64,000 nt of DNA, from positions 434,001 through 498,000 of the forward strand of contig NZ_PKRQ01000001.1 in NCBI RefSeq assembly GCF_002855575.1, written 5' to 3'. The first letter of the stretch is position 1. Every line of letters begins with the position of its first letter. The translations under genes and the position numbers were made by a program. The DNA comes from Tabrizicola sp. TH137. GTDB taxonomy: Bacteria > Pseudomonadota > Alphaproteobacteria > Rhodobacterales > Rhodobacteraceae. Under the pieces are notes generated by a model. It saw only the letters and a program-made list of their open reading frames with translations. It did not search any database and was not told the DNA's origin. Shown here one piece after another: positions 1-64,000 of this stretch.

Positions 1-1221
1 GGCCAGCCCGGCAATCGCCCAGATATGCCGCGCCGCAGGCCACCCCGCCTTGCCCGACCCACGATAGAGCGCCGCCGCCCGCACCCCTTCCGTCCGCGCC
101 AGCGGCCACAGCGTGAAGAGGAACGCCGTCACCACCCCATAGAACGCCGCCTCGATCAGGGGCAGCGGATAAAGTCCCACCTCCGCCGGGAAGGGCAGCG
201 CCGCCTCGATCACACCGCCAAAGATCAACGGCACCGATGCCCCCAGCGCCAGACCGATGGCCACCCCCAGCCCCGCCAGAACCCCGATCTGCATCAGGTA
301 GATGCGGAAGATCAGCCGCCCCTCGGCCCCAAGGGTTTTCAGCGTGGCAATGGTCGCCACCTTCCCCTCCAGATAGGCCCGCACCGCCGCCTGAACGCCC
401 ACGCCGCCCACGGCAAGGCCCGCGATCCCCACAAGGATCAGGAAAGACCCGATCCGGTCCACGAACCGCTCCACCCCCGGCGCGGCGCGGCGGCTGTCCT
501 GCCAGCGCATCCCGGCATCGGCAAACTCCGCCTCCGCCCGCCGCTCCATCTCGGCAAGGTCCGTGCCCACAGGCAGCACCAGCCGGTATTCCGTCTCGAA
601 CAGCGACCCCGGCTCCAACAGCCCCGACCCGGCCAGATCGGCCGTCCGCACTATCGTCCGCGGCCCCAGCGAAAACCCGCCATTCGCGCTGTCCGGTTCC
701 CGCAGCAGCACGCCACCCAGCCGGAACTCGCCCACGCCCATCCGCACCGGATCGCCCAGCGTCAGCCCCAGCCGATCCACCAGAACCTTGTCCATCACAA
801 GGCCCGCCCGGCCATCGACCACGGCCAGCGCCTCGGGCAAGGTTCCCGCCTCCAGCACCACCGACCCCAGCAGCGGATAGGCATCATCCACCGCCTTGAC
901 CTGCGTCAGCGCCGTCTCCTCGCCCACCACCACCATGGACCGGAAATCCACGATCTCCGACACCCGGTCGGAAACCCCTTCCATCCAGGCCCGCTCCTCT
1001 TCCGTGGCAAAGCGATAGGTGAACTCCATCTGCGCATCACCGCCCAGCAGCACCGCGCCCTGATCGCTCAGCCCCTGCTGGATCGCCGCCCGCACCAGCC
1101 CCACGGCGGCAATCGCCGCCACGCCCAGCGCAAGACAGGCCAGAAAGACCCGAAACCCCTTCACCCCCCCGCGCAATTCGCGCCGGGCAATCGTCCAGGC
1201 CAGTCTCAGATCGGGGCTCAC
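1..1221 (-). CDS. FtsX-like ABC transporter permease, 3' part missing
   Basis: This is the N-terminal 407 codons of an FtsX/MacB-type permease of the YbbP kind, the membrane partner of the ATPase encoded just upstream. The frame is open to the left edge, so the C-terminal part lies outside the window. It starts at a GTG (1219-1221) whose bases overlap the ATPase stop in a GTGA junction, which implies translational coupling. The first 50 residues hold an RRELRGG-type amphipathic start and one hydrophobic helix, followed by a large soluble domain and then further hydrophobic stretches. The ATPase-permease pair beside a TesA-like esterase is a recurrent proteobacterial arrangement (ybbA-ybbP-tesA). 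The substrate is unknown; lipids or lipoproteins are possible by analogy. Confidence 0.85.
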   Translation of the reverse strand, partial: MSPDLRLAWTIARRELRGGVKGFRVFLACLALGVAAIAAVGLVRAAIQQGLSDQGAVLLGGDAQMEFTYRFATEEERAWMEGVSDRVSEIVDFRSMVVVGEETALTQVKAVDDAYPLLGSVVLEAGTLPEALAVVDGRAGLVMDKVLVDRLGLTLGDPVRMGVGEFRLGGVLLREPDSANGGFSLGPRTIVRTADLAGSGLLEPGSLFETEYRLVLPVGTDLAEMERRAEAEFADAGMRWQDSRRAAPGVERFVDRIGSFLILVGIAGLAVGGVGVQAAVRAYLEGKVATIATLKTLGAEGRLIFRIYLMQIGVLAGLGVAIGLALGASVPLIFGGVIEAALPFPAEVGLYPLPLIEAAFYGVVTAFLFTLWPLARTEGVRAAALYRGSGKAGWPAARHIWAIAGLA

Positions 1222-1916
1222 GCCGCCACCTCCGGCTGAACCACCCGCCCATCCGCCAGCCGCACCACCCGGTCACAGCGCGCCGCCAGTTCCGGCGCAT
1301 GGGTCACCAGAACCAGCGTCGCCCCATGCCGGTCGCGCAAGCCGAACAGCAGGTCCATGATCGCCTGCCCGTTCACCCCATCCAGGTTCCCCGTCGGCTC
1401 ATCCGCCAGCAGGATCGCCGGTCGCGGCGCCGCCGCCCGCGCCAGCGCCACGCGCTGCTGCTCGCCCCCCGACATCTGGCTCGGGTAATGCCCCATCCGC
1501 TTGCCCAGACCCACGGCCTGCAACTCCGCCTCCGCTCGGGCAAAGGCATCCGGCACCCCCATCAACTCCAGGGGCACCGCCACATTCTCCAGCGCCGTCA
1601 TCGTGGGCATCAGATGGAAGGACTGGAACACCACCCCCATCTTCCCCCGCCGGAACCGCGCCAGCCCATCCTCATCCATCGCCGTCAGGTCCTGCCCCAG
1701 GGCGCGCACCTCGCCCCCCGTGGCCCGCTCCAGCCCCCCCATCAGCATCAACAGCGACGATTTCCCCGAACCCGACGGCCCGATCAGCCCAACCGTCTCG
1801 CCCGCATGAACTTCCAGTGATATGCCCTTGAGGATATCGACCGGCCCCGCATTTCCCGCCAAAGTCAACCGAACGTCCCTTAGCGCCAGAACCGCACCGA
1901 GCACCGCATCCGCCAT
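1218..1916 (-). CDS. ABC transporter ATP-binding protein (YbbA/LolD type)
   Basis: This 232-residue cytoplasmic ATPase should energise the FtsX-like permease encoded downstream. A Walker A motif (GPSGSGKSS), an ABC signature (MSGGEQQRVALARA) and a Walker B with the D-loop (LLADEPTGNLD) are all present, and the ADEPTGNLD form is typical of the MacB/LolD/YbbA branch. The chosen start is the ATG at 1914-1916 (MADAVLG). A longer frame to 2069 would run into the divergent esterase gene and has no family support. The 46 bp between this start and the esterase start must hold both promoters. Confidence 0.9.
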   Translation of the reverse strand: MADAVLGAVLALRDVRLTLAGNAGPVDILKGISLEVHAGETVGLIGPSGSGKSSLLMLMGGLERATGGEVRALGQDLTAMDEDGLARFRRGKMGVVFQSFHLMPTMTALENVAVPLELMGVPDAFARAEAELQAVGLGKRMGHYPSQMSGGEQQRVALARAAAPRPAILLADEPTGNLDGVNGQAIMDLLFGLRDRHGATLVLVTHAPELAARCDRVVRLADGRVVQPEVAA

Positions 1917-1962
1917 GAAAATCGCCTTCCAACTGTCCAGTGCCACATATGGCGCGCGCCAC

Positions 1963-2613
1963 ATGTTCCGCAACATCACATTGGCGACAGCCCTTGTAAC
2001 GCTGGCAGCCCTCCTTCCCGTCGCGGCACAGGCCGAACCCACCATCGTCGCCCTGGGCGACAGCCTCACCGCCGGCTACGGCCTGCCCGAAGGCGAAGGT
2101 CTGGTCCCCCAGCTCAACGCCTGGCTCGCCGCCCAGGGCTCCACCGCCACGGTCATCAACGCAGGCGTCTCGGGCGACACTTCCGCCGGCGGCCTCTCCC
2201 GCCTCGACTGGTCCCTCACCCCCGAAACCGACGCCCTCATCGTCACCCTCGGCGGCAACGACCTCCTCCGCGGCCTCCCGCCCGAGGAAACGCGCAAGAA
2301 CCTCGACGCCATCGTGAAATCCGCCACCGACCGCGGCCTCAAGGTGCTGATCATCCCGATGGAGGCGCCGGGCAATTTCGGCCCCGATTACAAGGCCGAT
2401 TTCGACGCCCTCTACACCGACATCGCCACCACCTATGGCGCGCAGATCACCCAACCCTTCTTCCGCCTCCTTGACGCGCAGGCCACCGATCCCGGCCAGA
2501 TCGCCCAATGGATGCAGGCCGACGGCATCCACCCCAACAAGGACGGCGTCGCCCGCGTGGTGGCCAGCCTCGGCCCCACCCTCCTCCAACTGGCCGACAG
2601 CACCACCGACTGA
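1963..2613 (+). CDS. tesA: Periplasmic GDSL arylesterase/acyl-CoA thioesterase-like (TesA family)
   Basis: A 216-residue SGNH hydrolase of the TesA (thioesterase I/lysophospholipase L1) family. Residues 1-24 form a signal peptide ending AAQA, so the enzyme acts in the periplasm. The GDSL block (ALGDSLTAGYG) puts the nucleophile at about Ser34. The block III motif GGNDLLRG and the C-terminal DGIHPN, which carries the catalytic Asp and His, are intact. The start is the ATG at 1963; the longer open frame upstream overlaps the divergent ATPase. It is transcribed away from the ABC exporter pair, as in many proteobacteria. Confidence 0.88.
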   Translation: MFRNITLATALVTLAALLPVAAQAEPTIVALGDSLTAGYGLPEGEGLVPQLNAWLAAQGSTATVINAGVSGDTSAGGLSRLDWSLTPETDALIVTLGGNDLLRGLPPEETRKNLDAIVKSATDRGLKVLIIPMEAPGNFGPDYKADFDALYTDIATTYGAQITQPFFRLLDAQATDPGQIAQWMQADGIHPNKDGVARVVASLGPTLLQLADSTTD

Positions 2614-2620
2614 CCCCACC

Positions 2621-2750
2621 CTTTCACCTTGGCCCAAATACTCACTCTTGCGCCCTCTCCCCACGGCGCAAGGCCACCCCCCCCTGAACCACCCCCCCTT
2701 CACCTTGGCCCAAATACTCACCTTGCGCCCTTTCCCCCTGGCGCACCGCT
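2621..2750. repeat. Two direct copies of an intergenic element with hairpins
   Basis: The gap between the esterase and the FAD-linked oxidase carries two copies of CACCTTGGCCCAAATACTCA, about 76 bp apart (from 2625 and from 2701). Each is followed by a similar GC-rich block. In the first copy this block can fold through TTGCGCC and GGCGCAA arms; the second copy's right arm is slightly decayed (GGCGCAC). The layout resembles a duplicated terminator-like or processing element. The remainder of the gap (2751-2845) is C-rich and shows nothing else. Confidence 0.6.
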
Positions 2751-2845
2751 GACGCCTCGCGCACCCCAACCAAACCCACCCCGCAATCCCCCTTGCAACT
2801 CCCCCGCCCCCGTCCGATGACTCGGCGCAAGACCGGAGCGCGCCC

Positions 2846-4258
2846 ATGTCCCTCATCCCCGCCCTGAAATCCCTGCTCGGCGAAACCCATGTCCTCACCG
2901 GCCCCGACATGGCCCGCTATGCGCGCGACTGGATGGGCACCTATGAAGGCAGCCCCCTCGCCGTCGCCCGCCCCGGCAGCACGGCGGACGTCGCCGCCAC
3001 CGTCAGACTGGCCGCAGATCACAACACCCCCATCATCCCCATCTCAGGCAATACCGGCCTCACCGGCGCGACCTATACCGAAGGCGGCCTCCTCCTCTCC
3101 ACCGAGCGGCTGAACCGCATCCGCGAAATCCGCCCCGCCTCCCGCCTCGCCATCGTCGAATCCGGCGTCATCCTCTCCCGCCTCCACGACGCCGCCGAAG
3201 ACCAGGGCCTCTACTTCCCCCTCTGGTTCGGTGCGCGCGGCTCGGCCATGATCGGCGGCGTCCTCTCCACCAACGCCGGCGGCTCCAACGTCCTGCGCTA
3301 TGGCTCCACCCGCGCGCTCTGCCTCGGGCTGGAGGTCGTCCTCCCCGATGGCCGCGTACTCGATCTCATGTCCGAACTGCACAAGGACAATTCGGGCTAT
3401 GATCTGAAAGACCTCTTCATCGGCGCCGAAGGCACGCTCGGCATCATCACCGCCGCGGTGATGAAACTCGTCCCCGCCCCCCGGGCGCATGCCACCGCCA
3501 CCCTCGCCGCCCGCTCCCTCCCCGACGCGCTGACCTTGCTCAACCGCCTGCAAGCCGCCACCGGGGGCCTTGTAGAGGCCTTCGAATACATGCCCGCCGA
3601 TTACATGGCGCGGCTGGAGCGCATCCGCCCCGATCTCGGCATCCCCTTCCCCGCCCATCGCGACTGCACCATCCTCGTGGAGATTGCCGCCACCGCCCCC
3701 GCCCTGACGACGGAAACGCCCCACGGCACCCTGCCGCTGACCGACCTTCTCGAAGACACCCTCGCCGCCCTGATGGAAGACGGCCTCATCCTCGACGCCA
3801 GCATCGCCCGCTCCTCCACCCAGCGCGCCGCCATGTGGGCGCGGCGCGAGGCCGCCGCCGAAATCGGTGCCGCCGTCAAACCCATGATCGACAGCGACAT
3901 CGCCCTCCCCCTCGACAAGGTGGAAACCTTCCTCGCCCGCATCGGCCCGCGCCTCGCCACCATCGCCCCCGGCGCCGAAACCGTGACCGTCGCCCATCTG
4001 GGCGATGGCAACCTGCATTTCTCCGTCTATCCCGGCGATCCGTCCAAAGACCTTTACGACCGCGTCATCCATGCCATCGAGGATATCGTGCAAGACCTCG
4101 GCGGCTCCTTCTCCGCCGAACATGGCGTCGGCCTGTCCAAGCTCAACTCCATGGCCCGCCGCAAGAACCCCGTCGCGCTCGACGTGATGCGCGCGCTGAA
4201 ACAGGCCCTCGACCCGGCCAACCTGATGAACCCCGGCAAGGTCGTTCCCCCGAAATGA
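2846..4258 (+). CDS. FAD-linked oxidase (D-2-hydroxyacid dehydrogenase, GlcD-like)
   Basis: A 470-residue flavoprotein of the PCMH/VAO superfamily, which oxidises 2-hydroxy acids such as D-lactate, glycolate or D-2-hydroxyglutarate. The N-terminal FAD-binding domain shows the phosphate-binding stretch PISGNTGLTGA and GGVLSTNAGG. The C-terminal FAD-oxidase domain has VAHLGDGNLHFSV and the EHGVGLSK motif near the end, both typical of the family. There is no signal peptide. Its stop codon overlaps the start of the MFS gene (ATGA), so the two are probably co-translated, suggesting that the transporter handles its substrate or product. The sequence alone does not settle which hydroxy acid is used. 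Confidence 0.88.
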   Translation: MSLIPALKSLLGETHVLTGPDMARYARDWMGTYEGSPLAVARPGSTADVAATVRLAADHNTPIIPISGNTGLTGATYTEGGLLLSTERLNRIREIRPASRLAIVESGVILSRLHDAAEDQGLYFPLWFGARGSAMIGGVLSTNAGGSNVLRYGSTRALCLGLEVVLPDGRVLDLMSELHKDNSGYDLKDLFIGAEGTLGIITAAVMKLVPAPRAHATATLAARSLPDALTLLNRLQAATGGLVEAFEYMPADYMARLERIRPDLGIPFPAHRDCTILVEIAATAPALTTETPHGTLPLTDLLEDTLAALMEDGLILDASIARSSTQRAAMWARREAAAEIGAAVKPMIDSDIALPLDKVETFLARIGPRLATIAPGAETVTVAHLGDGNLHFSVYPGDPSKDLYDRVIHAIEDIVQDLGGSFSAEHGVGLSKLNSMARRKNPVALDVMRALKQALDPANLMNPGKVVPPK

Positions 4259-5457
4259 CCTCCCTCTCCGTCCTGCGCGACCCGACCCTGCGCCTCATCG
4301 CCTGGGCGCTGCTGCTGCTCGGCGCGCTCAATGCCTCGGTCTATCCCTACCAGTCCCTGGTCGGCATCGAACGGCTCGGCCTCTCCGAAACGACCTTCGC
4401 CCTCATCCTCGCGCTGGCCTCTGCCGTTTCCGTCTTGGCCTCGGTCCTGCTCGGCATCCTGACGGATCAGCGCGCGAACCGCCGCCGCATCGCGCTGCTG
4501 ACCGCCGCTTCCGGCACCACCGGCGTCGGGCTGATGCTCCTTGCCCCCTCGCCGCTGACCTTCGCCCTCTGTCACGGGCTGCTCTTTCCCGTCGCCACTT
4601 CCCTCTACGGCCAGCTTTTCGCCCTTGCCCGCCTCGCCCGGTCCGATGACGGGGCGGCCCGCGATGCCATCCTTGCCACCCTCCGCTCGGCCATGTCGCT
4701 CAGCTTCCTCGCCATGCTGATCTTCTGGACCTTCGCCTTCGGCTGGGGGCTCGACGTGATGGCGGTCTATCTCTCGGCCACGCTGGCCGCCGTCATCCTG
4801 TCGGCGATGCTCCATCTCCATTGGCCCCGCGACGGCCAGACCGCATGGGAAGACCGCCCCTCCGGCCTCAACTTCCGCCGCGCCTTCGCCGAGATCGCCG
4901 AGGGCCGCATCCTCATCCGCCTGCTCCTCCTCGGTGCCATCGCCTCGGCGGGCAATCTCTACATGATCCTCACCGCGCTGGTGTTCGAGGCCTCGCCCAC
5001 CCGCGATGCCGGCGATGCCGCGCTCTATATCGGCCTCGTCGCCGGGTGGGAGGTGCCCTTCATGCTGCTCCTGCCGCTGCTGACCCGCCGCTTCCGCCGC
5101 GCCACGCTGATGGCGGCGGGGACGGCGCTCTATGTCACCCATCTCGCGCTGATGCCGGTCCTGACGGAAAGCGCCTGGCTCTGGGTCCTCACACTCTTGG
5201 CAGGGCTGGGCGGCACGGCCATCCTCACCCTGCCCATCGCCTATTACCAGGACCTGCTCGACGGTCGCCCCGGCGCGGCGGGCGCGATGATCGCGCTGCA
5301 ACGGCTGGCGGCGGAACTCCTTGCCGCTGCCGCCTTCGCGCTCGGCGCGGTGATCGGCGGGGGCTATGCCGTCACCGCATTGATGGGCGCGGGCATCGCG
5401 CTGCTCGGTGCCATCGCGCTCCTCTGGATCGACCGCCCGCGCCAAAGCGTTTCCTGA
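4255..5457 (+). CDS. MFS transporter
   Basis: A 400-residue integral membrane protein of the major facilitator superfamily, with about twelve hydrophobic segments and a basic loop (TDQRANRRR) after the second or third helix, as in the family's A-like motif. The general look is that of SetA/SetB-type efflux proteins, but this is a weak resemblance. The start is the ATG at 4255, overlapping the upstream stop by 4 bp; the longer upstream frame is antisense-free but is a shadow of the oxidase gene. The stop codon (5455-5457) lies inside a short palindrome (5450-5466). Confidence 0.85.
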   Translation: MTSLSVLRDPTLRLIAWALLLLGALNASVYPYQSLVGIERLGLSETTFALILALASAVSVLASVLLGILTDQRANRRRIALLTAASGTTGVGLMLLAPSPLTFALCHGLLFPVATSLYGQLFALARLARSDDGAARDAILATLRSAMSLSFLAMLIFWTFAFGWGLDVMAVYLSATLAAVILSAMLHLHWPRDGQTAWEDRPSGLNFRRAFAEIAEGRILIRLLLLGAIASAGNLYMILTALVFEASPTRDAGDAALYIGLVAGWEVPFMLLLPLLTRRFRRATLMAAGTALYVTHLALMPVLTESAWLWVLTLLAGLGGTAILTLPIAYYQDLLDGRPGAAGAMIALQRLAAELLAAAAFALGAVIGGGYAVTALMGAGIALLGAIALLWIDRPRQSVS

Positions 5458-5566
5458 CGCAGGAAAGGCAACGGACTGTGACGCACAGTCCGGCCCCCAA
5501 TCGGCGCCCCCGATGAAGGCGATTTCTGCGTGCAGAAATCGGCGCGAAATCTGCGTCAGATTTCGC
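5450..5566. repeat. Cluster of four short palindromes with TG-CGT/ACG-CA cores
   Basis: Four perfect inverted repeats lie almost head to tail after the MFS gene. They are TTTCCTGACGCAGGAAA (5450-5466), GGACTGTGACGCACAGTCC (5473-5491), GATTTCTGCGTGCAGAAATC (5521-5540) and GAAATCTGCGTCAGATTTC (5546-5564, extendable by one GC pair). Arms differ between units while the centre stays TG-CGT/ACG-CA. Each could fold as a tight hairpin. A second cluster with the same core is at 13197-13316. Confidence 0.75.
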
Positions 5567-5590
5567 CTCCCGACTCACCCCGGCAGATCA

Positions 5591-5712
5591 TGGTTAACAG
5601 GGCGCAACCCCACCGCGCGTGGCCACAGTTTGCGGCACAAAAGACGGCACAAGACACGGCACAGCCGTTTTCGCCCCAGTCAGGGAATTAACCCAGCGCG
5701 CGCAAGCCCTTA
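5591..5712. repeat. 12-bp iteron array, copy A
   Basis: A tandem array with a 12-bp period lies at 5617-5664: GCGTGGCCACAG, TTTGCGGCACAA, AAGACGGCACAA, GACACGGCACAG. A GGTTAAC box precedes it (5592-5598), and an ATTAACCCAGCG block plus CGCAAG follows it (about 5687-5706), running up to the hemC stop. Related arrays with the same flanks occur near 28.2 kb and 43.5 kb. Function unknown. Confidence 0.7.
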
Positions 5713-6654
5713 GCGCCAGCCAAAGAACCCGTCCCCGGCCCGCCCCAGCACCTCTTCCGCCAGATCGCGCCCCAGGGCCGCGGCATCCGAAACCACCCCC
5801 CGCCGCTCACCCGTGATCGACTCGCTGCCATCGGGCCGAAGGATCTCCCCCCGCAGCCAAAGCCGGTCCCCCTCGATCACCGCCAGCCCGGCAATCGGCG
5901 TCTCGCAAGACCCGTCCAGCCGCGCCAGGAACCCCCGCTCGGCGGCCAGACGCAGCCCCGTCTCACGGTCATGGATCGCCGACAGCATCCACTCAACCCG
6001 TTGATCTGCAATCCGTCTTTCCACCCCGATCGCGCCTTGCGCCACCGCAGGCAGCATCTCTTCCGGCGCAATCGCCGCCCGCGCCACATGCGCCATGCCC
6101 AGCCGGTTCAGCCCCGCCATGGCAAGGAAGGTCGCCACCGCCACCCCCTCTTCCAGCTTGCGCATCCGCGTCTGCACATTCCCCCGGAACTCCACCAGCC
6201 GCAGATCGGGCCGCCGCAGCGCCAGTTGCGCCCGCCGCCGCAGCGACGAAGACCCCACCACCGCCCCCTGCGGCAGATCGGCCAGCGACGCCACCCCCGG
6301 CGACACGAACCCGTCCCGCACATCCTCGCGCGGCAGATAGCAGTCCAGGATCAACCCCTCCGGCTGCACCGTCGGCATGTCCTTCATCGAATGAACCGCA
6401 ATATCTATGGCCTCCTCGATCAAGGCCTCCTCGATCTCGCGTGTGAACAGCCCCTTGCCACCGATCTCCTTCAGCGGCTTGTCCAGGATCTGATCCCCCG
6501 TCACCTTGATCACGACGATCTCGAACGCCGCTTCCGGCAGGTCGAAGGCCGCCATCAGGCAACGCCGCACCTCATGCGCCTGCCACAGCGCAAGGGGCGA
6601 ACCACGGGTTCCGATCTTCAAGGGCTGGGCGGGGGAGGGAAGCGGATGCGTCAT
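5710..6654 (-). CDS. hemC: Hydroxymethylbilane synthase (porphobilinogen deaminase)
   Basis: A 314-residue cytoplasmic enzyme that joins four porphobilinogens into hydroxymethylbilane in haem, sirohaem and (bacterio)chlorophyll synthesis. Family landmarks are the N-terminal IGTRGSPLALWQA, the Lys/Asp stretch HSMKDMPT, FRGNVQTRMRKL, and GSCETPIAG, in which Cys250 should carry the dipyrromethane cofactor. The length is normal for HemC. I chose the ATG at 6652-6654 (MTHPLP); an ATG four codons upstream is possible. The gene is divergent from hemE, the next enzyme but one in the pathway. Confidence 0.95.
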   Translation of the reverse strand: MTHPLPSPAQPLKIGTRGSPLALWQAHEVRRCLMAAFDLPEAAFEIVVIKVTGDQILDKPLKEIGGKGLFTREIEEALIEEAIDIAVHSMKDMPTVQPEGLILDCYLPREDVRDGFVSPGVASLADLPQGAVVGSSSLRRRAQLALRRPDLRLVEFRGNVQTRMRKLEEGVAVATFLAMAGLNRLGMAHVARAAIAPEEMLPAVAQGAIGVERRIADQRVEWMLSAIHDRETGLRLAAERGFLARLDGSCETPIAGLAVIEGDRLWLRGEILRPDGSESITGERRGVVSDAAALGRDLAEEVLGRAGDGFFGWR

Positions 6655-6793
6655 GCCCCAAGGCATACAACTGTCATCTTTGCCTGACAACTCTTGACAA
6701 GACCCCGCCGCCAGCCGACCCATGGGCCATGACGCCGCTTCGCGCCCCAACACACCTCGCGCCCCACCGGGGCGACGCCACGAAAGCCACCCC
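6655..6793. promoter_or_regulatory. Divergent hemC-hemE promoter region
   Basis: This 139-bp gap must hold the start signals of both tetrapyrrole genes. A TTGACA hexamer (6694-6699) is a candidate -35 element for hemE. TTGTCA occurs twice on the opposite strand (6684-6699) as a direct repeat with a 4-bp spacer. No FNR-type or other recognisable operator was seen. Assignments of individual elements are tentative. Confidence 0.35.
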
Positions 6794-7831
6794 ATGACCC
6801 AGCCCGCCAAGACCATCCTCCGCGCCCTCGCAGGCGAAACCCTGCCCACGCCGCCGATCTGGATGATGCGTCAGGCGGGCCGCTACCTGCCCGAATACCG
6901 CGCCACCCGCGCCCAGGCGGGCGATTTCCTCTCGCTCTGCTACAATCCCGACCTCGCCGCCGAAGTCACGCTACAGCCGATCCGCCGCTATGGCTTTGAT
7001 GCAGCGATCCTTTTCGCCGATATCCTGCTCTTGCCGCAGGCGCTTGGCCCGGAACTCTGGTTCGAAACCGGCGAAGGCCCGCGGATGGCAACCACCACCA
7101 CGATGGATCAGGTCAAGGCGCTCAAACCCACCGACGCGATCCACGACACCCTCTCCCCCGTCTATGAAACCGTCCGCATCCTCGCCCGCGAACTGCCGAA
7201 GGAAACCACCCTGATCGGCTTCGCCGGCGCCCCCTGGACCGTCGCCACCTACATGATCGCGGGCCGCGGGTCGAAAGACCAGGGCGCCGCCCACGCGCTC
7301 AAGAACACCGACCGTGCCACCTTCGAGGCCCTCATCGACCGCATCACCGAGGCGACTGTGGAATATCTCTCCGCCCAGGTCATCGCCGGGGCCGAGGTGG
7401 TCAAGCTCTTCGATTCCTGGGCCGGCTCCCTCAAGGGCAAGGATTTCGACGATTTCGCCGTCAAACCCGCCGCCCGCATCATCAGCGCGATGAAAGACCG
7501 CCACCCCGGCCTGCCCATCATCGCCTTCCCGCGCGAGGCAGGCGACGGCTATATCGGCTTCGCCGCCAGGACCGGCGCGGATTGCGTCGCCATCGACAAT
7601 TCGGTGACACCGGAATGGGCCGCCGAACATGTCCAGCCCGGCGGTTGCGTGCAGGGCAACCTTGCCCCCGAACACATGGTCACGGGGGGCGAGGCGCTCA
7701 TCCGCGAAACCCGCCGCGTGGTCGATGCCTTCCGCAAGGGTCCGCATATCTTCAACCTCGGCCATGGCATCACGCCGGATGCGAACCCCGACAATGTGCA
7801 ACTGATGATCGACACGGTCCGCGGGGCCTGA
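6794..7831 (+). CDS. hemE: Uroporphyrinogen decarboxylase
   Basis: A 345-residue cytoplasmic enzyme that decarboxylates uroporphyrinogen III to coproporphyrinogen III. The N-terminal signature [15 protein letters not shown] is diagnostic, and the invariant Asp lies in [12 protein letters not shown]. The length fits the family. The start is the ATG at 6794, after an upstream stretch with no family similarity. Together with hemC, hemF and hemN in this window it supplies haem, which the cbb3 oxidase cluster needs. Confidence 0.95.
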
Positions 7832-7832
7832 C

Positions 7833-8726
7833 ATGGCGCTCTGGGTCTGGGCCGCGCTGCTGGGGGCGCTGGCCCAGACCGGGCGCAACGCCACCCAGGC
7901 GGGGCTGACCAGCGCGCTGGGAACCGTCGGCGCGACGCAGGTCCGTTTCCTCTTCGGCCTGCCATTCGCCCTGCTTTTCCTTGCCATTCAAATCACTTGG
8001 ACCGGATCGCCCCTCCCCATCCCCGGCCCGGCCACCCTTGGCTGGACGGCCCTCGGCGCCTGGGCGCAGATCGCGGGAACCGCGCTCATGCTCCTGCTGA
8101 TGAAGGATCAATCCTTCGGCGTCGCCACCGCCTGGCTGAAGACCGAACCCGTCCTCGTGGCCCTCCTGGGCATCACCCTTCTGGGTGATCACCTCACCCC
8201 CGGCACGCTTGTCGCCATTGCCATCGCCACGGCGGGCGTGCTGATCCTGTCGATCAAGCCGGGGCCGCTGCGCACCCTGTTCCAGACCCGCCCCGCCGCG
8301 CTCGGCCTGATGGCAGGCCTCGGCTACGGCCTCGCCGCCATCGGCTTCCGCGGCGGCATCACCGCCCTGCCGGACGGGTCATTCCTCACCCGCGCCCTCA
8401 CCACGCTCACCCTCGCCCTGGCGATCCAGACCGCCACACTGCTGCTCTGGCTGATGCTCTTCGACCGGCCCGCGCTCAGGGGATCGTTCCGCGTCTGGCG
8501 CTCCTCCCTTGCCGCAGGCTTCCTCGGCGCCTTCGCCTCGGCCTGCTGGTTCACCGGCTTTTCCCTGACCTCCGCCGCCAATGTCCGCACGCTGGCGCTG
8601 GTGGAAATCCCCATGGCCCAGCTCGTCGCCCGCCTGCATTTCCGACAGAAAACCACGCTGCGCCAATATCTTGGCATGACGACGATCCTTCTCGGCGTCG
8701 CCGCCCTGCTCTGGCAGCAAGGCTGA
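7833..8726 (+). CDS. DMT/EamA-family transporter
   Basis: A 297-residue membrane protein with about ten hydrophobic helices arranged as two repeats, the form of the drug/metabolite transporter superfamily. It begins one base after the hemE stop, so the two genes probably share a transcript, but this does not prove a role in tetrapyrrole export. No substrate can be inferred from the sequence. Confidence 0.8.
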   Translation: MALWVWAALLGALAQTGRNATQAGLTSALGTVGATQVRFLFGLPFALLFLAIQITWTGSPLPIPGPATLGWTALGAWAQIAGTALMLLLMKDQSFGVATAWLKTEPVLVALLGITLLGDHLTPGTLVAIAIATAGVLILSIKPGPLRTLFQTRPAALGLMAGLGYGLAAIGFRGGITALPDGSFLTRALTTLTLALAIQTATLLLWLMLFDRPALRGSFRVWRSSLAAGFLGAFASACWFTGFSLTSAANVRTLALVEIPMAQLVARLHFRQKTTLRQYLGMTTILLGVAALLWQQG

Positions 8727-8736
8727 TCGCCGCGTC

Positions 8737-9501
8737 TCAATCCTGCGCGATCAAGGCCAGCCGCGCCTCCGTCACCCGCACCAGATGCGCGGCACTGCGG
8801 TCCAGATTCGCTTCGGTGATCAGGTCCCACTCCGCCCCGATGCGCCACAGCCCCTCATAGCTGCCGGGGCGCACCCGCGCCCCATCCGCCCGGTCCAGAA
8901 AGAAGCCGTGGATCATCTGCCGCGACGGCGCCCGCCCCGGCCCGGCAAAGATCAGGTCCAGCACCATCCGCCCCTCCGGCACCGTCGCGATGACGCGGGT
9001 CAGGTCTCCGTCGGTCGTGGCAGCCCCGCCAAAACGTCCGATCAGCGCCGCAACCACCGCCTTCCGCAGCGCGGCAGGCTTCACCGGCACCGCCTCGTCC
9101 CACCGCTCCAGATGCGGGCGCGGCGGTTCGGCCTGCGCCCCCTCGAACCCGAACAACCGAGCCACAGCCTCGAACCCGCCCTGTTCCGCCAAAAGCCTTG
9201 CCATAAGCTTCACCGGGATCGTCCGCGCCGATCGTTCCTGCGGCTCACCAAAGCGGAACACCTCCTGCAAGACAGGCCGCGCGGCCGCATGGGCCACCAA
9301 GGCCTCCTGCGTCATCGGCTCGGCCTCCTGGCTGTCCACAAGCTCCGACACCGCCTCGGCAAGGTCCACCCGCCGCGCCTCGTCCAGCAGGTCCGCCCGC
9401 GCAAGCCACCGCTGCACCGCCGAGGCCGGGCAGCCCCGCAACAGCGGAAACCCCGCCATGGCCTCCGCCCGCCGATGCGCCCGATCCGCCGCCTTGCCCA
9501 T
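8737..9501 (-). CDS. Conserved-looking protein of unknown function (254 aa)
   Basis: I do not recognise a family. The protein is soluble, Ala/Arg-rich and mostly helical in composition, without signal peptide or membrane segment. The start is placed at the ATG at 9499-9501 because GGAGGG sits 5 bases upstream; an in-frame GTG five codons earlier would include that ribosome-binding site. It converges on the DMT transporter (10 bp between stops) and lies 33 bp downstream of another unknown gene on the same strand, with hemF beyond. Confidence 0.65.
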   Translation of the reverse strand: MGKAADRAHRRAEAMAGFPLLRGCPASAVQRWLARADLLDEARRVDLAEAVSELVDSQEAEPMTQEALVAHAAARPVLQEVFRFGEPQERSARTIPVKLMARLLAEQGGFEAVARLFGFEGAQAEPPRPHLERWDEAVPVKPAALRKAVVAALIGRFGGAATTDGDLTRVIATVPEGRMVLDLIFAGPGRAPSRQMIHGFFLDRADGARVRPGSYEGLWRIGAEWDLITEANLDRSAAHLVRVTEARLALIAQD

Positions 9502-9534
9502 GTCGTCCCTCCGCACAAGCCGAACGGCCGAAGG

Positions 9535-9885
9535 TCAGAGCATCCCCCGCAGCACGGCCAGCGCCGCCTGCCCCTCGGCATCATCGGCGGCCACGAACAC
9601 CGCCACTTCCCCGACCATGCCCAGCTTGGCCTGCATCGCAGGCCTGATCGTCAGGACAAAGCCCTCCGGCGAAAAGACCACCGCCTCCACCGCATCCTTC
9701 GCGGCAAAGATCTCGTCGGACACCTCCAGATACAGCCCCTTCCGGTCGCCCGGACGCCCCTCGAAGATCACATAGCCATCTTCCGGGTCCTCGCTCGCGG
9801 CGAATCCCACGGCATGTTCGCCGCCCTCGGTGTCGGTCCAGAAGGCCCGCGCCCTGATCTCGATATCCGCCGCGTTCCCGCCCAT
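9535..9885 (-). CDS. Small acidic protein of unknown function (116 aa)
   Basis: An unrecognised, acidic soluble protein with alternating hydrophobic and charged residues that suggest a beta-rich fold. No cysteine, signal peptide or membrane helix is present. It starts at the ATG at 9883-9885 after an AAAGGG sequence. It sits between hemF and the unknown gene at 8737 on the same strand with short gaps (33-47 bp), so the three may be co-transcribed, but no functional link is visible. Confidence 0.55.
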   Translation of the reverse strand: MGGNAADIEIRARAFWTDTEGGEHAVGFAASEDPEDGYVIFEGRPGDRKGLYLEVSDEIFAAKDAVEAVVFSPEGFVLTIRPAMQAKLGMVGEVAVFVAADDAEGQAALAVLRGML

Positions 9886-9932
9886 GCCGAACCCTTTCGC
9901 TTCACCGCGCGCCGTTTACAGGCGGGGGGCCA

Positions 9933-10808
9933 TCAAGTCCACTTGGCAATCGGCGGCAGGCTCATCAGCACGGCATTGGCGTCATGCCCCGTCTCCAGCC
10001 CGAACTTGGTGCCCCGGTCATAGACAAGGTTGTATTCCGCATAGAGCCCGCGATGTACCAGTTGCACCTCGCGGTCCGCCTCCGTCCAGGCCATGTTCAC
10101 CCGCCGCTCCGTCACCGGCACGAAGGCGGGCAGGAAATGCCGCCCCACCTCCTGCGTGAAGGCGAAATCCGCCTCCCAACTGTCCGCCTCCGGCCCGCCG
10201 GTGTTCAGGTCATCATAGAAGATGCCCCCCACACCCCGCGCCCGGCCGCGATGCGGCACGAAGAAATACTCGTCGGCCCAGGCCTTGAACTTCGGATAGT
10301 AGCCCGCATCGTGCAGATCGCAGGCCGCCTGCATCTGGCCGTGGAAATGCGCCGTGTCCTCCGGATATTCGATCGCCGGATTCAGGTCCGACCCGCCGCC
10401 GAACCACCAGGCATGGGGCGTCCAGAACATCCGCGTGTTCATATGCACTGCCGGCGCATGCGGGTTCACCATATGCGCCACCAGCGAAATGCCGCTCGCC
10501 CAGAATCGCGGATCGCGGTCCATCCCCGGCACACCCCGCGCCGCCATCGCCTTCTGCGCCCGCTCGCCCAGCGTGCCATGCACCTCGGACACGTTCACGC
10601 CCACCTTCTCGAAGACCCGGCCGCCGCGCATCACGCTCATCAACCCGCCCCCGCCATCGGCTCGCGTCGTCGGCGTCACCTCGAACCGGCCCGGAGCACC
10701 CTGCCCGAACCGGTCCTCCAGCCCCTCGAATGACGCGACGATCTGATCGCGCAACTCACGGAACCAGGCGGCGGCGCGCGCCTTGCGGGCATCGAACAGG
10801 TCGGTCAT
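9933..10808 (-). CDS. hemF: Oxygen-dependent coproporphyrinogen III oxidase
   Basis: A 291-residue enzyme that uses O2 to convert coproporphyrinogen III to protoporphyrinogen IX. Recognisable HemF blocks include VHMNTRMFWTPHAWWFGGG, with the metal-site His residues, the loop GGIFYDDLNTGG, and NLVYDRGTKFGLETG near the C-terminus. The start is the ATG at 10806-10808. It is the aerobic counterpart of hemN at 29.1 kb, so the organism can make haem with or without oxygen. No signal peptide was seen. Confidence 0.95.
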   Translation of the reverse strand: MTDLFDARKARAAAWFRELRDQIVASFEGLEDRFGQGAPGRFEVTPTTRADGGGGLMSVMRGGRVFEKVGVNVSEVHGTLGERAQKAMAARGVPGMDRDPRFWASGISLVAHMVNPHAPAVHMNTRMFWTPHAWWFGGGSDLNPAIEYPEDTAHFHGQMQAACDLHDAGYYPKFKAWADEYFFVPHRGRARGVGGIFYDDLNTGGPEADSWEADFAFTQEVGRHFLPAFVPVTERRVNMAWTEADREVQLVHRGLYAEYNLVYDRGTKFGLETGHDANAVLMSLPPIAKWT

Positions 10809-10925
10809 CTGTCTCTCCAAGTTGACACTTCCATGCCTAGCACCGCGCCTTTCGCTCGCCAACATGCCATTTGGCAGCATCCCCCGCCCCGCGCTAGAAT
10901 ACGGCCAAACCGGAAAGACAGCCCC

Positions 10926-11318
10926 ATGCGCCGCATCCTCCTCCCCGCTCTGGTGATCCTCGCCGCCTGTGGCACCCCGCAGGAACAATGCATCAACCGC
11001 GGCACGCGCGACCTGCGCGTGATGGAAAAGCTGATCGCCGAGACAGAGGCCAACATCGCCCGCGGCTATGCCATCGAGGAATACACCGTCACCGTTCCCG
11101 TCTGGCAGCTTTGCCGCGCCCCGGCCCCCGCCCCGGGTCAGCCCGCGCCCCCGCCCCATTACTGCTTCGAACGCGAAACCCAGACCCGCACCCGCCCCAA
11201 GGCCATCGACCTGAACGCCGAATCCGCCAAGCTGCAAAGCCTGCTCGACCGGCGCGATCAGATGGCCCGCGCCGCCGAACCCGTCATCGCCCAGTGCAAG
11301 GCACAATATCCGGAATGA
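10926..11318 (+). CDS. Small secreted lipoprotein, function unknown
   Basis: A 130-residue protein with a short lipoprotein signal (hydrophobic core followed by LAAC, acylated Cys15). After the lipobox comes a helical stretch, a Pro/Ala-rich linker (about residues 70-80) and a C-terminal helical part. Five cysteines besides Cys15 could form disulphides in the periplasm. The start is the ATG at 10926. It is divergent from hemF with about 117 bp between. No family recognised. Confidence 0.7.
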   Translation: MRRILLPALVILAACGTPQEQCINRGTRDLRVMEKLIAETEANIARGYAIEEYTVTVPVWQLCRAPAPAPGQPAPPPHYCFERETQTRTRPKAIDLNAESAKLQSLLDRRDQMARAAEPVIAQCKAQYPE

Positions 11319-11332
11319 TCAGCCCGGAATGA

Positions 11333-12139
11333 TCAAAAGGACGGCGCCGCCACCACGTCCAGCAGGCCCCGCCCGCCATCCAGCGTCAGCACCTGCCCTG
11401 TCATGAACCCCGCCGCATCGCTGGCCAGGAAATGCGCCGCCTCCGCCACCTCATCGGCGCTCGCGATCCGGCCCAGCGGCGTGCCCGCCTCCACCGTCGC
11501 CCGCCAATCGGGGTTCTCCTTCAGCGCGCCTTGCATCGACGCGCTCAACACGCTGGCAAAGGACACGGCATTGACCCGTATCCCCTTCGGTGCCAGCGCC
11601 ACGGCCAGCGACCGCGTCATCTGCTCCACCGCCGCCGAACTGATCGAATAGGCCAGCAATTCCGGCTGCGTCCGCACCGCAGCCAGCGAGGACAGGTTGA
11701 TGATCGACCCGATCATCCCCTCTGTCCCGGCCTTCTCCGCCTTCTGGATCATCCGCTTCGCCGTCATCTGGCTCAGCCGAAGGCTGGTCAGCACATTCTG
11801 CTGCCACAGCTCCTCCACCCCATCCGCCTCGGGGTCGATCGGGTTCGAGGTCCGGCACTGACGGCTGGCATTCACCAGAATGTCGATCCGGTCAAAGGCA
11901 TCCACCGTCGCCGACAGAAGATTGGCGATGGTCAGCTTCTGCCGCAGATCCCCCGCGAACATCCGCACCTGCCCCTCGCTGCGGCAATCGGCACCGATCT
12001 CCGTCTCCAGCCGCGCCTCGTCCATGTCGGCGAACATCACATTCGCCCCCTTGTCGAGGAAGTGCCGCGCGATGGCCAGACCGATGCCATTGGCCGCCCC
12101 CGTCACGATGGCCGTCTTGCCCGATATCGAAAAACTCAT
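11333..12139 (-). CDS. SDR-family oxidoreductase with atypical active site
   Basis: A 268-residue classical-length short-chain dehydrogenase/reductase. The nucleotide-binding motif TGAANGIGLAIA and an NLSS stretch supplying the catalytic Ser are intact. The active-site Tyr lies in AYSISSAAVEQM: the normal YxxxK lysine is Ser, a change confirmed by reading the codons (TAT TCG ATC AGT TCG). The C-terminal GQVLTLDGG motif is standard. Because the lysine lowers the Tyr pKa and binds the cofactor ribose in this family, catalysis is expected to be weak or altered. Its own start is ATG at 12137-12139, 10 bp downstream of the methyltransferase gene. Confidence 0.85.
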   Translation of the reverse strand: MSFSISGKTAIVTGAANGIGLAIARHFLDKGANVMFADMDEARLETEIGADCRSEGQVRMFAGDLRQKLTIANLLSATVDAFDRIDILVNASRQCRTSNPIDPEADGVEELWQQNVLTSLRLSQMTAKRMIQKAEKAGTEGMIGSIINLSSLAAVRTQPELLAYSISSAAVEQMTRSLAVALAPKGIRVNAVSFASVLSASMQGALKENPDWRATVEAGTPLGRIASADEVAEAAHFLASDAAGFMTGQVLTLDGGRGLLDVVAAPSF

Positions 12140-12149
12140 CCCGTTCCCC

Positions 12150-13136
12150 TTATCGGGCCCGCAGCGGAAAGGCCGCCCGCGTCACCCGGAAGGCGGCATC
12201 GCCGCCGATCTCCTGCACCTCGCGGAACAGGCCCTTCAGCACCCGATCATAGGGCAGGTGCCGATTGGCGACCAGCCACAGCACCCCATCGGGGGCCAGC
12301 GCGCGCGCCGCAGCGCCGATGAACGCCACCCCCAGCCCCGGATCGGCCTCCCGCCCCGCATGGAAGGGCGGGTTCATCACCACATGCTCCATCAGCCTGG
12401 GCAGGCGCAGCGTGGTCGCATCCGCCCAGTGGAAGACCGCCCGCTCATCCCTGACATTCACCCGCGCGCAGTCCAGCGCCTCGGCCTCCGCCTCCACCAG
12501 ATGGCATTCCTTCACGCCGGGACGTGCCAGCACCGCCCGCGCCAGATAGCCCCAGCCCGCGCCCAGATCGGCGACCTTGCCCTTCATCTCGGCCGGCAGC
12601 GCGGCGGCCAGCAGCGCCGACCCCCGGTCGATCCCATCGGCGCTGAACACCCCGGCCATGGTGCGGAACCCCTCCACCTCCGTCGGCCGCGCCACCCAAT
12701 CCTCCAGCCCCGGCCCTGCCGGAAAGACCGCGATCTTGCCATGCGCCTTGGACAGCGCCTCGGACAGCGCCACCCGCCCGCGCAGCGCCTTCAGCAGGGA
12801 ATCGACGCCATCCGTCTTCTGCCCGTCCACCGCCACCGGCCCGCCCGGCACGACCCGCGCCGCCGCCTCGGCGATCAGCGCCTCGCTTTGCGCCCGCGCC
12901 CGCGACAGACAGACCACCGCCGCCGCATAAGGCCCCTCGGCCCGCGTGACGACGGCATGACCCCGCGCCGCGAACCAGTCGGCATCCGGCTTGAACCCCG
13001 TCACCACCTCGACCCGGTCCTTCGGCAGCGCCGACAGGTCATCCCCCAGCCGGGGCCGGATCACCGCGATCCGCCCCTCGGCCGGCAAGGGCCACAGCCC
13101 CGCCTCCAGCGCCTGTTCCAACCGTGCCGACCGCAT
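12150..13136 (-). CDS. Class I SAM methyltransferase, RsmC-like (16S rRNA guanine-N2 type)
   Basis: A 328-residue protein with the two-domain layout of RsmC/RlmG: a degenerate N-terminal half and a C-terminal Rossmann methyltransferase. Motif I is VADLGAGWGYLA, and the catalytic motif IV is VVMNPPFHAG, the NPPF form used for exocyclic guanine N2 methylation. rRNA is the expected substrate, though which guanine is not determined here. The start is the ATG at 13134-13136; a longer frame reads through the palindrome cluster and has no protein-like composition. Confidence 0.82.
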   Translation of the reverse strand: MRSARLEQALEAGLWPLPAEGRIAVIRPRLGDDLSALPKDRVEVVTGFKPDADWFAARGHAVVTRAEGPYAAAVVCLSRARAQSEALIAEAAARVVPGGPVAVDGQKTDGVDSLLKALRGRVALSEALSKAHGKIAVFPAGPGLEDWVARPTEVEGFRTMAGVFSADGIDRGSALLAAALPAEMKGKVADLGAGWGYLARAVLARPGVKECHLVEAEAEALDCARVNVRDERAVFHWADATTLRLPRLMEHVVMNPPFHAGREADPGLGVAFIGAAARALAPDGVLWLVANRHLPYDRVLKGLFREVQEIGGDAAFRVTRAAFPLRAR

Positions 13137-13196
13137 CGCGCATCCCTCGAATTCCGCCGCGCACCCTAGGGGCGCAGCGCCGGAATGCCAAGAAGA

Positions 13197-13316
13197 CGAA
13201 ATCTGACACAGATTTCGCCCCGTTTCCTGACGCAGGAAACGAAAAGAACCGCCCCTAGGGCGGTTCCCACCGGAATTTGCGTCAAATTCCGCCGCGAATT
13301 CTGCGTCAGAATTCGC
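13197..13316. repeat. Second cluster of short palindromes with TG-NNN-CA cores
   Basis: The gap between the methyltransferase and clpS holds perfect inverted repeats GAAATCTGACACAGATTTC (13198-13216), GTTTCCTGACGCAGGAAAC (13222-13240), GGAATTTGCGTCAAATTCC (13272-13290) and GAATTCTGCGTCAGAATTC (13296-13314). Arms vary with full compensation while the core stays TG-CGT/ACG/ACA-CA. One unit repeats the sequence found at 5450-5466. A GC-rich hairpin at 13246-13266, listed separately, is a different kind of structure. Confidence 0.75.
13242..13266 (-). terminator. Likely rho-independent terminator of clpS
   Basis: On the minus strand a perfect 9-bp stem GAACCGCCC / GGGCGGTTC with a 3-base loop is followed by TTTTCGTTT. 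It lies about 70 bp after the clpS stop and is oriented to end clpS transcription. Confidence 0.6.
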
Positions 13317-13337
13317 CCGGCCCAAGGCGTGACCCTG

Positions 13338-13679
13338 TCACTCCTTCTCCATCGTGCATTGCAGCGGATGCTGGTGCCGGCGCGCGAAATCCATCACCTG
13401 CGCCACCTTCGTCTCCGCCACTTCGAAGGAAAACACCCCCACCACCGCCAGCCCCTTCTTGTGGACCGTCAGCATGATGTCGAAGGCCTGCGCATGGCTC
13501 ATCCCGAAGAACCGCTCCAGCACATGCACCACGAATTCCATCGGCGTGTAATCGTCGTTCAGCAGCAGCACCTTGTACATCGGCGGGCGCTGCGTCTTCG
13601 ACTTGGTCTTCGTCAGCACGCTCGACTCGTTCCCCGGGCCTTCGGGGGTTCCAGACAGGATCACGGGCGTCAGGCTCAC
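13338..13679 (-). CDS. clpS: ATP-dependent Clp protease adaptor ClpS
   Basis: ClpS binds N-degron substrates and delivers them to ClpAP. The core [16 protein letters not shown] with the conserved Asn-Asp pair, followed by the MxxVHxxG helix ([11 protein letters not shown]) and the C-terminal [15 protein letters not shown], is diagnostic. There is no ATG before the conserved core in a sensible position. I place the start at GTG 13677-13679 (113 aa), which has GGAG about 9 bases upstream; a GTG at 13664 would give 108 aa. Clp ATPase genes are not in the window. Confidence 0.9.
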
Positions 13680-13840
13680 GGGTCGATGGCTCCGCTGCGG
13701 GCAATGGGGGATTCGGTCGATGTGCAGAGACCACGAATATAGTCCAATCCCGCGCATGGAAAAGGCCCCGCGCATCCGGACCGCGCCGCGCTTGCGCAGC
13801 CCCCCGCCGCAGGGCAAGACTTCCGGGCAAAGGAGCCGCC

Positions 13841-14545
13841 ATGCCCCCCCGCCGCATCACCACCATCGGCTTCGATGCCGACGATACGCTCTGGCAGAAC
13901 GAAGCCTTCTTCCGCCTGACCCAGGACCGCTTCACCGCGCTTCTGGCCGATTATGCCGACCCTGATCACCTGCATGACCGCCTCCTCGCCGCCGAACGCC
14001 GCAACCTTGGGCATTACGGCTTCGGCGTGAAGGGCTTTACCCTCTCCATGATCGAAACCGCCATCGAGGTGACCGAAGGCCGCGTTCCCGCCACCGTCAT
14101 CGCCGAACTCATGGCCGCCGGGCGCGAGATGCTGGAACATCCCATCGAACTCCTCCCCCATGCCCGCACGGCGGTGGAAACCCTCGCCGACACGCATCGC
14201 GTCCTGCTCATCACCAAGGGCGACCTGCTGGATCAGGAACGCAAGCTCGCCCAATCCGGCCTCGGCGACCTCTTCCACGGGGTAGAGATCGTCTCGAACA
14301 AGACCGCCCCGGTCTATGCCGGCATCTTCGCCCGCCATGGTGACGGGGCCGACCGCGCCCTCATGGTGGGCAACTCGCTCAAATCCGATGTCCTTCCCGT
14401 GATCGAGGCGGGCGGCTTCGGCGTCCATGTCCCCCACGGCCTGACTTGGGCGCTGGAACAGGCCGACCCGCCCGACGGCCACCCCCGCTTCACCGCGCTT
14501 CCCGACCTCGGCCACCTGCATGATCTTGTGTCGCGCCTTGGATAA
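13841..14545 (+). CDS. HAD-family hydrolase (YjjG-like phosphatase)
   Basis: A 234-residue haloacid dehalogenase superfamily phosphatase. Motif I is FDADDTLW with the nucleophile Asp, motif II is LLITKG, the motif III Lys is likely in NKTAP, and motif IV is VGNSLKSD. An alpha-helical cap domain lies between motifs I and II. The form is close to pyrimidine-nucleotidase-like YjjG enzymes, but the natural substrate cannot be read from the sequence. The start is the ATG at 13841, with AAAGGAG 6 bases upstream. Confidence 0.82.
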
Positions 14546-14614
14546 CCCACTACACCTAGGATAACGCCACAGCCAAAAGCGCCTCCCCTTCCGCGAAGAT
14601 CAACCGCAAAGCCA

Positions 14615-14643
14615 TTGAAATTCAGGGGTTTTCCGGCTCATTA
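14615..14643 (+). promoter_or_regulatory. Possible sigma70-type promoter for the carboxypeptidase gene
   Basis: TTGAAA (14615-14620), a 17-base spacer and TCATTA (14638-14643) lie about 80 bases before the GTG start of the carboxypeptidase. The -10 match is weak, so this is only a suggestion. Confidence 0.25.
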
Positions 14644-14723
14644 CCTTGTGTTACTCTTCGCGCAAGCAGACAAGCCCCACAAAAAATCGGGGCGATTTGA
14701 GGCAGGAACAAGGAACCGGCGAC

Positions 14724-16364
14724 GTGGCATCGCTCATTGGGCATTTGGCCCGGCTCTTCTCTTTCTGGATGATCGCGGCACTGGCCTCTCTCCTGGCCGC
14801 AGCCCCCGGTTTCTCCGCTCCCTATGCCGCCATCGTGATCGACGCCCGCACCGGCGAGATCCTCTATTCCGAAAACGCCGAGGCCCGTCTCCACCCCGCC
14901 TCGCTGACCAAGATGATGACCCTCTACATCGCGTTTGAGGAAATCCAGCGCGGCAACATCTCGCTTGATACGATGGTGACCGTGTCGAAACATGCCGCCG
15001 CCCAGCCGCCCTCGCGCCTCGGCCTGCGCGCCGGTCAGAAGATCTCGCTCCGCAACCTGATCCGCGCCGCCGCGATCAAATCCGCCAATGACGCCGCCGC
15101 CGCCATCGGCGATGCCATCGGCGGGAACGAGGCCGATTTCGCCCGCCGCATGACCCGCACCGCCAAGGCGCTGGGGATGAAGAACACCACCTTCAAGAAC
15201 GCCCATGGCCTGACGGCGCAGGGCCATCTGTCCACCGCGATGGACATGACGATCCTCGGGCGGCACCTGTTCTATGATTTCCCCCAGTATTACAACCTCT
15301 TCTCCCGCCGCTCCGTCGATGCCGGGATTGCCACGGTCAACAACACCAACCGCCGCTTCCTCGACGCCTATGAAGGCGCCGACGGCATCAAGACGGGCTA
15401 TACCGTCGCGGCAGGCTTCAACCTCACCGCCTCTGCCGAACGCGGCGGCAAGCGGCTGATCGCCACCGTCTTCGGCGGCAAATCCACCCCCGACCGCAAC
15501 GCCAAGATGATGAAGCTGCTCGATCTCGGCTTCGGCAAGGCCCCGCGCAACGCGCCCGTCAACCCGCCCACCCCGCCCAGCTATCAGGGCGGCGACGACA
15601 TGCTGGTCGCCGATACCGACCTGCCCGAAGTGGCCGATGGCGCGGGCAAGACGGTCCGCGCCTCCATGCAGATTTCCACCTCGCCGCGCCCGCAGCCCCG
15701 CCCCGGCACGCAGACACCCGAAACCGCGGTCGCCGCGGCCGAAGCCGTCACCGCCATGCAGGACGGCATCGAAGGCGCGCTCGCCGCCGCCCTCGCCACC
15801 GAAACCGACCCCGCCACCCCATCCGAAGACAGTCTCGGCGTCGAAGGCGTGGAACTCGCCTCCGCCGGCACCACGGCCACGGATGCCGTCCCGCAGGACC
15901 CGGCCGCGACCGAGGCGCTGGCAGAGCTTGCCCCCCAGGCCCGGCCCGACACCGCCACCACCGATACGGCAGCGCCCGAAATCATCCCCTTCCAGGTCGT
16001 CTCGGCCTCCGGCGTGGCCGTCTCCCCCCGCCCGGCCAAGCGCAGCGCGCCGATCTATGACGATGTCGCCACCCCCGCGCCGGACACCCCCGCCGAACCC
16101 GAGGTCGTGATCTCCGTCTCCACCTCCGGTGATCGGCACTGGGGCGTGAATGTCGGCCGTTTCGGCAGCAGCTACGAGGCAGAGCGCGCCCTCCTGCGCA
16201 CCCAGCTTGTCGAAACCGCCACGCTGAACGGCTCGCTCCGCAAGGTCATGCCCCGCAGCGGCGGCTTCGACGCCACCTTCGTCGGCCTCACGCAGGATCA
16301 GGCCGATCTCGCCTGCCGCCGCCTTCAGGCCCGCGCGATCCAGTGCTTCACGATGGGGCCGTAA
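14724..16364 (+). CDS. D-alanyl-D-alanine carboxypeptidase with SPOR domain
   Basis: A 546-residue periplasmic penicillin-binding protein of the S11 (DacA/PBP5) family that trims peptidoglycan pentapeptides. The signal peptide ends around residue 32 (FSA). The active-site triad motifs are SLTK (Ser60, Lys63), SAN (120-122) and KTG (223-225). A long Ala/Pro/Thr-rich low-complexity linker (about 300-450) leads to a C-terminal SPOR domain (last 80 residues) that binds denuded septal glycan, so the enzyme probably works at the division site. The GTG at 14724 is preferred, with AAGGA 10 bases upstream; a GTG 26 codons earlier would add a polar leader in front of the signal peptide. Confidence 0.92.
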   Translation: MASLIGHLARLFSFWMIAALASLLAAAPGFSAPYAAIVIDARTGEILYSENAEARLHPASLTKMMTLYIAFEEIQRGNISLDTMVTVSKHAAAQPPSRLGLRAGQKISLRNLIRAAAIKSANDAAAAIGDAIGGNEADFARRMTRTAKALGMKNTTFKNAHGLTAQGHLSTAMDMTILGRHLFYDFPQYYNLFSRRSVDAGIATVNNTNRRFLDAYEGADGIKTGYTVAAGFNLTASAERGGKRLIATVFGGKSTPDRNAKMMKLLDLGFGKAPRNAPVNPPTPPSYQGGDDMLVADTDLPEVADGAGKTVRASMQISTSPRPQPRPGTQTPETAVAAAEAVTAMQDGIEGALAAALATETDPATPSEDSLGVEGVELASAGTTATDAVPQDPAATEALAELAPQARPDTATTDTAAPEIIPFQVVSASGVAVSPRPAKRSAPIYDDVATPAPDTPAEPEVVISVSTSGDRHWGVNVGRFGSSYEAERALLRTQLVETATLNGSLRKVMPRSGGFDATFVGLTQDQADLACRRLQARAIQCFTMGP

Positions 16365-16366
16365 GG

Positions 16367-17041
16367 GTGCCCACCCTTCCCCCCATCCCGGCCCCCGTCA
16401 CCCTGCTCATCCACGAAAGCGCCCTGCGCTTTCCCGTCCGCCGCATCTTCTGCGTGGGCCGCAACTATGCCGAACATACCCGCGAAATGGGCGGCGACCC
16501 CACGCGCGAGGCGCCCTTCTTCTTCACCAAACCCGCCGATGCCTGCGTCCCGTCCGGGGCAACCATCCCCTACCCGCCCCGCACCGCCGACCTCCACCAT
16601 GAGGCGGAACTGGTCGTCGCCCTCGCCATCGGTGGCCGCGACATCGCACCCGAAGACGCCCCCGCCCATATCTGGGGCCATGCCGCCGGGAACGATCTCA
16701 CCCGCCGCGACCTTCAGGCCGAGGCGAAAGCCGCCCGCCGCCCCTGGGACATGGCCAAGGGCTTCGACCGCTCCGCCATAATCGGCGCGCTGGTCGCTGG
16801 CCCCCTCGCCGATGCCCCCATCACCTGCCATGTGAACGGGCGCCTGACCCAATCCGCCCGCCTGTCCGACATGATCTGGTCCGTGCCCGAAATCATCGCC
16901 CATCTCTCCACCTATGTAGACCTGCACCCCGGCGATCTGATCTTCACGGGTACCCCCGCCGGCGTCGGCCCCATCGCACGCGGCGACACCTGCACCGTCA
17001 CCGTGGGCGACCTGCCGCACGCGACCGTCACCCTCACCTGA
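16367..17041 (+). CDS. Fumarylacetoacetate hydrolase-family protein
   Basis: A 224-residue FAH-fold metal-dependent enzyme, of the type that hydrolyses or decarboxylates 2-oxo acids or acylpyruvates. Typical features are the N-terminal CVGRNYAEHTREM, FFFTKP, HHEAELVV with the acidic metal ligands, and DLIFTGTPAGVGP near the C-terminus. I use the GTG at 16367, 2 bases after the carboxypeptidase stop; another GTG at 16343 would overlap that gene. The two are probably co-transcribed. Substrate not determined. Confidence 0.82.
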   Translation: MPTLPPIPAPVTLLIHESALRFPVRRIFCVGRNYAEHTREMGGDPTREAPFFFTKPADACVPSGATIPYPPRTADLHHEAELVVALAIGGRDIAPEDAPAHIWGHAAGNDLTRRDLQAEAKAARRPWDMAKGFDRSAIIGALVAGPLADAPITCHVNGRLTQSARLSDMIWSVPEIIAHLSTYVDLHPGDLIFTGTPAGVGPIARGDTCTVTVGDLPHATVTLT

Positions 17042-17044
17042 CCC

Positions 17045-17083
17045 AAATTTCTTCGAAGAAATTTGCAAGAATCTTCGAAGATT
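17045..17083. repeat. Two perfect palindromes in a convergent gap
   Basis: AAATTTCTTCGAAGAAATTT (17045-17064) and AATCTTCGAAGATT (17070-17083) lie between the FAH-family gene and ccoS, which converge here. Both are self-complementary with a TTCGAA centre. They may act as bidirectional terminators: T-rich or A-rich flanks are present on both sides. Confidence 0.6.
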
Positions 17084-17095
17084 TTTGGTCAGTCC

Positions 17096-17254
17096 TCACG
17101 GCTTGGGCCGGTCATCCCATTCCTTCGTCAGGATGCGGTTCGCATCCCCTTCCGGGTCGTCGAACTGCTTCGTCTTCATCGCCCAAAAAAAGGCCGCAAG
17201 CCCCATCCCGCCCAGAAAGAGCGACACCGGGATCAGATAGGTCAGGATCGCCAT
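17096..17254 (-). CDS. ccoS: Cbb3-type cytochrome oxidase assembly protein CcoS
   Basis: A 52-residue protein missed by length filters. It has one N-terminal transmembrane helix (about residues 4-25, ending AAFFWAMKTKQFDD), which is the CcoS/FixS hallmark, and a short charged tail. CcoS is needed to insert copper and haem into the CcoN subunit. It starts at the ATG at 17252-17254, 10 bp after the ccoI stop, completing a ccoGHIS set. Translation was read directly from the minus strand and gives an unbroken frame to a TGA at 17096-17098. Confidence 0.9.
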   Translation of the reverse strand: MAILTYLIPVSLFLGGMGLAAFFWAMKTKQFDDPEGDANRILTKEWDDRPKP

Positions 17255-17264
17255 GCCGCCCCCC

Positions 17265-19487
17265 TCACTTCAACCGCAGCGCATTCAGCGAAACGGTGAT
17301 CGACGACAGCGACATCGCCGCCGCCGCCGCCAGCGGCGTGGCCAGCCCGACAAGGGCCAGCGGCACCGCAATCACGTTATACCCCGCTGAAATCGCAAAA
17401 TTCTCCACGATCCGGCGGGATGCCTGACGACTGATCCGCAGCGCATCCCCGATGGGCGCCATGTCCTGCCCCAAAAGCACGATATCCGACGCCACCCGCG
17501 CCGCATCCAGCGCACTGGCGGGCGAGATCGACACATGCGCCGCCGCCAACGCTGCCGTATCGTTCAGCCCATCCCCCACCATCAGCACACGCCGCCCCGC
17601 CTGCGTCAGCCCCGTCACCGTCGCGGCCTTCTCTGCAGGCAGCGCGCCCGCCGTCCAATCCGCAATCCCCAGCCGCGCCGCAAGCCCCGCCACCGCGCCC
17701 TGCGCATCGCCCGAAATCAGCATCACGCGCAGCCCCTGCGCCCGCAAGCTGGCCACCGCTTCCGCCGCACCGGGGCGCAGACTGTCGGCAAAGGTGAAGG
17801 CCCGCGCCACCCCCTCGCCCGTGCAAAGATAGGTCGCCGTCGTATCAACCGGTTCCGAACCGCACCACTCCGCCCGCCCCAGCCGCACCCGGCGGCCCTT
17901 CCAGACCCCCTCGACGCCGTAACCCGGCACTTCGCGCAACTCCTCCACCCGCACCGGATGGATGCCCGCCGCCCGCGCCCCGGCCACCAAGGCCAGCGCA
18001 AGCGGATGCGACGACCCCGCCGCCAGCGCCACCGCCACTTCCACCGCCGCGCGGGGATGCTCGCCCAGATTGGTCACTTCCGGCGCGCCCATGGTCAGCG
18101 TCCCGGTCTTGTCAAAGACAACCGTATCCACCTCCGCCAGCCGCTCCAGCGCCGTGCCATGCTTGATCAGCAACCCCTTGCGGAACAGCTTGCCACTCGC
18201 CGCCGTCACCACGGCAGGCACCGCAAGGCCCAGCGCGCAAGGGCAGGTGATGATCAGAACCGCGGCAGAGATATTGACCGCATAACGCAGATCGCCCCCC
18301 GTCTTCCACATCCAGAAGCCAAAGGCGGAAAAGGACAGGATATGCACCAGCGGCGAATACCACCGCGCCGCGCGTTCGGCCAAAGAGGTATAGCGCGTCT
18401 TCGCACTCTCCGCGACGGCCACCAGATCGGCCATCCGGTGCAGCGAAGAGTCCCGCCCCGCCGCCGTCACCCGCACCACCAGCGGCCCGGTCAGGTTCAC
18501 CTCGCCCGCCGAAACCACGGTTCCCTCACCTGCAAAGACAGGCAGGCTCTCCCCCGTCAGCAGCGACCGGTCCAGTTCCGACTGCCCTTCCACCACCACG
18601 CCATCGACAGGCATCCGCCCGCCCGGACGCACCCGCACCAGATCGCCCACGGCAACCTCGGCAATCGGCAGCGTGACCTCCGCGCCCTCGCGCAGCACCA
18701 CCGCGCGCGGCACTTCCAGCGCCGCCAGTTCCTCTGCCGCCGACCGCGCCACCGCCCGCGTGCGATGGTCCAGATAGCGCCCCGCCAGCAGGAAGAAGGA
18801 CAGCATCACCGCCGCATCGAAATAGGCGTGATGCCCGCCCTTCCACGTCTCGAACAGCGAGATGGACGAAGCCAGGATCAGCGCCAGCGAAATCGGCACA
18901 TCCATCCCCAGCCGCCCGACCCGCAAACTGGCCCAGGCACTCTTGAAGAACGGCTGCCCCGCAAAAACCACCGTAGGCAGCGCAATCGCCGCCGAAATCC
19001 AGTGGAACAGGTCCCGCGTCGCATCCCCCGCCCCCGACCAGACGGCAACGGACAGCAGCATGACATTCATCATGCTGAACCCCGCCACGCCCAGCCGCAT
19101 CAGAAGGTCACGCCCCTGCCGATCCGTCTCCGTCGCGCTCAAGAGCCCGGGGTCCAGCTCATGCGCCTCATAGCCCACGCCCTTCAGCACCCCGATCAGG
19201 CGCTCCGCCGTAACCTCTGTCCCTGCCTCGACCGACAGCCGCCGCAGCGTCAGGTTCACCCGCGCGCTCCGCACCCCCGGCACCGCCTGCACCGCCTGCT
19301 CCACCGTGGAAATGCAGGCCGCACAATGCGCCGTAGGCAAGGACAGCATCAGCCGCGCGCCCTTCTCCTCTACCGCCGCCGCTGCGATGGCCGCCGCACT
19401 CGGCGCCGCCACGCAGGCCGGGCAGGCCGAAGCCGTCACATGCTCCTCCTCGCGCGGCGCTGCGGGAAAGGGGGCAGAGATCGTCAT
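17265..19487 (-). CDS. ccoI: Copper-transporting P1B ATPase CcoI/FixI
   Basis: A 740-residue P-type ATPase that moves copper across the inner membrane for assembly of the CuB centre of cbb3 oxidase. The N-terminus has a CPAC pair (22-25) and a heavy-metal-associated domain with HCAAC (54-58). The metal-translocation motif TCPCALGL lies near residue 414, the phosphorylated Asp in DKTGT near 457, and the hinge GDGLNDTAAL in the C-terminal third. It is placed between ccoH and ccoS with gaps of 4 and 10 bp, as expected for the FixI branch. Confidence 0.95.
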   Translation of the reverse strand: MTISAPFPAAPREEEHVTASACPACVAAPSAAAIAAAAVEEKGARLMLSLPTAHCAACISTVEQAVQAVPGVRSARVNLTLRRLSVEAGTEVTAERLIGVLKGVGYEAHELDPGLLSATETDRQGRDLLMRLGVAGFSMMNVMLLSVAVWSGAGDATRDLFHWISAAIALPTVVFAGQPFFKSAWASLRVGRLGMDVPISLALILASSISLFETWKGGHHAYFDAAVMLSFFLLAGRYLDHRTRAVARSAAEELAALEVPRAVVLREGAEVTLPIAEVAVGDLVRVRPGGRMPVDGVVVEGQSELDRSLLTGESLPVFAGEGTVVSAGEVNLTGPLVVRVTAAGRDSSLHRMADLVAVAESAKTRYTSLAERAARWYSPLVHILSFSAFGFWMWKTGGDLRYAVNISAAVLIITCPCALGLAVPAVVTAASGKLFRKGLLIKHGTALERLAEVDTVVFDKTGTLTMGAPEVTNLGEHPRAAVEVAVALAAGSSHPLALALVAGARAAGIHPVRVEELREVPGYGVEGVWKGRRVRLGRAEWCGSEPVDTTATYLCTGEGVARAFTFADSLRPGAAEAVASLRAQGLRVMLISGDAQGAVAGLAARLGIADWTAGALPAEKAATVTGLTQAGRRVLMVGDGLNDTAALAAAHVSISPASALDAARVASDIVLLGQDMAPIGDALRISRQASRRIVENFAISAGYNVIAVPLALVGLATPLAAAAAMSLSSITVSLNALRLK

Positions 19488-19491
19488 CGCC

Positions 19492-19956
19492 TCACCCCTG
19501 CACCTGATCCATCACGAACAGCTCCAGCCGCTGCCGGAACACCGTCCCATCCGCCGCCACGGCCTCCACCCGCACCATCCACTTGCCCCGCGCCAGCGCC
19601 AGCCGCGCCTCCCACAGACCCGAAACCCGCGTCAGCACCGGCCGCACATCGTCATTCGATGCCGTCGCCCGCCCCACCAGCACGTCGATGGACTGCACCG
19701 CCGCCGGCAGCCCCTCTGCATCCGTCAGCGCCAGCGTCAGCGTCCCGTCCCGATACTCCGGCACCGCCGTCCAGCCCAGCGCCTGCTGCGCCTTCCGCTC
19801 GGCATCAAAGGTCTGGCTGGCAACATAGCCATTGGCCACCTCCAGCCCCGGAAAGGTCCGCACCGCCTGCACCGCCATCACCATGTTCACCGCGATGATG
19901 ATGCCAAAGGCCCCGACCGTGATCCCCAGCACATGCTTGCCCGTCAACTCGCCCAT
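19492..19956 (-). CDS. ccoH: Cbb3 oxidase assembly protein CcoH/FixH
   Basis: A 154-residue inner-membrane protein with a single N-terminal transmembrane helix (about residues 8-30) and a periplasmic domain, needed for stability of the cbb3 complex. The stretch NMVMAVQAVRTFPGLEV right after the helix is family-typical. The start is the ATG at 19954-19956, one base downstream of the ccoG stop. Transcribed as ccoG-ccoH-ccoI-ccoS. Confidence 0.92.
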   Translation of the reverse strand: MGELTGKHVLGITVGAFGIIIAVNMVMAVQAVRTFPGLEVANGYVASQTFDAERKAQQALGWTAVPEYRDGTLTLALTDAEGLPAAVQSIDVLVGRATASNDDVRPVLTRVSGLWEARLALARGKWMVRVEAVAADGTVFRQRLELFVMDQVQG

Positions 19957-19957
19957 C

Positions 19958-21376
19958 TCACTGCCCCTTCCCGTTGAACACCGTGTCATGCGACACCCGG
20001 TCCTTGCCCTCGGTATCCGCCACCCACAGCCGCAGCTCCGTCCGATCCGCTGTCGCCGCCTCCGATCCCGGCGCGGCCTCGACATAGACCCGCTGTTGGA
20101 AGGTCTCGTTCGCCGGCACCCGCACCAGCGCATCCTCCGATCCTTCCAGCCGCAGCACCAGCCCCGCCTCCGAGGTGACGGCGATCGAGAAGAACGCATC
20201 CTCCCCCGTCTTGTTCCGCAGCCGCAGGTCATAGGTGTTGCGGATCGTGCCATCCGACAGCGTCACAAAGGTCGGGTTCCGCACCGGCGTCACGTTCACG
20301 TCGATATCAGACCGCAGGAACAGCGCCACCACCAGCGCGATCCCCACCCCGGCCCAAAGGACCGTGTAAAGCACCGTCCGCGGCCGGAACACATGCGCCC
20401 AAACGCTCTTCGGCGCCTTGCCCTCGCGCTCGCGCACCTCATCGGTCAGCGCCAGATAGCCGATCAGGTCGCGCGGCTTGCCGATCTTGTCCATCATGTC
20501 GTTGCAGGCATCAATGCACAGCCCGCAGGTGATGCAGGCCAGTTGCTGCCCGTTCCGGATGTCGATCCCCATCGGGCAGACATTCACGCAGGCCTTGCAG
20601 TCGATGCAATCGCCATGGCCCGGCACATCCTGCTTGCCCCGCGGCTCGCCCCGCCATTCCCGATAGGCGATGGTGATCGTGTCCTCGTCCATCATCGCCG
20701 CCTGAATCCGCGGCCAGGGGCAGGCATAGATGCACATCTGCTCCCGCGCGAAGCCGCCAAAGGCAAAGGTCGTCGCCGTCAGGATCAGCATCGTCGTATA
20801 GGCGATGGGATGCGCGTTCCCGGTCACCAGATCGACCGCCAGCGTCGGCGCATCGGTAAAATAGAAAATCCACGCCCCGCCCGTCGCCAGCCCGATCAGG
20901 AACCACAGCGACCACTTCACCGCCCGCTTGCGGATCTTCTCGCCGTCCCAGCCCTGCCGATGCAGGCGAATGCGCGCGTTGCGATCCCCCTCCACCCAGC
21001 GTTCCACAAGGATGAACAGGTCCGTCCACACCGTCTGCGGGCAGGCATAGCCGCACCAGACCCGCCCTGCGGCCGAGGTGAACAGAAACAGCCCCAGCCC
21101 CGCCATGATCAGCAGACCGGCCACGAAATAGAATTCATGCGGCCATATCTCGATCATGAAAAAGAAGAACCGCCGGTTCGCCATGTCGATCAGCACCGCC
21201 TGATCCGGCAGGTTCGGCCCCCGGTCCCACCTGATCCACGGCGTCAGGTAATAGATGCCCAGCGTCACCGCCATGATCCACCACTTGAGCGTTCGGAACG
21301 CTCCCTTCACCCGGCGCGGAAAGATCGGCTCGCGCGCGGCATAAAGGCTCGGCGGTTCGGTATCGGGGCTCGTCAC
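19958..21376 (-). CDS. ccoG: Cytochrome c oxidase accessory ferredoxin-type protein CcoG/FixG
   Basis: A 472-residue membrane protein with several N-terminal transmembrane helices and two [4Fe-4S] cluster motifs (CIDCKACVNVCP and CITCGLCIDAC) in the middle. CcoG is thought to reduce Cu(II) to Cu(I) for delivery to the cbb3 catalytic subunit. The GRVWCGYACPQTVWTD motif in the membrane part is diagnostic. It is the first gene of ccoGHIS and has an FNR-like box 58 bp upstream of its start. Confidence 0.95.
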   Translation of the reverse strand: MTSPDTEPPSLYAAREPIFPRRVKGAFRTLKWWIMAVTLGIYYLTPWIRWDRGPNLPDQAVLIDMANRRFFFFMIEIWPHEFYFVAGLLIMAGLGLFLFTSAAGRVWCGYACPQTVWTDLFILVERWVEGDRNARIRLHRQGWDGEKIRKRAVKWSLWFLIGLATGGAWIFYFTDAPTLAVDLVTGNAHPIAYTTMLILTATTFAFGGFAREQMCIYACPWPRIQAAMMDEDTITIAYREWRGEPRGKQDVPGHGDCIDCKACVNVCPMGIDIRNGQQLACITCGLCIDACNDMMDKIGKPRDLIGYLALTDEVREREGKAPKSVWAHVFRPRTVLYTVLWAGVGIALVVALFLRSDIDVNVTPVRNPTFVTLSDGTIRNTYDLRLRNKTGEDAFFSIAVTSEAGLVLRLEGSEDALVRVPANETFQQRVYVEAAPGSEAATADRTELRLWVADTEGKDRVSHDTVFNGKGQ

Positions 21377-21433
21377 GGCACTCTCCCACGGGATTCGATT
21401 GCCCCGGTATCCCGTGCCCGGGCCGCCGCCACC

Positions 21434-21447
21434 TTGACCTGCATCAA
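21434..21447 (-). promoter_or_regulatory. FNR-like box upstream of ccoG
   Basis: TTGACCTGCATCAA matches the FNR/FnrL consensus TTGAT-N4-ATCAA at nine of ten specified bases. It sits 58 bp before the ccoG start in the gap after the toxin-antitoxin pair, giving ccoGHIS its own low-oxygen promoter candidate. Confidence 0.75.
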
Positions 21448-21499
21448 ACCAGCATGCGCGATGCAGCTTTGTCGCAGGGGGACGGGCCGGAAACCGCCC

Positions 21500-21778
21500 T
21501 CAGGCCGTCGCTTCGGCCACCAATTCGGGATGCCGCGCGATCACGCGCATATAGGCCATGGCGAAATCAGGCGGCGTCGCCCGCGCCTGTTCCCAGTCGC
21601 GCAGCGTTCCCACCGGAACATGAAAACGCTGCGCAAAGGCCGCCTGCGACAGGCCCAGCCCGATCCGCGTCCGCCGCACCAGACGCGCCCGCAGCGCCCG
21701 CTCCATTGCGCGGGGAGATACGTCGAAATCCGCCTCGTCCAAAGGGTCAGAGGTCAGAATGATAGGCGCGTTCTTCAC
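21500..21778 (-). CDS. Helix-turn-helix antitoxin (BrnA-like/XRE)
   Basis: A 92-residue DNA-binding protein with a C-terminal helix-turn-helix (GLGLSQAAFAQRFHVPVGTL then a WEQ motif), the expected partner of the BrnT-type toxin encoded just upstream. The most likely start is the GTG at 21776-21778, which overlaps the toxin gene by 32 bp; no ATG lies in a suitable position. Such antitoxins neutralise the toxin and repress their own operon. Start position is uncertain by several codons. Confidence 0.75.
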   Translation of the reverse strand: MKNAPIILTSDPLDEADFDVSPRAMERALRARLVRRTRIGLGLSQAAFAQRFHVPVGTLRDWEQARATPPDFAMAYMRVIARHPELVAEATA

Positions 21779-22019
21779 CTGCTTTGCTCCTTCGCACGGA
21801 AATGAACCGCGGCTTTTCCGCCCGCCAGACGAAAACCGCCGTGAAGAGCCGCCCTTCAACCGCCCCAATGACCTTGAACCGTTCCTCGCCATCAACCGGG
21901 CGGATGGACGGGATGATCAGATGATCCGCATCCTCGAAAACCCGCGCCCCGAAGGCCAGCGAAAGCCCGTGCTTCGCGCGGTTGGCCGTGTCTTTAACCG
22001 GGTCAAAATCACTCGTCAC
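21747..22019 (-). CDS. brnT: BrnT-family ribonuclease toxin
   Basis: A 90-residue type II toxin of the BrnT family, a RelE-fold ribonuclease that halts translation. Family features are the N-terminal FDPVKDTANRAKHGLSL (equivalent to FEWDPxKAxxNxxKHGxxF), ARVFEDADHL in the middle, and a C-terminal FISVRRSKAGEERAY. The probable start is the GTG at 22017-22019; longer versions to 22070 are possible. It is transcribed before the antitoxin gene, the usual BrnT/BrnA order. Confidence 0.82.
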   Translation of the reverse strand: MTSDFDPVKDTANRAKHGLSLAFGARVFEDADHLIIPSIRPVDGEERFKVIGAVEGRLFTAVFVWRAEKPRFISVRRSKAGEERAYHSDL

Positions 22020-22175
22020 AGGGATCTTTATACTGAAATCCCGTATATCGGTCAAGGTGCCGCCGCCCAAGCCCCCCCGATCACCATTCCGTCATCGGCA
22101 GAAACGCCCCACCCCCTCCCCGCGTAAGGACGGCTATTCACCGGCCACAGCGCCAAGAAACAGCAAGGGGGTGCC

Positions 22176-22892
22176 ATGATCGACCTGTTCTTCGCCTATG
22201 GCGCGGGCCTTCTGACGCTCATCAATCCCTGCATCCTGCCCATCCTGCCCATCGTCCTGTCCACCGCCCTCTCCGCCGACCGGCGCGCCCCCCTCCGCCT
22301 CGCGCTCGGCATGAGCCTCTCCTTCATCACCCTCGGCCTGACCCTCTCGGCAGCAGGCCCCGGCCTCGGCCTGTCCCCCGATGCCGTGGCACGCGGTGCG
22401 GCGCTGGTCATGGCGATCTTCGGCGGGGTGATGCTGGTCCCCCGCCTCTCGGCCGGCTTTGCCACGGCCACCACGGCCTTCGCCGCCCGCGCCGACCAGA
22501 ACCTCGCCGCCGACTGGGCCACCTCGCCCAGGGGCCAGCTTCTCGGCGGCCTCCTCCTCGGCGCGGTCTGGAGCCCCTGCATCGGCCCCACCCTCGGCGC
22601 GGCCATCTCGCTCGCCGCCAGCCGGGCCGATCTCCTCGGCGCGGGCGTCATCATGACGGCCTTCGCCGCCGGGGTCTCCACCCTGATCCTGCTCCTCGCC
22701 TATGGCGCGAAATCCCGGCTTCAGGCGCGCAAGGCCCTGATCGCCCGCCTCGCCCCAAAGGCGCGGCCCATCCTCGGCGGGGCCTTCCTCGCCGTGGGCC
22801 TCTTCCTCTGGTTCGGCCTCAACCACCCAGTCGAGGCATGGCTTCTCGACACCCTGCCGCCTTGGCTGACCGACCTCTCCGTCGCCCTCTGA
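22176..22892 (+). CDS. ccdA: CcdA-type transmembrane thiol-disulphide transporter
   Basis: A 238-residue six-helix membrane protein of the DsbD/CcdA family that passes reducing equivalents from cytoplasmic thioredoxin to the periplasm. The two redox cysteines lie in TLINPCILPI (helix 1) and AVWSPCIGPT (helix 4), each next to Pro as required. The periplasmic partner is probably the thioredoxin-like protein encoded 24 bp downstream. Between two cco gene blocks, it could serve cytochrome c maturation (CcoO and CcoP carry c haems) or copper handling; this role is inferred from position. Confidence 0.88.
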   Translation: MIDLFFAYGAGLLTLINPCILPILPIVLSTALSADRRAPLRLALGMSLSFITLGLTLSAAGPGLGLSPDAVARGAALVMAIFGGVMLVPRLSAGFATATTAFAARADQNLAADWATSPRGQLLGGLLLGAVWSPCIGPTLGAAISLAASRADLLGAGVIMTAFAAGVSTLILLLAYGAKSRLQARKALIARLAPKARPILGGAFLAVGLFLWFGLNHPVEAWLLDTLPPWLTDLSVAL

Positions 22893-22916
22893 CCCTGTCC
22901 CAGGAAAGGATATCCC

Positions 22917-23339
22917 ATGATCGACCGCCGCACCCTTCTGCTTGCCTCCGCCGCCACCCTCGCCCTCGCGCCCACCGTCTCGCGGGCCGAGATGGAAAAG
23001 CTCTTCTACACCCCCGGCCTTGCCGAAAAGGACATGGCCGAAGGCCGCGTCATCCTCCTCGACTTCTGGGCAAGCTGGTGTTCCACCTGCCGCGCTCAGG
23101 TCCGCGTCATGGATGAACTGCGTGCCGAAAACCCGGCCTATGACGCGGCGATCCGTTTCATCACCGTGGATTGGGATGAATATGGCACCGGCGATCTGGC
23201 GCAGAAACTCCGGATCCCGCGCCGCTCGACCCTCGTGCTCCTGAAAGGCGAAGAGGAGCTTGGCCGCACCGTCGCCGGCACCTCGAAGGATGAAATCAAG
23301 GCCCTGCTCGACGCGGGTCTCGCCGCCGCCGGGGCCTGA
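22917..23339 (+). CDS. Exported thioredoxin-fold protein
   Basis: A 140-residue protein with a signal peptide (about residues 1-24, with an Arg-Arg start, DRRTLLLASA) and a thioredoxin fold. The active site is WASWCSTCRAQ, a CxxC motif like that of the DsbD gamma domain rather than CGPC. It is most likely reduced by the CcdA protein encoded immediately upstream. The RR motif might point to Tat export, but the signal is short and Sec is as likely. Confidence 0.85.
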   Translation: MIDRRTLLLASAATLALAPTVSRAEMEKLFYTPGLAEKDMAEGRVILLDFWASWCSTCRAQVRVMDELRAENPAYDAAIRFITVDWDEYGTGDLAQKLRIPRRSTLVLLKGEEELGRTVAGTSKDEIKALLDAGLAAAGA

Positions 23340-23376
23340 CCTCCCCGCGTAGGATGGGCAATACTGCCCAGCCTGC

Positions 23377-23413
23377 AAAAGAAGGGCGGCGGGGTGGCAA
23401 GACCCCGCCGCCC
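23377..23413 (-). terminator. Rho-independent terminator for ccoNOQP
   Basis: On the minus strand, a perfect 12-bp stem (GGGCGGCGGGGT and complement, loop of 6) is followed by TTCTTTT. It lies about 100 bp after the ccoP stop. A second GC-rich inverted repeat (TGCCCGGC / GCCGGGCA, about 23474-23501) lies nearer to ccoP. The gap also has TGGGCA-ATAC-TGCCCA at 23355-23370, which may end the convergent thioredoxin transcript. Confidence 0.75.
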
Positions 23414-23511
23414 GGCAAGAAGACACCGGCAACCCCCAGGAAACGCGCGAACAGGTGGGGCACCGGTGCCGTTGCCCGGCAGGGCTCATCCCGCCGGGCA
23501 ATCCTGTCAGA

Positions 23512-24393
23512 TCACTCCCCGCCGCCGCGGGAATGGACATAGGCCGCCACCGCGCGGATCTCGTCCTCGGTCAACCGCCCGGCCCAGCCCGGCATCACGC
23601 CGAAACGGGCATAGACGACCGTCTCCCTGATCTTCTCGCGGCTGCCGCCATAGAGCCAGATCGCGTCATTCAGCGCGGGCGCGCCCTGCGTCCGGTCGCC
23701 CTCGCCCGCATCCATGTGGCAGGCGGCGCAGTTGTCGGCATAGACCGTCGCCCCCTCCACCGCCTTGGCGGCATCATGCTCCTGCCCCGAAATGGCCAGC
23801 ACATGCTCCACCACCGCGTCGATCTGCGCCCCGTCCAGGATGCCATCCACACCGAATTTCGGCATTTCCGAATAGCGCGCATCCGGGTCCGTCGTGTTGC
23901 GGATGCCATGCGTGATCGTCAGATGGATATCCTCGATCGTGCCCCCCCACAGCCAGTCGTCATCCAGCAGGCTGGGATAGCCCTTGCCCTCCACCCCCGC
24001 CGCGCCCGACCCGTGGCACTGCGCGCAATAGGTGCGGAAGACCGACGCCCCTGCCGGTTCGGCATAGGCCATCAGCGTCTGGTCGGTGGGGATCGAGGCC
24101 AGCGGCGCCGCCACCAGCGCCGCCTTGATCTCGGCATTGGCGGCATCGAAACGCTCGATCTCCGCCGCCACATCGGCCCGCGTGCTCGCCCCCAGAACCC
24201 CCGGCGTCGCCCCGGTCAGCAGGGGCCAGGCCGGATAGGCGATCATATAGCCGATGGCCCAGACAATCGTCGCGTAGAAGGTCCAGACCCACCAGCGCGG
24301 CATCGGGTTGTTGAACTCCTCGATGCCATCCCATTCATGCCCCGTCGTCTCCACCGGGCCGGCGGGCTTCTTCGTCACTTGCTTGGCGCACAT
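23512..24393 (-). CDS. ccoP: Cbb3 cytochrome c oxidase subunit III, dihaem CcoP
   Basis: A 293-residue membrane-anchored dihaem cytochrome c that feeds electrons into the cbb3 oxidase. The N-terminus has the conserved [18 protein letters not shown] stretch and one transmembrane helix (about residues 35-55). Two haem c sites follow, CAQCH (123-127) and CAACH (222-226), each with a downstream Met ligand (EMPKF, GVMPGW). It is the last gene of ccoNOQP, one base after ccoQ. Confidence 0.96.
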
Positions 24394-24394
24394 G

Positions 24395-24601
24395 TCACGC
24401 CTCCCTCTCGCTGCGGGCGGGGGCAGGCGCGCCCCCTCCGGCGGGTTTCAACTCGTTGCGGAAGATCGAGGTCGCGGCCTCGTCATGCAACTTGCGGCTG
24501 CCCGGTCTCCAGGCCCAGAACACGACGCCCAGAAACACCAGCACCAGCAGCAACAGCATCCAGCTATCCGCGAACTCCCTCAGCAGGCTATAGGTCTCCA
24601 T
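24395..24601 (-). CDS. ccoQ: Cbb3 oxidase subunit CcoQ
   Basis: A 68-residue single-helix protein (helix about residues 13-32) with a polar C-terminal tail. CcoQ stabilises the CcoNOP core. The sequence WAWRPGSRK straight after the helix is typical. Located between ccoO and ccoP with gaps of 11 and 1 bp. Confidence 0.92.
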
Positions 24602-24612
24602 CTCGCCCTCCC

Positions 24613-25338
24613 CTACCGGCTCGCATCCGGCGTGAAGGTCGAGAAATCGACCATCGTCCCCAGCACCTGAAGATAGGCAATCAGCGCATCCATCTCCGTC
24701 AACTGCGGCTGCCCGTCAAAGTTCGACACATTGGCCTTGGCATAACGCTCCTGAAGCCCCGCGAAATCGCTGTTCGGGTCCGCCTGCGCGACAAAGTCCG
24801 CCACCGCGTTCTCCATCATCGCCGCGTCATAGGGCACGCCCACCAGACGATGCGTCGCCATGATGTCCTCGATATAGCGCCCGTCGATCTCGCGGTTCGA
24901 CAGATAGCCGTATTTCGGCATCACCGATTCCGGCACCACGCTCTGCGGATCGGTCAGGTGATCCACATGCCAGGCATCCGAATAGCGCCCGCCAACCCGG
25001 GCCAGATCCGGCCCCGTCCGCTTCGATCCCCACTGGAACGGATGGTCATATTGCGACTCCGCCGCCAGCGAGTAATGCCCATAGCGCTCCACCTCATCCC
25101 GCATCGGCCGGATCATCTGGCTATGGCAGACATAGCACCCCTCGCGGATATAGATGTCCCGCCCCGCCAGTTCCAAGGGCGTGTAGGGGCGCACCCCTTC
25201 CACATCCTCGATCGTGTTCTCCAGATAGAACAGCGGCGCGATCTGCACGATCCCCCCGATGGTCACCACCAGGAATGACAGGACCAGAAGCAGGGTCGCA
25301 TGGGTTTCAATCGCCTTGTGCTTGTCAAGAAAAGCCAT
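24613..25338 (-). CDS. ccoO: Cbb3 cytochrome c oxidase subunit II, monohaem CcoO
   Basis: A 241-residue membrane-anchored c-type cytochrome. One N-terminal transmembrane helix (about 13-35) precedes a haem c site CYVCH (68-72) in the conserved setting [14 protein letters not shown]. The [11 protein letters not shown] stretch further on is characteristic of CcoO/FixO. It starts 14 bp after the ccoN stop. Confidence 0.96.
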
Positions 25339-25352
25339 CTCTCATGCCCCCC

Positions 25353-26957
25353 TTATTCCGCCGGAACGAAGTTGTTGGCATTGACGGATGCCTTCGCCGG
25401 CTGCGCCCGCACCGTCATCCACAGGTTGTAGGCCATGATCAGCGCCCCGGTCAGGAACATCGCCCCGCCCAGACCCCGGACCACATACATCGGGAACTTG
25501 GCGGAAACCGTGTCGGCAAAGGCGTTCACCAGGAACCCGTTCGCATCCACCTCGCGCCACATCAGCCCTTCCATGATGCCGGTGACCCACATCGACGACG
25601 CGTAGAGAACGATCCCGATCGTCGCCAGCCAGAAGTGCCAGGACACCAGCTTCAGGCTATACAGCCCACCCCGGTTCCACAGCCGCGGCGTCAGGAAATA
25701 CAGCGCCCCGAAGGTGATCATCCCGTTCCAGCCCAGCGCACCGGAATGCACATGGCCGATGGTCCAGTCCGTGTAATGCGACAGCGAATTCACGGCCTTG
25801 ATGCTCATCATCGGGCCTTCGAAGGTGGACATCCCGTAAAAGCCCACCGAAACCACCATCATCCGGATGATCGGATCGGTCCGCAGCTTGTCCCAGGCCC
25901 CCGACAGCGTCATCAGCCCGTTGATCATGCCCCCCCAGGACGGCATCCACAGCATGACCGAGAAGGTCATCCCCAGCGTGCTCGCCCAATCCGGCAGCGC
26001 GGTATAATGCAGGTGGTGCGGACCGGCCCAGATATAGAGGAAGATCAGCGCCCAGAAGTGGATGATCGAAAGCTTGTAGCTGAACACAGGCCGCTCCGCC
26101 TGCTTCGGCACGAAGTAATACATCATCCCCAGGAAACCCGCGGTCAGGAAGAAGCCCACCGCGTTATGGCCATACCACCACTGGATCATCGCATCCTGCA
26201 CGCCCGCCGTGACCTGCACGGATTGCGAAGAAAAGATGGAAACCGGGATGGCCAGGTTATTCCCCAGATGCAGCATGGCGATGGTCACGATCATCGACAG
26301 CAGGAACCAGTTCGCCACATAGATATGCGGCTCCTTCCGGTGGATCAGCGTGCCAAGGAAGACCGCAAGGAAAGACAGCCAGACGACCACGATCCACAGG
26401 TCGATATACCAGACCGTTTCCGCATATTCCTTGCCCTGCGTGCCGCCCAGAACATAGCTCGTCGCCGCCAGCACGATCATCAACTGCCAGCCCCAGAAGA
26501 CGAACCAGGCCAGATTGCCACCCCACAGCCGCGCCGCGCTGGTGCGCTGCACGATGTAGAAGGACGACATGATCAGCGCATTGCCGCCAAAGGCAAAGAT
26601 CACCGCGCTGGTATGCAGCGGCCGCAGGCGGCCAAAGTTCAATATCCCCTGCGACCATTCGAAATTCAGCGCCGGAAAGGCCAACTGGAAGGCAATCACC
26701 ACGCCGACAAGGAACCCGACGATACCCCAGAAGGTCGTCGCGATCACCCCGGCGCGCACCACGCCGTCCATATACTCGTTGCTCCGCGCCCGCTTCGGCT
26801 CGCCCATCGTCCGAAGCGTCCAGATGAATGTCAGACCGGCGGCCAGCATGACCACGATCGCATTCACCTGATAGGCCAGATCATGACCATAGTTGGAGGC
26901 GATCGCCGCGAAGACGGCGATCAACCCCAACACGATCAGTTTCAGATAATCCCACAT
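25353..26957 (-). CDS. ccoN: Cbb3 cytochrome c oxidase subunit I, CcoN
   Basis: The 534-residue catalytic subunit of the high-affinity cbb3 oxidase (12 or more transmembrane helices) holds low-spin haem b and the haem b3-CuB centre. Conserved His-bearing segments are [28 protein letters not shown] with the cross-linked Tyr region, [15 protein letters not shown], and [16 protein letters not shown] start at the ATG at 26955-26957 (MWDYLK), which matches the usual N-terminus; a longer frame to 27053 would cross the promoter region. It is divergent from the usp gene across a 218-bp gap holding two FNR-like boxes. Confidence 0.96.
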
Positions 26958-27061
26958 GTTTGCGTCCCTTCGTCTCTTGGCCCGGTCAGAACCGGACGAA
27001 TCCGGGGATGCGGGGCACTTTGCGACTGGTCCGCTTTTGCAATCACCGACCAACCGCTGCC

Positions 27062-27075
27062 TTGATCCATGTCAA
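27062..27075 (-). promoter_or_regulatory. FNR-like box for ccoNOQP
   Basis: TTGATCCATGTCAA (TTGAT-N4-GTCAA) lies 105 bp before the ccoN start. In rhodobacters, FnrL activates ccoNOQP under low oxygen, and the fnrL gene itself is 1.2 kb away. Confidence 0.8.
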
Positions 27076-27093
27076 CAGTCTGGGCACTCCGCC

Positions 27094-27107
27094 TTGACCT
27101 CGGTCAA
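27094..27107 (+). promoter_or_regulatory. FNR-like box for the usp gene
   Basis: TTGACCTCGGTCAA is a perfect inverted repeat (TTGAC-N4-GTCAA) 69 bp before the usp start. A TTTATT hexamer at 27128-27133 lies about where a -10 box would be for a class II FNR promoter. The site is 19 bp from the ccoN box, so either could also influence the opposite gene. Confidence 0.7.
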
Positions 27108-27133
27108 AGAAAGACCTGCCGCTTCGGTTTATT

Positions 27134-27159
27134 GCACTCCCATGCAGCACTCCCATGCA
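27134..27159 (+). repeat. Perfect 13-bp tandem duplication in the usp leader
   Basis: GCACTCCCATGCA occurs twice in a row (27134-27146, 27147-27159), ending 4 bases before the GAAGGAGG ribosome-binding site of the usp gene. Each unit contains an ATG that does not start the gene. It looks like a recent duplication in the 5' untranslated region. Confidence 0.8.
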
Positions 27160-27175
27160 GCCGAAGGAGGCAACC

Positions 27176-28024
27176 ATGGCCTATAAATCCATCCTCACCG
27201 TTGTGACGAATCCCGAACGCGCCGAACTGGCGGTCTCCGGCGCGGCGGCGCTGGCCCTTGCCCATGACGCCCATCTCGACATCCTCGCCCTCGGCGTGGA
27301 CCGCACGCAGGTCGGCTATTCCTATGTCGGCTCCGGGGCCGTGATCCTGCAAGCCGCGCTCGACCGCGCCGAACAGGAGGCGAAGGAAATCGAAACCGCC
27401 ATCCGCAAATCCCTCGACGCGCAATCCCCCACCCTGCGCTGGTCGGTCGAGGCGGCGGTGACGCAACTAGGCGCGCTCACCGATCTGGTGGCGCAACGCG
27501 CCCGTTTCGCCGATCTGGTGGTCCAGCCTCGCCCCTATGGCCCCGCCCTCGGGGCCGAATCCGAAGCCGTGGTCGAGGCCGCGCTCTTCGAAGGTCAGGC
27601 CCCGGTCCTTGTCCTGCCTGACTCCGGGCCGGGCCGCGCGGCCACGCCCCGCCGCATCGTGCTGGCCTGGAACCAGGGCGCCGAGGCGATGACCGCCATC
27701 CGCAAGGCGCTGCCGCTCCTGCAATCGGCCGATCAGGTGATCATCGCCGTGATCGACCCGCCGCAGCACGGCCCCGAACGCTCCGATCCCGGCGGGATGC
27801 TCTGCCAGATGCTGGTGCGCCACGGCGTCCGGGCCGAGGTTTCGGTCCTGGCGCGCACGCTCCAGCGCATCTCGGACGTGCTGGCCCGCCATGTGCGCGA
27901 CACCAATGCCGATCTTCTGGTGATGGGGGCCTATGGCCATTCCCGCTTCCGCGAGGCGATCCTCGGCGGGGCCACGCGCAACATGCTGGAACAGGCTGAC
28001 GTGCCGGTCCTGATGGCACATTGA
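27176..28024 (+). CDS. Tandem universal stress protein (UspA family)
   Basis: A 282-residue cytoplasmic protein made of two Usp domains (about 1-140 and 150-282). The second has the ATP-binding pattern MGAYGHSRFREAILGGATRN; the first lacks a clean copy. The start is the ATG at 27176, 5 bases after a strong GAAGGAGG; an upstream ATG seven codons earlier is within the tandem duplication. Position opposite ccoN with its own FNR-like box suggests induction at low oxygen, as for Usp proteins next to cco genes in other rhodobacters. Confidence 0.88.
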   Translation: MAYKSILTVVTNPERAELAVSGAAALALAHDAHLDILALGVDRTQVGYSYVGSGAVILQAALDRAEQEAKEIETAIRKSLDAQSPTLRWSVEAAVTQLGALTDLVAQRARFADLVVQPRPYGPALGAESEAVVEAALFEGQAPVLVLPDSGPGRAATPRRIVLAWNQGAEAMTAIRKALPLLQSADQVIIAVIDPPQHGPERSDPGGMLCQMLVRHGVRAEVSVLARTLQRISDVLARHVRDTNADLLVMGAYGHSRFREAILGGATRNMLEQADVPVLMAH

Positions 28025-28030
28025 TCCCGC

Positions 28031-28059
28031 GGGATGGGTCGGAAGGCCCATCCCCTTTT
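28031..28059 (+). terminator. Rho-independent terminator of the usp gene
   Basis: Stem GGGATGGG / CCCATCCC (28031-28038, 28047-28054) with an 8-base loop is followed by CTTTT. It begins 6 bp after the usp stop codon. Confidence 0.75.
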
Positions 28060-28166
28060 GGACCTATCCGCAAGATCAACTGGACTCAGGCATCACGGCG
28101 CACAGGATGCAGGGGGTGGGGGGCAACTCCACCCCATGTCTTGTAAAACCCCTGCACCAACGCACC

Positions 28167-28296
28167 CTTAACCAAAATCCGGCAGCGATCCCTGCCGGAT
28201 TTTGTATGTACACTTTGCTGCACAGTTTGCGGCACAGGATGCGGCACAGCCGCCGCGCATCAAATTCGCCAGATTTTCTTGGAATTCCAGAAAGTT
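28167..28296. repeat. 12-bp iteron array, copy B, with a strong hairpin
   Basis: Between usp and fnrL (convergent) lie a CTTAACC box, a perfect 11-bp stem-loop (AAAATCCGGCA and complement, 28174-28203), and three contiguous 12-mers: TTTGCTGCACAG, TTTGCGGCACAG, GATGCGGCACAG (28214-28249). A GTTAAC box (28293-28298) lies just before the fnrL stop. The hairpin with its T-run could terminate transcription from either side. The iteron units match copies at 5.6 and 43.5 kb. Confidence 0.72.
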
Positions 28297-28299
28297 AAC

Positions 28300-29046
28300 T
28301 CAGACCAGATAACCGCCATCCGTGTCATCCCCGGTCTCTTCCAGCAACTTGTCAAAGTCGCGGACGATGACATGGCGCTTGCCTTCCAGCTCGATCACGC
28401 CATCCCGTTTCAGCGCGCTCACCTGCCGGCTCACCGTCTCCAGCGTCAGGCCCAGATAATCCGCCATCTCCTCCCGCGTCAGCGGCAGGTCGAACACGAT
28501 CGACCCCTTGGCCGATTTCAGCTTCAGATGCGTGTCCCGCCGCGCGATGATGGCCAGCAGCGACGCGATCTTCTCCCGTGCCGTCTTGCGCCCCAGAAGC
28601 AGCATCCACTCCCGCGCCGCATCCAGCTCGTCCAGCGTCATCTCCAGCAGACGCTGCGCGATATGCGGGGTGGATGACATCAGCTCTTCAAAAGGTTTCT
28701 TGCGAAAACAGCACATTACAAGGTCTGTTGTCGCCGTCACATCATAGGCCGCCGTCGGTCTCCCCGGCCGCCCGACGAAATCCGACGGCAGCAGAAGACC
28801 CACCATCTGCCGCCGCCCATCCTCCATCGTCTGGGTCAGCGTGGCGATTCCGGTCACGACCGAAGCCACGAAATCCATCCGGTCCCCCGACCAGATCACC
28901 GTCTGCCCGGCCTGGAAACTGCGATAATACTTGATCTGTTCCAGCCGCTGAAGCTCATCCGCCTCGCAACGGGCACAAACGGCACGGTGCCGGATCGGAC
29001 AATCCCCGCACTCATGAGACACCGTTTGCAGGTCATGATGAGCCAT
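28300..29046 (-). CDS. fnrL: Oxygen-sensing transcription regulator FnrL
   Basis: A 248-residue Crp/Fnr-family regulator. N-terminal cysteines at 13, 16, 24 and 27, plus Cys112/Cys113, provide ligands for an oxygen-labile [4Fe-4S] cluster. The cyclic-nucleotide-like fold is followed by a helix-turn-helix (about residues 186-215) with the ETVSRQ recognition helix; this E-SR pattern is specific for TTGAT half-sites. Matching boxes occur before ccoN, usp, ccoG and hemN in this window. The start is the ATG at 29044-29046. A box at 29092-29105 may also allow autoregulation. Confidence 0.94.
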   Translation of the reverse strand: MAHHDLQTVSHECGDCPIRHRAVCARCEADELQRLEQIKYYRSFQAGQTVIWSGDRMDFVASVVTGIATLTQTMEDGRRQMVGLLLPSDFVGRPGRPTAAYDVTATTDLVMCCFRKKPFEELMSSTPHIAQRLLEMTLDELDAAREWMLLLGRKTAREKIASLLAIIARRDTHLKLKSAKGSIVFDLPLTREEMADYLGLTLETVSRQVSALKRDGVIELEGKRHVIVRDFDKLLEETGDDTDGGYLV

Positions 29047-29091
29047 GGCCAGCTCCTTCGTCTCTCGGCCCCGGCACAGCAACCCGCGGGT

Positions 29092-29105
29092 TTGATCTGC
29101 ATCAA
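29092..29105 (+). promoter_or_regulatory. FNR-like box between fnrL and hemN
   Basis: TTGATCTGCATCAA fits TTGAT-N4-ATCAA perfectly. It is 46 bp from the fnrL start and 35 bp before the hemN start, so it can control both divergent genes. Confidence 0.85.
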
Positions 29106-29139
29106 GGCCGACATTCAGTCATTGTATCAGGCTATTCCA

Positions 29140-30495
29140 ATGAACCATGAATCGCAACTGATGCGCCTCGGTCTTTTTGACGCGCGGGTGCCCCGCTACA
29201 CCAGCTATCCCACGGCCCCCCACTTCGGCGGCGGGGTCGGGTCGGCTGAATTCACCGATTGGATTCAATCGGTTCCGGCGGGATCGTCGATTTCGCTCTA
29301 CCTCCACGTGCCCTTCTGCCGCAGGCTGTGCTGGTTCTGCGCCTGCCGGACACAGGGCACTTCCTCGGAGGAACCCGTCCGCGCCTATGCCCAGACGCTC
29401 AAGGCCGAGATCGCGCTGCTCAAGCGCCATCTCGCCCCCGGCATCACCCTCTCGCGCCTGCACTGGGGCGGCGGCACACCCACCCTCCTGCCCGCCGACA
29501 TGATGCGCGATCTGGCCGATACCATCTTCGACGCCGTCCCCATGGGCCCCGGTGCCGAATTCTCGGTCGAGATCGACCCGAACGAGATCGACGATGCCCG
29601 CCTCGACGCGCTGGCCGCCGCAGGCATGAACCGCGCCTCGATCGGGGTGCAGGATTTCGATCCCGAAATCCAGAAAACCATAGGCAGGGAACAGGGTTAC
29701 GAGCTGACAAAGCGCGTGGCCGATCTCATCCGCGCCCGCGGCGTGGGCAGCCTGAATGCCGATATCCTCTACGGATTGCCGCATCAGACCCGCGCGAAAA
29801 TCTCGGATTCCGTGCAGAAACTGCTGACCCTCTCGCCCGACCGCGTGGCACTTTACGGCTATGCCCATGTGCCATGGATGAGCCGCCGCCAGCAGATGAT
29901 CCCCTCCGACGCCATGCCCACCCCCGAAGAACGCCTGCGCCTGTTCGAAACCGCGCGGCAGCTTTTCACCTGGGACGGCTATCAGGAAATCGGCATCGAC
30001 CATTTCGCCCGCCCCTCGGACGGCATGGCCATCGCCGCCCGCAACGGCACCCTGCGCCGGAATTTTCAAGGATATACTGATGATACGGCCCCGATCCTGA
30101 TCGGCCTCGGCGCCTCCTCCATCAGCCGCTTCCCCCAAGGCTACGCCCAGAACGCCTCGGGCACGTCGGACCATACCAAGGCCATCCGCGACGGTCGCTT
30201 CTCAACCCATCGCGGCCATGTCTTCGCGGGCGAAGACCTCCTCCGCGCCCGGATCATCGAGGCGCTGATGTGCGATTTCAGGGTGAATAGGGCCGAGTTG
30301 ATCCGCGATTTCGGTGTGACAGATCAAAGACTTGACGCCTTGTTCGGCACCGCAGCAACGGCCTTCCAGGGCTGGGTGGATGTCGATGCGGACGGCCTCG
30401 CCATTCCACCCAAGGCACGGCCCCTCGCAAGGATGATCGCCCGCGCCTTCGACGCCTACGACCAGACCAAGGCCCAGCACTCGGCCGCGATCTGA
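29140..30495 (+). CDS. hemN: Oxygen-independent coproporphyrinogen III oxidase (radical SAM)
   Basis: A 451-residue cytoplasmic radical-SAM enzyme that makes protoporphyrinogen IX without O2. The cluster motif is HVPFCRRLCWFCAC, with Cys60, 64 and 67 as the CxxxCxxC ligands, followed by HWGGGTPTLL for SAM binding. The N-terminal VPRYTSYPTAPHF is found in true HemN proteins, unlike HemW, and the length also fits. The start is the ATG at 29140 in front of this conserved N-terminus. The equivalent gene in Rhodobacter is also called hemZ. It would be expressed when FnrL is active. Confidence 0.95.
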   Translation: MNHESQLMRLGLFDARVPRYTSYPTAPHFGGGVGSAEFTDWIQSVPAGSSISLYLHVPFCRRLCWFCACRTQGTSSEEPVRAYAQTLKAEIALLKRHLAPGITLSRLHWGGGTPTLLPADMMRDLADTIFDAVPMGPGAEFSVEIDPNEIDDARLDALAAAGMNRASIGVQDFDPEIQKTIGREQGYELTKRVADLIRARGVGSLNADILYGLPHQTRAKISDSVQKLLTLSPDRVALYGYAHVPWMSRRQQMIPSDAMPTPEERLRLFETARQLFTWDGYQEIGIDHFARPSDGMAIAARNGTLRRNFQGYTDDTAPILIGLGASSISRFPQGYAQNASGTSDHTKAIRDGRFSTHRGHVFAGEDLLRARIIEALMCDFRVNRAELIRDFGVTDQRLDALFGTAATAFQGWVDVDADGLAIPPKARPLARMIARAFDAYDQTKAQHSAAI

Positions 30496-30502
30496 CGCGG
30501 AA

Positions 30503-30522
30503 GATGGGCAGAATTGCCCATC
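30503..30522. terminator. Hairpin between convergent hemN and glycosyltransferase genes
   Basis: GATGGGCA-GAAT-TGCCCATC is a perfect 8-bp stem ending exactly at the glycosyltransferase stop codon. A related TGGGCA-ATAC-TGCCCA hairpin lies in the other convergent gap at 23355-23370, again preceded by GGA. It may serve as a bidirectional terminator, though no T-run follows. Confidence 0.45.
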
Positions 30523-31746
30523 CTACGGCCCGAAACGTTCCACCATCTCCACCATCCGCGGCAGGCAGACCGACCGCAGGTCGTATCTCTCCAGCACCGT
30601 CTGCCGGGCCGCCGCACGCAAGGGCAGAAACCGCTCCGGCGCCTCCAGCGCTTCGATGATGGCCCGCGACCAGCCCGCGATATCAAAGAAATCGACCAGC
30701 AGGCCGTTCTGCCCATGCCGGATCACCTCGCGCACGGGCGCTGTGTCCGACCCGATCACCAACGCACCCGCCGACATCGCCTCCAGCATCGACCAGGAGA
30801 GGACGAAGGGATAGGTCAGATAGGCATGCGCCCGGCTGACCTGCATCAGCGACACGAAGGTGGAATAGGGCACTTTCCCAATAAAATGAACGCGGGACAG
30901 ATCCAGCCGATCCTTCACCTCATCCAGATAAATGTCCTTCCACCGCCGCCCATCCTTCGGCGGCGGGCCATAGCTGACATCGTCGCCCCCCACGATCACC
31001 ACCTGCGCCGCGGGCCGCGCCGCCAGAACCGAAGGCAGCGCCCGCATGAAGCTGTGATAGCCCCGATAGGGTTCCAGATTGCGGTTTACAAAGGTCAGAA
31101 CCTCATCCCCCGCCCGCAGCACGCGACCATCCGGCAGGGTCACGCTGGCCGCCGGATCAGGCTGCACGGCCGCGCTATCAACGCCATCAAAGATCACCTC
31201 GATCATCTTCCGCAGGGGCGGCGGATAGGTGGAGGCCTGCCACTCCGTCGGCGACACGCCCGCATCGGCATGCAGCATCGCCTGCCCCAGATGCGCCGTC
31301 CGCCCCTGCGCGATCAGCACCTGATCGAAACCACCATCCCCCGCCTCGGGGTCAAAGCCGACATCGGCGCCCTGGCCACGATAGTAGAATTCGGCATAGA
31401 CGATCAGCTTCGCCTCGGGCCAGACTTCCTTCAGGAACAGCGTCTCTCCCCAACCGGAATGACCAAAGATCACGTCGGGCACATATCCCGTCTCGCGCCG
31501 CAGCCGGAGGCAGGCCCGCGCCACCGTCACGCCCCGATCGCTCTGCGTGGTATAGTTGCGCCCCAATCGGCAGGCCTGGGCATCGACCTTCGGCGGATCG
31601 TGGCGATAGCGCAGCGTGCGGATATCGGTCTCGCGCTTGTTCACGATATCGGTCAGGGCCAACACGTCATGCCCCCGCCGCTTCAGTTCGGGCGCAAGAT
31701 ACAGGAACTGGCCGGGGAAATTCTGGTGAACCAGAAGAACCTTCAC
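30523..31746 (-). CDS. Glycosyltransferase family 4 protein
   Basis: A 407-residue GT-B fold glycosyltransferase. The N-terminus is the nucleotide-free domain ([14 protein letters not shown]), and the C-terminal donor domain has VHFIGKVPYSTFVSLM and the SWSMLEAMSAGALVIGSDTAPVRE-like region, with the retained EAMSAG acidic site typical of GT4. The length is standard. Its start overlaps the yejF stop by 4 bp, so it is expressed with the yej operon, an unusual companion for a peptide importer. Acceptor and donor sugars are unknown. Confidence 0.85.
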   Translation of the reverse strand: MKVLLVHQNFPGQFLYLAPELKRRGHDVLALTDIVNKRETDIRTLRYRHDPPKVDAQACRLGRNYTTQSDRGVTVARACLRLRRETGYVPDVIFGHSGWGETLFLKEVWPEAKLIVYAEFYYRGQGADVGFDPEAGDGGFDQVLIAQGRTAHLGQAMLHADAGVSPTEWQASTYPPPLRKMIEVIFDGVDSAAVQPDPAASVTLPDGRVLRAGDEVLTFVNRNLEPYRGYHSFMRALPSVLAARPAAQVVIVGGDDVSYGPPPKDGRRWKDIYLDEVKDRLDLSRVHFIGKVPYSTFVSLMQVSRAHAYLTYPFVLSWSMLEAMSAGALVIGSDTAPVREVIRHGQNGLLVDFFDIAGWSRAIIEALEAPERFLPLRAAARQTVLERYDLRSVCLPRMVEMVERFGP

Positions 31747-33338
31747 GCCACTTTCCCCCCGAAGGCCGCAGCCATCAGGGATCGCGTATAGGCGCTTTTC
31801 GGCGCGTCAAAAACCGTTGCGCAGTCGCCTGCTTCCACCACATCACCCGATTTCATCACCATCACCCTATGCGACAAGGCCTTCACCACCCGCAGATCGT
31901 GGCTGATGAAGATATAGGCCAGGCCCCATTTCCGCTGCAACGCCCGCAGCAAGTCCACGATCTGCACCTGCACCGTCATGTCCAGCGCCGAGGTGGGTTC
32001 ATCCAGCACCACCAGCTTGGGCCGCAGGATCATCGCCCGGGCGATGGCAATCCGCTGCCGTTGCCCGCCCGAAAATTCGTGCGGATAACGCCCCATCCAT
32101 GCCGGATCGAGCCCGACCTCCGCCATGATTTCGGCCACCATCTCGCGCCGGTCGCGGCCGGGGTCCACCCCATGCACGCCAAGACCTTCGGCGATGATCT
32201 GTTCCGCCGTCATGCGCGGCGAGAGGCTGCCGAACGGGTCCTGGAACACCACCTGCATGTCGCGGCGCAGGGCGCGCAGGGCGGCCCCCTGCACATCCTT
32301 CAACTCGCGCCCCAGAAAGACCACGCGGCCCTCTGAAGGCGTCAGGCGCAACACGGCCAAGGCCAGCGTCGTCTTGCCCGATCCGCTTTCGCCCACGATC
32401 CCCAGCGTCTCGCCCGCCCGGACGGAGAGGGTGGCATCATTCACCGCCTTCACATGCCCCACTGTCCGGCGCAGCAACCCGCGCTGGATGGGAAACCAGA
32501 CGCGCAGGTTTTCCGTCCGCGCCACTTCCGGCGCATCGGCCGGGATCGGTTCCGGCACGCCCCTAGGTTCGGCGGCCAGCAGCTTTTGCGTGTAGGGATG
32601 CTGCGGATTGGCGAAAATCTCCTTCGCCGGGCCCTGTTCCACGATCTCGCCGCCCTGCATCACGCAGACCCGGTCCGCGATCCGCCGTACGATGCCAAGG
32701 TCATGGGTGATGAAGAGAAGGCTCAACCCCTCCTTCGCCTTCAACTCGGCCAGCAGATCAAGGATCTGCGCCTGGATCGTCACGTCCAGCGCCGTGGTCG
32801 GCTCATCCGCGATCAGAAGCTCCGGCCCATTGGCCAGCGCCATGGCGATCATCACCCGCTGACGTTGCCCGCCCGAAAGCTGATGCGGATAGGCACCAAG
32901 GCGACTTTCCGCTTCAGCGATCCCCACCTTCTGCAACAGGTCCACGATGCGCGCCCGCGCGGCATCGCCCGAAAGGCCCTGATGCAGGGCAAGGCTTTCG
33001 CCTAATTGCCGTTCGATCGTGTGCAGGGGGTTCAGGCTCGTCATCGGCTCCTGGAAGATGAAACTGATGTCATTGCCGCGCACCCGGCGCAATTCGGCCT
33101 CGGACGCCCCCACCATTTCGCGCCCAAGATAGCGGATCGACCCGTCCACACCCGCGCTGTCAGGCAGCAGCGACACCGTGGACAACGCGGTCACCGACTT
33201 GCCCGATCCGCTTTCCCCCACCAGCGCGACCGTCTCGCCCTTGCCGACGGTAAAGCTGACGCCCCTCACCGCCTCGATCACGCGGCCATCCTGACGGAAG
33301 CGGATGGAAAGCTTCTCGACCTCCAGCACAACGCTCAT
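31743..33338 (-). CDS. yejF: Peptide/microcin C-type ABC transporter, dual ATPase YejF
   Basis: A 531-residue fusion of two ABC ATPase domains energising oligopeptide uptake. Each half has a Walker A ([18 protein letters not shown]), a signature ([18 protein letters not shown]) and a Walker B ([24 protein letters not shown]). The order and length match YejF. It overlaps yejE by 4 bp at the start and the glycosyltransferase by 4 bp at the end. Confidence 0.92.
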
Positions 33339-34450
33339 CGGAAGGTCTTTCTGGGGTCAAAGGCATCACGCACGCCTTCGAAGACGAAGACCAGAAGGCT
33401 GAGCATGATGGCAAAGGTGAAGAAGGCCGTGAAGCCCAGCCACGGCGCCTGTAGGTTCTGCTTGGCCTGCTGGGTCAGTTCACCAAGGCTGGGCGCGCTT
33501 TCCGGCAGGCCAAAGCCCAGGAAATCCAGCGTGGCAAGGCTGCCGATGGTGCCGGTGATGATGAAGGGCAGCATGGTCAGCGTGGCGACCATGGCATTGG
33601 GCAGCACATGGCGGAACATGATCACAGGGTCGGACACGCCCAAGGCCCGCGCCGCGCGGACATATTCGAAGTTCCGCGCCCGCAGGAATTCGGCCCTGAC
33701 CACCCCCACCAGCGCCGTCCAGCCGAACAGCACCATCAGGCCCACCAGAAGCCAGAAATCCATCGTGAAGATCGCCGCCACGATGATGATGATGTAAAGG
33801 CTGGGCGTCGCCCCCCAGATCTCGATCACCCGCTGGAAGATCAGGTCGGTCAGCCCGCCGAAATAGCCCTGCACCGCACCCGCCGCGATGCCCACGACAG
33901 AGGTAATCAGCGTCACGATCAGTGCGAAACTCACCGACAGGCGGAAGCCATAGATCACCCGCGCCAGCACGTCCCGCGCCGTGTCATCCGTGCCCAGCCA
34001 GTGGTTTTCATCCGGTGCCGAAGGGGCAGGCCCGTCCAGATCGTTGATCGTGTTATAGCTGTAAGGGATGATCGGCCAGACGATCCAGCCTTCAACGAAC
34101 GCCGGATCGGCCGCCGCCCGCGTGCCATCCGCCACCTGCGCGATCACGCCTTCCGGATCGTCCCAGCAATCAAGGCTTCCACCGGACTTGATCAGGCATT
34201 GCACCTCGACATCGGTGTATTTCGCCTCGGTCCGGAAATCGCCGCCGAAGGCGGTTTCCGGGTAGAAGGTCAAGAAGGGGGTATGCAGTTCGCCCCTATA
34301 GCTGACCAGCAGGGGGCGGTCATTGGCAATGACCTCGGCAAAAAGCGAGATGCCGTAAAGCACCAGGAATATCCAGAGCGACCAATAGGCCCGCCGGTTG
34401 GCCGTGAAGTTGCGCCAGCGGCGCTGGTTCAGGGGGGACAGCGCCATCAT
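33335..34450 (-). CDS. yejE: Peptide ABC transporter permease YejE
   Basis: A 371-residue inner-membrane permease of the OppC branch. The N-terminal cytoplasmic stretch [20 protein letters not shown] leads to a first helix, a long periplasmic loop and then five helices with the EAA-type motif ([19 protein letters not shown]). It starts at the ATG at 34448-34450, sharing ATGA with the yejB stop; a longer frame reads antisense-free into yejB and is a shadow. Confidence 0.92.
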
Positions 34451-35598
34451 GTCCTCCGCGTGCCAAAGTCGATGCGGGGGTCGATCCAGACATACATCAG
34501 GTCTGAAATGATCCCCATCACCAACCCGATCAGGCCAAAGAAGAACAGCGTGCCGAAGATCACGGGGTAATCCCGCTCCACCGCCGCGCGGAAGCCAAGC
34601 TGGCCAAGGCCATCCAGCGAAAAGATCGTTTCGATAATCAGGCTGCCGCCGAAGAATACCCCCACGAACAGCGCCGGAAAGCCCGCGATGACGATCAGCA
34701 TCGCGTTGCGGAAGACATGGCCATACAGGACACGGCTTTCGGTTAAACCCTTCGCCCGCGCCGTCATCACATATTGCTTCTTGATCTCGTCCAGAAAGCT
34801 GTTCTTCGTCAGCAGGGTCAGCGTGGCAAAGCTGGAAATGGTGGAGGCGATCACCGGCAACGCGATATGCCACAGGTAATCCGCCGCCTTGCCCAGCAGC
34901 GACAATTCTTCCCAATTGTCAGAGGTCAGGCCCCGCAGCGGGAAAATCTTCCAGTAGGACCCGCCCGCGAACAGCACCAGCAGCAGGATGGCGAACAGGA
35001 AGCCGGGGATCGCATAGCCCACGATGATCGCCCCGCTTGTCCAAGTATCAAAGGGCGTGCCGTCGCGCACCGCCTTGCGGATACCAAGGGGGATGGAGAT
35101 CAGATAGGCGATCAGCGTGGACCAAAGGCCCAGCGTGATGGACACCGGCATTTTTTCGATCACCAGATCGACGACGTCGATGGAACGGAAGTAGCTTTCC
35201 CCGAAATCAAAGCGGATATAGTTCCACATCATGATGAAGAAGCGCTCCGTCGCGGGGATCATCTCCTTCTGACATTCCGGCGCAGTGACCGACGGCTCAC
35301 CCGTGAAGCCCTCTTCGCAGACGATGCGGGCAAAGCCGAACTGCACCTCAAGCTGCGCCAGAAACTCGGGCGGCAGGCCGCGTGCACCGATATAGCCGTC
35401 ATCCTGCCCTTGCGTTTCCACCCCGGCATCGCCGCCGCCCGACACGACCTCCATCGCGTCGCCATCGCCTTCCAGCCGCGCCGCCACCTGTTCGATGGGG
35501 CCGCCCGGCACGAATTGCGTGAGCGCGAAGTTGATGACCATGATCCCGACCAGCGTCGGGATGATCAGCAAAAGCCGCCGCAGGATATAGGCGCCCAT
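34447..35598 (-). CDS. yejB: Peptide ABC transporter permease YejB
   Basis: A 383-residue permease of the OppB branch. It starts [18 protein letters not shown], the usual first helix, and has the EAA motif ([19 protein letters not shown]). Between helix 1 and helix 2 lies a long, acidic Gly-rich periplasmic insertion (about residues 40-105), larger than in typical OppB and common in YejB. The start is the ATG at 35596-35598, 19 bp after yejA. Confidence 0.92.
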
Positions 35599-35617
35599 TC
35601 GGAGCTGTGCCTTCCGG

Positions 35618-37549
35618 TTATCTGATTGCGCCCGCGGCCCGCAGGGCTTCGGCCTTTTCGGCGTTGAACCACCAGAAATCAAGCTCGCCCAGCGCATAGG
35701 GCGGCAGATTGGCCGGGCGGTCATACATGTCGATGTAGGAGACCCAATGCGTGGCCTTGTACCACTGCGGCACCCAGAAGCGTTCCGCCCTCAGCACGCG
35801 GTCCATCGCCTTGGTCGCGACCGTCAATTCATCCATCGACTTGGCGGCCATCACCACCTCGATCATCCGGTCCACGGCAGGCGACTTCAGACCCATCTGG
35901 TTGAAGGCCGACACATCGGCGGTCTCCGACCCGTAGAACTGCTTCAACTCCGACCCCGAAATGTATCCGGACCGCGCATTCCCGACCACGATGTCGAAGT
36001 CATATTCCGGCGGGCGCGTGCGGGCCTCCATCTGGGCGTTGTCGATGCCGGTCAGCACGGCATCGACACCCAGCGCCTTTAGATTCTCGACATAGGGAAT
36101 GATCACCCGGTCAAAGGACGGGGAATCGTTCAGGAACTCCACCCGCAGCACCTCTCCCGCCGCATTGCGGCGCAGACCGTCATCGCCCACGACCCAGCCC
36201 GCCTCGTCCAGCAGGGCCGAGGCAGCGCGCAGGTTGCCGCGGTCTAGCTGCCGCTCACCGCTGGTGGGCGCAGGAACGGGCGGATCTGTCAGAATGGCAG
36301 CAGGCAGAAGCCCCTCATCCACCAGCGGCTGCAACAGCGCGGCCTCTTCGGGCGAGGGCGGGCCTTCGGGTTCCAGCCACGAGTTTTCCCAGACCGAGTC
36401 GATCCGGTCATAAAGACCGTAGAACAAGGTGGCATTCGACCATTCGAAATTGAACATCAGGCCCAACGCCTCGCGCACTCGGGGGTCCTGAAACTTTTCG
36501 CGCCGCAGGTTGAAGAGGAAGGCCTGTCCGCTGGCCTTGGCGCCGGAGGGGATTTCCTCTTTCTTCACCCAGCCATTCGCCAGCGCCGGGAAATCATAGC
36601 GCGTGGCCCAGGTGATGGACGAGGCTTCGGTCCGGAAGGTGTAGTCGCCCCCCTTGAACCCTTCGAAGGCGGCATCGTAGTCAGCGTAGTATTCGATGCG
36701 GATGCGGTCGAAATTCCCCCGGCCGCGATTGATTGGCAGGTCGGCCCCCCAGTAGTCAGGGTTGCGCTTCCAACTGATCGACTTGCCCACTTCCATGCTG
36801 TCCAGCATGTATTGTCCGGTGCCAAGGAAGGGCGTCAGGCTCGACTTTTCCAGGTCCAGCCCGTTCGCCTCGTAATGCGCCTTGGACAGGATCGGCAGAC
36901 CACCCACCTCGCTCGGCAGGTCGCGGGTGGGAAAGCCCGCCTTGAAGGTGAACTTGATCTGGTGCGGACCAAGGACCTCTGCCTTTTCCACCTGTTCGGC
37001 AAGGACGGCGCGGAAATCGGTAAGGCCTTTGGCAAGGAAGGTCTGGTAGGAAAACAGCACGTCATCCGCCGTCATCGGCGTGCCGTCCGAAAAGGTCACT
37101 TCGGGGCGCAGGTTGAAGATCACCCAGGACCTGTCCGCAGGAAACTCCATCGTCTCGCAAAGCAGGCAGTAGGACGTGCCGATCTCGTCGGAAGTGCCTG
37201 TAAGGATGGATTCGTAGGGGGCAGAGGCCAGCGCCGCAGCCCGGCCCTGCACGGAATAAGGGTTCAGACTGTCGAACCCGCCGAAGGCCCATTGCGAAAT
37301 CTCGCCGCCCTTTGGTGCATCCGGGTTGACGTAATCGAGATGGGTGAAATCGGCGGGATATCTCGGAGGATCGCCAAAGGTGGTGATCGCATGGCTTACG
37401 GTCACCCCGTCCTGCGCCTGGGCGGACACGCCCCACGCTGCCAGTGCCAAGGCCATGAGCCCCGCCCCGATCCACTGGAGGGCGTCACCGCGCCGCGCCA
37501 CGCTGGTTTCGACCTTCGCCCGACCTGCACCGCCGCCGCGTCTGATCAT
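35618..37549 (-). CDS. yejA: Extracellular peptide-binding protein YejA
   Basis: A 643-residue periplasmic binding protein of the SBP_bac_5 (OppA/DppA) family, the receptor for the YejBEF importer. The signal peptide (basic start, hydrophobic segment about 24-44, ending AQAQ) is followed by [24 protein letters not shown]-like sequence, in which [11 protein letters not shown] is the hallmark of YejA. Systems of this kind import oligopeptides and the antibiotic microcin C. It is the first gene of the yejABEF-glycosyltransferase operon. Confidence 0.92.
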
Positions 37550-37682
37550 CCCGAACTCCCCTGCCTAGGGCGGCTGTCCCGCCCGTCTTCTTGACCGAAA
37601 GCTAGACCGGCTTTGCCGGAAGTCACAAGTTGCGTTTGCGTGAAAGCTGCCCGTCACGGGAAGATGGTGACGGAATGCCAAG

Positions 37683-37712
37683 AAAAAAGCCGCCTCCGAA
37701 AACGGAAGCGGC
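37683..37712 (-). terminator. Strong rho-independent terminator of the cytochrome c gene
   Basis: On the minus strand a 10-bp stem (GCCGCTTCCG / CGGAGGCGGC, two mismatches) with a TTTT loop is followed by six T. It begins 24 bp after the stop of the cytochrome c gene. Confidence 0.85.
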
Positions 37713-37735
37713 CTTCATCCTGCGATTTGCACCGA

Positions 37736-38260
37736 TTACTGGACGGTCGCCAGATAGGCGATCAGGTTCGCCCGTTCGTCCACCTTGGGCAGGCCGGCGA
37801 AGGACATCTTCGTTCCCGGCATATAGCCCTTGGGGTTTTCCAGGAACCCGTTGAGGTTCTCAGGCGACCAGACATCGGCCGTCAGCGCAGCCAATGCGTC
37901 GGAATAGGCATAGCCGGCCGAGGTGCCCTTGTTCTTGCCCACGATGCCGTTCAGATGCGGGCCGACCCCATCAGACCCGTCCAGCTTGTGGCAGGACTTG
38001 CACTTGGCGAAGACCTTTTCGCCCGCGGCGACATCGGCGGATGCGAGAAGCGTCGCGAAGTCGGGAGCTGCTTCTTCTGACTCGGCCGAGGCTTCGTCCG
38101 CGCCGGTGTCGATCGTGTAGGCCTGTGCGATTTCTTCCTCACCGTGGCCCGAATGGCCGACGTGGTAAAGCGACTCTGCACCCCAGGCTGCCAGCAGATA
38201 GACCAGCAGCGACCCGCAGACCGCGCCGGTCGCCTTGGTCATCGTCATCGTATCGAACAT
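37736..38260 (-). CDS. cycM: Membrane-anchored class I cytochrome c (CycM/c-y type)
   Basis: A 174-residue electron carrier. An uncleaved N-terminal anchor helix (about residues 11-28) is followed by an acidic Ala/Glu linker (about 40-66) and a class I cytochrome c domain with the haem site CKSCH (87-91) and the Met ligand in PGTKMSF. Membrane-bound cytochromes of this kind link the bc1 complex to the cbb3 and aa3 oxidases in Rhodobacteraceae, so it is a natural partner of the ccoNOQP product. It is divergent from pheA. Confidence 0.9.
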
Positions 38261-38385
38261 CTCGCGCGTTCCCTTGGCACTCCGTTTGCGCGGGTATGTA
38301 TCCGCTTCCCACCTCCGGTTTCAAGGTGTAGTAGCGCGACCATTCGCCCCTGTATGGGGGTTTTTTCGGGCAGAGCCAGAACGAC

Positions 38386-39219
38386 ATGACCGGACGCATC
38401 GCTTTCCAGGGGGAACCCGGGGCCTATTCCCATCAGGCCTGCACTCAGGCCCGCCCGGGAATGGAGGTCGTGCCATGCCAGACCTTCGAGGATGTGGTGG
38501 AACTCACCCGGTCCGGCGCGGTCGATCTGGGGATGCTGGCGGTCGAAAACTCCACCTACGGCCGCGTGGCCGATGTCCACAGCCTGCTGCCGCGTGCCGG
38601 TCTGCACATCGTGGACGAAGCCTTCGTCCGCGTGCATGTGAACCTTCTGGGCGTGAAGGGCGCGACCCTGGACCAGATCGCCGAAGCGCATGGGCATGTG
38701 GTGATCTTGCCGCAATGCGCGGGGTTTCTGAGGGCGCATGGCATCAAGGGCAAGGTCAGCAGCGACAATGCCCGCGCCGCGCGTGAGGTGGCGGAACTGG
38801 GAGATCCGACGCGGGCTGCGCTTGCCAGCGAGTTGGCGGCGGAAATCTACGGTCTGGACGTGGTGGCCCGCCATATCGAGGATCAGGCGAACAACACCAC
38901 CCGCTTTCTCGTCATGTCGCGCAGCCCGGATGTTTCGCGCCGGGGTGCCGGCAAGATGATGACAACCTTCACCTTTCGGGTCCGCAACATCCCGGCCGCG
39001 CTTTACAAGGCGCTGGGTGGTTTCGCCACGAATGGCGTGAACATGACGAAGCTGGAAAGCTATATGGTCGGCGGCAGCTTCACCGCGACGGAGTTCTACG
39101 CCGATATCGAGGGCCATCCGGAGGATGACAACGTTCGCCTCGCCTTCGACGAATTGCGCTACTTCACGTCCGCCTTCAACGTGCTGGGCGTCTATCCGGC
39201 CGATCCCCAAAGGGGCTGA
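38386..39219 (+). CDS. pheA: Prephenate dehydratase
   Basis: A 277-residue monofunctional enzyme that converts prephenate to phenylpyruvate in phenylalanine synthesis. The N-terminal GRIAFQGEPGAYSHQA and the catalytic NNTTRFLVM (TRF motif) are characteristic. The C-terminal ACT regulatory domain begins around residue 190; the usual ESRP binding-site motif is LESYM here, so feedback inhibition by phenylalanine may differ. It starts at the ATG at 38386. Confidence 0.93.
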   Translation: MTGRIAFQGEPGAYSHQACTQARPGMEVVPCQTFEDVVELTRSGAVDLGMLAVENSTYGRVADVHSLLPRAGLHIVDEAFVRVHVNLLGVKGATLDQIAEAHGHVVILPQCAGFLRAHGIKGKVSSDNARAAREVAELGDPTRAALASELAAEIYGLDVVARHIEDQANNTTRFLVMSRSPDVSRRGAGKMMTTFTFRVRNIPAALYKALGGFATNGVNMTKLESYMVGGSFTATEFYADIEGHPEDDNVRLAFDELRYFTSAFNVLGVYPADPQRG

Positions 39220-39229
39220 GGCGGCAGCG

Positions 39230-39703
39230 TCACAGCGTCGGCTGACCGGCGAAGCGCTGTTCCATGTCACGGGCGATCTCGGCCAGACGGCCGTCAAACC
39301 GCCGCTGCACCCGCTTGCGCGCCAGGCGCATGGACTGGATGAACAGGCGCGCCGCAAGTGTGCGCGGCTTCAGTTCCACCTGCATCATGACGCGCGTGCG
39401 GCGCGCAGCCAGTTGCACCAGTTCGATATTCAGCATGCCCTCCACCGAGGGGCCGTCGAAATCGAGCGTAAGCCCCTGCCCGGGTTCCAGACGTTTCAGG
39501 CGCAATTGCAACTGCCGCTCTTTCCCGCGCCAGGCGAAGCGCGCCTGCCAGGTCATGCCCGGCCCCGCGACACGAAGCTTGTCGGTGCGGTTGACCTCGG
39601 CACCGCGCCGCATGGCCGAACGTTCCCATCCTTCGAAATCGCTGAAGGCTGCATAGACGAACGCGATGGGCGCCCCGATATCCGTTCGACCGCTGATCTT
39701 CAT
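39230..39703 (-). CDS. SRPBCC-fold protein
   Basis: A 157-residue single-domain protein of the START/Bet v1-like (SRPBCC) superfamily, beginning MKISGRTDIGAPIAFVYAAF, the typical first strand and helix. The fold encloses a hydrophobic cavity for lipid or other small ligands. The C-terminus is basic (ARKRVQRRF). No signal peptide. Converges on pheA with an 10-bp gap. No ligand can be proposed. Confidence 0.75.
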   Translation of the reverse strand: MKISGRTDIGAPIAFVYAAFSDFEGWERSAMRRGAEVNRTDKLRVAGPGMTWQARFAWRGKERQLQLRLKRLEPGQGLTLDFDGPSVEGMLNIELVQLAARRTRVMMQVELKPRTLAARLFIQSMRLARKRVQRRFDGRLAEIARDMEQRFAGQPTL

Positions 39704-39784
39704 GCCTGTCCTGACCTGCCCTTCTTAACCCTGCACTCGTTATCCGGTTCGCGGCGATGGCCGCCGCTGCCCGTCCTGCCCCGT

Positions 39785-40738
39785 TCAATCAAGCCTGTCT
39801 GCAAGCCAGTTCGCAATCAGGAAATGCGCAATGGCCCCACGACGTGCCGGCTTGATGCGCGGATGTCGCCCTGCCATGGCCAGAACCATCTCTTCGCGCG
39901 TGACCCAGCAGGCATCTTCAAGCTCCTGCGGATCAATCCGTATCTCATCCGTCAACGCCTCGCCCGCGCAGCCGAACATGAGGCTGGCCGGGAAAGGCCA
40001 GGGCTGGCTGGCCAGATAGCGCACCGCCCCGACCCGCACCCCGGACTCTTCCAGAACTTCGCGGCGCACGGCCGCCTCCAGGGTTTCGCCGGGTTCGACG
40101 AACCCTGCAAGGAGGGAATACATCCCCTCCGGCCAGTTGGCATTGCGCCCGACCAGAAGGCGGTTTCCCTGCGTGATCAGCATGATGACGACCGGGTCGG
40201 TTCGCGGGAAATGATGCGCGCCGCAGCCCGTGCAATTGCGCTGCCAGCCACCCGCCGCGGGCCGCGAAACCGCGCCGCAGGTAGCGCAGAAGCCATGCGA
40301 TTTGTGCCATTGCAGCAAGGCCTTGGCGGTTGCCGCCAGTTCCGCGTCCCGAGGCGAAAGCGCGGTCATGACCCCGCGCAGTTCCAGAAAGGCCTGCGCC
40401 TGCGGCAGGGCGGGATGATGCTGGGCGGAGGGGTCGAAGAATCCCTGCTCCACCGCTTCGGCACCAGCTTCGGGGGACCAGTCGGAAATGTCGGCGGCAA
40501 AGCGGGGAAGGCTCTCGTCCAGCCCCAGGAAGACAGGCTCGTCCGCAACGGACAGGACCGGACTGCCAGCCGGAACCCAGGCCAGACGCTCGCCCGCCTC
40601 GACCAGAGGCTTGCCGCGCCAGACGGGCAGGATGGCCCCGTCGCGCAGGAGCGCGGCAAGACGGTCGGGATCGCTGCGCAACTCTGCGGCCCGATCCAGC
40701 GCAGAGCCGCCGAATGTCACCGTTTCCGCAATCCGCAT
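39785..40738 (-). CDS. nudC: NAD(+) diphosphatase / RNA decapping hydrolase NudC
   Basis: A 317-residue Nudix hydrolase that cleaves NADH or NAD and NAD-capped RNA. The zinc ribbon has CATCG and CTGCG cysteine pairs in the middle, followed by the Nudix box GFVEPGETLEAAVRREVLEE and the NudC-specific SQPWPFP motif. The length is slightly above the E. coli protein because of an N-terminal domain, as common in alphaproteobacteria. It starts at the ATG at 40736-40738. Confidence 0.92.
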   Translation of the reverse strand: MRIAETVTFGGSALDRAAELRSDPDRLAALLRDGAILPVWRGKPLVEAGERLAWVPAGSPVLSVADEPVFLGLDESLPRFAADISDWSPEAGAEAVEQGFFDPSAQHHPALPQAQAFLELRGVMTALSPRDAELAATAKALLQWHKSHGFCATCGAVSRPAAGGWQRNCTGCGAHHFPRTDPVVIMLITQGNRLLVGRNANWPEGMYSLLAGFVEPGETLEAAVRREVLEESGVRVGAVRYLASQPWPFPASLMFGCAGEALTDEIRIDPQELEDACWVTREEMVLAMAGRHPRIKPARRGAIAHFLIANWLADRLD

Positions 40739-40931
40739 GGCCTGCCTTTCGATCCTGTCGCGCGCCTAATGCCATGCCACCTTGCGCAAGGCAAATGCCA
40801 GCCGCCTTGGATTTGGAACCGCTTTCATCCGTTTTTCTTGACTTGCGCGGGAAACACCCCAAAGTTGTAATCTGAAGTTGACAGATGAGCTGTCTGCTTT
40901 TGGTGCGTAACGAGTTTTCGGGATCCGTCGC

Positions 40932-42752
40932 TTGTCAGAGGCCTTTGCCACACTGCGCCTGCTTGCGACAACCGATCTGCATGCCCATGCCATGGGCTGG
41001 GATTACCGGCGCGACCGACCGCAGACCGGGATCGGACTTGCAGCCCTTGAGGAAAAGATCGCCCTGGCGCGGGCGGATTGCCCGAATACCCTGCTTCTGG
41101 ACAATGGCGACTTTCTGCATGGCAGTGCGCTGGGGGATTGGGCGGTCGGCGAAGGGGCAGACCAGCCGCATCCGATGATCGCGGCCATGAATGCCCTTGG
41201 CTATGATGCTGCAACGCTTGGAAATCATGAGTTCAGCCATGGCCTTGACGTGCTGGAGCGGGCCTTGGACGAAGCCGAATTTCCCATGGTATCGGCCAAT
41301 CTTCATGCGCTGGACGGGCGTCGCTTCGTGCGGAGCGGCATCCTGATCGAACGGCAGATCAGGGATGACGGCGGCAAGACCCATCGGCTGCGCATCGGCA
41401 TCACGGGGATTGCCCCCCCCCAGACCGCGATCTGGGAATCGGCGCGGATCGGCGGGCGGATCGGGGTGAGCGACCCCGTTCCCGCCGCCATCGAGGCGGT
41501 GACGGACCTGCGCCGCAAGGGGGCGGATGTGGTCGTCCTGCTGGCCCATACCGGGCTGGGCGAAGAGACCGAGCGGCCGCTGATGGAACATGCCGCGCAT
41601 CCCCTTGCCCGGCTTTCGGGGGCGGATGCCATCATCCTGGGCCATGAACATGCTGTTTTCCCACAGCAATCCGCGCCAAGCCGTGCCTTGCTGCATGGCC
41701 GCCCCGCCGTCATGCCGGGGTTTCACGGATCACATCTGGGAAAGATCGACCTTGCGCTGGCCAGCGACGGCACGGGCTGGCGGGTCCGGGCGCGGGATGT
41801 TGCGGTCTTTCCGACGGAGGGGACAGCGCCGCAGCCAAGGAGTGCGATGCCGGCACGGGTGACGGCCGCATGCGGGCGGGCGCATCGCGAGACGCGGCGT
41901 TGGCTGGGGCAGTCCGTCGGCTGGACGGAGCATCGGCTGCACAGCTATTTCGACCTGATCTCGCCCAGTCTGGCGCTGCGCACCGTGGCTGCGGCGCAGA
42001 TGGATCACGTGCGGCGGCGGTTGGCGGGCGGGGCCCTTGCGGGGGTGCCGATCCTGTCTTCAACCGCGCCGTTCCGGACCGGGGGCCGGGGAGGCGCGAC
42101 GGAGTTCACGGATATCCCGGCCGGACCCATGTCCTTACGCCATCTTGTCGATCTTTGCCCGCATCCCGATACGGTGGTGGCACTGGCGATCACGGGGGCG
42201 GAGCTGGCCGAGTGGCTGGAGCGGGCGGTCATCCTCTTTGCCGAGGTGCGTCCGGGCAAGGCGGACCAGCGGCTGCTGCGCGGTGATGTGCCGGGCTTCG
42301 ACCTGACGCTGATCGACGGGCTGTCCTTCACCGTGGACGTGACGCGACCGCCGCGCTTCCTTCCGGGCGGCGATGTCGCGAAAGGCGATTCCCGCCGGAT
42401 CGGCCCGCTTTGGCATCGTGGACGGCGGGTCGTGGCAGAGGACAAATTCATCATGGTAACCAACAGCTTCCGCGCCGGGGGCAGCGGCGGATTTCCCGCC
42501 TGCCGGCCGGATCGGGTGCTGCTGGATGACGGCACGGAAACGCGAACTGCCGTCGCCGATTACCTCTCGCGCGGCGGCACGGTGGCGCCAAGGGCGGCCG
42601 AGCAATGGCGGTTCCTGCCGGTTGCGGGGTCTTCGGTCGTGGTGGAGACGGGGGCGGGGGCGGTGGGATGTCTGGCCGATATCGCGCATCTGTCGCCGGA
42701 ATTCCTGGGGCCGGTGCAGCGGGGGATGGCGCGCTTCCGTCTGCGGCTGTGA
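40932..42752 (+). CDS. CpdB-like 2',3'-cyclic phosphodiesterase/5'-nucleotidase, no signal peptide
   Basis: A 606-residue protein with the two-domain build of 5'-nucleotidases. The metallophosphatase half shows ATTDLHAH, NGDFLHG, TLGNHEFSHG, LLAHTG and GHEHAVFP, which supply the dimetal ligands. The C-terminal substrate-binding domain carries TNSFRAGGSGGFP. Most relatives are exported; here the frame begins at a TTG (40932) directly before the first metal motif with no signal peptide, so it would be cytoplasmic unless a non-standard upstream start exists. The composition is more G-rich on this strand than in genes left of 38 kb. Confidence 0.82.
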   Translation: MSEAFATLRLLATTDLHAHAMGWDYRRDRPQTGIGLAALEEKIALARADCPNTLLLDNGDFLHGSALGDWAVGEGADQPHPMIAAMNALGYDAATLGNHEFSHGLDVLERALDEAEFPMVSANLHALDGRRFVRSGILIERQIRDDGGKTHRLRIGITGIAPPQTAIWESARIGGRIGVSDPVPAAIEAVTDLRRKGADVVVLLAHTGLGEETERPLMEHAAHPLARLSGADAIILGHEHAVFPQQSAPSRALLHGRPAVMPGFHGSHLGKIDLALASDGTGWRVRARDVAVFPTEGTAPQPRSAMPARVTAACGRAHRETRRWLGQSVGWTEHRLHSYFDLISPSLALRTVAAAQMDHVRRRLAGGALAGVPILSSTAPFRTGGRGGATEFTDIPAGPMSLRHLVDLCPHPDTVVALAITGAELAEWLERAVILFAEVRPGKADQRLLRGDVPGFDLTLIDGLSFTVDVTRPPRFLPGGDVAKGDSRRIGPLWHRGRRVVAEDKFIMVTNSFRAGGSGGFPACRPDRVLLDDGTETRTAVADYLSRGGTVAPRAAEQWRFLPVAGSSVVVETGAGAVGCLADIAHLSPEFLGPVQRGMARFRLRL

Positions 42753-42789
42753 TCGGGTATGGGCGCAGGGGAACGGTTGGAGGTTCCCC

Positions 42790-43416
42790 ATGTTCGACGC
42801 GGTTTTCTTCGATCTTGACGGGACGCTGGTGGATACCGAGCGTCTGGCGGTGGTCACCGGCATCCGCGCCTTTGCCGATGTCGGCCATGCGGTGGATGAG
42901 GGGTTCATGCATCGCCTTGTCGGCAAGGCGGAACCGCAGGCCGCCGAGATCATCCGGTCTTCCCTGCCGGGAATTGACCTTGCCGCCTTTCATGCCGCCT
43001 GGCGCCTGGCCTTTGACGGGGGGCTGGACAATGGTCTTGACCTGAAGGCGGGTGCGGCGGAACTGCTTGAAATGCTTGACCATCCTCTCGGGCTTGTCAC
43101 ATCGACGGGGCGGCAGGGGGCGCATCACAAGCTGGGGCTGGCGGGGATCGCGCATCATTTCCGGACTGTCGTGACCTTCGATGACGTGCGCCATCCGAAG
43201 CCTGCGCCAGAGCCCTATCTGCTGGCCGCAGAACGGCTGGGCGTGGACCCGGCGCGCTGCCTTGTCTTCGAGGACAGCGATGTCGGGGCGGAGGCCGCGC
43301 ATCTGGCGGGCTGCGTGGTGGTGCAGGTGCCGGATGTGGCCCCGACCGACGGGCGCTATGCGCGGCATCTGGCGGCGGACTTGCTGGCCGGGGCGCGGGC
43401 GGCGGGGGTGATCTGA
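42790..43416 (+). CDS. HAD-superfamily phosphatase (beta-phosphoglucomutase/GPH-like)
   Basis: A 208-residue HAD hydrolase: motif I FFDLDGTLVDTE, motif II LVTSTG, the motif III Lys in HPKPAPEPYL, and motif IV VFEDSDVG. A small helical cap lies between motifs I and II. The family dephosphorylates sugar phosphates or phosphoglycolate; the substrate is not clear. The start is the ATG at 42790, with GGAGG 6 bases upstream, 38 bp after the nucleotidase-like gene. Confidence 0.85.
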   Translation: MFDAVFFDLDGTLVDTERLAVVTGIRAFADVGHAVDEGFMHRLVGKAEPQAAEIIRSSLPGIDLAAFHAAWRLAFDGGLDNGLDLKAGAAELLEMLDHPLGLVTSTGRQGAHHKLGLAGIAHHFRTVVTFDDVRHPKPAPEPYLLAAERLGVDPARCLVFEDSDVGAEAAHLAGCVVVQVPDVAPTDGRYARHLAADLLAGARAAGVI

Positions 43417-43432
43417 GGGCCAAGCCCTTGCG

Positions 43433-43550
43433 GACGCTGGATTAATCTGTCGAAATGACTGTCATCGACTGTGCCGCATTCTGTGCAGCAAACTGTGGCC
43501 ACGCCCTGTGCAGCAAGACTCCGGCAATACCTGCGGATTAACCACGTTTC
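43433..43550. repeat. 12-bp iteron array, copy C (inverted)
   Basis: Read on the minus strand, units CTTGCTGCACAG (43517-43506), GCGTGGCCACAG (43504-43493), TTTGCTGCACAG (43492-43481) and AATGCGGCACAG (43480-43469) follow one another with a single extra base. The flanks are GGTTAAT (about 43543-43537) and ATTAATCCAGCGTCCGCAAG (43446-43427), which matches the flank of copy A almost base for base in the same relative position. It lies between the HAD gene and the M24-fold gene. Confidence 0.72.
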
Positions 43551-43614
43551 CGACTCACTTTCCTGACAAAGCATGAAGATCGGGGTGATCTGGTTGACGC
43601 GGGATGAAGACCGG

Positions 43615-44985
43615 TCAGACCACCATAACCTGCGCCGGGTCGAGCAGCCAGGGCGCGATGATCCCGCAGGTATCGGCGAGGGGGAGCAGCGTGTCGGGGC
43701 AGTCGATCCCGATCACCTCGCGCAGGAACCTTGCGCGGGATTCGCAGCGGGCGGCGACTTCGGGGAAGTCGCGGGCCAGCGCGGCGCGGAGCGCGGCATC
43801 GGCGATCACATAGCCATCCTCCATCCTTGTGGAGCCATAGACGGGGTGGCCGGGGATGACGTCCATCTGCATCGCCATGCCGGAGGCGAGGGGGATCTCG
43901 GACCCCTGAAAGATCGGGGAGGAGAGCCATTCATCCAGCCCGATCAGATGGCCGGGATTGAGGGTGATGCCGAAGGTCGCGGGGGGAAGTCGCTGCTGGA
44001 TCATCTCCCATACCGCGCCGCCGGGGGTGCCGGGGCGCATGAGGGCGCACCAGTCGGACATGGCCTGCATATAGGGCTGGACGAAGCGTTCCAGATAGTC
44101 GCGCGCCGGGGCGGGCAGATCGGAGGGCCCGCGCGCCACCCATCCGGCGCGGCAGATATTCGCGCCCCAATGGCAGATGTTGAAGCTGATGGGGGAGCCG
44201 AGCGCGAGGCGCTGCCCCGTCGGGCCGGACAGGCCCTGCGCGGCGCGCGCCCCGGTGGCGAAGGTGACATGGCAGCCAAGGGGCAGGCCGCCGATGCGGG
44301 CGGCCTCTACCGCCGCGAAATCGGTCTGGCCTTCGCGGAAGGAGTACACCATGCGCCGCAGGGCGGCGGCGGCCATGTGATTGGCGAATTCCAGCCGGGC
44401 GATTTCGGCGGCGTCCACGCGGGCGCGCAGGCCATGGCCGGGATGCATCATCAGATCGGTCGCGTTTTCCACCCGCGCCGCATGGCGGCGGAGCGGATCG
44501 GCAAGGAAGGCGGGAATGTCGAGCGCGGTGGCGGGATCGTCCACCTCATCCGCGCCGAACCATTTCCAGCCGATCGCGCCGAGCCTGCCTCTGGGCAGGA
44601 CATCGGCCAGAAGGTCGGCCAGCCGGGCCGTGCCGCGCGGCTGCGAGGGCAGCGAGAGCGAGGCACAATGTGCGGTGCGGATCGCGCCTGACGCCACGAG
44701 GGGCGAGGTTTCGGTATAGGGCAGGCATTCGTTTCCGGCGAGGAGCAGGGCATCGGTCGGGGTGATGGCCAGCACCGCCTCTTCGAAGCGGGGATCGAAA
44801 CCGGTGATCCAATGCAGGTTGGCCGCATGTTCGCGGTCGCCATAAATTACGAGGGCATCGTAGCCCCGCGCGGCGGCGGCGGTGCGCAGGGCGGCGAGGC
44901 GGGCGGCAAGTTCGGGCAGGGTCAGGTCGGGCGGCAGGTCGGGCGTGCCATGTTCGGGCCAGTCGATGCGGATCGTGCCGGGCAT
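43615..44985 (-). CDS. M24 (creatinase/aminopeptidase P)-fold protein with degenerate metal site
   Basis: A 456-residue protein with a creatinase-type N-terminal domain (about 1-190) and a pita-bread M24 catalytic domain. In active aminopeptidases the metal is held by Asp, Asp, His, Glu and Glu. Here the first Asp pair is replaced (SFNICHWGANICRAGW), the His region is GHLIGLDEW, and the Glu of the EP motif is Asp in MQMDVIPG. It thus resembles metal-free creatinase-like members, which cleave C-N bonds in small amidino or amide compounds. The start is the ATG at 44983-44985. Isolated gene; no pathway partner nearby. Confidence 0.78.
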   Translation of the reverse strand: MPGTIRIDWPEHGTPDLPPDLTLPELAARLAALRTAAAARGYDALVIYGDREHAANLHWITGFDPRFEEAVLAITPTDALLLAGNECLPYTETSPLVASGAIRTAHCASLSLPSQPRGTARLADLLADVLPRGRLGAIGWKWFGADEVDDPATALDIPAFLADPLRRHAARVENATDLMMHPGHGLRARVDAAEIARLEFANHMAAAALRRMVYSFREGQTDFAAVEAARIGGLPLGCHVTFATGARAAQGLSGPTGQRLALGSPISFNICHWGANICRAGWVARGPSDLPAPARDYLERFVQPYMQAMSDWCALMRPGTPGGAVWEMIQQRLPPATFGITLNPGHLIGLDEWLSSPIFQGSEIPLASGMAMQMDVIPGHPVYGSTRMEDGYVIADAALRAALARDFPEVAARCESRARFLREVIGIDCPDTLLPLADTCGIIAPWLLDPAQVMVV

Positions 44986-45113
44986 GGGTGCCTCCCCCTG
45001 TTGCGGATCCAGTTTCCGGGGGGAGGTTAGTCAAGTCGCAACGGTCAGACCACAACATTGACAGGGGGCGGCAGGGCGCTTGCGAATCCGGGGGCGCGGG
45101 CCTATATCCACGA

Positions 45114-45211
45114 GCGAGAGGTTGGCGCGGGTGAGCGCCTCGCCAACCCGGTCAGGTCCGGAAGGAAGCAGCCGTAACGAGCCCCGCTTGGGTCGTTGTC
45201 CAGCCTCTCAC
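45114..45211 (+). ncRNA. ffs: Signal recognition particle RNA (4.5S)
   Basis: The small SRP RNA that with Ffh targets membrane proteins. The apical domain sequence GGTCAGGTCCGGAAGGAAGC (45150-45169) followed by AGCC is invariant in bacterial SRP RNAs. Terminal pairing is GAGAGGTTGG (45116-45125) with CCAGCCTCTC (45200-45209). Exact ends are estimated from this helix. A CTTTTCCCC run follows directly. Confidence 0.93.
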
Positions 45212-45247
45212 CTTTTCCCCGTAACGTCCTTGGTTTGAGAAAACCCC

Positions 45248-45541
45248 TTGCGGGCAAGGGGCTATGCGACATGCGCCGATACAAGGCGGGGCGTTGGGCA
45301 GCTTGAGACACGTGCCGTTTTTCGCGGAAGATGGGGTGGCCGGATCGTTGCCCCGGAAGAACTGCGGGACATTCCGGGAGGCTATGACCTCGTCCGCATC
45401 GGCCTTCCGGACAACATCCGCGCCCGCAAGAAGGAAGCCTTGAGGATCATCAAGGCCTACCTCGCGCAAAACGACGGGGCGCGTGAGGTATGGGACGTGT
45501 TGCGGGAGGCAGTCATGCCGCGTTTGCGGAACAGCGCCTGA
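45248..45541 (+). CDS. Short orphan ORF, possibly a gene fragment
   Basis: A possible 97-residue frame after the SRP RNA. The central part (IVAPEELRDIPGGYDLVRIG and a following helical, charged segment to about residue 85) has protein-like composition, but no family is recognised. The last codons overlap the antisense IS3 fragment, so the original gene may have been cut by the insertion. A CCCCTTG-CGGG-CAAGGGG hairpin (about 45244-45261) sits at its supposed start, which argues against the annotated start. Confidence 0.3.
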   Translation: MRARGYATCADTRRGVGQLETRAVFRGRWGGRIVAPEELRDIPGGYDLVRIGLPDNIRARKKEALRIIKAYLAQNDGAREVWDVLREAVMPRLRNSA

Positions 45542-45675
45542 TCGTTGATCGAGCAGTCTTGCGATCCGCGATCGGAATGATGGACCAGCCCCGGGGCGGG
45601 GTTGCGAGCCACCAGAGCACGGCGCAGGGCTTCGACCACGGTATCGCGCTTCGGACGGTCGGCTGAGCGGTGAGC
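45510..45675 (-). pseudogene. Remnant of an IS3-family transposase (OrfB)
   Basis: About 55 codons match the integrase-core region of IS3-type OrfB: a SADRPKRDTVVEALRRAL stretch, then LVHHSDRGSQ (with the conserved Asp of the DDE triad), and SINDQALFRKRGMTAS. In intact elements this is followed by an NAxxESFF block, missing here. No start codon, no second half and no terminal inverted repeats are visible, so the element is dead. It lies between the SRP RNA and the end of the sugar operon. Confidence 0.8.
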
Positions 45676-45709
45676 GCATCTGTTCGGATCTGCCTGCCGT
45701 CCCCGACTG

Positions 45710-46822
45710 TCAGGCCGCTGTCCACACTCCGCCAGCCTCACTCGAACGGACACAGGCGCGGATGAAACGCATTCCTGCAAGTCCATCCTCAGCCGTAGCC
45801 AGCGCTCGCGTCGATGCCAACCCATTCTTTTCGATCAGGTCCGCCGCATCGGCGTATAAAGTTGCGAATGCCTCCAGATAGCCCTCGGGATGGCCGGACG
45901 GTATACGGCTTGGTGTCTGGGTCAGGCCGTCACCGCGGCGCAGCAGGCGGGTCGCGTCGCCTGTCGGCGTGAATTCAAGCAGATCGGGGTTTTCCTGATC
46001 CCAGGCCAGCCCGCCCCGTTCCCCGGCAATGCGGAACCGCAGCGCGTTCTTGGTGCCGGGGGTGATCTGGCTTGCCCAGATCATGCCCTTCGCGCCCTTA
46101 TCGAAACGCAAGAGGACTGCCGCATTGTCATCCAGCCGCCGCCCCGGTTCGAAAGCGGTCAGATCGGCCAGAACGGCCTGAACTGCCAGCCCCGAAACGA
46201 AGCTGGCGAGATTGACGGCATGTGTGCCGATATCGGCGATGCAACCGCCCTCGCCAGACATGCCGGGATCGGTGCGCCAGACCGCCTGCTTCTGCCCGCT
46301 CTTTTCCACAGGTCCCGCCAGCCAGTCCTGGAGGTATTCGACCTGCACGTGACGCACCGCCCCGATTGCGCCTTCGGCGATCATCCGGCGCGCCTCGCGC
46401 ACCATCGGATAGCCGGTATAGGTCTGGGTCAGCACGAATGGCACGGATGTTTCGCGTGCCAGTGCAGCCAGTTCCTCAGCCTCAGACAGAGTAGCGGTCA
46501 TCGGCTTGTCACAGATTACCGCAATGCCGGCCCGCAGGAAGGCCGTCGCCACCTTCGCGTGAAGATGGTTCGGCGTAACGATCGCCACCGCATTGATCCC
46601 GTCTGGACGGGATGCCTCGGAAAGCGCCATCTGCGCGAAGTCGGAATAGTTGCGGTCCGGCGCGATGCCGAGGTCTGCCGCCGAAGCCGCAGCCCGTGCC
46701 GGATCAGAGGACAGCGCCCCCGCAACCAACTCCCACCGCCCGTCCAGCCGTGCCGCAATGCGGTGGACTCCGCCGATGAAGGCCCCTTGTCCTCCGCCGA
46801 CCATGCCCAGTTTCAGTGTCAT
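45710..46822 (-). CDS. Gfo/Idh/MocA oxidoreductase (candidate 3-keto-sugar reductase)
   Basis: A 370-residue NAD(P)-dependent sugar oxidoreductase. The Rossmann start is KLGMVGGGQGAFIGGVHR, the cofactor/catalytic motif is CDKPMTATLSEAEEL (the EKP-type lysine), and the second domain has GGCIADIGTHAVNLASF with the catalytic His. It is the last gene of the operon and overlaps the isomerase by 4 bp (start ATG at 46820-46822). By analogy with levoglucosan operons it could reduce 3-ketoglucose (LgdC role). This substrate is inferred from context only. Confidence 0.85.
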   Translation of the reverse strand: MTLKLGMVGGGQGAFIGGVHRIAARLDGRWELVAGALSSDPARAAASAADLGIAPDRNYSDFAQMALSEASRPDGINAVAIVTPNHLHAKVATAFLRAGIAVICDKPMTATLSEAEELAALARETSVPFVLTQTYTGYPMVREARRMIAEGAIGAVRHVQVEYLQDWLAGPVEKSGQKQAVWRTDPGMSGEGGCIADIGTHAVNLASFVSGLAVQAVLADLTAFEPGRRLDDNAAVLLRFDKGAKGMIWASQITPGTKNALRFRIAGERGGLAWDQENPDLLEFTPTGDATRLLRRGDGLTQTPSRIPSGHPEGYLEAFATLYADAADLIEKNGLASTRALATAEDGLAGMRFIRACVRSSEAGGVWTAA

Positions 46823-47883
46823 GACCGGATCCCCAGCATTGCGTCCAGCACAGCCTGATCGGCCCTCCCGCCTGCGAAATCGTCGAAGGCTTTCCCCGTC
46901 ACCTCGATCTGATGACGGGCGATGAAGGGCGCTCCTTCGGCGGCACCCTGCGCAGGAGATTTGAGGAAGCACTCCCATTCCATCACCGCCCAGCCGCGAT
47001 AGCCGTGCTGGGTCAGACATGTGAAGACGGCCGGGAAATCCACCTGCCCGTCGCCAAGGCTGTGTAAACGTCCGGCCTGTTCAGCCCAGGGCGAGTAGCC
47101 GGAATAAACGCCCTGCCTTCCGTCTGGGCGGAATTCGGCGTCCTTGACGTGAAAGGCCGAGATACGGTCGTGGTAAAGGTCGATGAAGGCCAGATAATCC
47201 ATCGCCTGCAACAGAAAGTGCGACGGGTCGTAATTTATCCGCGCGCGGGGGTGTTCGGCCAAGGCGGACAGGAACCGCTCCCAGCTTGCGCCGTCGAAGA
47301 CATCCTCTCCGGGGTGAAGTTCGAAACCGATATCGACACCCGCATCGTCATAGGCGTCAAGGATCGGGGTCCAGCGGCGGGCAAGTTCGGCATAGGCCGT
47401 TTCAATCAGTCCGGCGGGGCGCTGCGGCCAAGGATAAAGGTAGGGGAAGGCCAGCGATCCGGTGAAACTGACCGTTCCCGAAAGCCCCAGACGCTGCGCC
47501 GCCGTTGCGGCCTTGGTCACCTGGTCCACCGCCCATGCCTGACGTGCGGCGGGATTGCCCCGCACCTTTTCGGGCGCAAACGCATCAAAGGCCGCGTCAT
47601 AGGCGGGATTCACCGCGACCAACTGGCCTTGCAAATGCGTGGACAGTTCGGTGACGGCGACCCCTGCCTCGGCGCAGATGCCCAGAACCTCGTCTGCATA
47701 GGTCTGGCTTTCGGCGCAAAGGTCCAGATCGAACAGCCGCCGATCCCAAGACGGGATCTGCACGCCCTTGTAGCCCAGCCCTGCCGCCCATGCCGTGATG
47801 GCGGGCAGGCTGTCGAAGGGCGCGTCGTTCCCCGCAAATTGCGCGAGAAAGATGCCCGGACCCTTGATCACGTTACCCGTCAT
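46819..47883 (-). CDS. Sugar phosphate isomerase/epimerase-fold protein (TIM barrel), 354 aa
   Basis: A xylose-isomerase-like TIM-barrel protein. The metal-site residues appear in FELHPGEDVFDG (Glu, His), NYDPSHFLLQ (Asp, His), HVKDAEFRPDG (His, Asp) and MEWECF (Glu). In 3-keto-glycoside pathways, proteins of this type act as lyases or hydratases on 3-ketosugars (compare LgdB1 and LgdB2), not necessarily on phosphorylated sugars. It overlaps both neighbours by 4 bp. Start ATG at 47881-47883. Confidence 0.85.
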   Translation of the reverse strand: MTGNVIKGPGIFLAQFAGNDAPFDSLPAITAWAAGLGYKGVQIPSWDRRLFDLDLCAESQTYADEVLGICAEAGVAVTELSTHLQGQLVAVNPAYDAAFDAFAPEKVRGNPAARQAWAVDQVTKAATAAQRLGLSGTVSFTGSLAFPYLYPWPQRPAGLIETAYAELARRWTPILDAYDDAGVDIGFELHPGEDVFDGASWERFLSALAEHPRARINYDPSHFLLQAMDYLAFIDLYHDRISAFHVKDAEFRPDGRQGVYSGYSPWAEQAGRLHSLGDGQVDFPAVFTCLTQHGYRGWAVMEWECFLKSPAQGAAEGAPFIARHQIEVTGKAFDDFAGGRADQAVLDAMLGIRS

Positions 47884-48185
47884 GTCGCCCTTTCCGACAG
47901 CATGGTCAGGGGCCGGATGTCCACCGGACAGGCCAGCAGACGGTCAAGCTGCGAGAAGAGCGGTTGCAGATGCGGCATCGCGAGATGGGCGTCCAGCGCG
48001 GCGCGGTCGGTCCAGTTTTCATAGAAGACGAAGACGCAGGGGTCAGCGGCATCGACATGGAAGTCGTAATTGATGCAGCCCGCCTCGGACCGCGTCGGCG
48101 CAACTTGCGCCATCAGCAGGGAGGCCAGTTCATCGCGCGTTTCCGGGCGCGCAGTCACGGTTCCGATGATCGTGTACATGGTCAT
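47880..48185 (-). CDS. ABM-domain protein (putative quinol monooxygenase, YgiN/LsrG-like)
   Basis: A 101-residue dimeric alpha-beta barrel protein of the antibiotic-biosynthesis-monooxygenase domain family. Typical features are the N-terminal strand TIIGTVTARPETRDEL, SEAGCINYDFHVD and FVFYENWTDRAALDAH. The family includes cofactor-free oxygenases and LsrG, which isomerises a keto-sugar phosphate derivative. Within this sugar operon an isomerase-like task on a keto-sugar is plausible. It overlaps the permease gene by 4 bp. The start is the ATG at 48183-48185; a second ATG two codons in is possible. Confidence 0.82.
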   Translation of the reverse strand: MTMYTIIGTVTARPETRDELASLLMAQVAPTRSEAGCINYDFHVDAADPCVFVFYENWTDRAALDAHLAMPHLQPLFSQLDRLLACPVDIRPLTMLSERAT

Positions 48186-49138
48186 CCCTTCTTCTGGCTC
48201 AGCGCAACGGCAAGGATGATGATCGCGCCCTTGGCGATCAGTTGCTGGCTGAATTCGAGCCCCATCAGGATCAGCCCATTGTTGATCATCCCGATCATCA
48301 GCGCGCCGACGATGGTGCCGATGACCGTGCCCTTGCCGCCGAAGAGGCTGGTCCCGCCGAGGACAGCCGCAGCGATGACCGACAGCTCATCCCCTTCGCC
48401 AAGCTGGAAGCGCCCGGATTGCAGGCGGCCGGCGTAGAGCATCCCCGCGAGGGCTGCGGCGCAGGAGGACAGGACCAGCACCTTGAACTTGATGCTGCGC
48501 GTGTCGATGCCGGAATAGCGCGCGGCCGTTTCGCCACCGCCGGTGGCCAGCACCTTGCGGCCAAAGCCCGACCGGCGCAGCGCGATATGGCCAATGCCCG
48601 CGATCAGCGCCATCCAGAACATCAGGACGGGGATCGGGCCAACCGAGCCTCCGCCGAAGATCCAGGAATAGCCGGGCGACAGGATCGGGACGGCGGCGGT
48701 GTCCGAAATCCACATGGCCACGCCCTTGGCGATGCCCATCATGGCAAGGGTTGTCAGGAAGGAGGGGATGCCGATCCGCGTCGTCAGCCAGCCGTTGAAC
48801 ATGCCGACGGCAAGCCCGGTTGCCAATCCGGCAAGGACGCCGCCCAGAGGCCCCGCGACGGATATCGCCATGGCGACGGTCACGGTGGTCAGACCTGCCA
48901 CCGCGCCGACCGAGAGGTCGATCTCGCCCGCCGACAGAACGAAGGTCATGGCCACGGCCATGACGGCGATCATGGCCGTCTGGCGCACGATGTTCAGCAG
49001 GTTGTTCGGATTGAGGAACCCCTTGTCGTTCAGCGTCAGCGCGAAGACGAGGAAGATCACTACGAAACCGATATAGATGATGTTCTGCCGCCAGTTGGCG
49101 AAGAAGCCCCCGGCGGGGGCGGTTGTTGCCTTAGCCAT
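48182..49138 (-). CDS. Sugar ABC transporter permease (RbsC/BPD_transp_2 family)
   Basis: A 318-residue inner-membrane permease with eight to ten helices of the ribose/xylose/inositol type. Conserved signatures include VVLSAGEIDLSVGAVAGL-like sequence in helix 3 (here FVLSAGEIDLSVGAVAGL) and the late LGGTSLFGGKGTVIGTIVGA loop. It should form the pore of the importer whose ATPase is encoded just upstream (8-bp overlap) and whose binding protein is at 51993. Confidence 0.92.
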   Translation of the reverse strand: MAKATTAPAGGFFANWRQNIIYIGFVVIFLVFALTLNDKGFLNPNNLLNIVRQTAMIAVMAVAMTFVLSAGEIDLSVGAVAGLTTVTVAMAISVAGPLGGVLAGLATGLAVGMFNGWLTTRIGIPSFLTTLAMMGIAKGVAMWISDTAAVPILSPGYSWIFGGGSVGPIPVLMFWMALIAGIGHIALRRSGFGRKVLATGGGETAARYSGIDTRSIKFKVLVLSSCAAALAGMLYAGRLQSGRFQLGEGDELSVIAAAVLGGTSLFGGKGTVIGTIVGALMIGMINNGLILMGLEFSQQLIAKGAIIILAVALSQKKG

Positions 49139-50702
49139 GGCTGGGCTCCTTGATGCTCAGGGCTTTCTGGATTTCGATCTGAAGCCGGCGCTCGGCCGCC
49201 TGAAGGGCATGTTCGGGGTCGCGTTCGGCCGGGTCGTCCAGTTCGGCGCGATCCAGCATCTGATGCGCACGACCATCGGCCATCACGAGGATGCGGTCGC
49301 AGGCCGTCAGGAGTTCGGACAGTTCCGAGGAAATGACGATCACCCCCTTCCCCGACTGGGCCAGTTCACGCACGAGGCGGATGATTTCGGCCTTCGATCC
49401 GATGTCGATGCCTGCCGTCGGTTCGTCGAGGATCAGAATTTCGGGCTCGGTCGCCAGCCATTTGCCGATCACCACCTTCTGCTGGTTGCCGCCCGAAAGG
49501 GTGGAGACGGCATGGTCGCGGCTGGCGGTCTTGATCGACAGGCGGCTGATCATGTCTTCGGCGATCTCCGCGATGCGGGCGCGGTTGACGAAGCCCTTGG
49601 GCGCGATGCGCGAGATCACCGACATCACCATGTTGTCGGCCACGCTATGGGCCGGGATGATGCCTTGGGTCGCCCGCGCCTCGGGCACGAGTGCGATGCC
49701 ATGGGCTATGGCGTCGGCGGGGCGGCGGATTTCCACCTTCGCGCCCTTTATCCTGATCTCGCCGTGAACAGAGGGTTCGATCCCGGCAATGACGCGGGCC
49801 AAGGCGGACCGACCGGACCCGAGCAGGCCCGCAAGCCCCAGCACCTCGCCCCTATGGAGGGCGAAGCTGACGTTTTCCGGCTTGTGCGGGCCGGTGACGT
49901 TCCGGAGTTCCAGCAGACTCTCGCCCCGTGCGACATCACCGCGCGCAACATCGGCCAGGCCCTTCGATTTCTTGCCGACGATATGTTCGATCATCACGTC
50001 GATGGGCAGATCGGCCAGCGGGGCGGTGATGACATGCTTGCCGTCCCGCAGGATCGTGGCACGGTCCGCGATGCGGGCAATCTCGTCCATGCGGTGGCTG
50101 ACATAGATGATCGCCACTCCCTTGGCCTTGAGTTGCCGAAGAAAGGAGAACAGCCGCTCCACATCCGACACCGACAGCGCGGTGGAGGGTTCATCGAGGA
50201 TCAACACCTGCGCTTTCTGACTGATGGCCTTGGCGATTTCGGTCAGTTGCTTTTGCCCGGCGCCCAGATCGCCCACCAGCGCGGTCGGGTCCACTTGCAC
50301 TTGCAGCATGTCAAAGAGCGCCTGCGCGCGGCGGACCGACTCTGCGTCGTCGATCATGCCGCGCGCATCCCGCGCCTCGCGCGTCAGGAAGATGTTCTGC
50401 GCCACGGTCAGCGTCGGGACCAGCGACATTTCCTGAAAGTTCATGGCGATGCCCGCCGCCCGCGCCGCTTCGGGAGAGGGGGTTGCCAGCCTTTGGCCGG
50501 CCACCTCGATCTCGCCCTCATCCGGCACGTGAACGCCGTTCAAAACCTTGAGGATCGTAGACTTCCCCGCCCCGTTGCCGCCAAGGAGGGCGTGGACTTC
50601 ACCGGCAAACACCTCGAAATCCACACCGTCCAGCGCGCGGATACCGCCGAAGGATTTGGAAATCCCGGTCATCCGCACGGCAACTGGGGCGGGGGCGGTC
50701 AT
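49131..50702 (-). CDS. Sugar ABC transporter ATP-binding protein (RbsA-type, two domains)
   Basis: A 523-residue fusion of two ABC domains as in RbsA/MglA/XylG. The first half has a complete Walker A (GGNGAGKST), though its signature region (VGDLGAGQKQLTEIAKA) departs from LSGGQ. The second half has a degenerate Walker A (GLLGSGRSALAR) with a good signature (LSGGNQQKVVIGKWL) and Walker B, the usual asymmetry of this family. The start is the ATG at 50700-50702, sharing ATGA with the dehydrogenase stop. Confidence 0.92.
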   Translation of the reverse strand: MTAPAPVAVRMTGISKSFGGIRALDGVDFEVFAGEVHALLGGNGAGKSTILKVLNGVHVPDEGEIEVAGQRLATPSPEAARAAGIAMNFQEMSLVPTLTVAQNIFLTREARDARGMIDDAESVRRAQALFDMLQVQVDPTALVGDLGAGQKQLTEIAKAISQKAQVLILDEPSTALSVSDVERLFSFLRQLKAKGVAIIYVSHRMDEIARIADRATILRDGKHVITAPLADLPIDVMIEHIVGKKSKGLADVARGDVARGESLLELRNVTGPHKPENVSFALHRGEVLGLAGLLGSGRSALARVIAGIEPSVHGEIRIKGAKVEIRRPADAIAHGIALVPEARATQGIIPAHSVADNMVMSVISRIAPKGFVNRARIAEIAEDMISRLSIKTASRDHAVSTLSGGNQQKVVIGKWLATEPEILILDEPTAGIDIGSKAEIIRLVRELAQSGKGVIVISSELSELLTACDRILVMADGRAHQMLDRAELDDPAERDPEHALQAAERRLQIEIQKALSIKEPSHG

Positions 50703-51865
50703 TCCACCCGCTCCCACTTGCCGGTTTCACCCGACCGCAGCAGGGCGTCCGCCACCAGTTCCGTCAGCAGGCCATCCTCGAAATTCGGGCTGGGCTGCTT
50801 GCCGCTGGCGATTGCGGTGAAGAGGTCGAAGCATTCCACGATCTTCGTTTCCGAATAGCCGATGCCCAGACCGGGGATCGGCCAGAGCCCGCCACCATAG
50901 GGATGCGCGGGGCCTGTATAGACGGTGCGGAAGCCGCGTGCATCGGCCGGATCGTCGGCGAACATCACCTGCAACTCGTCGCGCCGTTCGTAGTTGAAAT
51001 GGATCGAGCCCTTCGTCCCGTGAATTTCCAGTGTGATGAAGTTGTTGCGACCCCAGGCGTTGCGGGTTGCCTCCAGGCTGCCGATGGCGCCATTGCCGAA
51101 GCGCAGCATCGAGACAACCTCGTCATCCACATCGACCGGTGCGCGTTCGGCATCGGCGGATTTCTCTGACGCGCCCAGCTTGTCCACCCCGCCCTGCTGG
51201 ATCGGGCGCGTGGTAACATAGGTCTTGGTCATGGCGATCACCTCGGCGATGGGGCCGACCAGATAGTGCGCGAGATCGACGACATGGGTTCCGATATCCC
51301 CCACCGTGCCGGAGCCTGCGATCTTTTTCTGGAAGCGCCAGGACAGCGGGCCATTCTCGTCCGCCGACCAGTCCTGAAGATAGGTGCCGCGGAAGTTCAG
51401 GATACGGCCGATGCGGCCCTCGTCGATGTATTTCTTGGCCAGTGCCACGGCGGGCGTGCGGCGGTAGTTGAAGGCCACCATATGGATGATGCCAGCGGCC
51501 TTCGCTGCCTCGGTCATCGCGCGGGCCTCCTCGACGGTGCGGGCAAGGGGCTTTTCGCAGATGATGTGCTTGCCCGCCTTGGCCGCCGCGATGGCAATCT
51601 CGGCATGCACGTTGTTCGGCGTGCAGATATCGACCACGTCGATATCGGGCCGCGCCACCACGCTGCGCCAGTCGCTGGAGGCTTCGTCAAAGCCGAAGCG
51701 GCGGCGGGCTTCCTCGGCCGCGCCGTCGGTGATGTCGACAACGACCTTGCGGTGCGGGATGGCCGGTGCGGGCCAGAAGAACATCGGCATCGAGGCATAG
51801 GCCATGGCGTGCGCCTTGCCCATGAAGCCGCCGCCGATCATGGCAACGTTCATCACTTTGGTCAT
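50699..51865 (-). CDS. Gfo/Idh/MocA dehydrogenase resembling levoglucosan dehydrogenase (LgdA-like)
   Basis: A 388-residue NAD-dependent sugar dehydrogenase. The N-terminal AMIGGGFMGKAHAMAYASMP followed by MFFWPAPAIP, the motif IICEKPLARTVEEA, and VAFNYRRTPAVALAKKYI strongly recall the levoglucosan dehydrogenases described from Pseudarthrobacter and other bacteria; this comparison is from memory and not from a search. GDIGTHVVDLAHYL carries the catalytic Asp and His. It would oxidise a pyranose at C3. The start is the ATG at 51863-51865; an ATG four codons on is possible. Confidence 0.85.
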   Translation of the reverse strand: MTKVMNVAMIGGGFMGKAHAMAYASMPMFFWPAPAIPHRKVVVDITDGAAEEARRRFGFDEASSDWRSVVARPDIDVVDICTPNNVHAEIAIAAAKAGKHIICEKPLARTVEEARAMTEAAKAAGIIHMVAFNYRRTPAVALAKKYIDEGRIGRILNFRGTYLQDWSADENGPLSWRFQKKIAGSGTVGDIGTHVVDLAHYLVGPIAEVIAMTKTYVTTRPIQQGGVDKLGASEKSADAERAPVDVDDEVVSMLRFGNGAIGSLEATRNAWGRNNFITLEIHGTKGSIHFNYERRDELQVMFADDPADARGFRTVYTGPAHPYGGGLWPIPGLGIGYSETKIVECFDLFTAIASGKQPSPNFEDGLLTELVADALLRSGETGKWERVE

Positions 51866-51906
51866 CGTCGGTCTCCGTTGCTGTGCGGGACGGGTTGGGG
51901 GAAAGG

Positions 51907-51953
51907 GCCGGGCCTTCGCGGGCGGGGAGCAAGTCCCCCGGTGAAGGCCCGGC
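51907..51953 (-). terminator. Large intercistronic hairpin downstream of the binding-protein gene
   Basis: An 11-bp perfect stem (GCCGGGCCTTC and complement) with an inner GGGG/CCCC stem lies between the binding-protein stop and the LgdA-like gene. There is no T-run. Such hairpins often protect the upstream binding-protein mRNA from 3' decay, giving more receptor than transporter. Confidence 0.6.
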
Positions 51954-51992
51954 AGGCGCGCGGGGTGATAGGGACACCCCGCGCAGCGTCGG

Positions 51993-53114
51993 TTACTGCA
52001 TCGAGGCCTTGATGTTTTCGGTCGCTTCGGTCGAATAGACCTGCTTCCATGCGTCGAGCAGGTTTTCCCGGCTGACCGGCAGGGCGGGCAGCGCCACGAA
52101 GTCCGGCGCGTCCTTGCCCAAGAGGGCGTAGCCGGCCAGCTTTGCCTCGACCACGCCTGCGTCATAGGGGCGTTGCGCGCCCAGCCCCTTGATGAACCCG
52201 CCCTGAGCCATGCTGATGGCAACGTTTTCGCCAAGGTCCACGGTCGTGATGATCAGGTCATCGCGGCCATTGGCGCGGGCGGCAGCCATCACGCCTTCGG
52301 CGGGAACGTCCCAGACCGCCCAGATGCCCCTGATATTCGGGTTGGCGGTCAGCATCGCCCCTGCCGCCTTTTCGGCATCGCCCGAGAAGTCAGGCCCGCC
52401 GATCCCCTGTTCATCCACGATGGTGATGTTGGGGTAATCGCTGGCGATGGTCGCCTTGAAGGCATCGTAGCGCTGTTTGGTCACGAAGAAATCTGCGGCG
52501 TGGAACACCAGCCCGATCTCGCCACCGTCCGGGCCAAGTGCCTTGGCCATCAGATGGGCGGCGGCGACGCCGTTGCCGTAGTTGTCGGCCGACACGACCG
52601 AGACATAGTCGGTCCCCGGAACGAAGCCAGCCGGAACGTTGTCCATGAACACGAGCTTCGCCCCGGCTTCTGCCGCGGCACGATAGGCAGCGGCGGTGGC
52701 GGTGGGGTCGGTCGGGATCGACACGATGATGTCGGGCGATTGCGCCATGATGGTTTCAAGGTCGCTGACCTGCTTTTCGGGCTTGAAGCCCGCATCGGTC
52801 ACGGCGATGACCTCGATCCCCATCACGCCGAACTGCGTCTGCAACCCGTTGATCTGCGCCTGGCTCCAGTCGTTGCCGCCGTAATGCATGACGATGGCAG
52901 CCGTCGCACCCATCTCCTTGATCTTGGCTAGTTCCTCGTCGCTCAGCACGACATCGGATGCGGGCGACGGGTCCTCGCCGCTCGGTCCCTTTGACAGGAC
53001 AGTTTCCTGCAACTTGGCAAGAGCCGCGTCCGGATCGGCGAAGGCGGGGACGGCGATCCCCATGAAAAGCGCAAGCGCGGTCGCCGAGCCCATGAGGCTG
53101 CGTCTGGTCAACAT
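51993..53114 (-). CDS. Periplasmic sugar-binding protein (RbsB-like)
   Basis: A 373-residue receptor of the Peripla_BP_4 (type I) family. The signal peptide (MLTRRSLMGSATALALFMG, ending AFA) has an RR pair. The mature part begins with an unusual acidic extension (about residues 27-65) before the first sugar-binding strand (ATAAIVMHYGGNDWSQAQ). Sites typical of type I binding proteins include MDNVPAGF, ADNYGNG and VDLGEN. It is the receptor of the importer at 48.2-50.7 kb. A cytoplasmic paralogue is encoded at 55580. Confidence 0.9.
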   Translation of the reverse strand: MLTRRSLMGSATALALFMGIAVPAFADPDAALAKLQETVLSKGPSGEDPSPASDVVLSDEELAKIKEMGATAAIVMHYGGNDWSQAQINGLQTQFGVMGIEVIAVTDAGFKPEKQVSDLETIMAQSPDIIVSIPTDPTATAAAYRAAAEAGAKLVFMDNVPAGFVPGTDYVSVVSADNYGNGVAAAHLMAKALGPDGGEIGLVFHAADFFVTKQRYDAFKATIASDYPNITIVDEQGIGGPDFSGDAEKAAGAMLTANPNIRGIWAVWDVPAEGVMAAARANGRDDLIITTVDLGENVAISMAQGGFIKGLGAQRPYDAGVVEAKLAGYALLGKDAPDFVALPALPVSRENLLDAWKQVYSTEATENIKASMQ

Positions 53115-53169
53115 ATCTTCTTCCTCCCAGAGAAGTGGCGGGGCTTCCCCCGTTTGGTGGGCAGGCGGA

Positions 53170-53991
53170 TCAGCCCGCGATTGCCCGGTTCAGGTAGTCC
53201 ATGCTCAACCGCGCCCCTTCGGCGGGGTCGGGCCAGGAGTCGAGTTCGGTGCAGACCCAGCCCGCAAAGCCCACATCCCGCATCGCCTGCAGGATCGGCC
53301 CCGTCGGTACATCGCCCCGGTCAAGCGGGGTGAAGGCAAAGGGATCGCGCTGGAATCCCTTGAGGTGGATGTAGGAAATCCGCTTCGCATGGTCGCGGAT
53401 AAGCTGCGCCGGATCGCCCCCGGCAGCGGCCAGATGCGCCGTATCGGGGCAGAAATCTATGGCGGTCAGATCGAAGATCTTGGCCACTTCGGCAGGTCCT
53501 TCGACGATGGTGGAAAGATGCGGGTGGTAATGCGCCCGCAGACCCAGCGGCTCGGCCAAAGTCTTCACGCGATCCAGCGCCGCGCCCAGCTTGTGATAAT
53601 CCGGCTCGCGCGTGCCATCGAAACGCTTGGCCCCGCCGCCCACGACCAGATGCGGCGCGCCCAGTTCGGCGGCGCGGTCGGCGGCGCGGGTCACGCGGGC
53701 AAGTTCTTCGGGCAGGATGTCGTCGAAGATGAAGTTGCCGCCCGCATAGGTGGCGACCAGTTCCAGCCCGTTGTCGGCAAGAAGCTTGCGCATCTCGGCG
53801 GCGCTGTAGTCCAGAAGGTTGCCGTCGAACAGCTCCACCCCCGCATATCCGGCAGCCGCGATGTCGGCGCAGGCGCGGTCCATGTCCCCGAAGGTACGAT
53901 AGGCCAGTTGCGTGACCGAAGTGACGCCCACGGCATCCCCGCCAAGGCCGCCCCAGCAATTGGCGTGATAGGCCAGCTTCCAGGCTGTCAT
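53170..53991 (-). CDS. Sugar phosphate isomerase/epimerase-fold protein (TIM barrel), 273 aa
   Basis: A shorter xylose-isomerase-like TIM-barrel protein, first gene of the operon. Metal-binding candidates lie in LRAHYHPH (His), DFCPDTAHL (Asp, His), YIHLKGF (His) and CTELDSW (Glu). Paired with the 354-aa isomerase it recalls the LgdB1/LgdB2 pair that breaks and rehydrates 3-keto-levoglucosan. The start is the ATG at 53989-53991; the longer upstream frame covers promoter DNA. Confidence 0.85.
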   Translation of the reverse strand: MTAWKLAYHANCWGGLGGDAVGVTSVTQLAYRTFGDMDRACADIAAAGYAGVELFDGNLLDYSAAEMRKLLADNGLELVATYAGGNFIFDDILPEELARVTRAADRAAELGAPHLVVGGGAKRFDGTREPDYHKLGAALDRVKTLAEPLGLRAHYHPHLSTIVEGPAEVAKIFDLTAIDFCPDTAHLAAAGGDPAQLIRDHAKRISYIHLKGFQRDPFAFTPLDRGDVPTGPILQAMRDVGFAGWVCTELDSWPDPAEGARLSMDYLNRAIAG

Positions 53992-54127
53992 CGGTGTCCC
54001 TCCTCCCGCGGAAAGGTTGCCGGGGTTGCCCCCGCCCGTCCGATTTCTTCCGGCCTCCTCTGACCGTGACAGCGTCGTTAAGCGCGAATTCGCCATCGGT
54101 CAAGATTTTTTCTGCTTATGTTTACTT

Positions 54128-54152
54128 ACTTTTGCTTTTTTTCAGCAAAAGT
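54128..54152. promoter_or_regulatory. Inverted repeat, candidate operator of the ROK regulator
   Basis: ACTTTTGCT (54128-54136) and AGCAAAAGT (54144-54152) form a perfect 9-bp inverted repeat with a 7-base T-rich spacer in the AT-rich divergent region (53992-54200) between the sugar operon and the ROK gene. Spacing and A/T-rich half-sites fit ROK-type (NagC/Mlc) operators. A hairpin role is also possible. Confidence 0.5.
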
Positions 54153-54200
54153 TCTTTCTTGCACGGCGGAAGTCTCGCCCGTATCCCTTGAGGGACCCAT

Positions 54201-55583
54201 ATGGACGCAGCCTTGCCCCTGAACGGACCCGACCCTTCCGAATCGTCCCGCCCCCGCGGCAAAGGGCGGCCGCGCACGGTAGAAACCGCTGCGCCCTCGC
54301 TGGTCGAACTCCTCAACCTCGTTCGCACGGGTGCGGCCAACACGCGGCAGGAACTGGAACGCCAAAGCGAATTCGGCCGCGCCGTGGTGGCGGATCGCCT
54401 GACGATGCTGAGCGATCTGGGACTGGTGGACGAAAGCGAGCTTGGCACTGCCACGGGAGGCCGCGCCCCGCGTCTGGTGCGCTTTGCGGCAAGGCGCGCC
54501 GCGATCCTTGTCGCCACATTGGACCAGACCGCGATCGGGGTGGGAGTGGCTGACCTTTCCGGCAAACTCCTGACCGAACATCACGAGGCCGCCGACCTGA
54601 CCGCCCCGCCCGCCGAACTGGCCGAGCGTCTGGCCGCGCTCTTCCGCTGGTCGATGGAGCGTCATGCGCCGCAGGGTAGTATCTGGGGCATCTCCCTCTC
54701 CGTTCCCGGTGCCGTGCAGGGCGCTACGGAGGCTGACTTCCTGACCGCCACCCCGCCGGTGCTTCCCGCCTGGGAAGGCTTCCCACTGGTCGAGACGCTG
54801 ACCCGCGATTTCGGTGTCCCGGTCTGGATGCGGTCAAGCGTCGAGACGATGACGATGGGCGAGTTGCACGCAGGCGCAGGGATCGGCACGCGCAGCTTGC
54901 TTTTCCTGAAGGTCGGTCGCCGCATCGGGGCGGGCATCGTCTGTGACGGCCAGCTTTACCGAGGCGCGCATGGCGCCGCAGGTCTGATCGGATCGCTGCC
55001 AGTCACCTCAGGCGGTCGGAGTGGCCCACTCGATGCCCTCGCGGGATCGGACATGATCCAGCGCGAGGGACTGGCCGCCGCACAGGACGGGCGCAGCCCC
55101 ATGCTGGCCGAGATCCAGCGCCGCGGGGGCGAGATCACGGCCATCGAAGTCTCGCAGGCCGCCCAGATCGGCGATCCCGCCTCGGTCGCGATCCTGACGG
55201 ATTCGGGCCACCTGATCGGTCAGGTCGTGGCAACACTGGCCAATGCCTTGAACCCCGAGTTGATCGTGCTGTCGGGCTCCATCGTGCAGACGAACGACAT
55301 CCTCCTCGCCGCGCTGCGCGAGGCGGTCTATGGCGCATCGCATCCCTTCGTCACCCGTGACCTGCGGATCATCCGGTCCCAGATGGGCAGTTCAGCCGGG
55401 CTTGTTGGCGCGGCCCGCGTGGCATCGGAGCAGCTTTTCGCACCAGCCTTCCTGAAGGAATGGGTGATACAAGGCAGCCCAATCGCCCATCCGGCCTTTG
55501 CTGCCCTTCATGACCGGCTTTCCCAAGCCGCAGCGCCCCCGCCGCCGCCACGCGCACGGATCGGACAGGAGCTCATGACATGA
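54201..55583 (+). CDS. ROK-family transcriptional regulator with lost kinase and zinc motifs
   Basis: A 460-residue regulator. The N-terminal winged helix (about residues 33-80: LVELLNLVRTGAANTRQELE onward) is followed by a ROK (sugar-kinase-like) domain. Key ROK features are missing. The NDANAAALGE-type stretch is SSVETMTMGE, lacking the catalytic Asp. The ExGH plus CxCGxxGCxE zinc/sugar motif is GAAGLIGSLPVTSGG, with no Cys or ExGH. It therefore may not bind sugar as classic NagC/Mlc proteins do. It is divergent from the sugar operon and overlaps the next gene (ATGA), so both are made together. It starts at the ATG at 54201. Confidence 0.88.
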   Translation: MDAALPLNGPDPSESSRPRGKGRPRTVETAAPSLVELLNLVRTGAANTRQELERQSEFGRAVVADRLTMLSDLGLVDESELGTATGGRAPRLVRFAARRAAILVATLDQTAIGVGVADLSGKLLTEHHEAADLTAPPAELAERLAALFRWSMERHAPQGSIWGISLSVPGAVQGATEADFLTATPPVLPAWEGFPLVETLTRDFGVPVWMRSSVETMTMGELHAGAGIGTRSLLFLKVGRRIGAGIVCDGQLYRGAHGAAGLIGSLPVTSGGRSGPLDALAGSDMIQREGLAAAQDGRSPMLAEIQRRGGEITAIEVSQAAQIGDPASVAILTDSGHLIGQVVATLANALNPELIVLSGSIVQTNDILLAALREAVYGASHPFVTRDLRIIRSQMGSSAGLVGAARVASEQLFAPAFLKEWVIQGSPIAHPAFAALHDRLSQAAAPPPPPRARIGQELMT

Positions 55584-56590
55584 CGATATCCGGCCTCGGC
55601 CCGCATGGTGAACGCGCCGCGCCACCCGAAAGGGTGAGCCTGCTGCCCGACGACCGCGCCGCTGCCAAGGCCGCCGGATGGCGCGTGGCCGTCGTCCTGC
55701 ACACCTTGGAAAGCGACTGGGCCAAGCAGCAACTGGCCGGCATGATGGGCATATTCGGCGATTGCGGCGCGGCGGTGATCGACGCTGTGGACTGTGCCTT
55801 TTCCCCCGACATGCAGGTGGCCGAACTCGACCGGCTGATCTCGCAACGCCCCGATGCGATCATCTCCCTTCCCGTGGCGAATGAACAGGTCGCCGCCGCG
55901 CACCGCCGGGTGTCCGAGGCGGGAATAAAGCTGATTCTGCTGGACAACGCGCCGACCGGCCTATTGCCGGGCAAGGACTACACGGCGCTGGTGTCGTCGG
56001 ACAACTTCGGTCTGGGCAAGATCGCAGCCGCGGGTCTTTCACCACACATCCCCGATGGTGCAAAGGTCGGCGTCCTCGGCTTCGCCGCCGATTTCTTCGC
56101 CACGAACGAGCGCGAGATCGCCTTCACCAAGTGGCTTCAGTTGAACCGCCCCGACATCACCCAGCGCGTCCTCCGCTTTGCTCGGATCGAGGATGCCGCC
56201 GCGGCCGCGGATGATCTGCTGTCAGCAAACCCGGATATGGCCGGGCTATTCATCGTCTGGGATACGCCAGCCCTCGCCGCAGCCACCCGCCTTACAGAAA
56301 GCGGCGCAGCGATGCCCATGGCAACCGTAGATCTCGGAGAGGCCGCAGCCATTGCCCTCGCACAAGGCGACTCCTTCTGCTGCATCGCCGCCCAGCAACC
56401 CTTCCTGCAAGGGATCGCAGCCGCGCAGACCGTGATCCTGTGTCTTCTGGGTCGGCCCGTTCCAGCCTGGATCGCCCTGCCCGGCATTGGCGTCACGCGG
56501 GACAACGTCGTTGAAAGTTTTCAGGCAATCTGGCGGCAACCGGCCCCGCGCGAAGTGCTTCGCATGCTGGGCCTGTCACGCGGCAAATGA
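55580..56590 (+). CDS. Cytoplasmic periplasmic-binding-protein-like sensor (no signal peptide)
   Basis: A 336-residue type I binding-protein fold clearly homologous to the transporter's receptor at 51993. Parallel stretches are SDWAKQQLAGM versus NDWSQAQINGL, LLDNAPTGLLPGKDY versus FMDNVPAGFVPGTDY, FAADFFATNERE versus HAADFFVTKQRY, and ATVDLGEAAAIALAQG versus TTVDLGENVAISMAQG. It lacks any signal peptide: the N-terminus is polar (ISGLGPHGERAAPPERV). It lacks a DNA-binding domain too. Coupled to the ROK gene by ATGA overlap, it may sense the imported sugar and act on the regulator. Alternatively it could be a decayed receptor, though its frame is intact. Confidence 0.85.
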   Translation: MTISGLGPHGERAAPPERVSLLPDDRAAAKAAGWRVAVVLHTLESDWAKQQLAGMMGIFGDCGAAVIDAVDCAFSPDMQVAELDRLISQRPDAIISLPVANEQVAAAHRRVSEAGIKLILLDNAPTGLLPGKDYTALVSSDNFGLGKIAAAGLSPHIPDGAKVGVLGFAADFFATNEREIAFTKWLQLNRPDITQRVLRFARIEDAAAAADDLLSANPDMAGLFIVWDTPALAAATRLTESGAAMPMATVDLGEAAAIALAQGDSFCCIAAQQPFLQGIAAAQTVILCLLGRPVPAWIALPGIGVTRDNVVESFQAIWRQPAPREVLRMLGLSRGK

Positions 56591-57017
56591 AGGCCGGCCA
56601 GGATGCAAAGCGACATGTCCACCAGCGGATTTCAATTCACAAAGTTTCCGTAACGACTGGCCATCGACATAGCGCTGCGACGGGCAGCTTTGGGCCGATG
56701 CTTTCAGAGCCGGTTTTGCTCGGACACTGTGCCTAAAGGGGGCATGCAGAAACTACATGGTAAGCCTGTCTTCACAGATCGTTTGGAACCCTTGCTTCTG
56801 AAAAATCTGGAACTCTGTCCTTCGCTTCGGGCCCACGCGCCTAATCGGTCTCCCGACAGGCAACGGGCTGCTTCAAGCTCACGCTGTAGCGGAAGAAACT
56901 CCTTTCGTTGCGAATGCCCTCTCGGTAGCACCGCATGTGGAGGCAGCAGTTCAAGGCGCTGTGTCGGAATTCACAGAGCTGTCGCGCCCTGCCCTGTTGA
57001 CGGGTTCGGCCTGCCGG
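56591..57017. other. Intergenic region without recognisable gene
   Basis: This 427-bp gap separates the sensor gene from the convergent ABC ATPase gene. Lower GC than its surroundings, with small frames on both strands that have no protein-like composition. I see no RNA gene, transposase remnant, or clear terminator. Confidence 0.5.
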
Positions 57018-57788
57018 TCAGTGCAGGCCGAACTCTGCCATCAGCCGCCGCCGCAGGGCGACGAAACCCGGGGTGCTGCGGTCGCGGGGACGGGGGAGGT
57101 CGAGTTCGATCAGCCGGGTCGGGGTGGTGCTGTCCTTCGACATGACCAGCACGCGGTCGGCGAGGAAGATCGCCTCTTCCAGATCGTGGGTGACAAGGAT
57201 CATCGTCACCCCCTCCTCGCGCCAGATGCGCGCCAACTCCTCTTGCATCGTCAGCTTCGTCATCGCGTCCAGCGCGCCGAGCGGTTCATCGAGCAGCAGG
57301 ATCTCGGGCTGCACGGTCAGGGCGCGGGCGATGCCCACGCGCTGTGCCATGCCGCCCGAAAGCTGGCGCGGAAAGGCCTCCTCGAACCCGGCCAGACCCA
57401 CCAGCCGGATATAGTGGCGGGCGCGGTCGGCGGCCTGTGCGGCAGGCGTTCCCCGCACCTCCAGCCCGAAGGCCACGTTCTGCGTGACCGTCAGCCACGG
57501 CAGCAGGCGCGGTTCCTGAAAGATCACCGCGCGCTGGTTGCCGATCCCGTGGACCGGCGCGCCGTCGATCAGCACATCGCCGCGATCCGGCTCTTCCAAC
57601 CCGGCCAGCACGCGCAGGAGCGTGGTCTTGCCGCAGCCGGAGGGGCCGACGATGGCGATGGCCTCGCCACCGTGGATGTCCAGATCAATCCCGCGCAGCA
57701 CATCCAGCCTGCGCCCGTTCAGGGTGAAGGATTTGGAGAGGTCACGGATCGTGACCTCCCCGCGGCGGGCGGTGTCCACCACGCGCAT
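57018..57788 (-). CDS. ABC transporter ATP-binding protein (SsuB/TauB-like)
   Basis: A 256-residue ATPase of the nitrate/sulfonate/taurine group. It has Walker A (GPSGCGKTT), signature (LSGGMAQRVGIARAL) and Walker B (LLLDEPLGALD), with the GALDAMTK continuation typical of SsuB. Last gene of the five-gene transcription unit that begins with the FMN reductase. The start is the ATG at 57786-57788, 10 bp after the binding-protein stop. Confidence 0.9.
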   Translation of the reverse strand: MRVVDTARRGEVTIRDLSKSFTLNGRRLDVLRGIDLDIHGGEAIAIVGPSGCGKTTLLRVLAGLEEPDRGDVLIDGAPVHGIGNQRAVIFQEPRLLPWLTVTQNVAFGLEVRGTPAAQAADRARHYIRLVGLAGFEEAFPRQLSGGMAQRVGIARALTVQPEILLLDEPLGALDAMTKLTMQEELARIWREEGVTMILVTHDLEEAIFLADRVLVMSKDSTTPTRLIELDLPRPRDRSTPGFVALRRRLMAEFGLH

Positions 57789-57798
57789 CGCAGCCCCG

Positions 57799-58776
57799 TC
57801 AGTTGCTGACCGGCGAGTCGCCGGTGGTGTAGAGGATGTCCTTGGCCACCAGTCTGCCCTTTTCGACCGTGCCTTCGCGTTCCAGCACGTCGATCCAGAA
57901 CTGCACGTCCCGCTCCACCGCCAGGCCGCCTTCGCGGACGCCATAGCCTGCGAAGAACTGCGCCACATCCGGGTTTTCGCCCCGTTCGGCCAGGACCTTG
58001 GCGAAGATGGCCTTGGTCTCCTCCGGGTTCTCGCGCGCATAGTCCAGCGCCTTGGCCGAGGCTTCGACAAAGGCCTTCGCCTCTTCCGGATGCGCCTCGA
58101 TCCAGTCACGGCGCAGGACAACGAAGCCGCCCGCGATCTCGCCGATGATGTCGGTGTCGTCGAAGACCGCCCGCAACCCGCCCGTCTGACGCGCCGCGCC
58201 TTCGAAGGTGGTCTGCCAGTAGCCGAAGGCCGAGACATCCACCTGACCCGACCGCAGCACCTGTTCCAGTTGCGGCCCCGGCACGACGACGAGGCTGGCG
58301 GCATCCTGCGGCAGGCCCTTCTGGTGCAGCGCCTCGCGCACCACGTAATCCAGATGGGCGCCAAGGGTATTGACGGCGATGGTCTTGCCCTGAAGGTCTT
58401 CGATCGTGCGGATCGGGCTGTCTTCCAGCACGTAGAAGATCGACTGCGCCTGATCGTTGATCCCGTTCGACGGATAGGCCGCGACGAAATCATTGCCTGC
58501 GGCGATGGAGTTCAGCACCGCCGCCGTGGCCGCCGAGCCAAGCTCCACGCTGCCCCCGGCCAGCGCCACGAGCGAGGCGGGGCCGCCCTGGGCATAGCCC
58601 ACGTTTTCCAGCGTGATGCCGGTGCCTTCGAAATAGCCCAGTTCGGCGGCGAGTTCATGGGCGTTCAGGCCGCCCTGGCTGGCGAGGTAGCGGATCGTCA
58701 CCTCGGCGCTTGCCGCTGTGGCAAAGGAAAGGCCCAGAGCGGTGGTCAGGGCCAGGGTGCGGAAGGAGAAGGTCAT
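57799..58776 (-). CDS. ABC transporter substrate-binding protein (SsuA/NitT-TauT family)
   Basis: A 325-residue periplasmic receptor with a clear signal peptide (hydrophobic core to about residue 24, ATAASA). The mature start EVTIRYLASQGGLNAHELAAE and ALAGGSVELGSAATAAVL fit the NMT1/SsuA fold that binds alkanesulfonates, taurine or thiamine-precursor-like ligands. The flavin enzymes in the same unit point to an organosulfur or similar heteroatom compound, but the ligand is unknown. Confidence 0.9.
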   Translation of the reverse strand: MTFSFRTLALTTALGLSFATAASAEVTIRYLASQGGLNAHELAAELGYFEGTGITLENVGYAQGGPASLVALAGGSVELGSAATAAVLNSIAAGNDFVAAYPSNGINDQAQSIFYVLEDSPIRTIEDLQGKTIAVNTLGAHLDYVVREALHQKGLPQDAASLVVVPGPQLEQVLRSGQVDVSAFGYWQTTFEGAARQTGGLRAVFDDTDIIGEIAGGFVVLRRDWIEAHPEEAKAFVEASAKALDYARENPEETKAIFAKVLAERGENPDVAQFFAGYGVREGGLAVERDVQFWIDVLEREGTVEKGRLVAKDILYTTGDSPVSN

Positions 58777-58812
58777 GATAGGTTCCTTGATGGTTAAGGA
58801 GGTTGGCAGGGA

Positions 58813-59640
58813 TCAGGTGGCTTCCGCCCAGCGGCACAGGCGGCGCTGGAGCGTGACGAGGGTGAAGTTCGCGGCAAGGCCGAGCAGGGCGAGAAGGAAG
58901 ATCGCCGCGAACATGAGAGGGATCTGGAAATTGTATTGCGCGTTCATCACCTGGAACCCGAGGCCCCGGTTCGCCCCGATCATCTCGGCCGCGATCAGGA
59001 GGAGGAGCGCGGTCGTGGCCGAGAGGCGCAGCCCGACGAAGACCGACGGGATGGAGGCGGGCAGCACCACGCGCAGAAAGACCGTGCGGCGCGGCGCGCC
59101 ATAGGTGCGCGCCATCTCGATCAGCTTGCGGTCCACCTCCTTCACCCCGCCGATGGTGGCGAGAAGGATGGGAAAGAGCGTGGCCCAGAAGATGACGAAG
59201 ACCTTGGATGCCTCGCCCAGCCCCAGGAGCAGGATGAAGACGGGGTAGAGCGCCAGGGCCGAGGTCTGGCGGAAGAATTGCAGGATCGGGTCCAGCGCCT
59301 GTTCCACCGCCCGGATCTGCCCCATGAAGAGGCCGAGCGGGATGCCGAGGCCCACGGCGGCGGCAAAGGCCAGCCCCGACCGTTGCAGGCTGATCGCGAT
59401 GTCGTCGATCAGCGCCCCGGAGGCGAGCCCGTCCCACAGCGCGGCGAAGATCAGATGCAGCGGCGGAAAGACGGTGGCGTTCAGCCAGCCCTGCGTGCTG
59501 CCCACCTGCCAGAGGATCAGGAAGCCCAGAAGCAGGCCATAGCGGGCGGCGGCCTTGCGCGCGCCCTGCCCTGCCCGCGCAAGAAACGCGCGGGAGGGCG
59601 GGGTAGCCAGGGCGGGGGAGTCGAGCATTTGCAGGGTCAT
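58813..59640 (-). CDS. ABC transporter permease (SsuC-like)
   Basis: A 275-residue inner-membrane permease with six helices and the EAA-loop (IEMARTYGAPRRTVFLRVVLPASIP) that contacts the ATPase. It is of the SsuC/TauC branch. The start is placed at the ATG at 59638-59640 (MTLQML), just after the monooxygenase stop; an upstream start at 59658 would overlap that gene by 14 bp. Confidence 0.88.
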   Translation of the reverse strand: MTLQMLDSPALATPPSRAFLARAGQGARKAAARYGLLLGFLILWQVGSTQGWLNATVFPPLHLIFAALWDGLASGALIDDIAISLQRSGLAFAAAVGLGIPLGLFMGQIRAVEQALDPILQFFRQTSALALYPVFILLLGLGEASKVFVIFWATLFPILLATIGGVKEVDRKLIEMARTYGAPRRTVFLRVVLPASIPSVFVGLRLSATTALLLLIAAEMIGANRGLGFQVMNAQYNFQIPLMFAAIFLLALLGLAANFTLVTLQRRLCRWAEAT

Positions 59641-59644
59641 GGCC

Positions 59645-60997
59645 TTACTCCGCGGCATGGGACGCGCTGCGGGCGAGCGCGTGGCGATTGGTGGGGAAGG
59701 GCAGGCCGAGGTTTTCGCGCAGGGTGCGGCCCTCGTATTCCGTCCGGAACAGGCCGCGGCGTTGCAATTCGGGGATCACGAGATCCACGAAATCGGTCAG
59801 CCCTGTCGGCAGCCAGGGCGGCAGGATGTTGAAGCCGTCCGCTGCTTCGTTCTCGAACCACTCTTGCAGCGTATCGACGATGGTCTGGGGCGTGCCGACG
59901 ATGGTGAAATGGCCACGGGCCGAGGCGACCCATTGATACAATTGGCGGATGGTGAAGTTGTTCTCATCCGCGATCTGCCGGATGAGGGCCTGCCGCGATT
60001 TCATGCCTTCCGTCGGCGGCGCGGGCGGGAGGGGACCGTCAAGGTCGTATCCCTTGAGGTCCAGCGTGCCCCCCGTCAGCCCGTTCAGCAGCGAGATGCC
60101 GTCTTCGGGCAGGATCAGGCTGGTGAGCCGGTCATACTTCTCGCGCGCTTCCTCCAGCGTCCGGCCCACGAAGGGCGACACGCCGGGCATCACGAGGATA
60201 TGCGCCGGATCGCGCCCCAGCCCACGCGCGCGGGCCTTAATGTCGCGGTAGAATTCCTGCGCGGTATCCAGCCGCTGATGCGCGGTGAAGATCACCTCGG
60301 CCGTCGCCGCCGCGAGGCCGCGCCCATCTTCGGATTGCCCGGCCTGCACGATGACGGGATGGCCCTGCGGCGAGCGGGAGACGTTCAGCGGCCCCTTCAC
60401 CTTGAAATGCGCGCCGCGGTGGTTGGTGGCGTGCAGCTTGCCCTCATGGAAGAAGCGCCCGGTTTCCTTGTCGCGCAGGAAGGCGTCATCCTCGAAACTG
60501 TCCCACAGCTTCTTGACCACCTCCACATGTTCAGCCGCGCGGGCATATCGGACGGCATGGGGATGCTGCTGGTCGAGGTTGAAATTCTGCGCCGCCGCCT
60601 CTGTTGCGGTCGTCACCACGTTCCAGCCTGCGCGCCCGTCGCTGATCAGGTCGAGCGAGGCGAATTTGCGGGCGAGGGTGTAGGGCTCTTCGTAAGTGGT
60701 GGAGGCGGTCGCGATGAAGCCGATGTTCTTCGTCAGCGGCGCAAGGGCCGAGAACAGCGTGACCGGCTCGAACCCTGCCACCTTGGCGTTCCCGCCCTCC
60801 ATCCCGCCGCCGAAGCTGACCGCCAGTCCGTCGGCCAGGAAATAGGCGTCGAAGAGGCCGCGTTCGGCCTCTTGCGCCAATGCGACATGGAAGGCGAAGT
60901 TGGTGGCCCCGTCGGCGGGGCTGTCGGGGTGGCGCCAGGCGGCGACATGCTGGCCCCCGCCGGGGAGGAAGGCGCCGAGGCGGATCTTGCGGGTCAT
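59645..60997 (-). CDS. FMN-dependent monooxygenase, NtaA/SnaA/DszA family
   Basis: A 450-residue group C two-component flavin monooxygenase with the bacterial luciferase-like TIM barrel. Landmarks are KIRLGAFLPGGGQHVAAWRH at the start, GRAGWNVVTTATEAAAQNFN, and SPQGHPVIVQAGQSEDGR in the middle. The family uses reduced FMN and O2 on nitrilotriacetate, dibenzothiophene sulfones or alkyl sulfides/sulfones. The FMN reductase encoded 83 bp upstream should supply FMNH2, and the importer downstream the substrate. The start is the ATG at 60995-60997. Confidence 0.9.
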   Translation of the reverse strand: MTRKIRLGAFLPGGGQHVAAWRHPDSPADGATNFAFHVALAQEAERGLFDAYFLADGLAVSFGGGMEGGNAKVAGFEPVTLFSALAPLTKNIGFIATASTTYEEPYTLARKFASLDLISDGRAGWNVVTTATEAAAQNFNLDQQHPHAVRYARAAEHVEVVKKLWDSFEDDAFLRDKETGRFFHEGKLHATNHRGAHFKVKGPLNVSRSPQGHPVIVQAGQSEDGRGLAAATAEVIFTAHQRLDTAQEFYRDIKARARGLGRDPAHILVMPGVSPFVGRTLEEAREKYDRLTSLILPEDGISLLNGLTGGTLDLKGYDLDGPLPPAPPTEGMKSRQALIRQIADENNFTIRQLYQWVASARGHFTIVGTPQTIVDTLQEWFENEAADGFNILPPWLPTGLTDFVDLVIPELQRRGLFRTEYEGRTLRENLGLPFPTNRHALARSASHAAE

Positions 60998-61080
60998 GGG
61001 TCGTATCCTTTCGTCAGGCAAGGCGAGGCCGGTCACGGCCCCGAGGGGCGCGCGTCGGGCAGGCCGGGAGGGGAGGAAGA

Positions 61081-61644
61081 TCAGGCGCTGAGGACGAAGA
61101 CTTCGGGCTGGGTCCGGCGGGCGAAGAAGGGGGAAAGCTGATCCACGGCGCGCGCCAATCTGTCGTTCAGCGCAGGAGAGGCGGGCTGGCCATCGTTGAA
61201 ATCGCGATCAGCGGCATAGACCCCGGTCGGCAGGGTTTGCGCTTCGAAGAAGCCGAAGAGGGGGCGGAGCTGATGTTCGATCACCAGCGCATGGCGATCC
61301 CCGCCGCCGGTCGCCGCCAGCAGCACCGGCTTGCCTCGCAAGGCTGTCGGGTCGATCAGGTCGATCAGATGCTTGAACAGCCCCGTATAGCTGCCCTTGT
61401 ATACCGGGCTTGCCACGATCAGCGCATCGGCGGCGAGGATCACGTCCAGGGCAGAGCGGGCGGTCGGTGCCAGATCCTCCACCCGCCGCGCAGTGCCGAG
61501 CGAGGGGCCGAAATCGGCAAGGTCGAAGACGGCCCCCACGGCCTCGAACCGGCTGGCGGCGCTGGCGACGGCAGTCTGGACCAGGGCGCGGGTCTTGGAC
61601 GGGCGGTCGAGGTTTCCGGAAAGTCCGATGAGGGTGCGGGTCAT
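61081..61644 (-). CDS. NAD(P)H-dependent FMN reductase (SsuE/MsuE-like)
   Basis: A 187-residue flavodoxin-fold reductase that provides reduced FMN to the monooxygenase encoded next. The N-terminal LIGLSGNLDRPSKTRALV phosphate loop and the VASPVYKGSYTGLFKHLID flavin-binding motif are typical of SsuE/MsuE proteins. It is the first gene of the reductase-monooxygenase-permease-receptor-ATPase unit. The start is the ATG at 61642-61644; a longer frame to 61911 would cover the upstream regulatory region. Confidence 0.88.
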   Translation of the reverse strand: MTRTLIGLSGNLDRPSKTRALVQTAVASAASRFEAVGAVFDLADFGPSLGTARRVEDLAPTARSALDVILAADALIVASPVYKGSYTGLFKHLIDLIDPTALRGKPVLLAATGGGDRHALVIEHQLRPLFGFFEAQTLPTGVYAADRDFNDGQPASPALNDRLARAVDQLSPFFARRTQPEVFVLSA

Positions 61645-62017
61645 GGGGATGGCCTTATGTCGATTCTCTTGGTCGTGATTAAACCTGCCACCGAACCGCG
61701 CCTCCGGCCATTCCAAAGGTCGGTGTGAAACGAGAAGAAACCTGTGCCTTGAACGCCCCCGGCAAGGGGAAGTTTCTCTGCCCCGCCCCCTCGCGCGCGG
61801 GGAAAGATGGGGGCGGCGGAACTGGCCGGGGCGATCCCCTCCCCTCCGGCTGCATCCTTGTGGGGCACAGCTTCGGTGCGGTGCGGGCGAGGCCCGTCTC
61901 GGATTGTTCACGTTGTGGAAACAACAGGACGGCTATCGGTGCGAATTCAGAGTGCTTGACTCGATCAAGGGTTATTAACACGCTTTTCACAGCAAGTTTA
62001 TTTCCGCGGAGAAAATC
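61645..62017. other. Divergent promoter region
   Basis: This 373-bp gap lies between the FMN reductase and the glycine-rich protein and must hold both promoters. The right part (about 61915-62010) is clearly richer in A and T than its surroundings and contains TTGACT (61956-61961) and TATTAA further on, but with wrong spacing for a standard promoter. A GC-rich inverted block (CCCCGCCC...GGGG) is near 61781-61803. No known operator recognised. Confidence 0.4.
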
Positions 62018-64000
62018 ATGATCCTCTCGAATAAGCCTCGGATTCGTAAATGCATTACCGCGCTGCCCCTGATTCTCCTCCTTCCCGGCATCGGAAACCC
62101 AGCGGGTGCGGCGACTGTTGACCTGGTCGGGACAAACGGAATTCTGGGCGTTTCGGGCGTGAATCCCGGGGAGTCCGGGACGGACGGGGGGAATGGCGGC
62201 GATGCCGTGGCCCTGTCGAATGCGGATGTGACCAGTAACGAGGCCTATGCGACCGGGGGCAACGGGGGGGATGGCGGCGTTGGCGTGCTTCCGGGCGGGT
62301 CGCAGGGTGCGGGCGGCAATGGCGGCGGGGCGAGTGCGACGGCGACCACGGTCAATCCGGGCGGCGGGGCGACTGCGTCGGCACGGGCGACGGGCGGAAC
62401 GGGTGGAAACGCCGGCTTCGTCGGAGAGCTTGGCGCAGGCGGCGGGGCCGGTGGCGCGGCGACGGCCAGCGCCAGTACGGAAGCGGCGGGTGGCAATGCG
62501 GATTCGCGGAGCGAAGCCTATGGCGGCACTGGCGGCGCGGGATATGGGGTCGGGCATGTCGGTGGAGAGGGCGGGATCGCGACGGCCTTTGCCGATGCGG
62601 TTCAGAATTCCGCTGACGGTGGAGTGTACGCGCAGGCATGGCAATTCGGCGGCGCGGGCGGCATCGGTTTTGCGGGGGCCGATGGCGGGAGCGGCGCAGA
62701 ATCGGTGATGACCAATGCCACCACGGCGACTGGGCTGGCGTTCAACACTACCCTGAACTCCTACGGCGCTGGGGGCGCCGGGGGCGATACCGCAGGTGGC
62801 GGGAATGGCGGGCGCGGCGGGGATGCAACGACGGTGCTGTCCTTCAGCAAGGATGGCGACAGCCAGACGTTTAACAGCGCGAGGGCCGACGCGACGGGGG
62901 GCACGGGTGGCAGCACCAATGACGGGGGCCTGGGCGGACAGGGCGGCAATGCCGGGGTTGATCTGGATATGGTTGCGTCGGGGCTGGACCATTGGCTGAC
63001 CGCAACCGGCACTGCGACGGGCGGGGCCTCGGGTAGATCGACCAGCGGAAACGGCCTTGCGGGCGGGTCGGCGACGTCTTCGGTTTCGGTGATGTCCGAG
63101 AAGAGTGAACGCCGATGGTTTCAGTATGACTCGGCAAGCAGTTCGGCTTTCGGTGGCAAGGGGGGCGATGCAAGTGGCCCCGGCTTTGCTGGCGGCGTCG
63201 GGGGGACGGCATCGGCATCGGCTTCGGCCGTCAGTGATGGATATGCCGCAGCGACTGCGAGCCAGATTGGCGGAGCGGGCGGAGATGGGCGGAATGGTGC
63301 GCGTGGCGGGGACGGGGCTGCCTCTATAATGACGAATGCCGTCGCGGCGACTTCGCCGTTCGGCATCAACCTCGCGCAAAATGCCTATGGAGGTGCAGGC
63401 GGAGCAAGCGACAGCCAAGGGGGACGTGGCGGGGATGCAACCTCTTCCCTCACGCTCGACATGGGAACGGCTGCGAGTGATGTGTTTGCCTCTGTTTATG
63501 CCGCGGGCGGGGCTGGAGGAACGACCTTCGGCAACCCCCTTAGCATTGACGGGGATGGGGGGGATGCGACGGCGCTTGTGGACGTCACCGCACTCAACAC
63601 GACGTCGGCAACAGTTTATGCACAGGCGCGAGGCGGATCAGCGGGAAATGTTTTCTATTCCGGTGGTTCGGATGAGGCTGACGGAAGCGCCACGGCCAAC
63701 GCGCGGCTGACCATGGGGGCTGATAACGCCTACGGGGCAGTGAGTGCAAATGCCTATAGCGGGACCGCCTGCCTTGGCTGCGGAAGCAATACAGGCAACA
63801 GCGCCGATGCCCTGGCCGAGGTGGTGGGTGCGACCGGAGGCTATGCCGCGGCAAACAGCACATCGGCGGGCAGCAGCGGCTATGTCGAGGCCAACAGCTA
63901 TGCGACGGTCGCCAGCCCGGCCACGGCGGTGACGCATTCAAGCGTCGGGACGGCGGTCACGCCCGGTGTCTTTGGCCTTCTGGCCGGGACGGCGGTCAGC
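62018..64000 (+). CDS. Secreted glycine-rich repeat protein, 3' end outside the window
   Basis: Manual reading gives an unbroken frame of 661 codons from the ATG at 62018 (GGAGAAAATC before it) to the window edge. The N-terminus is a signal peptide (basic start, hydrophobic ALPLILLLPGIG, ending PAGA). The rest is dominated by Gly, Ala, Ser, Thr, Asp and Asn, with repeated GGxGGD/GGAGG blocks alternating with short beta-like stretches (such as ATASARATGG). Two long sections resemble each other about 207 residues apart (SVMTNATTATGLAFN... and SIMTNAVAATSPFGIN...). A single C-L-G-C stands near codon 588. The design is that of a surface, matrix or adhesin protein; function not recognised. A C-terminal anchor or secretion signal would lie beyond the window. 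Confidence 0.8.
   Translation, partial: MILSNKPRIRKCITALPLILLLPGIGNPAGAATVDLVGTNGILGVSGVNPGESGTDGGNGGDAVALSNADVTSNEAYATGGNGGDGGVGVLPGGSQGAGGNGGGASATATTVNPGGGATASARATGGTGGNAGFVGELGAGGGAGGAATASASTEAAGGNADSRSEAYGGTGGAGYGVGHVGGEGGIATAFADAVQNSADGGVYAQAWQFGGAGGIGFAGADGGSGAESVMTNATTATGLAFNTTLNSYGAGGAGGDTAGGGNGGRGGDATTVLSFSKDGDSQTFNSARADATGGTGGSTNDGGLGGQGGNAGVDLDMVASGLDHWLTATGTATGGASGRSTSGNGLAGGSATSSVSVMSEKSERRWFQYDSASSSAFGGKGGDASGPGFAGGVGGTASASASAVSDGYAAATASQIGGAGGDGRNGARGGDGAASIMTNAVAATSPFGINLAQNAYGGAGGASDSQGGRGGDATSSLTLDMGTAASDVFASVYAAGGAGGTTFGNPLSIDGDGGDATALVDVTALNTTSATVYAQARGGSAGNVFYSGGSDEADGSATANARLTMGADNAYGAVSANAYSGTACLGCGSNTGNSADALAEVVGATGGYAAANSTSAGSSGYVEANSYATVASPATAVTHSSVGTAVTPGVFGLLAGTAVS

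Follow-up and report, generated by a model that had tools for sequence, protein, structure and literature searches.

A receptor copy encoded beside a motif-less ROK protein in levoglucosan bacteria, and the suggestion that it does the regulator's sensing

A pair of overlapping genes in Tabrizicola sp. TH137 raises the question of how a ROK-family regulator senses sugar when its usual ligand residues are gone, and of what a binding-protein homologue without an export signal does directly behind it. The evidence assembled here suggests that, in levoglucosan bacteria, the receptor copy encoded beside the motif-less ROK protein does the sensing for it. The window analysed is a stretch of 64,000 nucleotides of contig NZ_PKRQ01000001.1, and all positions are those of the window. 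The two genes are placed as follows.

54201..55583, + strand: ROK regulator with a winged-helix N-terminus, its sugar and zinc motifs lost (PF00480; Lmo0178, 5f7q; motif columns)
55580..56590, + strand: cytoplasmic substrate-binding-protein homologue without signal peptide, here called cSBP (PF13407)
55580..55583, + strand: ATGA, the 4-bp stop/start overlap of the ROK and cSBP genes (sequence)

The overlapping ROK and cSBP genes

Both reading frames and their overlap had been described in an earlier note on this DNA, and the ATGA at the junction bears this out. In the profile search, the first product matches PF00480 (ROK) with 110 bits (cut-off 22.9) over residues 110-409, and the second matches PF13407 (Peripla_BP_4) with 93.9 bits over residues 36-288 of its 336. 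The same search found no HTH family in cSBP, PF13407 being its single match, and cSBP is therefore not placed in the LacI family. As the earlier note had claimed, cSBP matches the periplasmic receptor of the divergent operon (51993-53114, - strand; pSBP) along its whole length, with 36% identity and 58% similarity in 331 columns (residues 2-326 of 336). When cSBP was searched through its own genome, the matches were itself, this divergent receptor and one weaker relative at 30%.

The ROK domain is present in the first product, whereas the intact sugar site and zinc cluster, which are typical of the family but not universal in it, are absent. By alignment, position 213 is S in WMRSSVETMTMGEL, where intact relatives have the catalytic Asp (NDVN); residues 262-265 read LIGS where ExGH is expected, L262 replacing the Glu in the alignment with Mlc, Lmo0178 and intact relatives; and there is no CxCGxxGC. 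These three losses, already pointed out in the earlier note, extend to the paired relatives aligned with it. An alignment of 80 ROKs (79 loci plus the window) shows S at position 213 in 76 of them, N in three and a gap in one; position 262, the Glu of ExGH, is L in all 80; the His at position 265 is retained in three; and the Cys cluster occurs in none. The text pattern E.GH is present in 11 of the 80, never at the ExGH column. The structure model (mean pLDDT 85.9) comes closest to the operator-bound ROK repressor Lmo0178 (5f7q), its nearest full-length structure, with a sequence alignment that begins at residue 37 and a fold match over 406 columns. By its predicted fold, the window protein is a ROK regulator without the usual ligand residues, and its N-terminal winged helix is predicted to bind DNA.

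Strong conservation of RSSVETMTMGE, the stretch that once formed the active site, implies that it does something, which speaks for a reading in which ROK itself senses the ligand in a remodelled pocket and cSBP is an accessory or has another role. We consider this reading unlikely, because the main clade retains neither the Asp nor the ExGH Glu nor the Cys cluster, and because the pairing is broken in no locus seen but one decayed plasmid locus. The conserved C-terminal tail of ROK (W421, P431, F433) was considered as a docking site and dropped, since an Arthrobacter ROK without cSBP has a similar YW...TPAGHPN.

That the second protein lacks a signal peptide, another claim of the earlier note, agrees with the start positions and hydrophobicity of 80 cSBPs and 76 pSBPs, and the close homologues have no signal peptide either. 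The nearest start codon lies exactly 6 residues ahead of GPxGE in 66 of the 80 cSBPs and 1-17 residues ahead in the other 14, whereas in the periplasmic form GPxGE comes behind a signal peptide and linker. Another in-frame start is found 10-75 residues ahead of GPxGE in 39 of the 80. The best hydrophobic stretch from those starts reaches at most 1.78, compared with at least 1.89 in the 76 pSBPs (KD averaged over 10 residues, a rough substitute for SignalP, on which the extremes of the two groups nearly touch); on a second measure the values are 1.69 in cSBPs and 1.80 in pSBPs. A signal peptide masked by a wrong start was rejected on these grounds, the upstream in-frame starts being less hydrophobic than the weakest pSBP by a small margin. 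Thus cSBP has the fold and family match of Peripla_BP_4 and lacks its export signal, and a separate exported receptor exists in the operon beside it.

The structure model of cSBP (pLDDT 93.9) is a complete ribose-type binding protein. In a quick tree, the cSBPs form a single clade apart from the pSBPs (27 rows, SH-aLRT 98). At 90% conservation, 63 columns are the same in the 80 cSBPs and the 76 pSBPs, and 40 are fixed differently. The residues common to both include H41, D46, W47, D122, N123, F172, R178, W227, D228, D251 and Q272, which by alignment would lie in or close to the pocket that holds the sugar in ribose-type binding proteins. The columns specific to cSBP include T42, C72, N101, R110, W185, R190, F200, W297 and W318. 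The shared pocket residues and the 40 differing columns argue that the ligand site was kept while other parts changed.

The cSBPs differ about twice as much as the pSBPs (mean distance 0.51 versus 0.26), as might be expected if cSBP were a decaying duplicate and ROK an unregulated repressor or one controlled in some other, Mlc-like way; there is precedent for a partner protein that controls a ROK protein. We hold this to be very improbable, given that the cSBPs are one clade with invariant sites across two orders and that no stop interrupts the cSBP match in any of the six close relatives within the family.

The divergent operon and the palindrome

Upstream of the ROK gene, a palindrome and an operon on the opposite strand make up the following features.

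54128..54152, no strand: palindrome ACTTTTGCT-N7-AGCAAAAGT, probable ROK operator (half-sites in 76 of 76 divergent intergenic regions with at most 3 mismatches)
53170..53991, - strand: PF01261 gene with putative start codon and role, searched as 53170-54024 (PF01261; beside the LgdA-like gene; excerpts of PMC7676230 and PMC10066097)
51993..53114, - strand: pSBP, periplasmic sugar receptor with signal peptide (PF13407; hydrophobic N-terminus)
50699..51865, - strand: Gfo/Idh/MocA oxidoreductase, levoglucosan dehydrogenase-like (LgdA) (6a3f, E 6.6e-178, residues 5-385)
49131..50717, - strand: sugar ABC ATPase of arabinose/xylose/ribose type (profile matches)
48182..49138, - strand: sugar ABC permease (ORF; the gene in the same place is annotated as ABC transporter permease in Paracoccus zhejiangensis)
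47880..48185, - strand: small protein (ORF; a relative's gene in the same place is annotated 'putative quinol monooxygenase')
46819..47883, - strand: TIM barrel, homologue of 2-hydroxy-3-keto-glucal hydratase (8ro4, E 3.4e-147)
45710..46825, - strand: Gfo/Idh/MocA oxidoreductase, probable 3-keto-glucose reductase, with putative LgdC role and start (3v5n 'oxidoreductase', E 8.8e-132)

An LgdA homologue, an isomerase-like TIM barrel and a sugar ABC transporter stand together here, which places the genes among the LgdA operons. The entries 6a3f and 6a3i have the same sequence, and 6A3I is named LGDH in an excerpt of PMC10066097. Judged by their homologies, the window enzymes fit the scheme of oxidation, elimination, hydration and reduction given in the available parts of PMC7676230 and PMC10628242. 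Because the operon matches levoglucosan dehydrogenase and 2-hydroxy-3-keto-glucal hydratase, the ligand is probably levoglucosan or a pathway intermediate. Passages of PMC10066097 mention ROK factors near lgdA and name Shinella sumterensis MEC087 as a levoglucosan degrader; in that strain, the ROK-cSBP pair (L093) adjoins the sole LgdA homologue of >50% identity. A Mesorhizobium variant of the locus has a GMC oxidoreductase and may sense another sugar.

The 9+9 palindrome is located in the 209-bp divergent region (with a predicted start for the divergent gene), 48 bp ahead of the ROK start. The form CTTTTGC-N9-GCAAAAG, taken from the window, is found with zero, one, two and three mismatches in 19, 30, 19 and 8, respectively, of 76 regions (75 loci plus the window, which are related and not independent). 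As a control, 1443 stretches drawn at random from these loci were scanned: copies with two or fewer mismatches occur in none of them, and copies with three in 20. ROK repressors use palindromes between divergent sugar genes, and this palindrome is probably the operator to which ROK would bind. It has a terminator-like score (1 found, shuffle mean 0.5), but a terminator was rejected, as the palindrome lies upstream of both genes and its half-sites are conserved in sequence as well as in their pairing. No sigma-70-like promoter was found in 54000-54300.

The pair and its unpaired relatives

In a scan of species genomes, we took the best 80 of 101 relatives of cSBP, which by record title are mostly from Rhodobacterales and Rhizobiales, with a few titled Proteobacteria, Alphaproteobacteria or Rhodospirillaceae. 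A ROK gene lies directly upstream on the same strand in 79 of the 79 readable loci among these; in the 80th (L057), the contig begins inside the gene. Since it is conserved in every locus with upstream sequence, the pairing exceeds chance and is not peculiar to TH137. In L120 ROK is split into two frames, and L113, without the exact start motif, was left out of the count of gaps, its ROK frame ending beside cSBP. The 79 computed gaps (78 loci plus the window) are -4 in 35 cases and ≤25 in 71, the largest being 95; of the 44 other than -4, 35 are 9-27 bp. The strict translational coupling that the earlier note proposed for the window pair is thus no general rule, only 35 of 79 gaps being -4.

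Scans of 248 family, 385 class and 398 phylum genomes scored the best 4-8 candidates per genome. In the family, cSBP matches of at least 55% identity occur in six genomes, and ROK matches at E 1e-50 occur in the same six; cSBP matches of any kind at E 1e-30 are found in 18, those outside the close set being ≤37% identical. The class yielded ROK matches at E 1e-60 in four genomes, three paired and one intact and unpaired, and the phylum at E 1e-50 in five, two paired and three intact and unpaired. Among plasmids, cSBP was found in 13 records at E 1e-70 (a limit that weaker relatives would escape) and ROK in 15 at E 1e-60, with 12 in common. The 13th cSBP record, Ochrobactrum plasmid CP061776, was considered as a cSBP without ROK and rejected, a 3' piece of ROK just upstream marking it as a decayed locus.

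On plasmids, all nine records with an LgdA of at least 80% identity also gave ROK and cSBP matches; the five at 66-71% are absent from the cSBP matches. Four of those five were looked at: one has an intact ROK, and the others have, by annotation, LuxR-type, LacI or Rrf2 genes in the stretch, which may regulate the operon. Below 60% identity, one of 14 records (H50) was looked at.

Motif loss goes largely with the partner. All 26 paired ROKs in the tree lack the catalytic Asp, whereas the 10 unpaired sister ROKs retain NDVN, GDVGH and CxCGxxGC. The nearest unpaired ROKs, in 21 of 82 genomes of another order, all have the Cys cluster, and seven larger stretches around unpaired ROKs contain a transporter operon and no cSBP. 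The early-branching paired ROKs L129/L132 and L154/L161 are without the Asp and Glu but still have the His and the Cys cluster, the pattern that a loss in steps would leave. A pair on a Mesorhizobium plasmid has a ROK without Asp and Glu, with CxCGxxGC retained, 127 bp from cSBP.

The clearest natural control, to judge from its gene content, is a locus with an intact ROK and no cytoplasmic receptor nearby, on a plasmid of Arthrobacter agilis. Its operon has an LgdA 66% identical, with LgdB1-like, receptor and transporter homologues, and the ROK gene divergent from it keeps all three motifs (NDAN, GDIGH, CRCGKRGCLE); in 19 kb of this plasmid there is one binding-protein gene, the operon's own, of the exported type. 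The ROK on Agrobacterium plasmid CP039912 (L184) has lost the Asp and Glu and kept the Cys cluster, and has nearby only a receptor with a signal peptide. It counts against a strict rule that motif loss goes with a cSBP partner, and also lends some weight to the remodelled pocket considered above. When the stretches of L183, L184 and L187-L189 were rescanned at E 0.01, each had one exported-type receptor, apart from L189 with two. A second Agrobacterium ROK match (AFSD01000008) and a second Klebsiella record were left out of the comparison. Five further loci (L037, L040, L043, L044 and L046) were considered as a second ROK-receptor system and set aside as ordinary, their ROKs keeping NDVN and those receptors with a visible start having signal peptides. 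The trees, which are quick ones and have long branches, show a single change for pairing and a single one for motif loss, so the association is not independently repeated.

We compared pairwise distances in 70 loci with seven genes, that is, for 21 gene pairs. ROK and cSBP distances have a correlation of 0.92, and once the remaining five genes are held constant the partial r is 0.77, the highest of the 21; the next are ATPase-permease (0.47) and cSBP-pSBP (0.41), and ROK with its other neighbour gives -0.04. None of 999 label permutations, a control that ignores relatedness, reached the ROK-cSBP value. Joint transfer or a shared high rate can also give such co-variation.

These values bear on another alternative, in which cSBP is an intracellular carrier or buffer that passes levoglucosan to the dehydrogenase or gates the transporter, and stands beside ROK merely as a member of the regulon. 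The retained binding-site residues, the adjoining operon in the loci read and the partial r of 0.41 with pSBP would all suit a carrier. However, the rate of cSBP tracks that of ROK, not those of the dehydrogenase (-0.09), ATPase (0.17) or permease (-0.05), and in 76 loci its gene lies behind the regulator, divergent from the enzymes. A carrier also leaves unexplained both the loss of the ROK motifs and their retention in the Arthrobacter operon, and we think it improbable.

A split sensor and its place among known regulators

We therefore favour, as the probable reading, that the two genes encode a cytoplasmic sugar sensor in two parts, which serves a catabolic operon of the levoglucosan type. 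ROK would be its DNA-binding half, attaching to the intergenic palindrome (54128-54152) and presumably repressing in both directions. Imported, unphosphorylated sugar would be bound by cSBP, and sugar-bound cSBP would then alter the hold of ROK on DNA through contact. As to origin, we lean, with somewhat less assurance, towards a history in which a copy of a transport receptor arose, shed the signal for export and turned into an obligatory sensing subunit, after which the ligand and zinc sites of ROK decayed. The proposal of the earlier note that sensing was handed to the cytoplasmic homologue is partly supported, being favoured by the Arthrobacter control, the rate co-variation, the conserved pocket residues and the conserved palindrome; L184, which lost Asp and Glu with no cSBP in its stretch, tells against it.

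In the LacI family, the ribose-binding-protein fold serves as a sugar sensor inside the cell. The window system would act as a LacI protein in two pieces and is no member of that family; sensor and DNA binder are encoded separately, and DNA binding falls to a ROK protein. LacI regulators themselves stand beside levoglucosan operons in Bacillus smithii (in part of PMC7676230), and by annotation a LacI gene lies beside a related operon on a Klebsiella plasmid. The window ROK shares with the ROK repressors NagC/Mlc and Lmo0178 the ROK domain, the N-terminal winged helix and a palindrome between divergent sugar genes, but differs in lacking the Asp, the ExGH Glu and the Cys cluster and in coming with a binding-protein gene of its own. 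Mlc offers the parallel of a ROK regulator under the control of another protein, the transporter protein EIIBGlc (the Mlc/EIIB complex is 3bp8); here, in contrast, a neighbouring gene for a binding-protein homologue would supply the partner, and not a PTS component. CuaD of Ruminiclostridium cellulolyticum is a regulatory solute-binding protein, according to an excerpt of PMC10384115. As is proposed for cSBP, it is an additional solute-binding protein whose task is signalling, and it stands beside other genes. However, CuaD reportedly works outside the membrane with a two-component system, whereas cSBP has no signal peptide and neighbours a ROK protein.

In the open-licence literature, we found no account of a pairing between a ROK regulator and a cytoplasmic binding protein, and a search there joining the ROK family and levoglucosan gave no match, although PMC10066097 mentions ROK factors near lgdA. 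If the proposed reading is true, the pair is a new two-gene type of sugar regulator and a candidate regulator of the alphaproteobacterial levoglucosan operon, with one protein relaying the sugar signal to the other, and so to DNA, within the cytoplasm. Levoglucosan is a sugar from burning plants and a marker of biomass burning, and the operator sequence together with a candidate levoglucosan sensor may offer a possible biosensor. The pair would also show how sensing can move step by step from a kinase-derived regulator to a copied receptor, since there are intermediates that kept the Cys cluster and lost the Asp, and since a control resembling the ancestor survives in a related operon.

Low-complexity frames at the end of the window

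On the minus strand, window positions 61679-64000 hold low-complexity frames rich in proline and alanine, and a tandem repeat array looked for in the same interval was not found.

Exported receptors and other regulators at related loci

Among the stretches taken around related loci in other genomes or plasmids (L-numbers, with coordinates within each stretch), L184 from Agrobacterium plasmid CP039912 contains at 8028-9269 a ROK regulator that has neither the catalytic Asp nor the Glu of ExGH and retains the Cys cluster; the sole receptor nearby bears a signal peptide. Tandem receptors of this type, two in each case and with signal peptides, are located in L037 (9418-11676) and L040 (8415-10826), 3' of a ROK that retains NDVN, and the sugar operon there is a different one. 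Two such receptors (1360-2592 and 6664-7962), both beginning with a signal-like stretch, also exist within one cluster of a Metabacillus plasmid (L189). In the Klebsiella plasmid pBS317-1.2 (L188, 4086-5749), a LacI-type regulator is followed by a levoglucosan-type operon, which is also preceded by an 84-residue gene annotated 'substrate-binding domain'; its product gave no match to either the cytoplasmic homologue (cSBP) or the periplasmic receptor (pSBP) at E 0.01.

Divergence and decay of gene copies

In the tree, the periplasmic receptor of a deep lineage (L161, 3263-4429) has a very long branch and the cSBP branch is ordinary; thus, the two proteins are able to drift apart. An Ochrobactrum plasmid carries a decayed locus (L185, 6650-7001), in which the ROK gene is reduced to a 3' piece, followed by a full-length cSBP.

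A ROK-cSBP pair beside another type of operon

In a plasmid of Mesorhizobium sp. 131-2-5 (L180, 1-9969), for which the record gives Lotus japonicus as the source, the ROK-cSBP pair adjoins an operon that encodes a GMC oxidoreductase together with a subunit of gluconate 2-dehydrogenase. This ROK has lost the Asp and the Glu and retains CxCGxxGC. The ROK-cSBP module may not be confined to a single sugar pathway.
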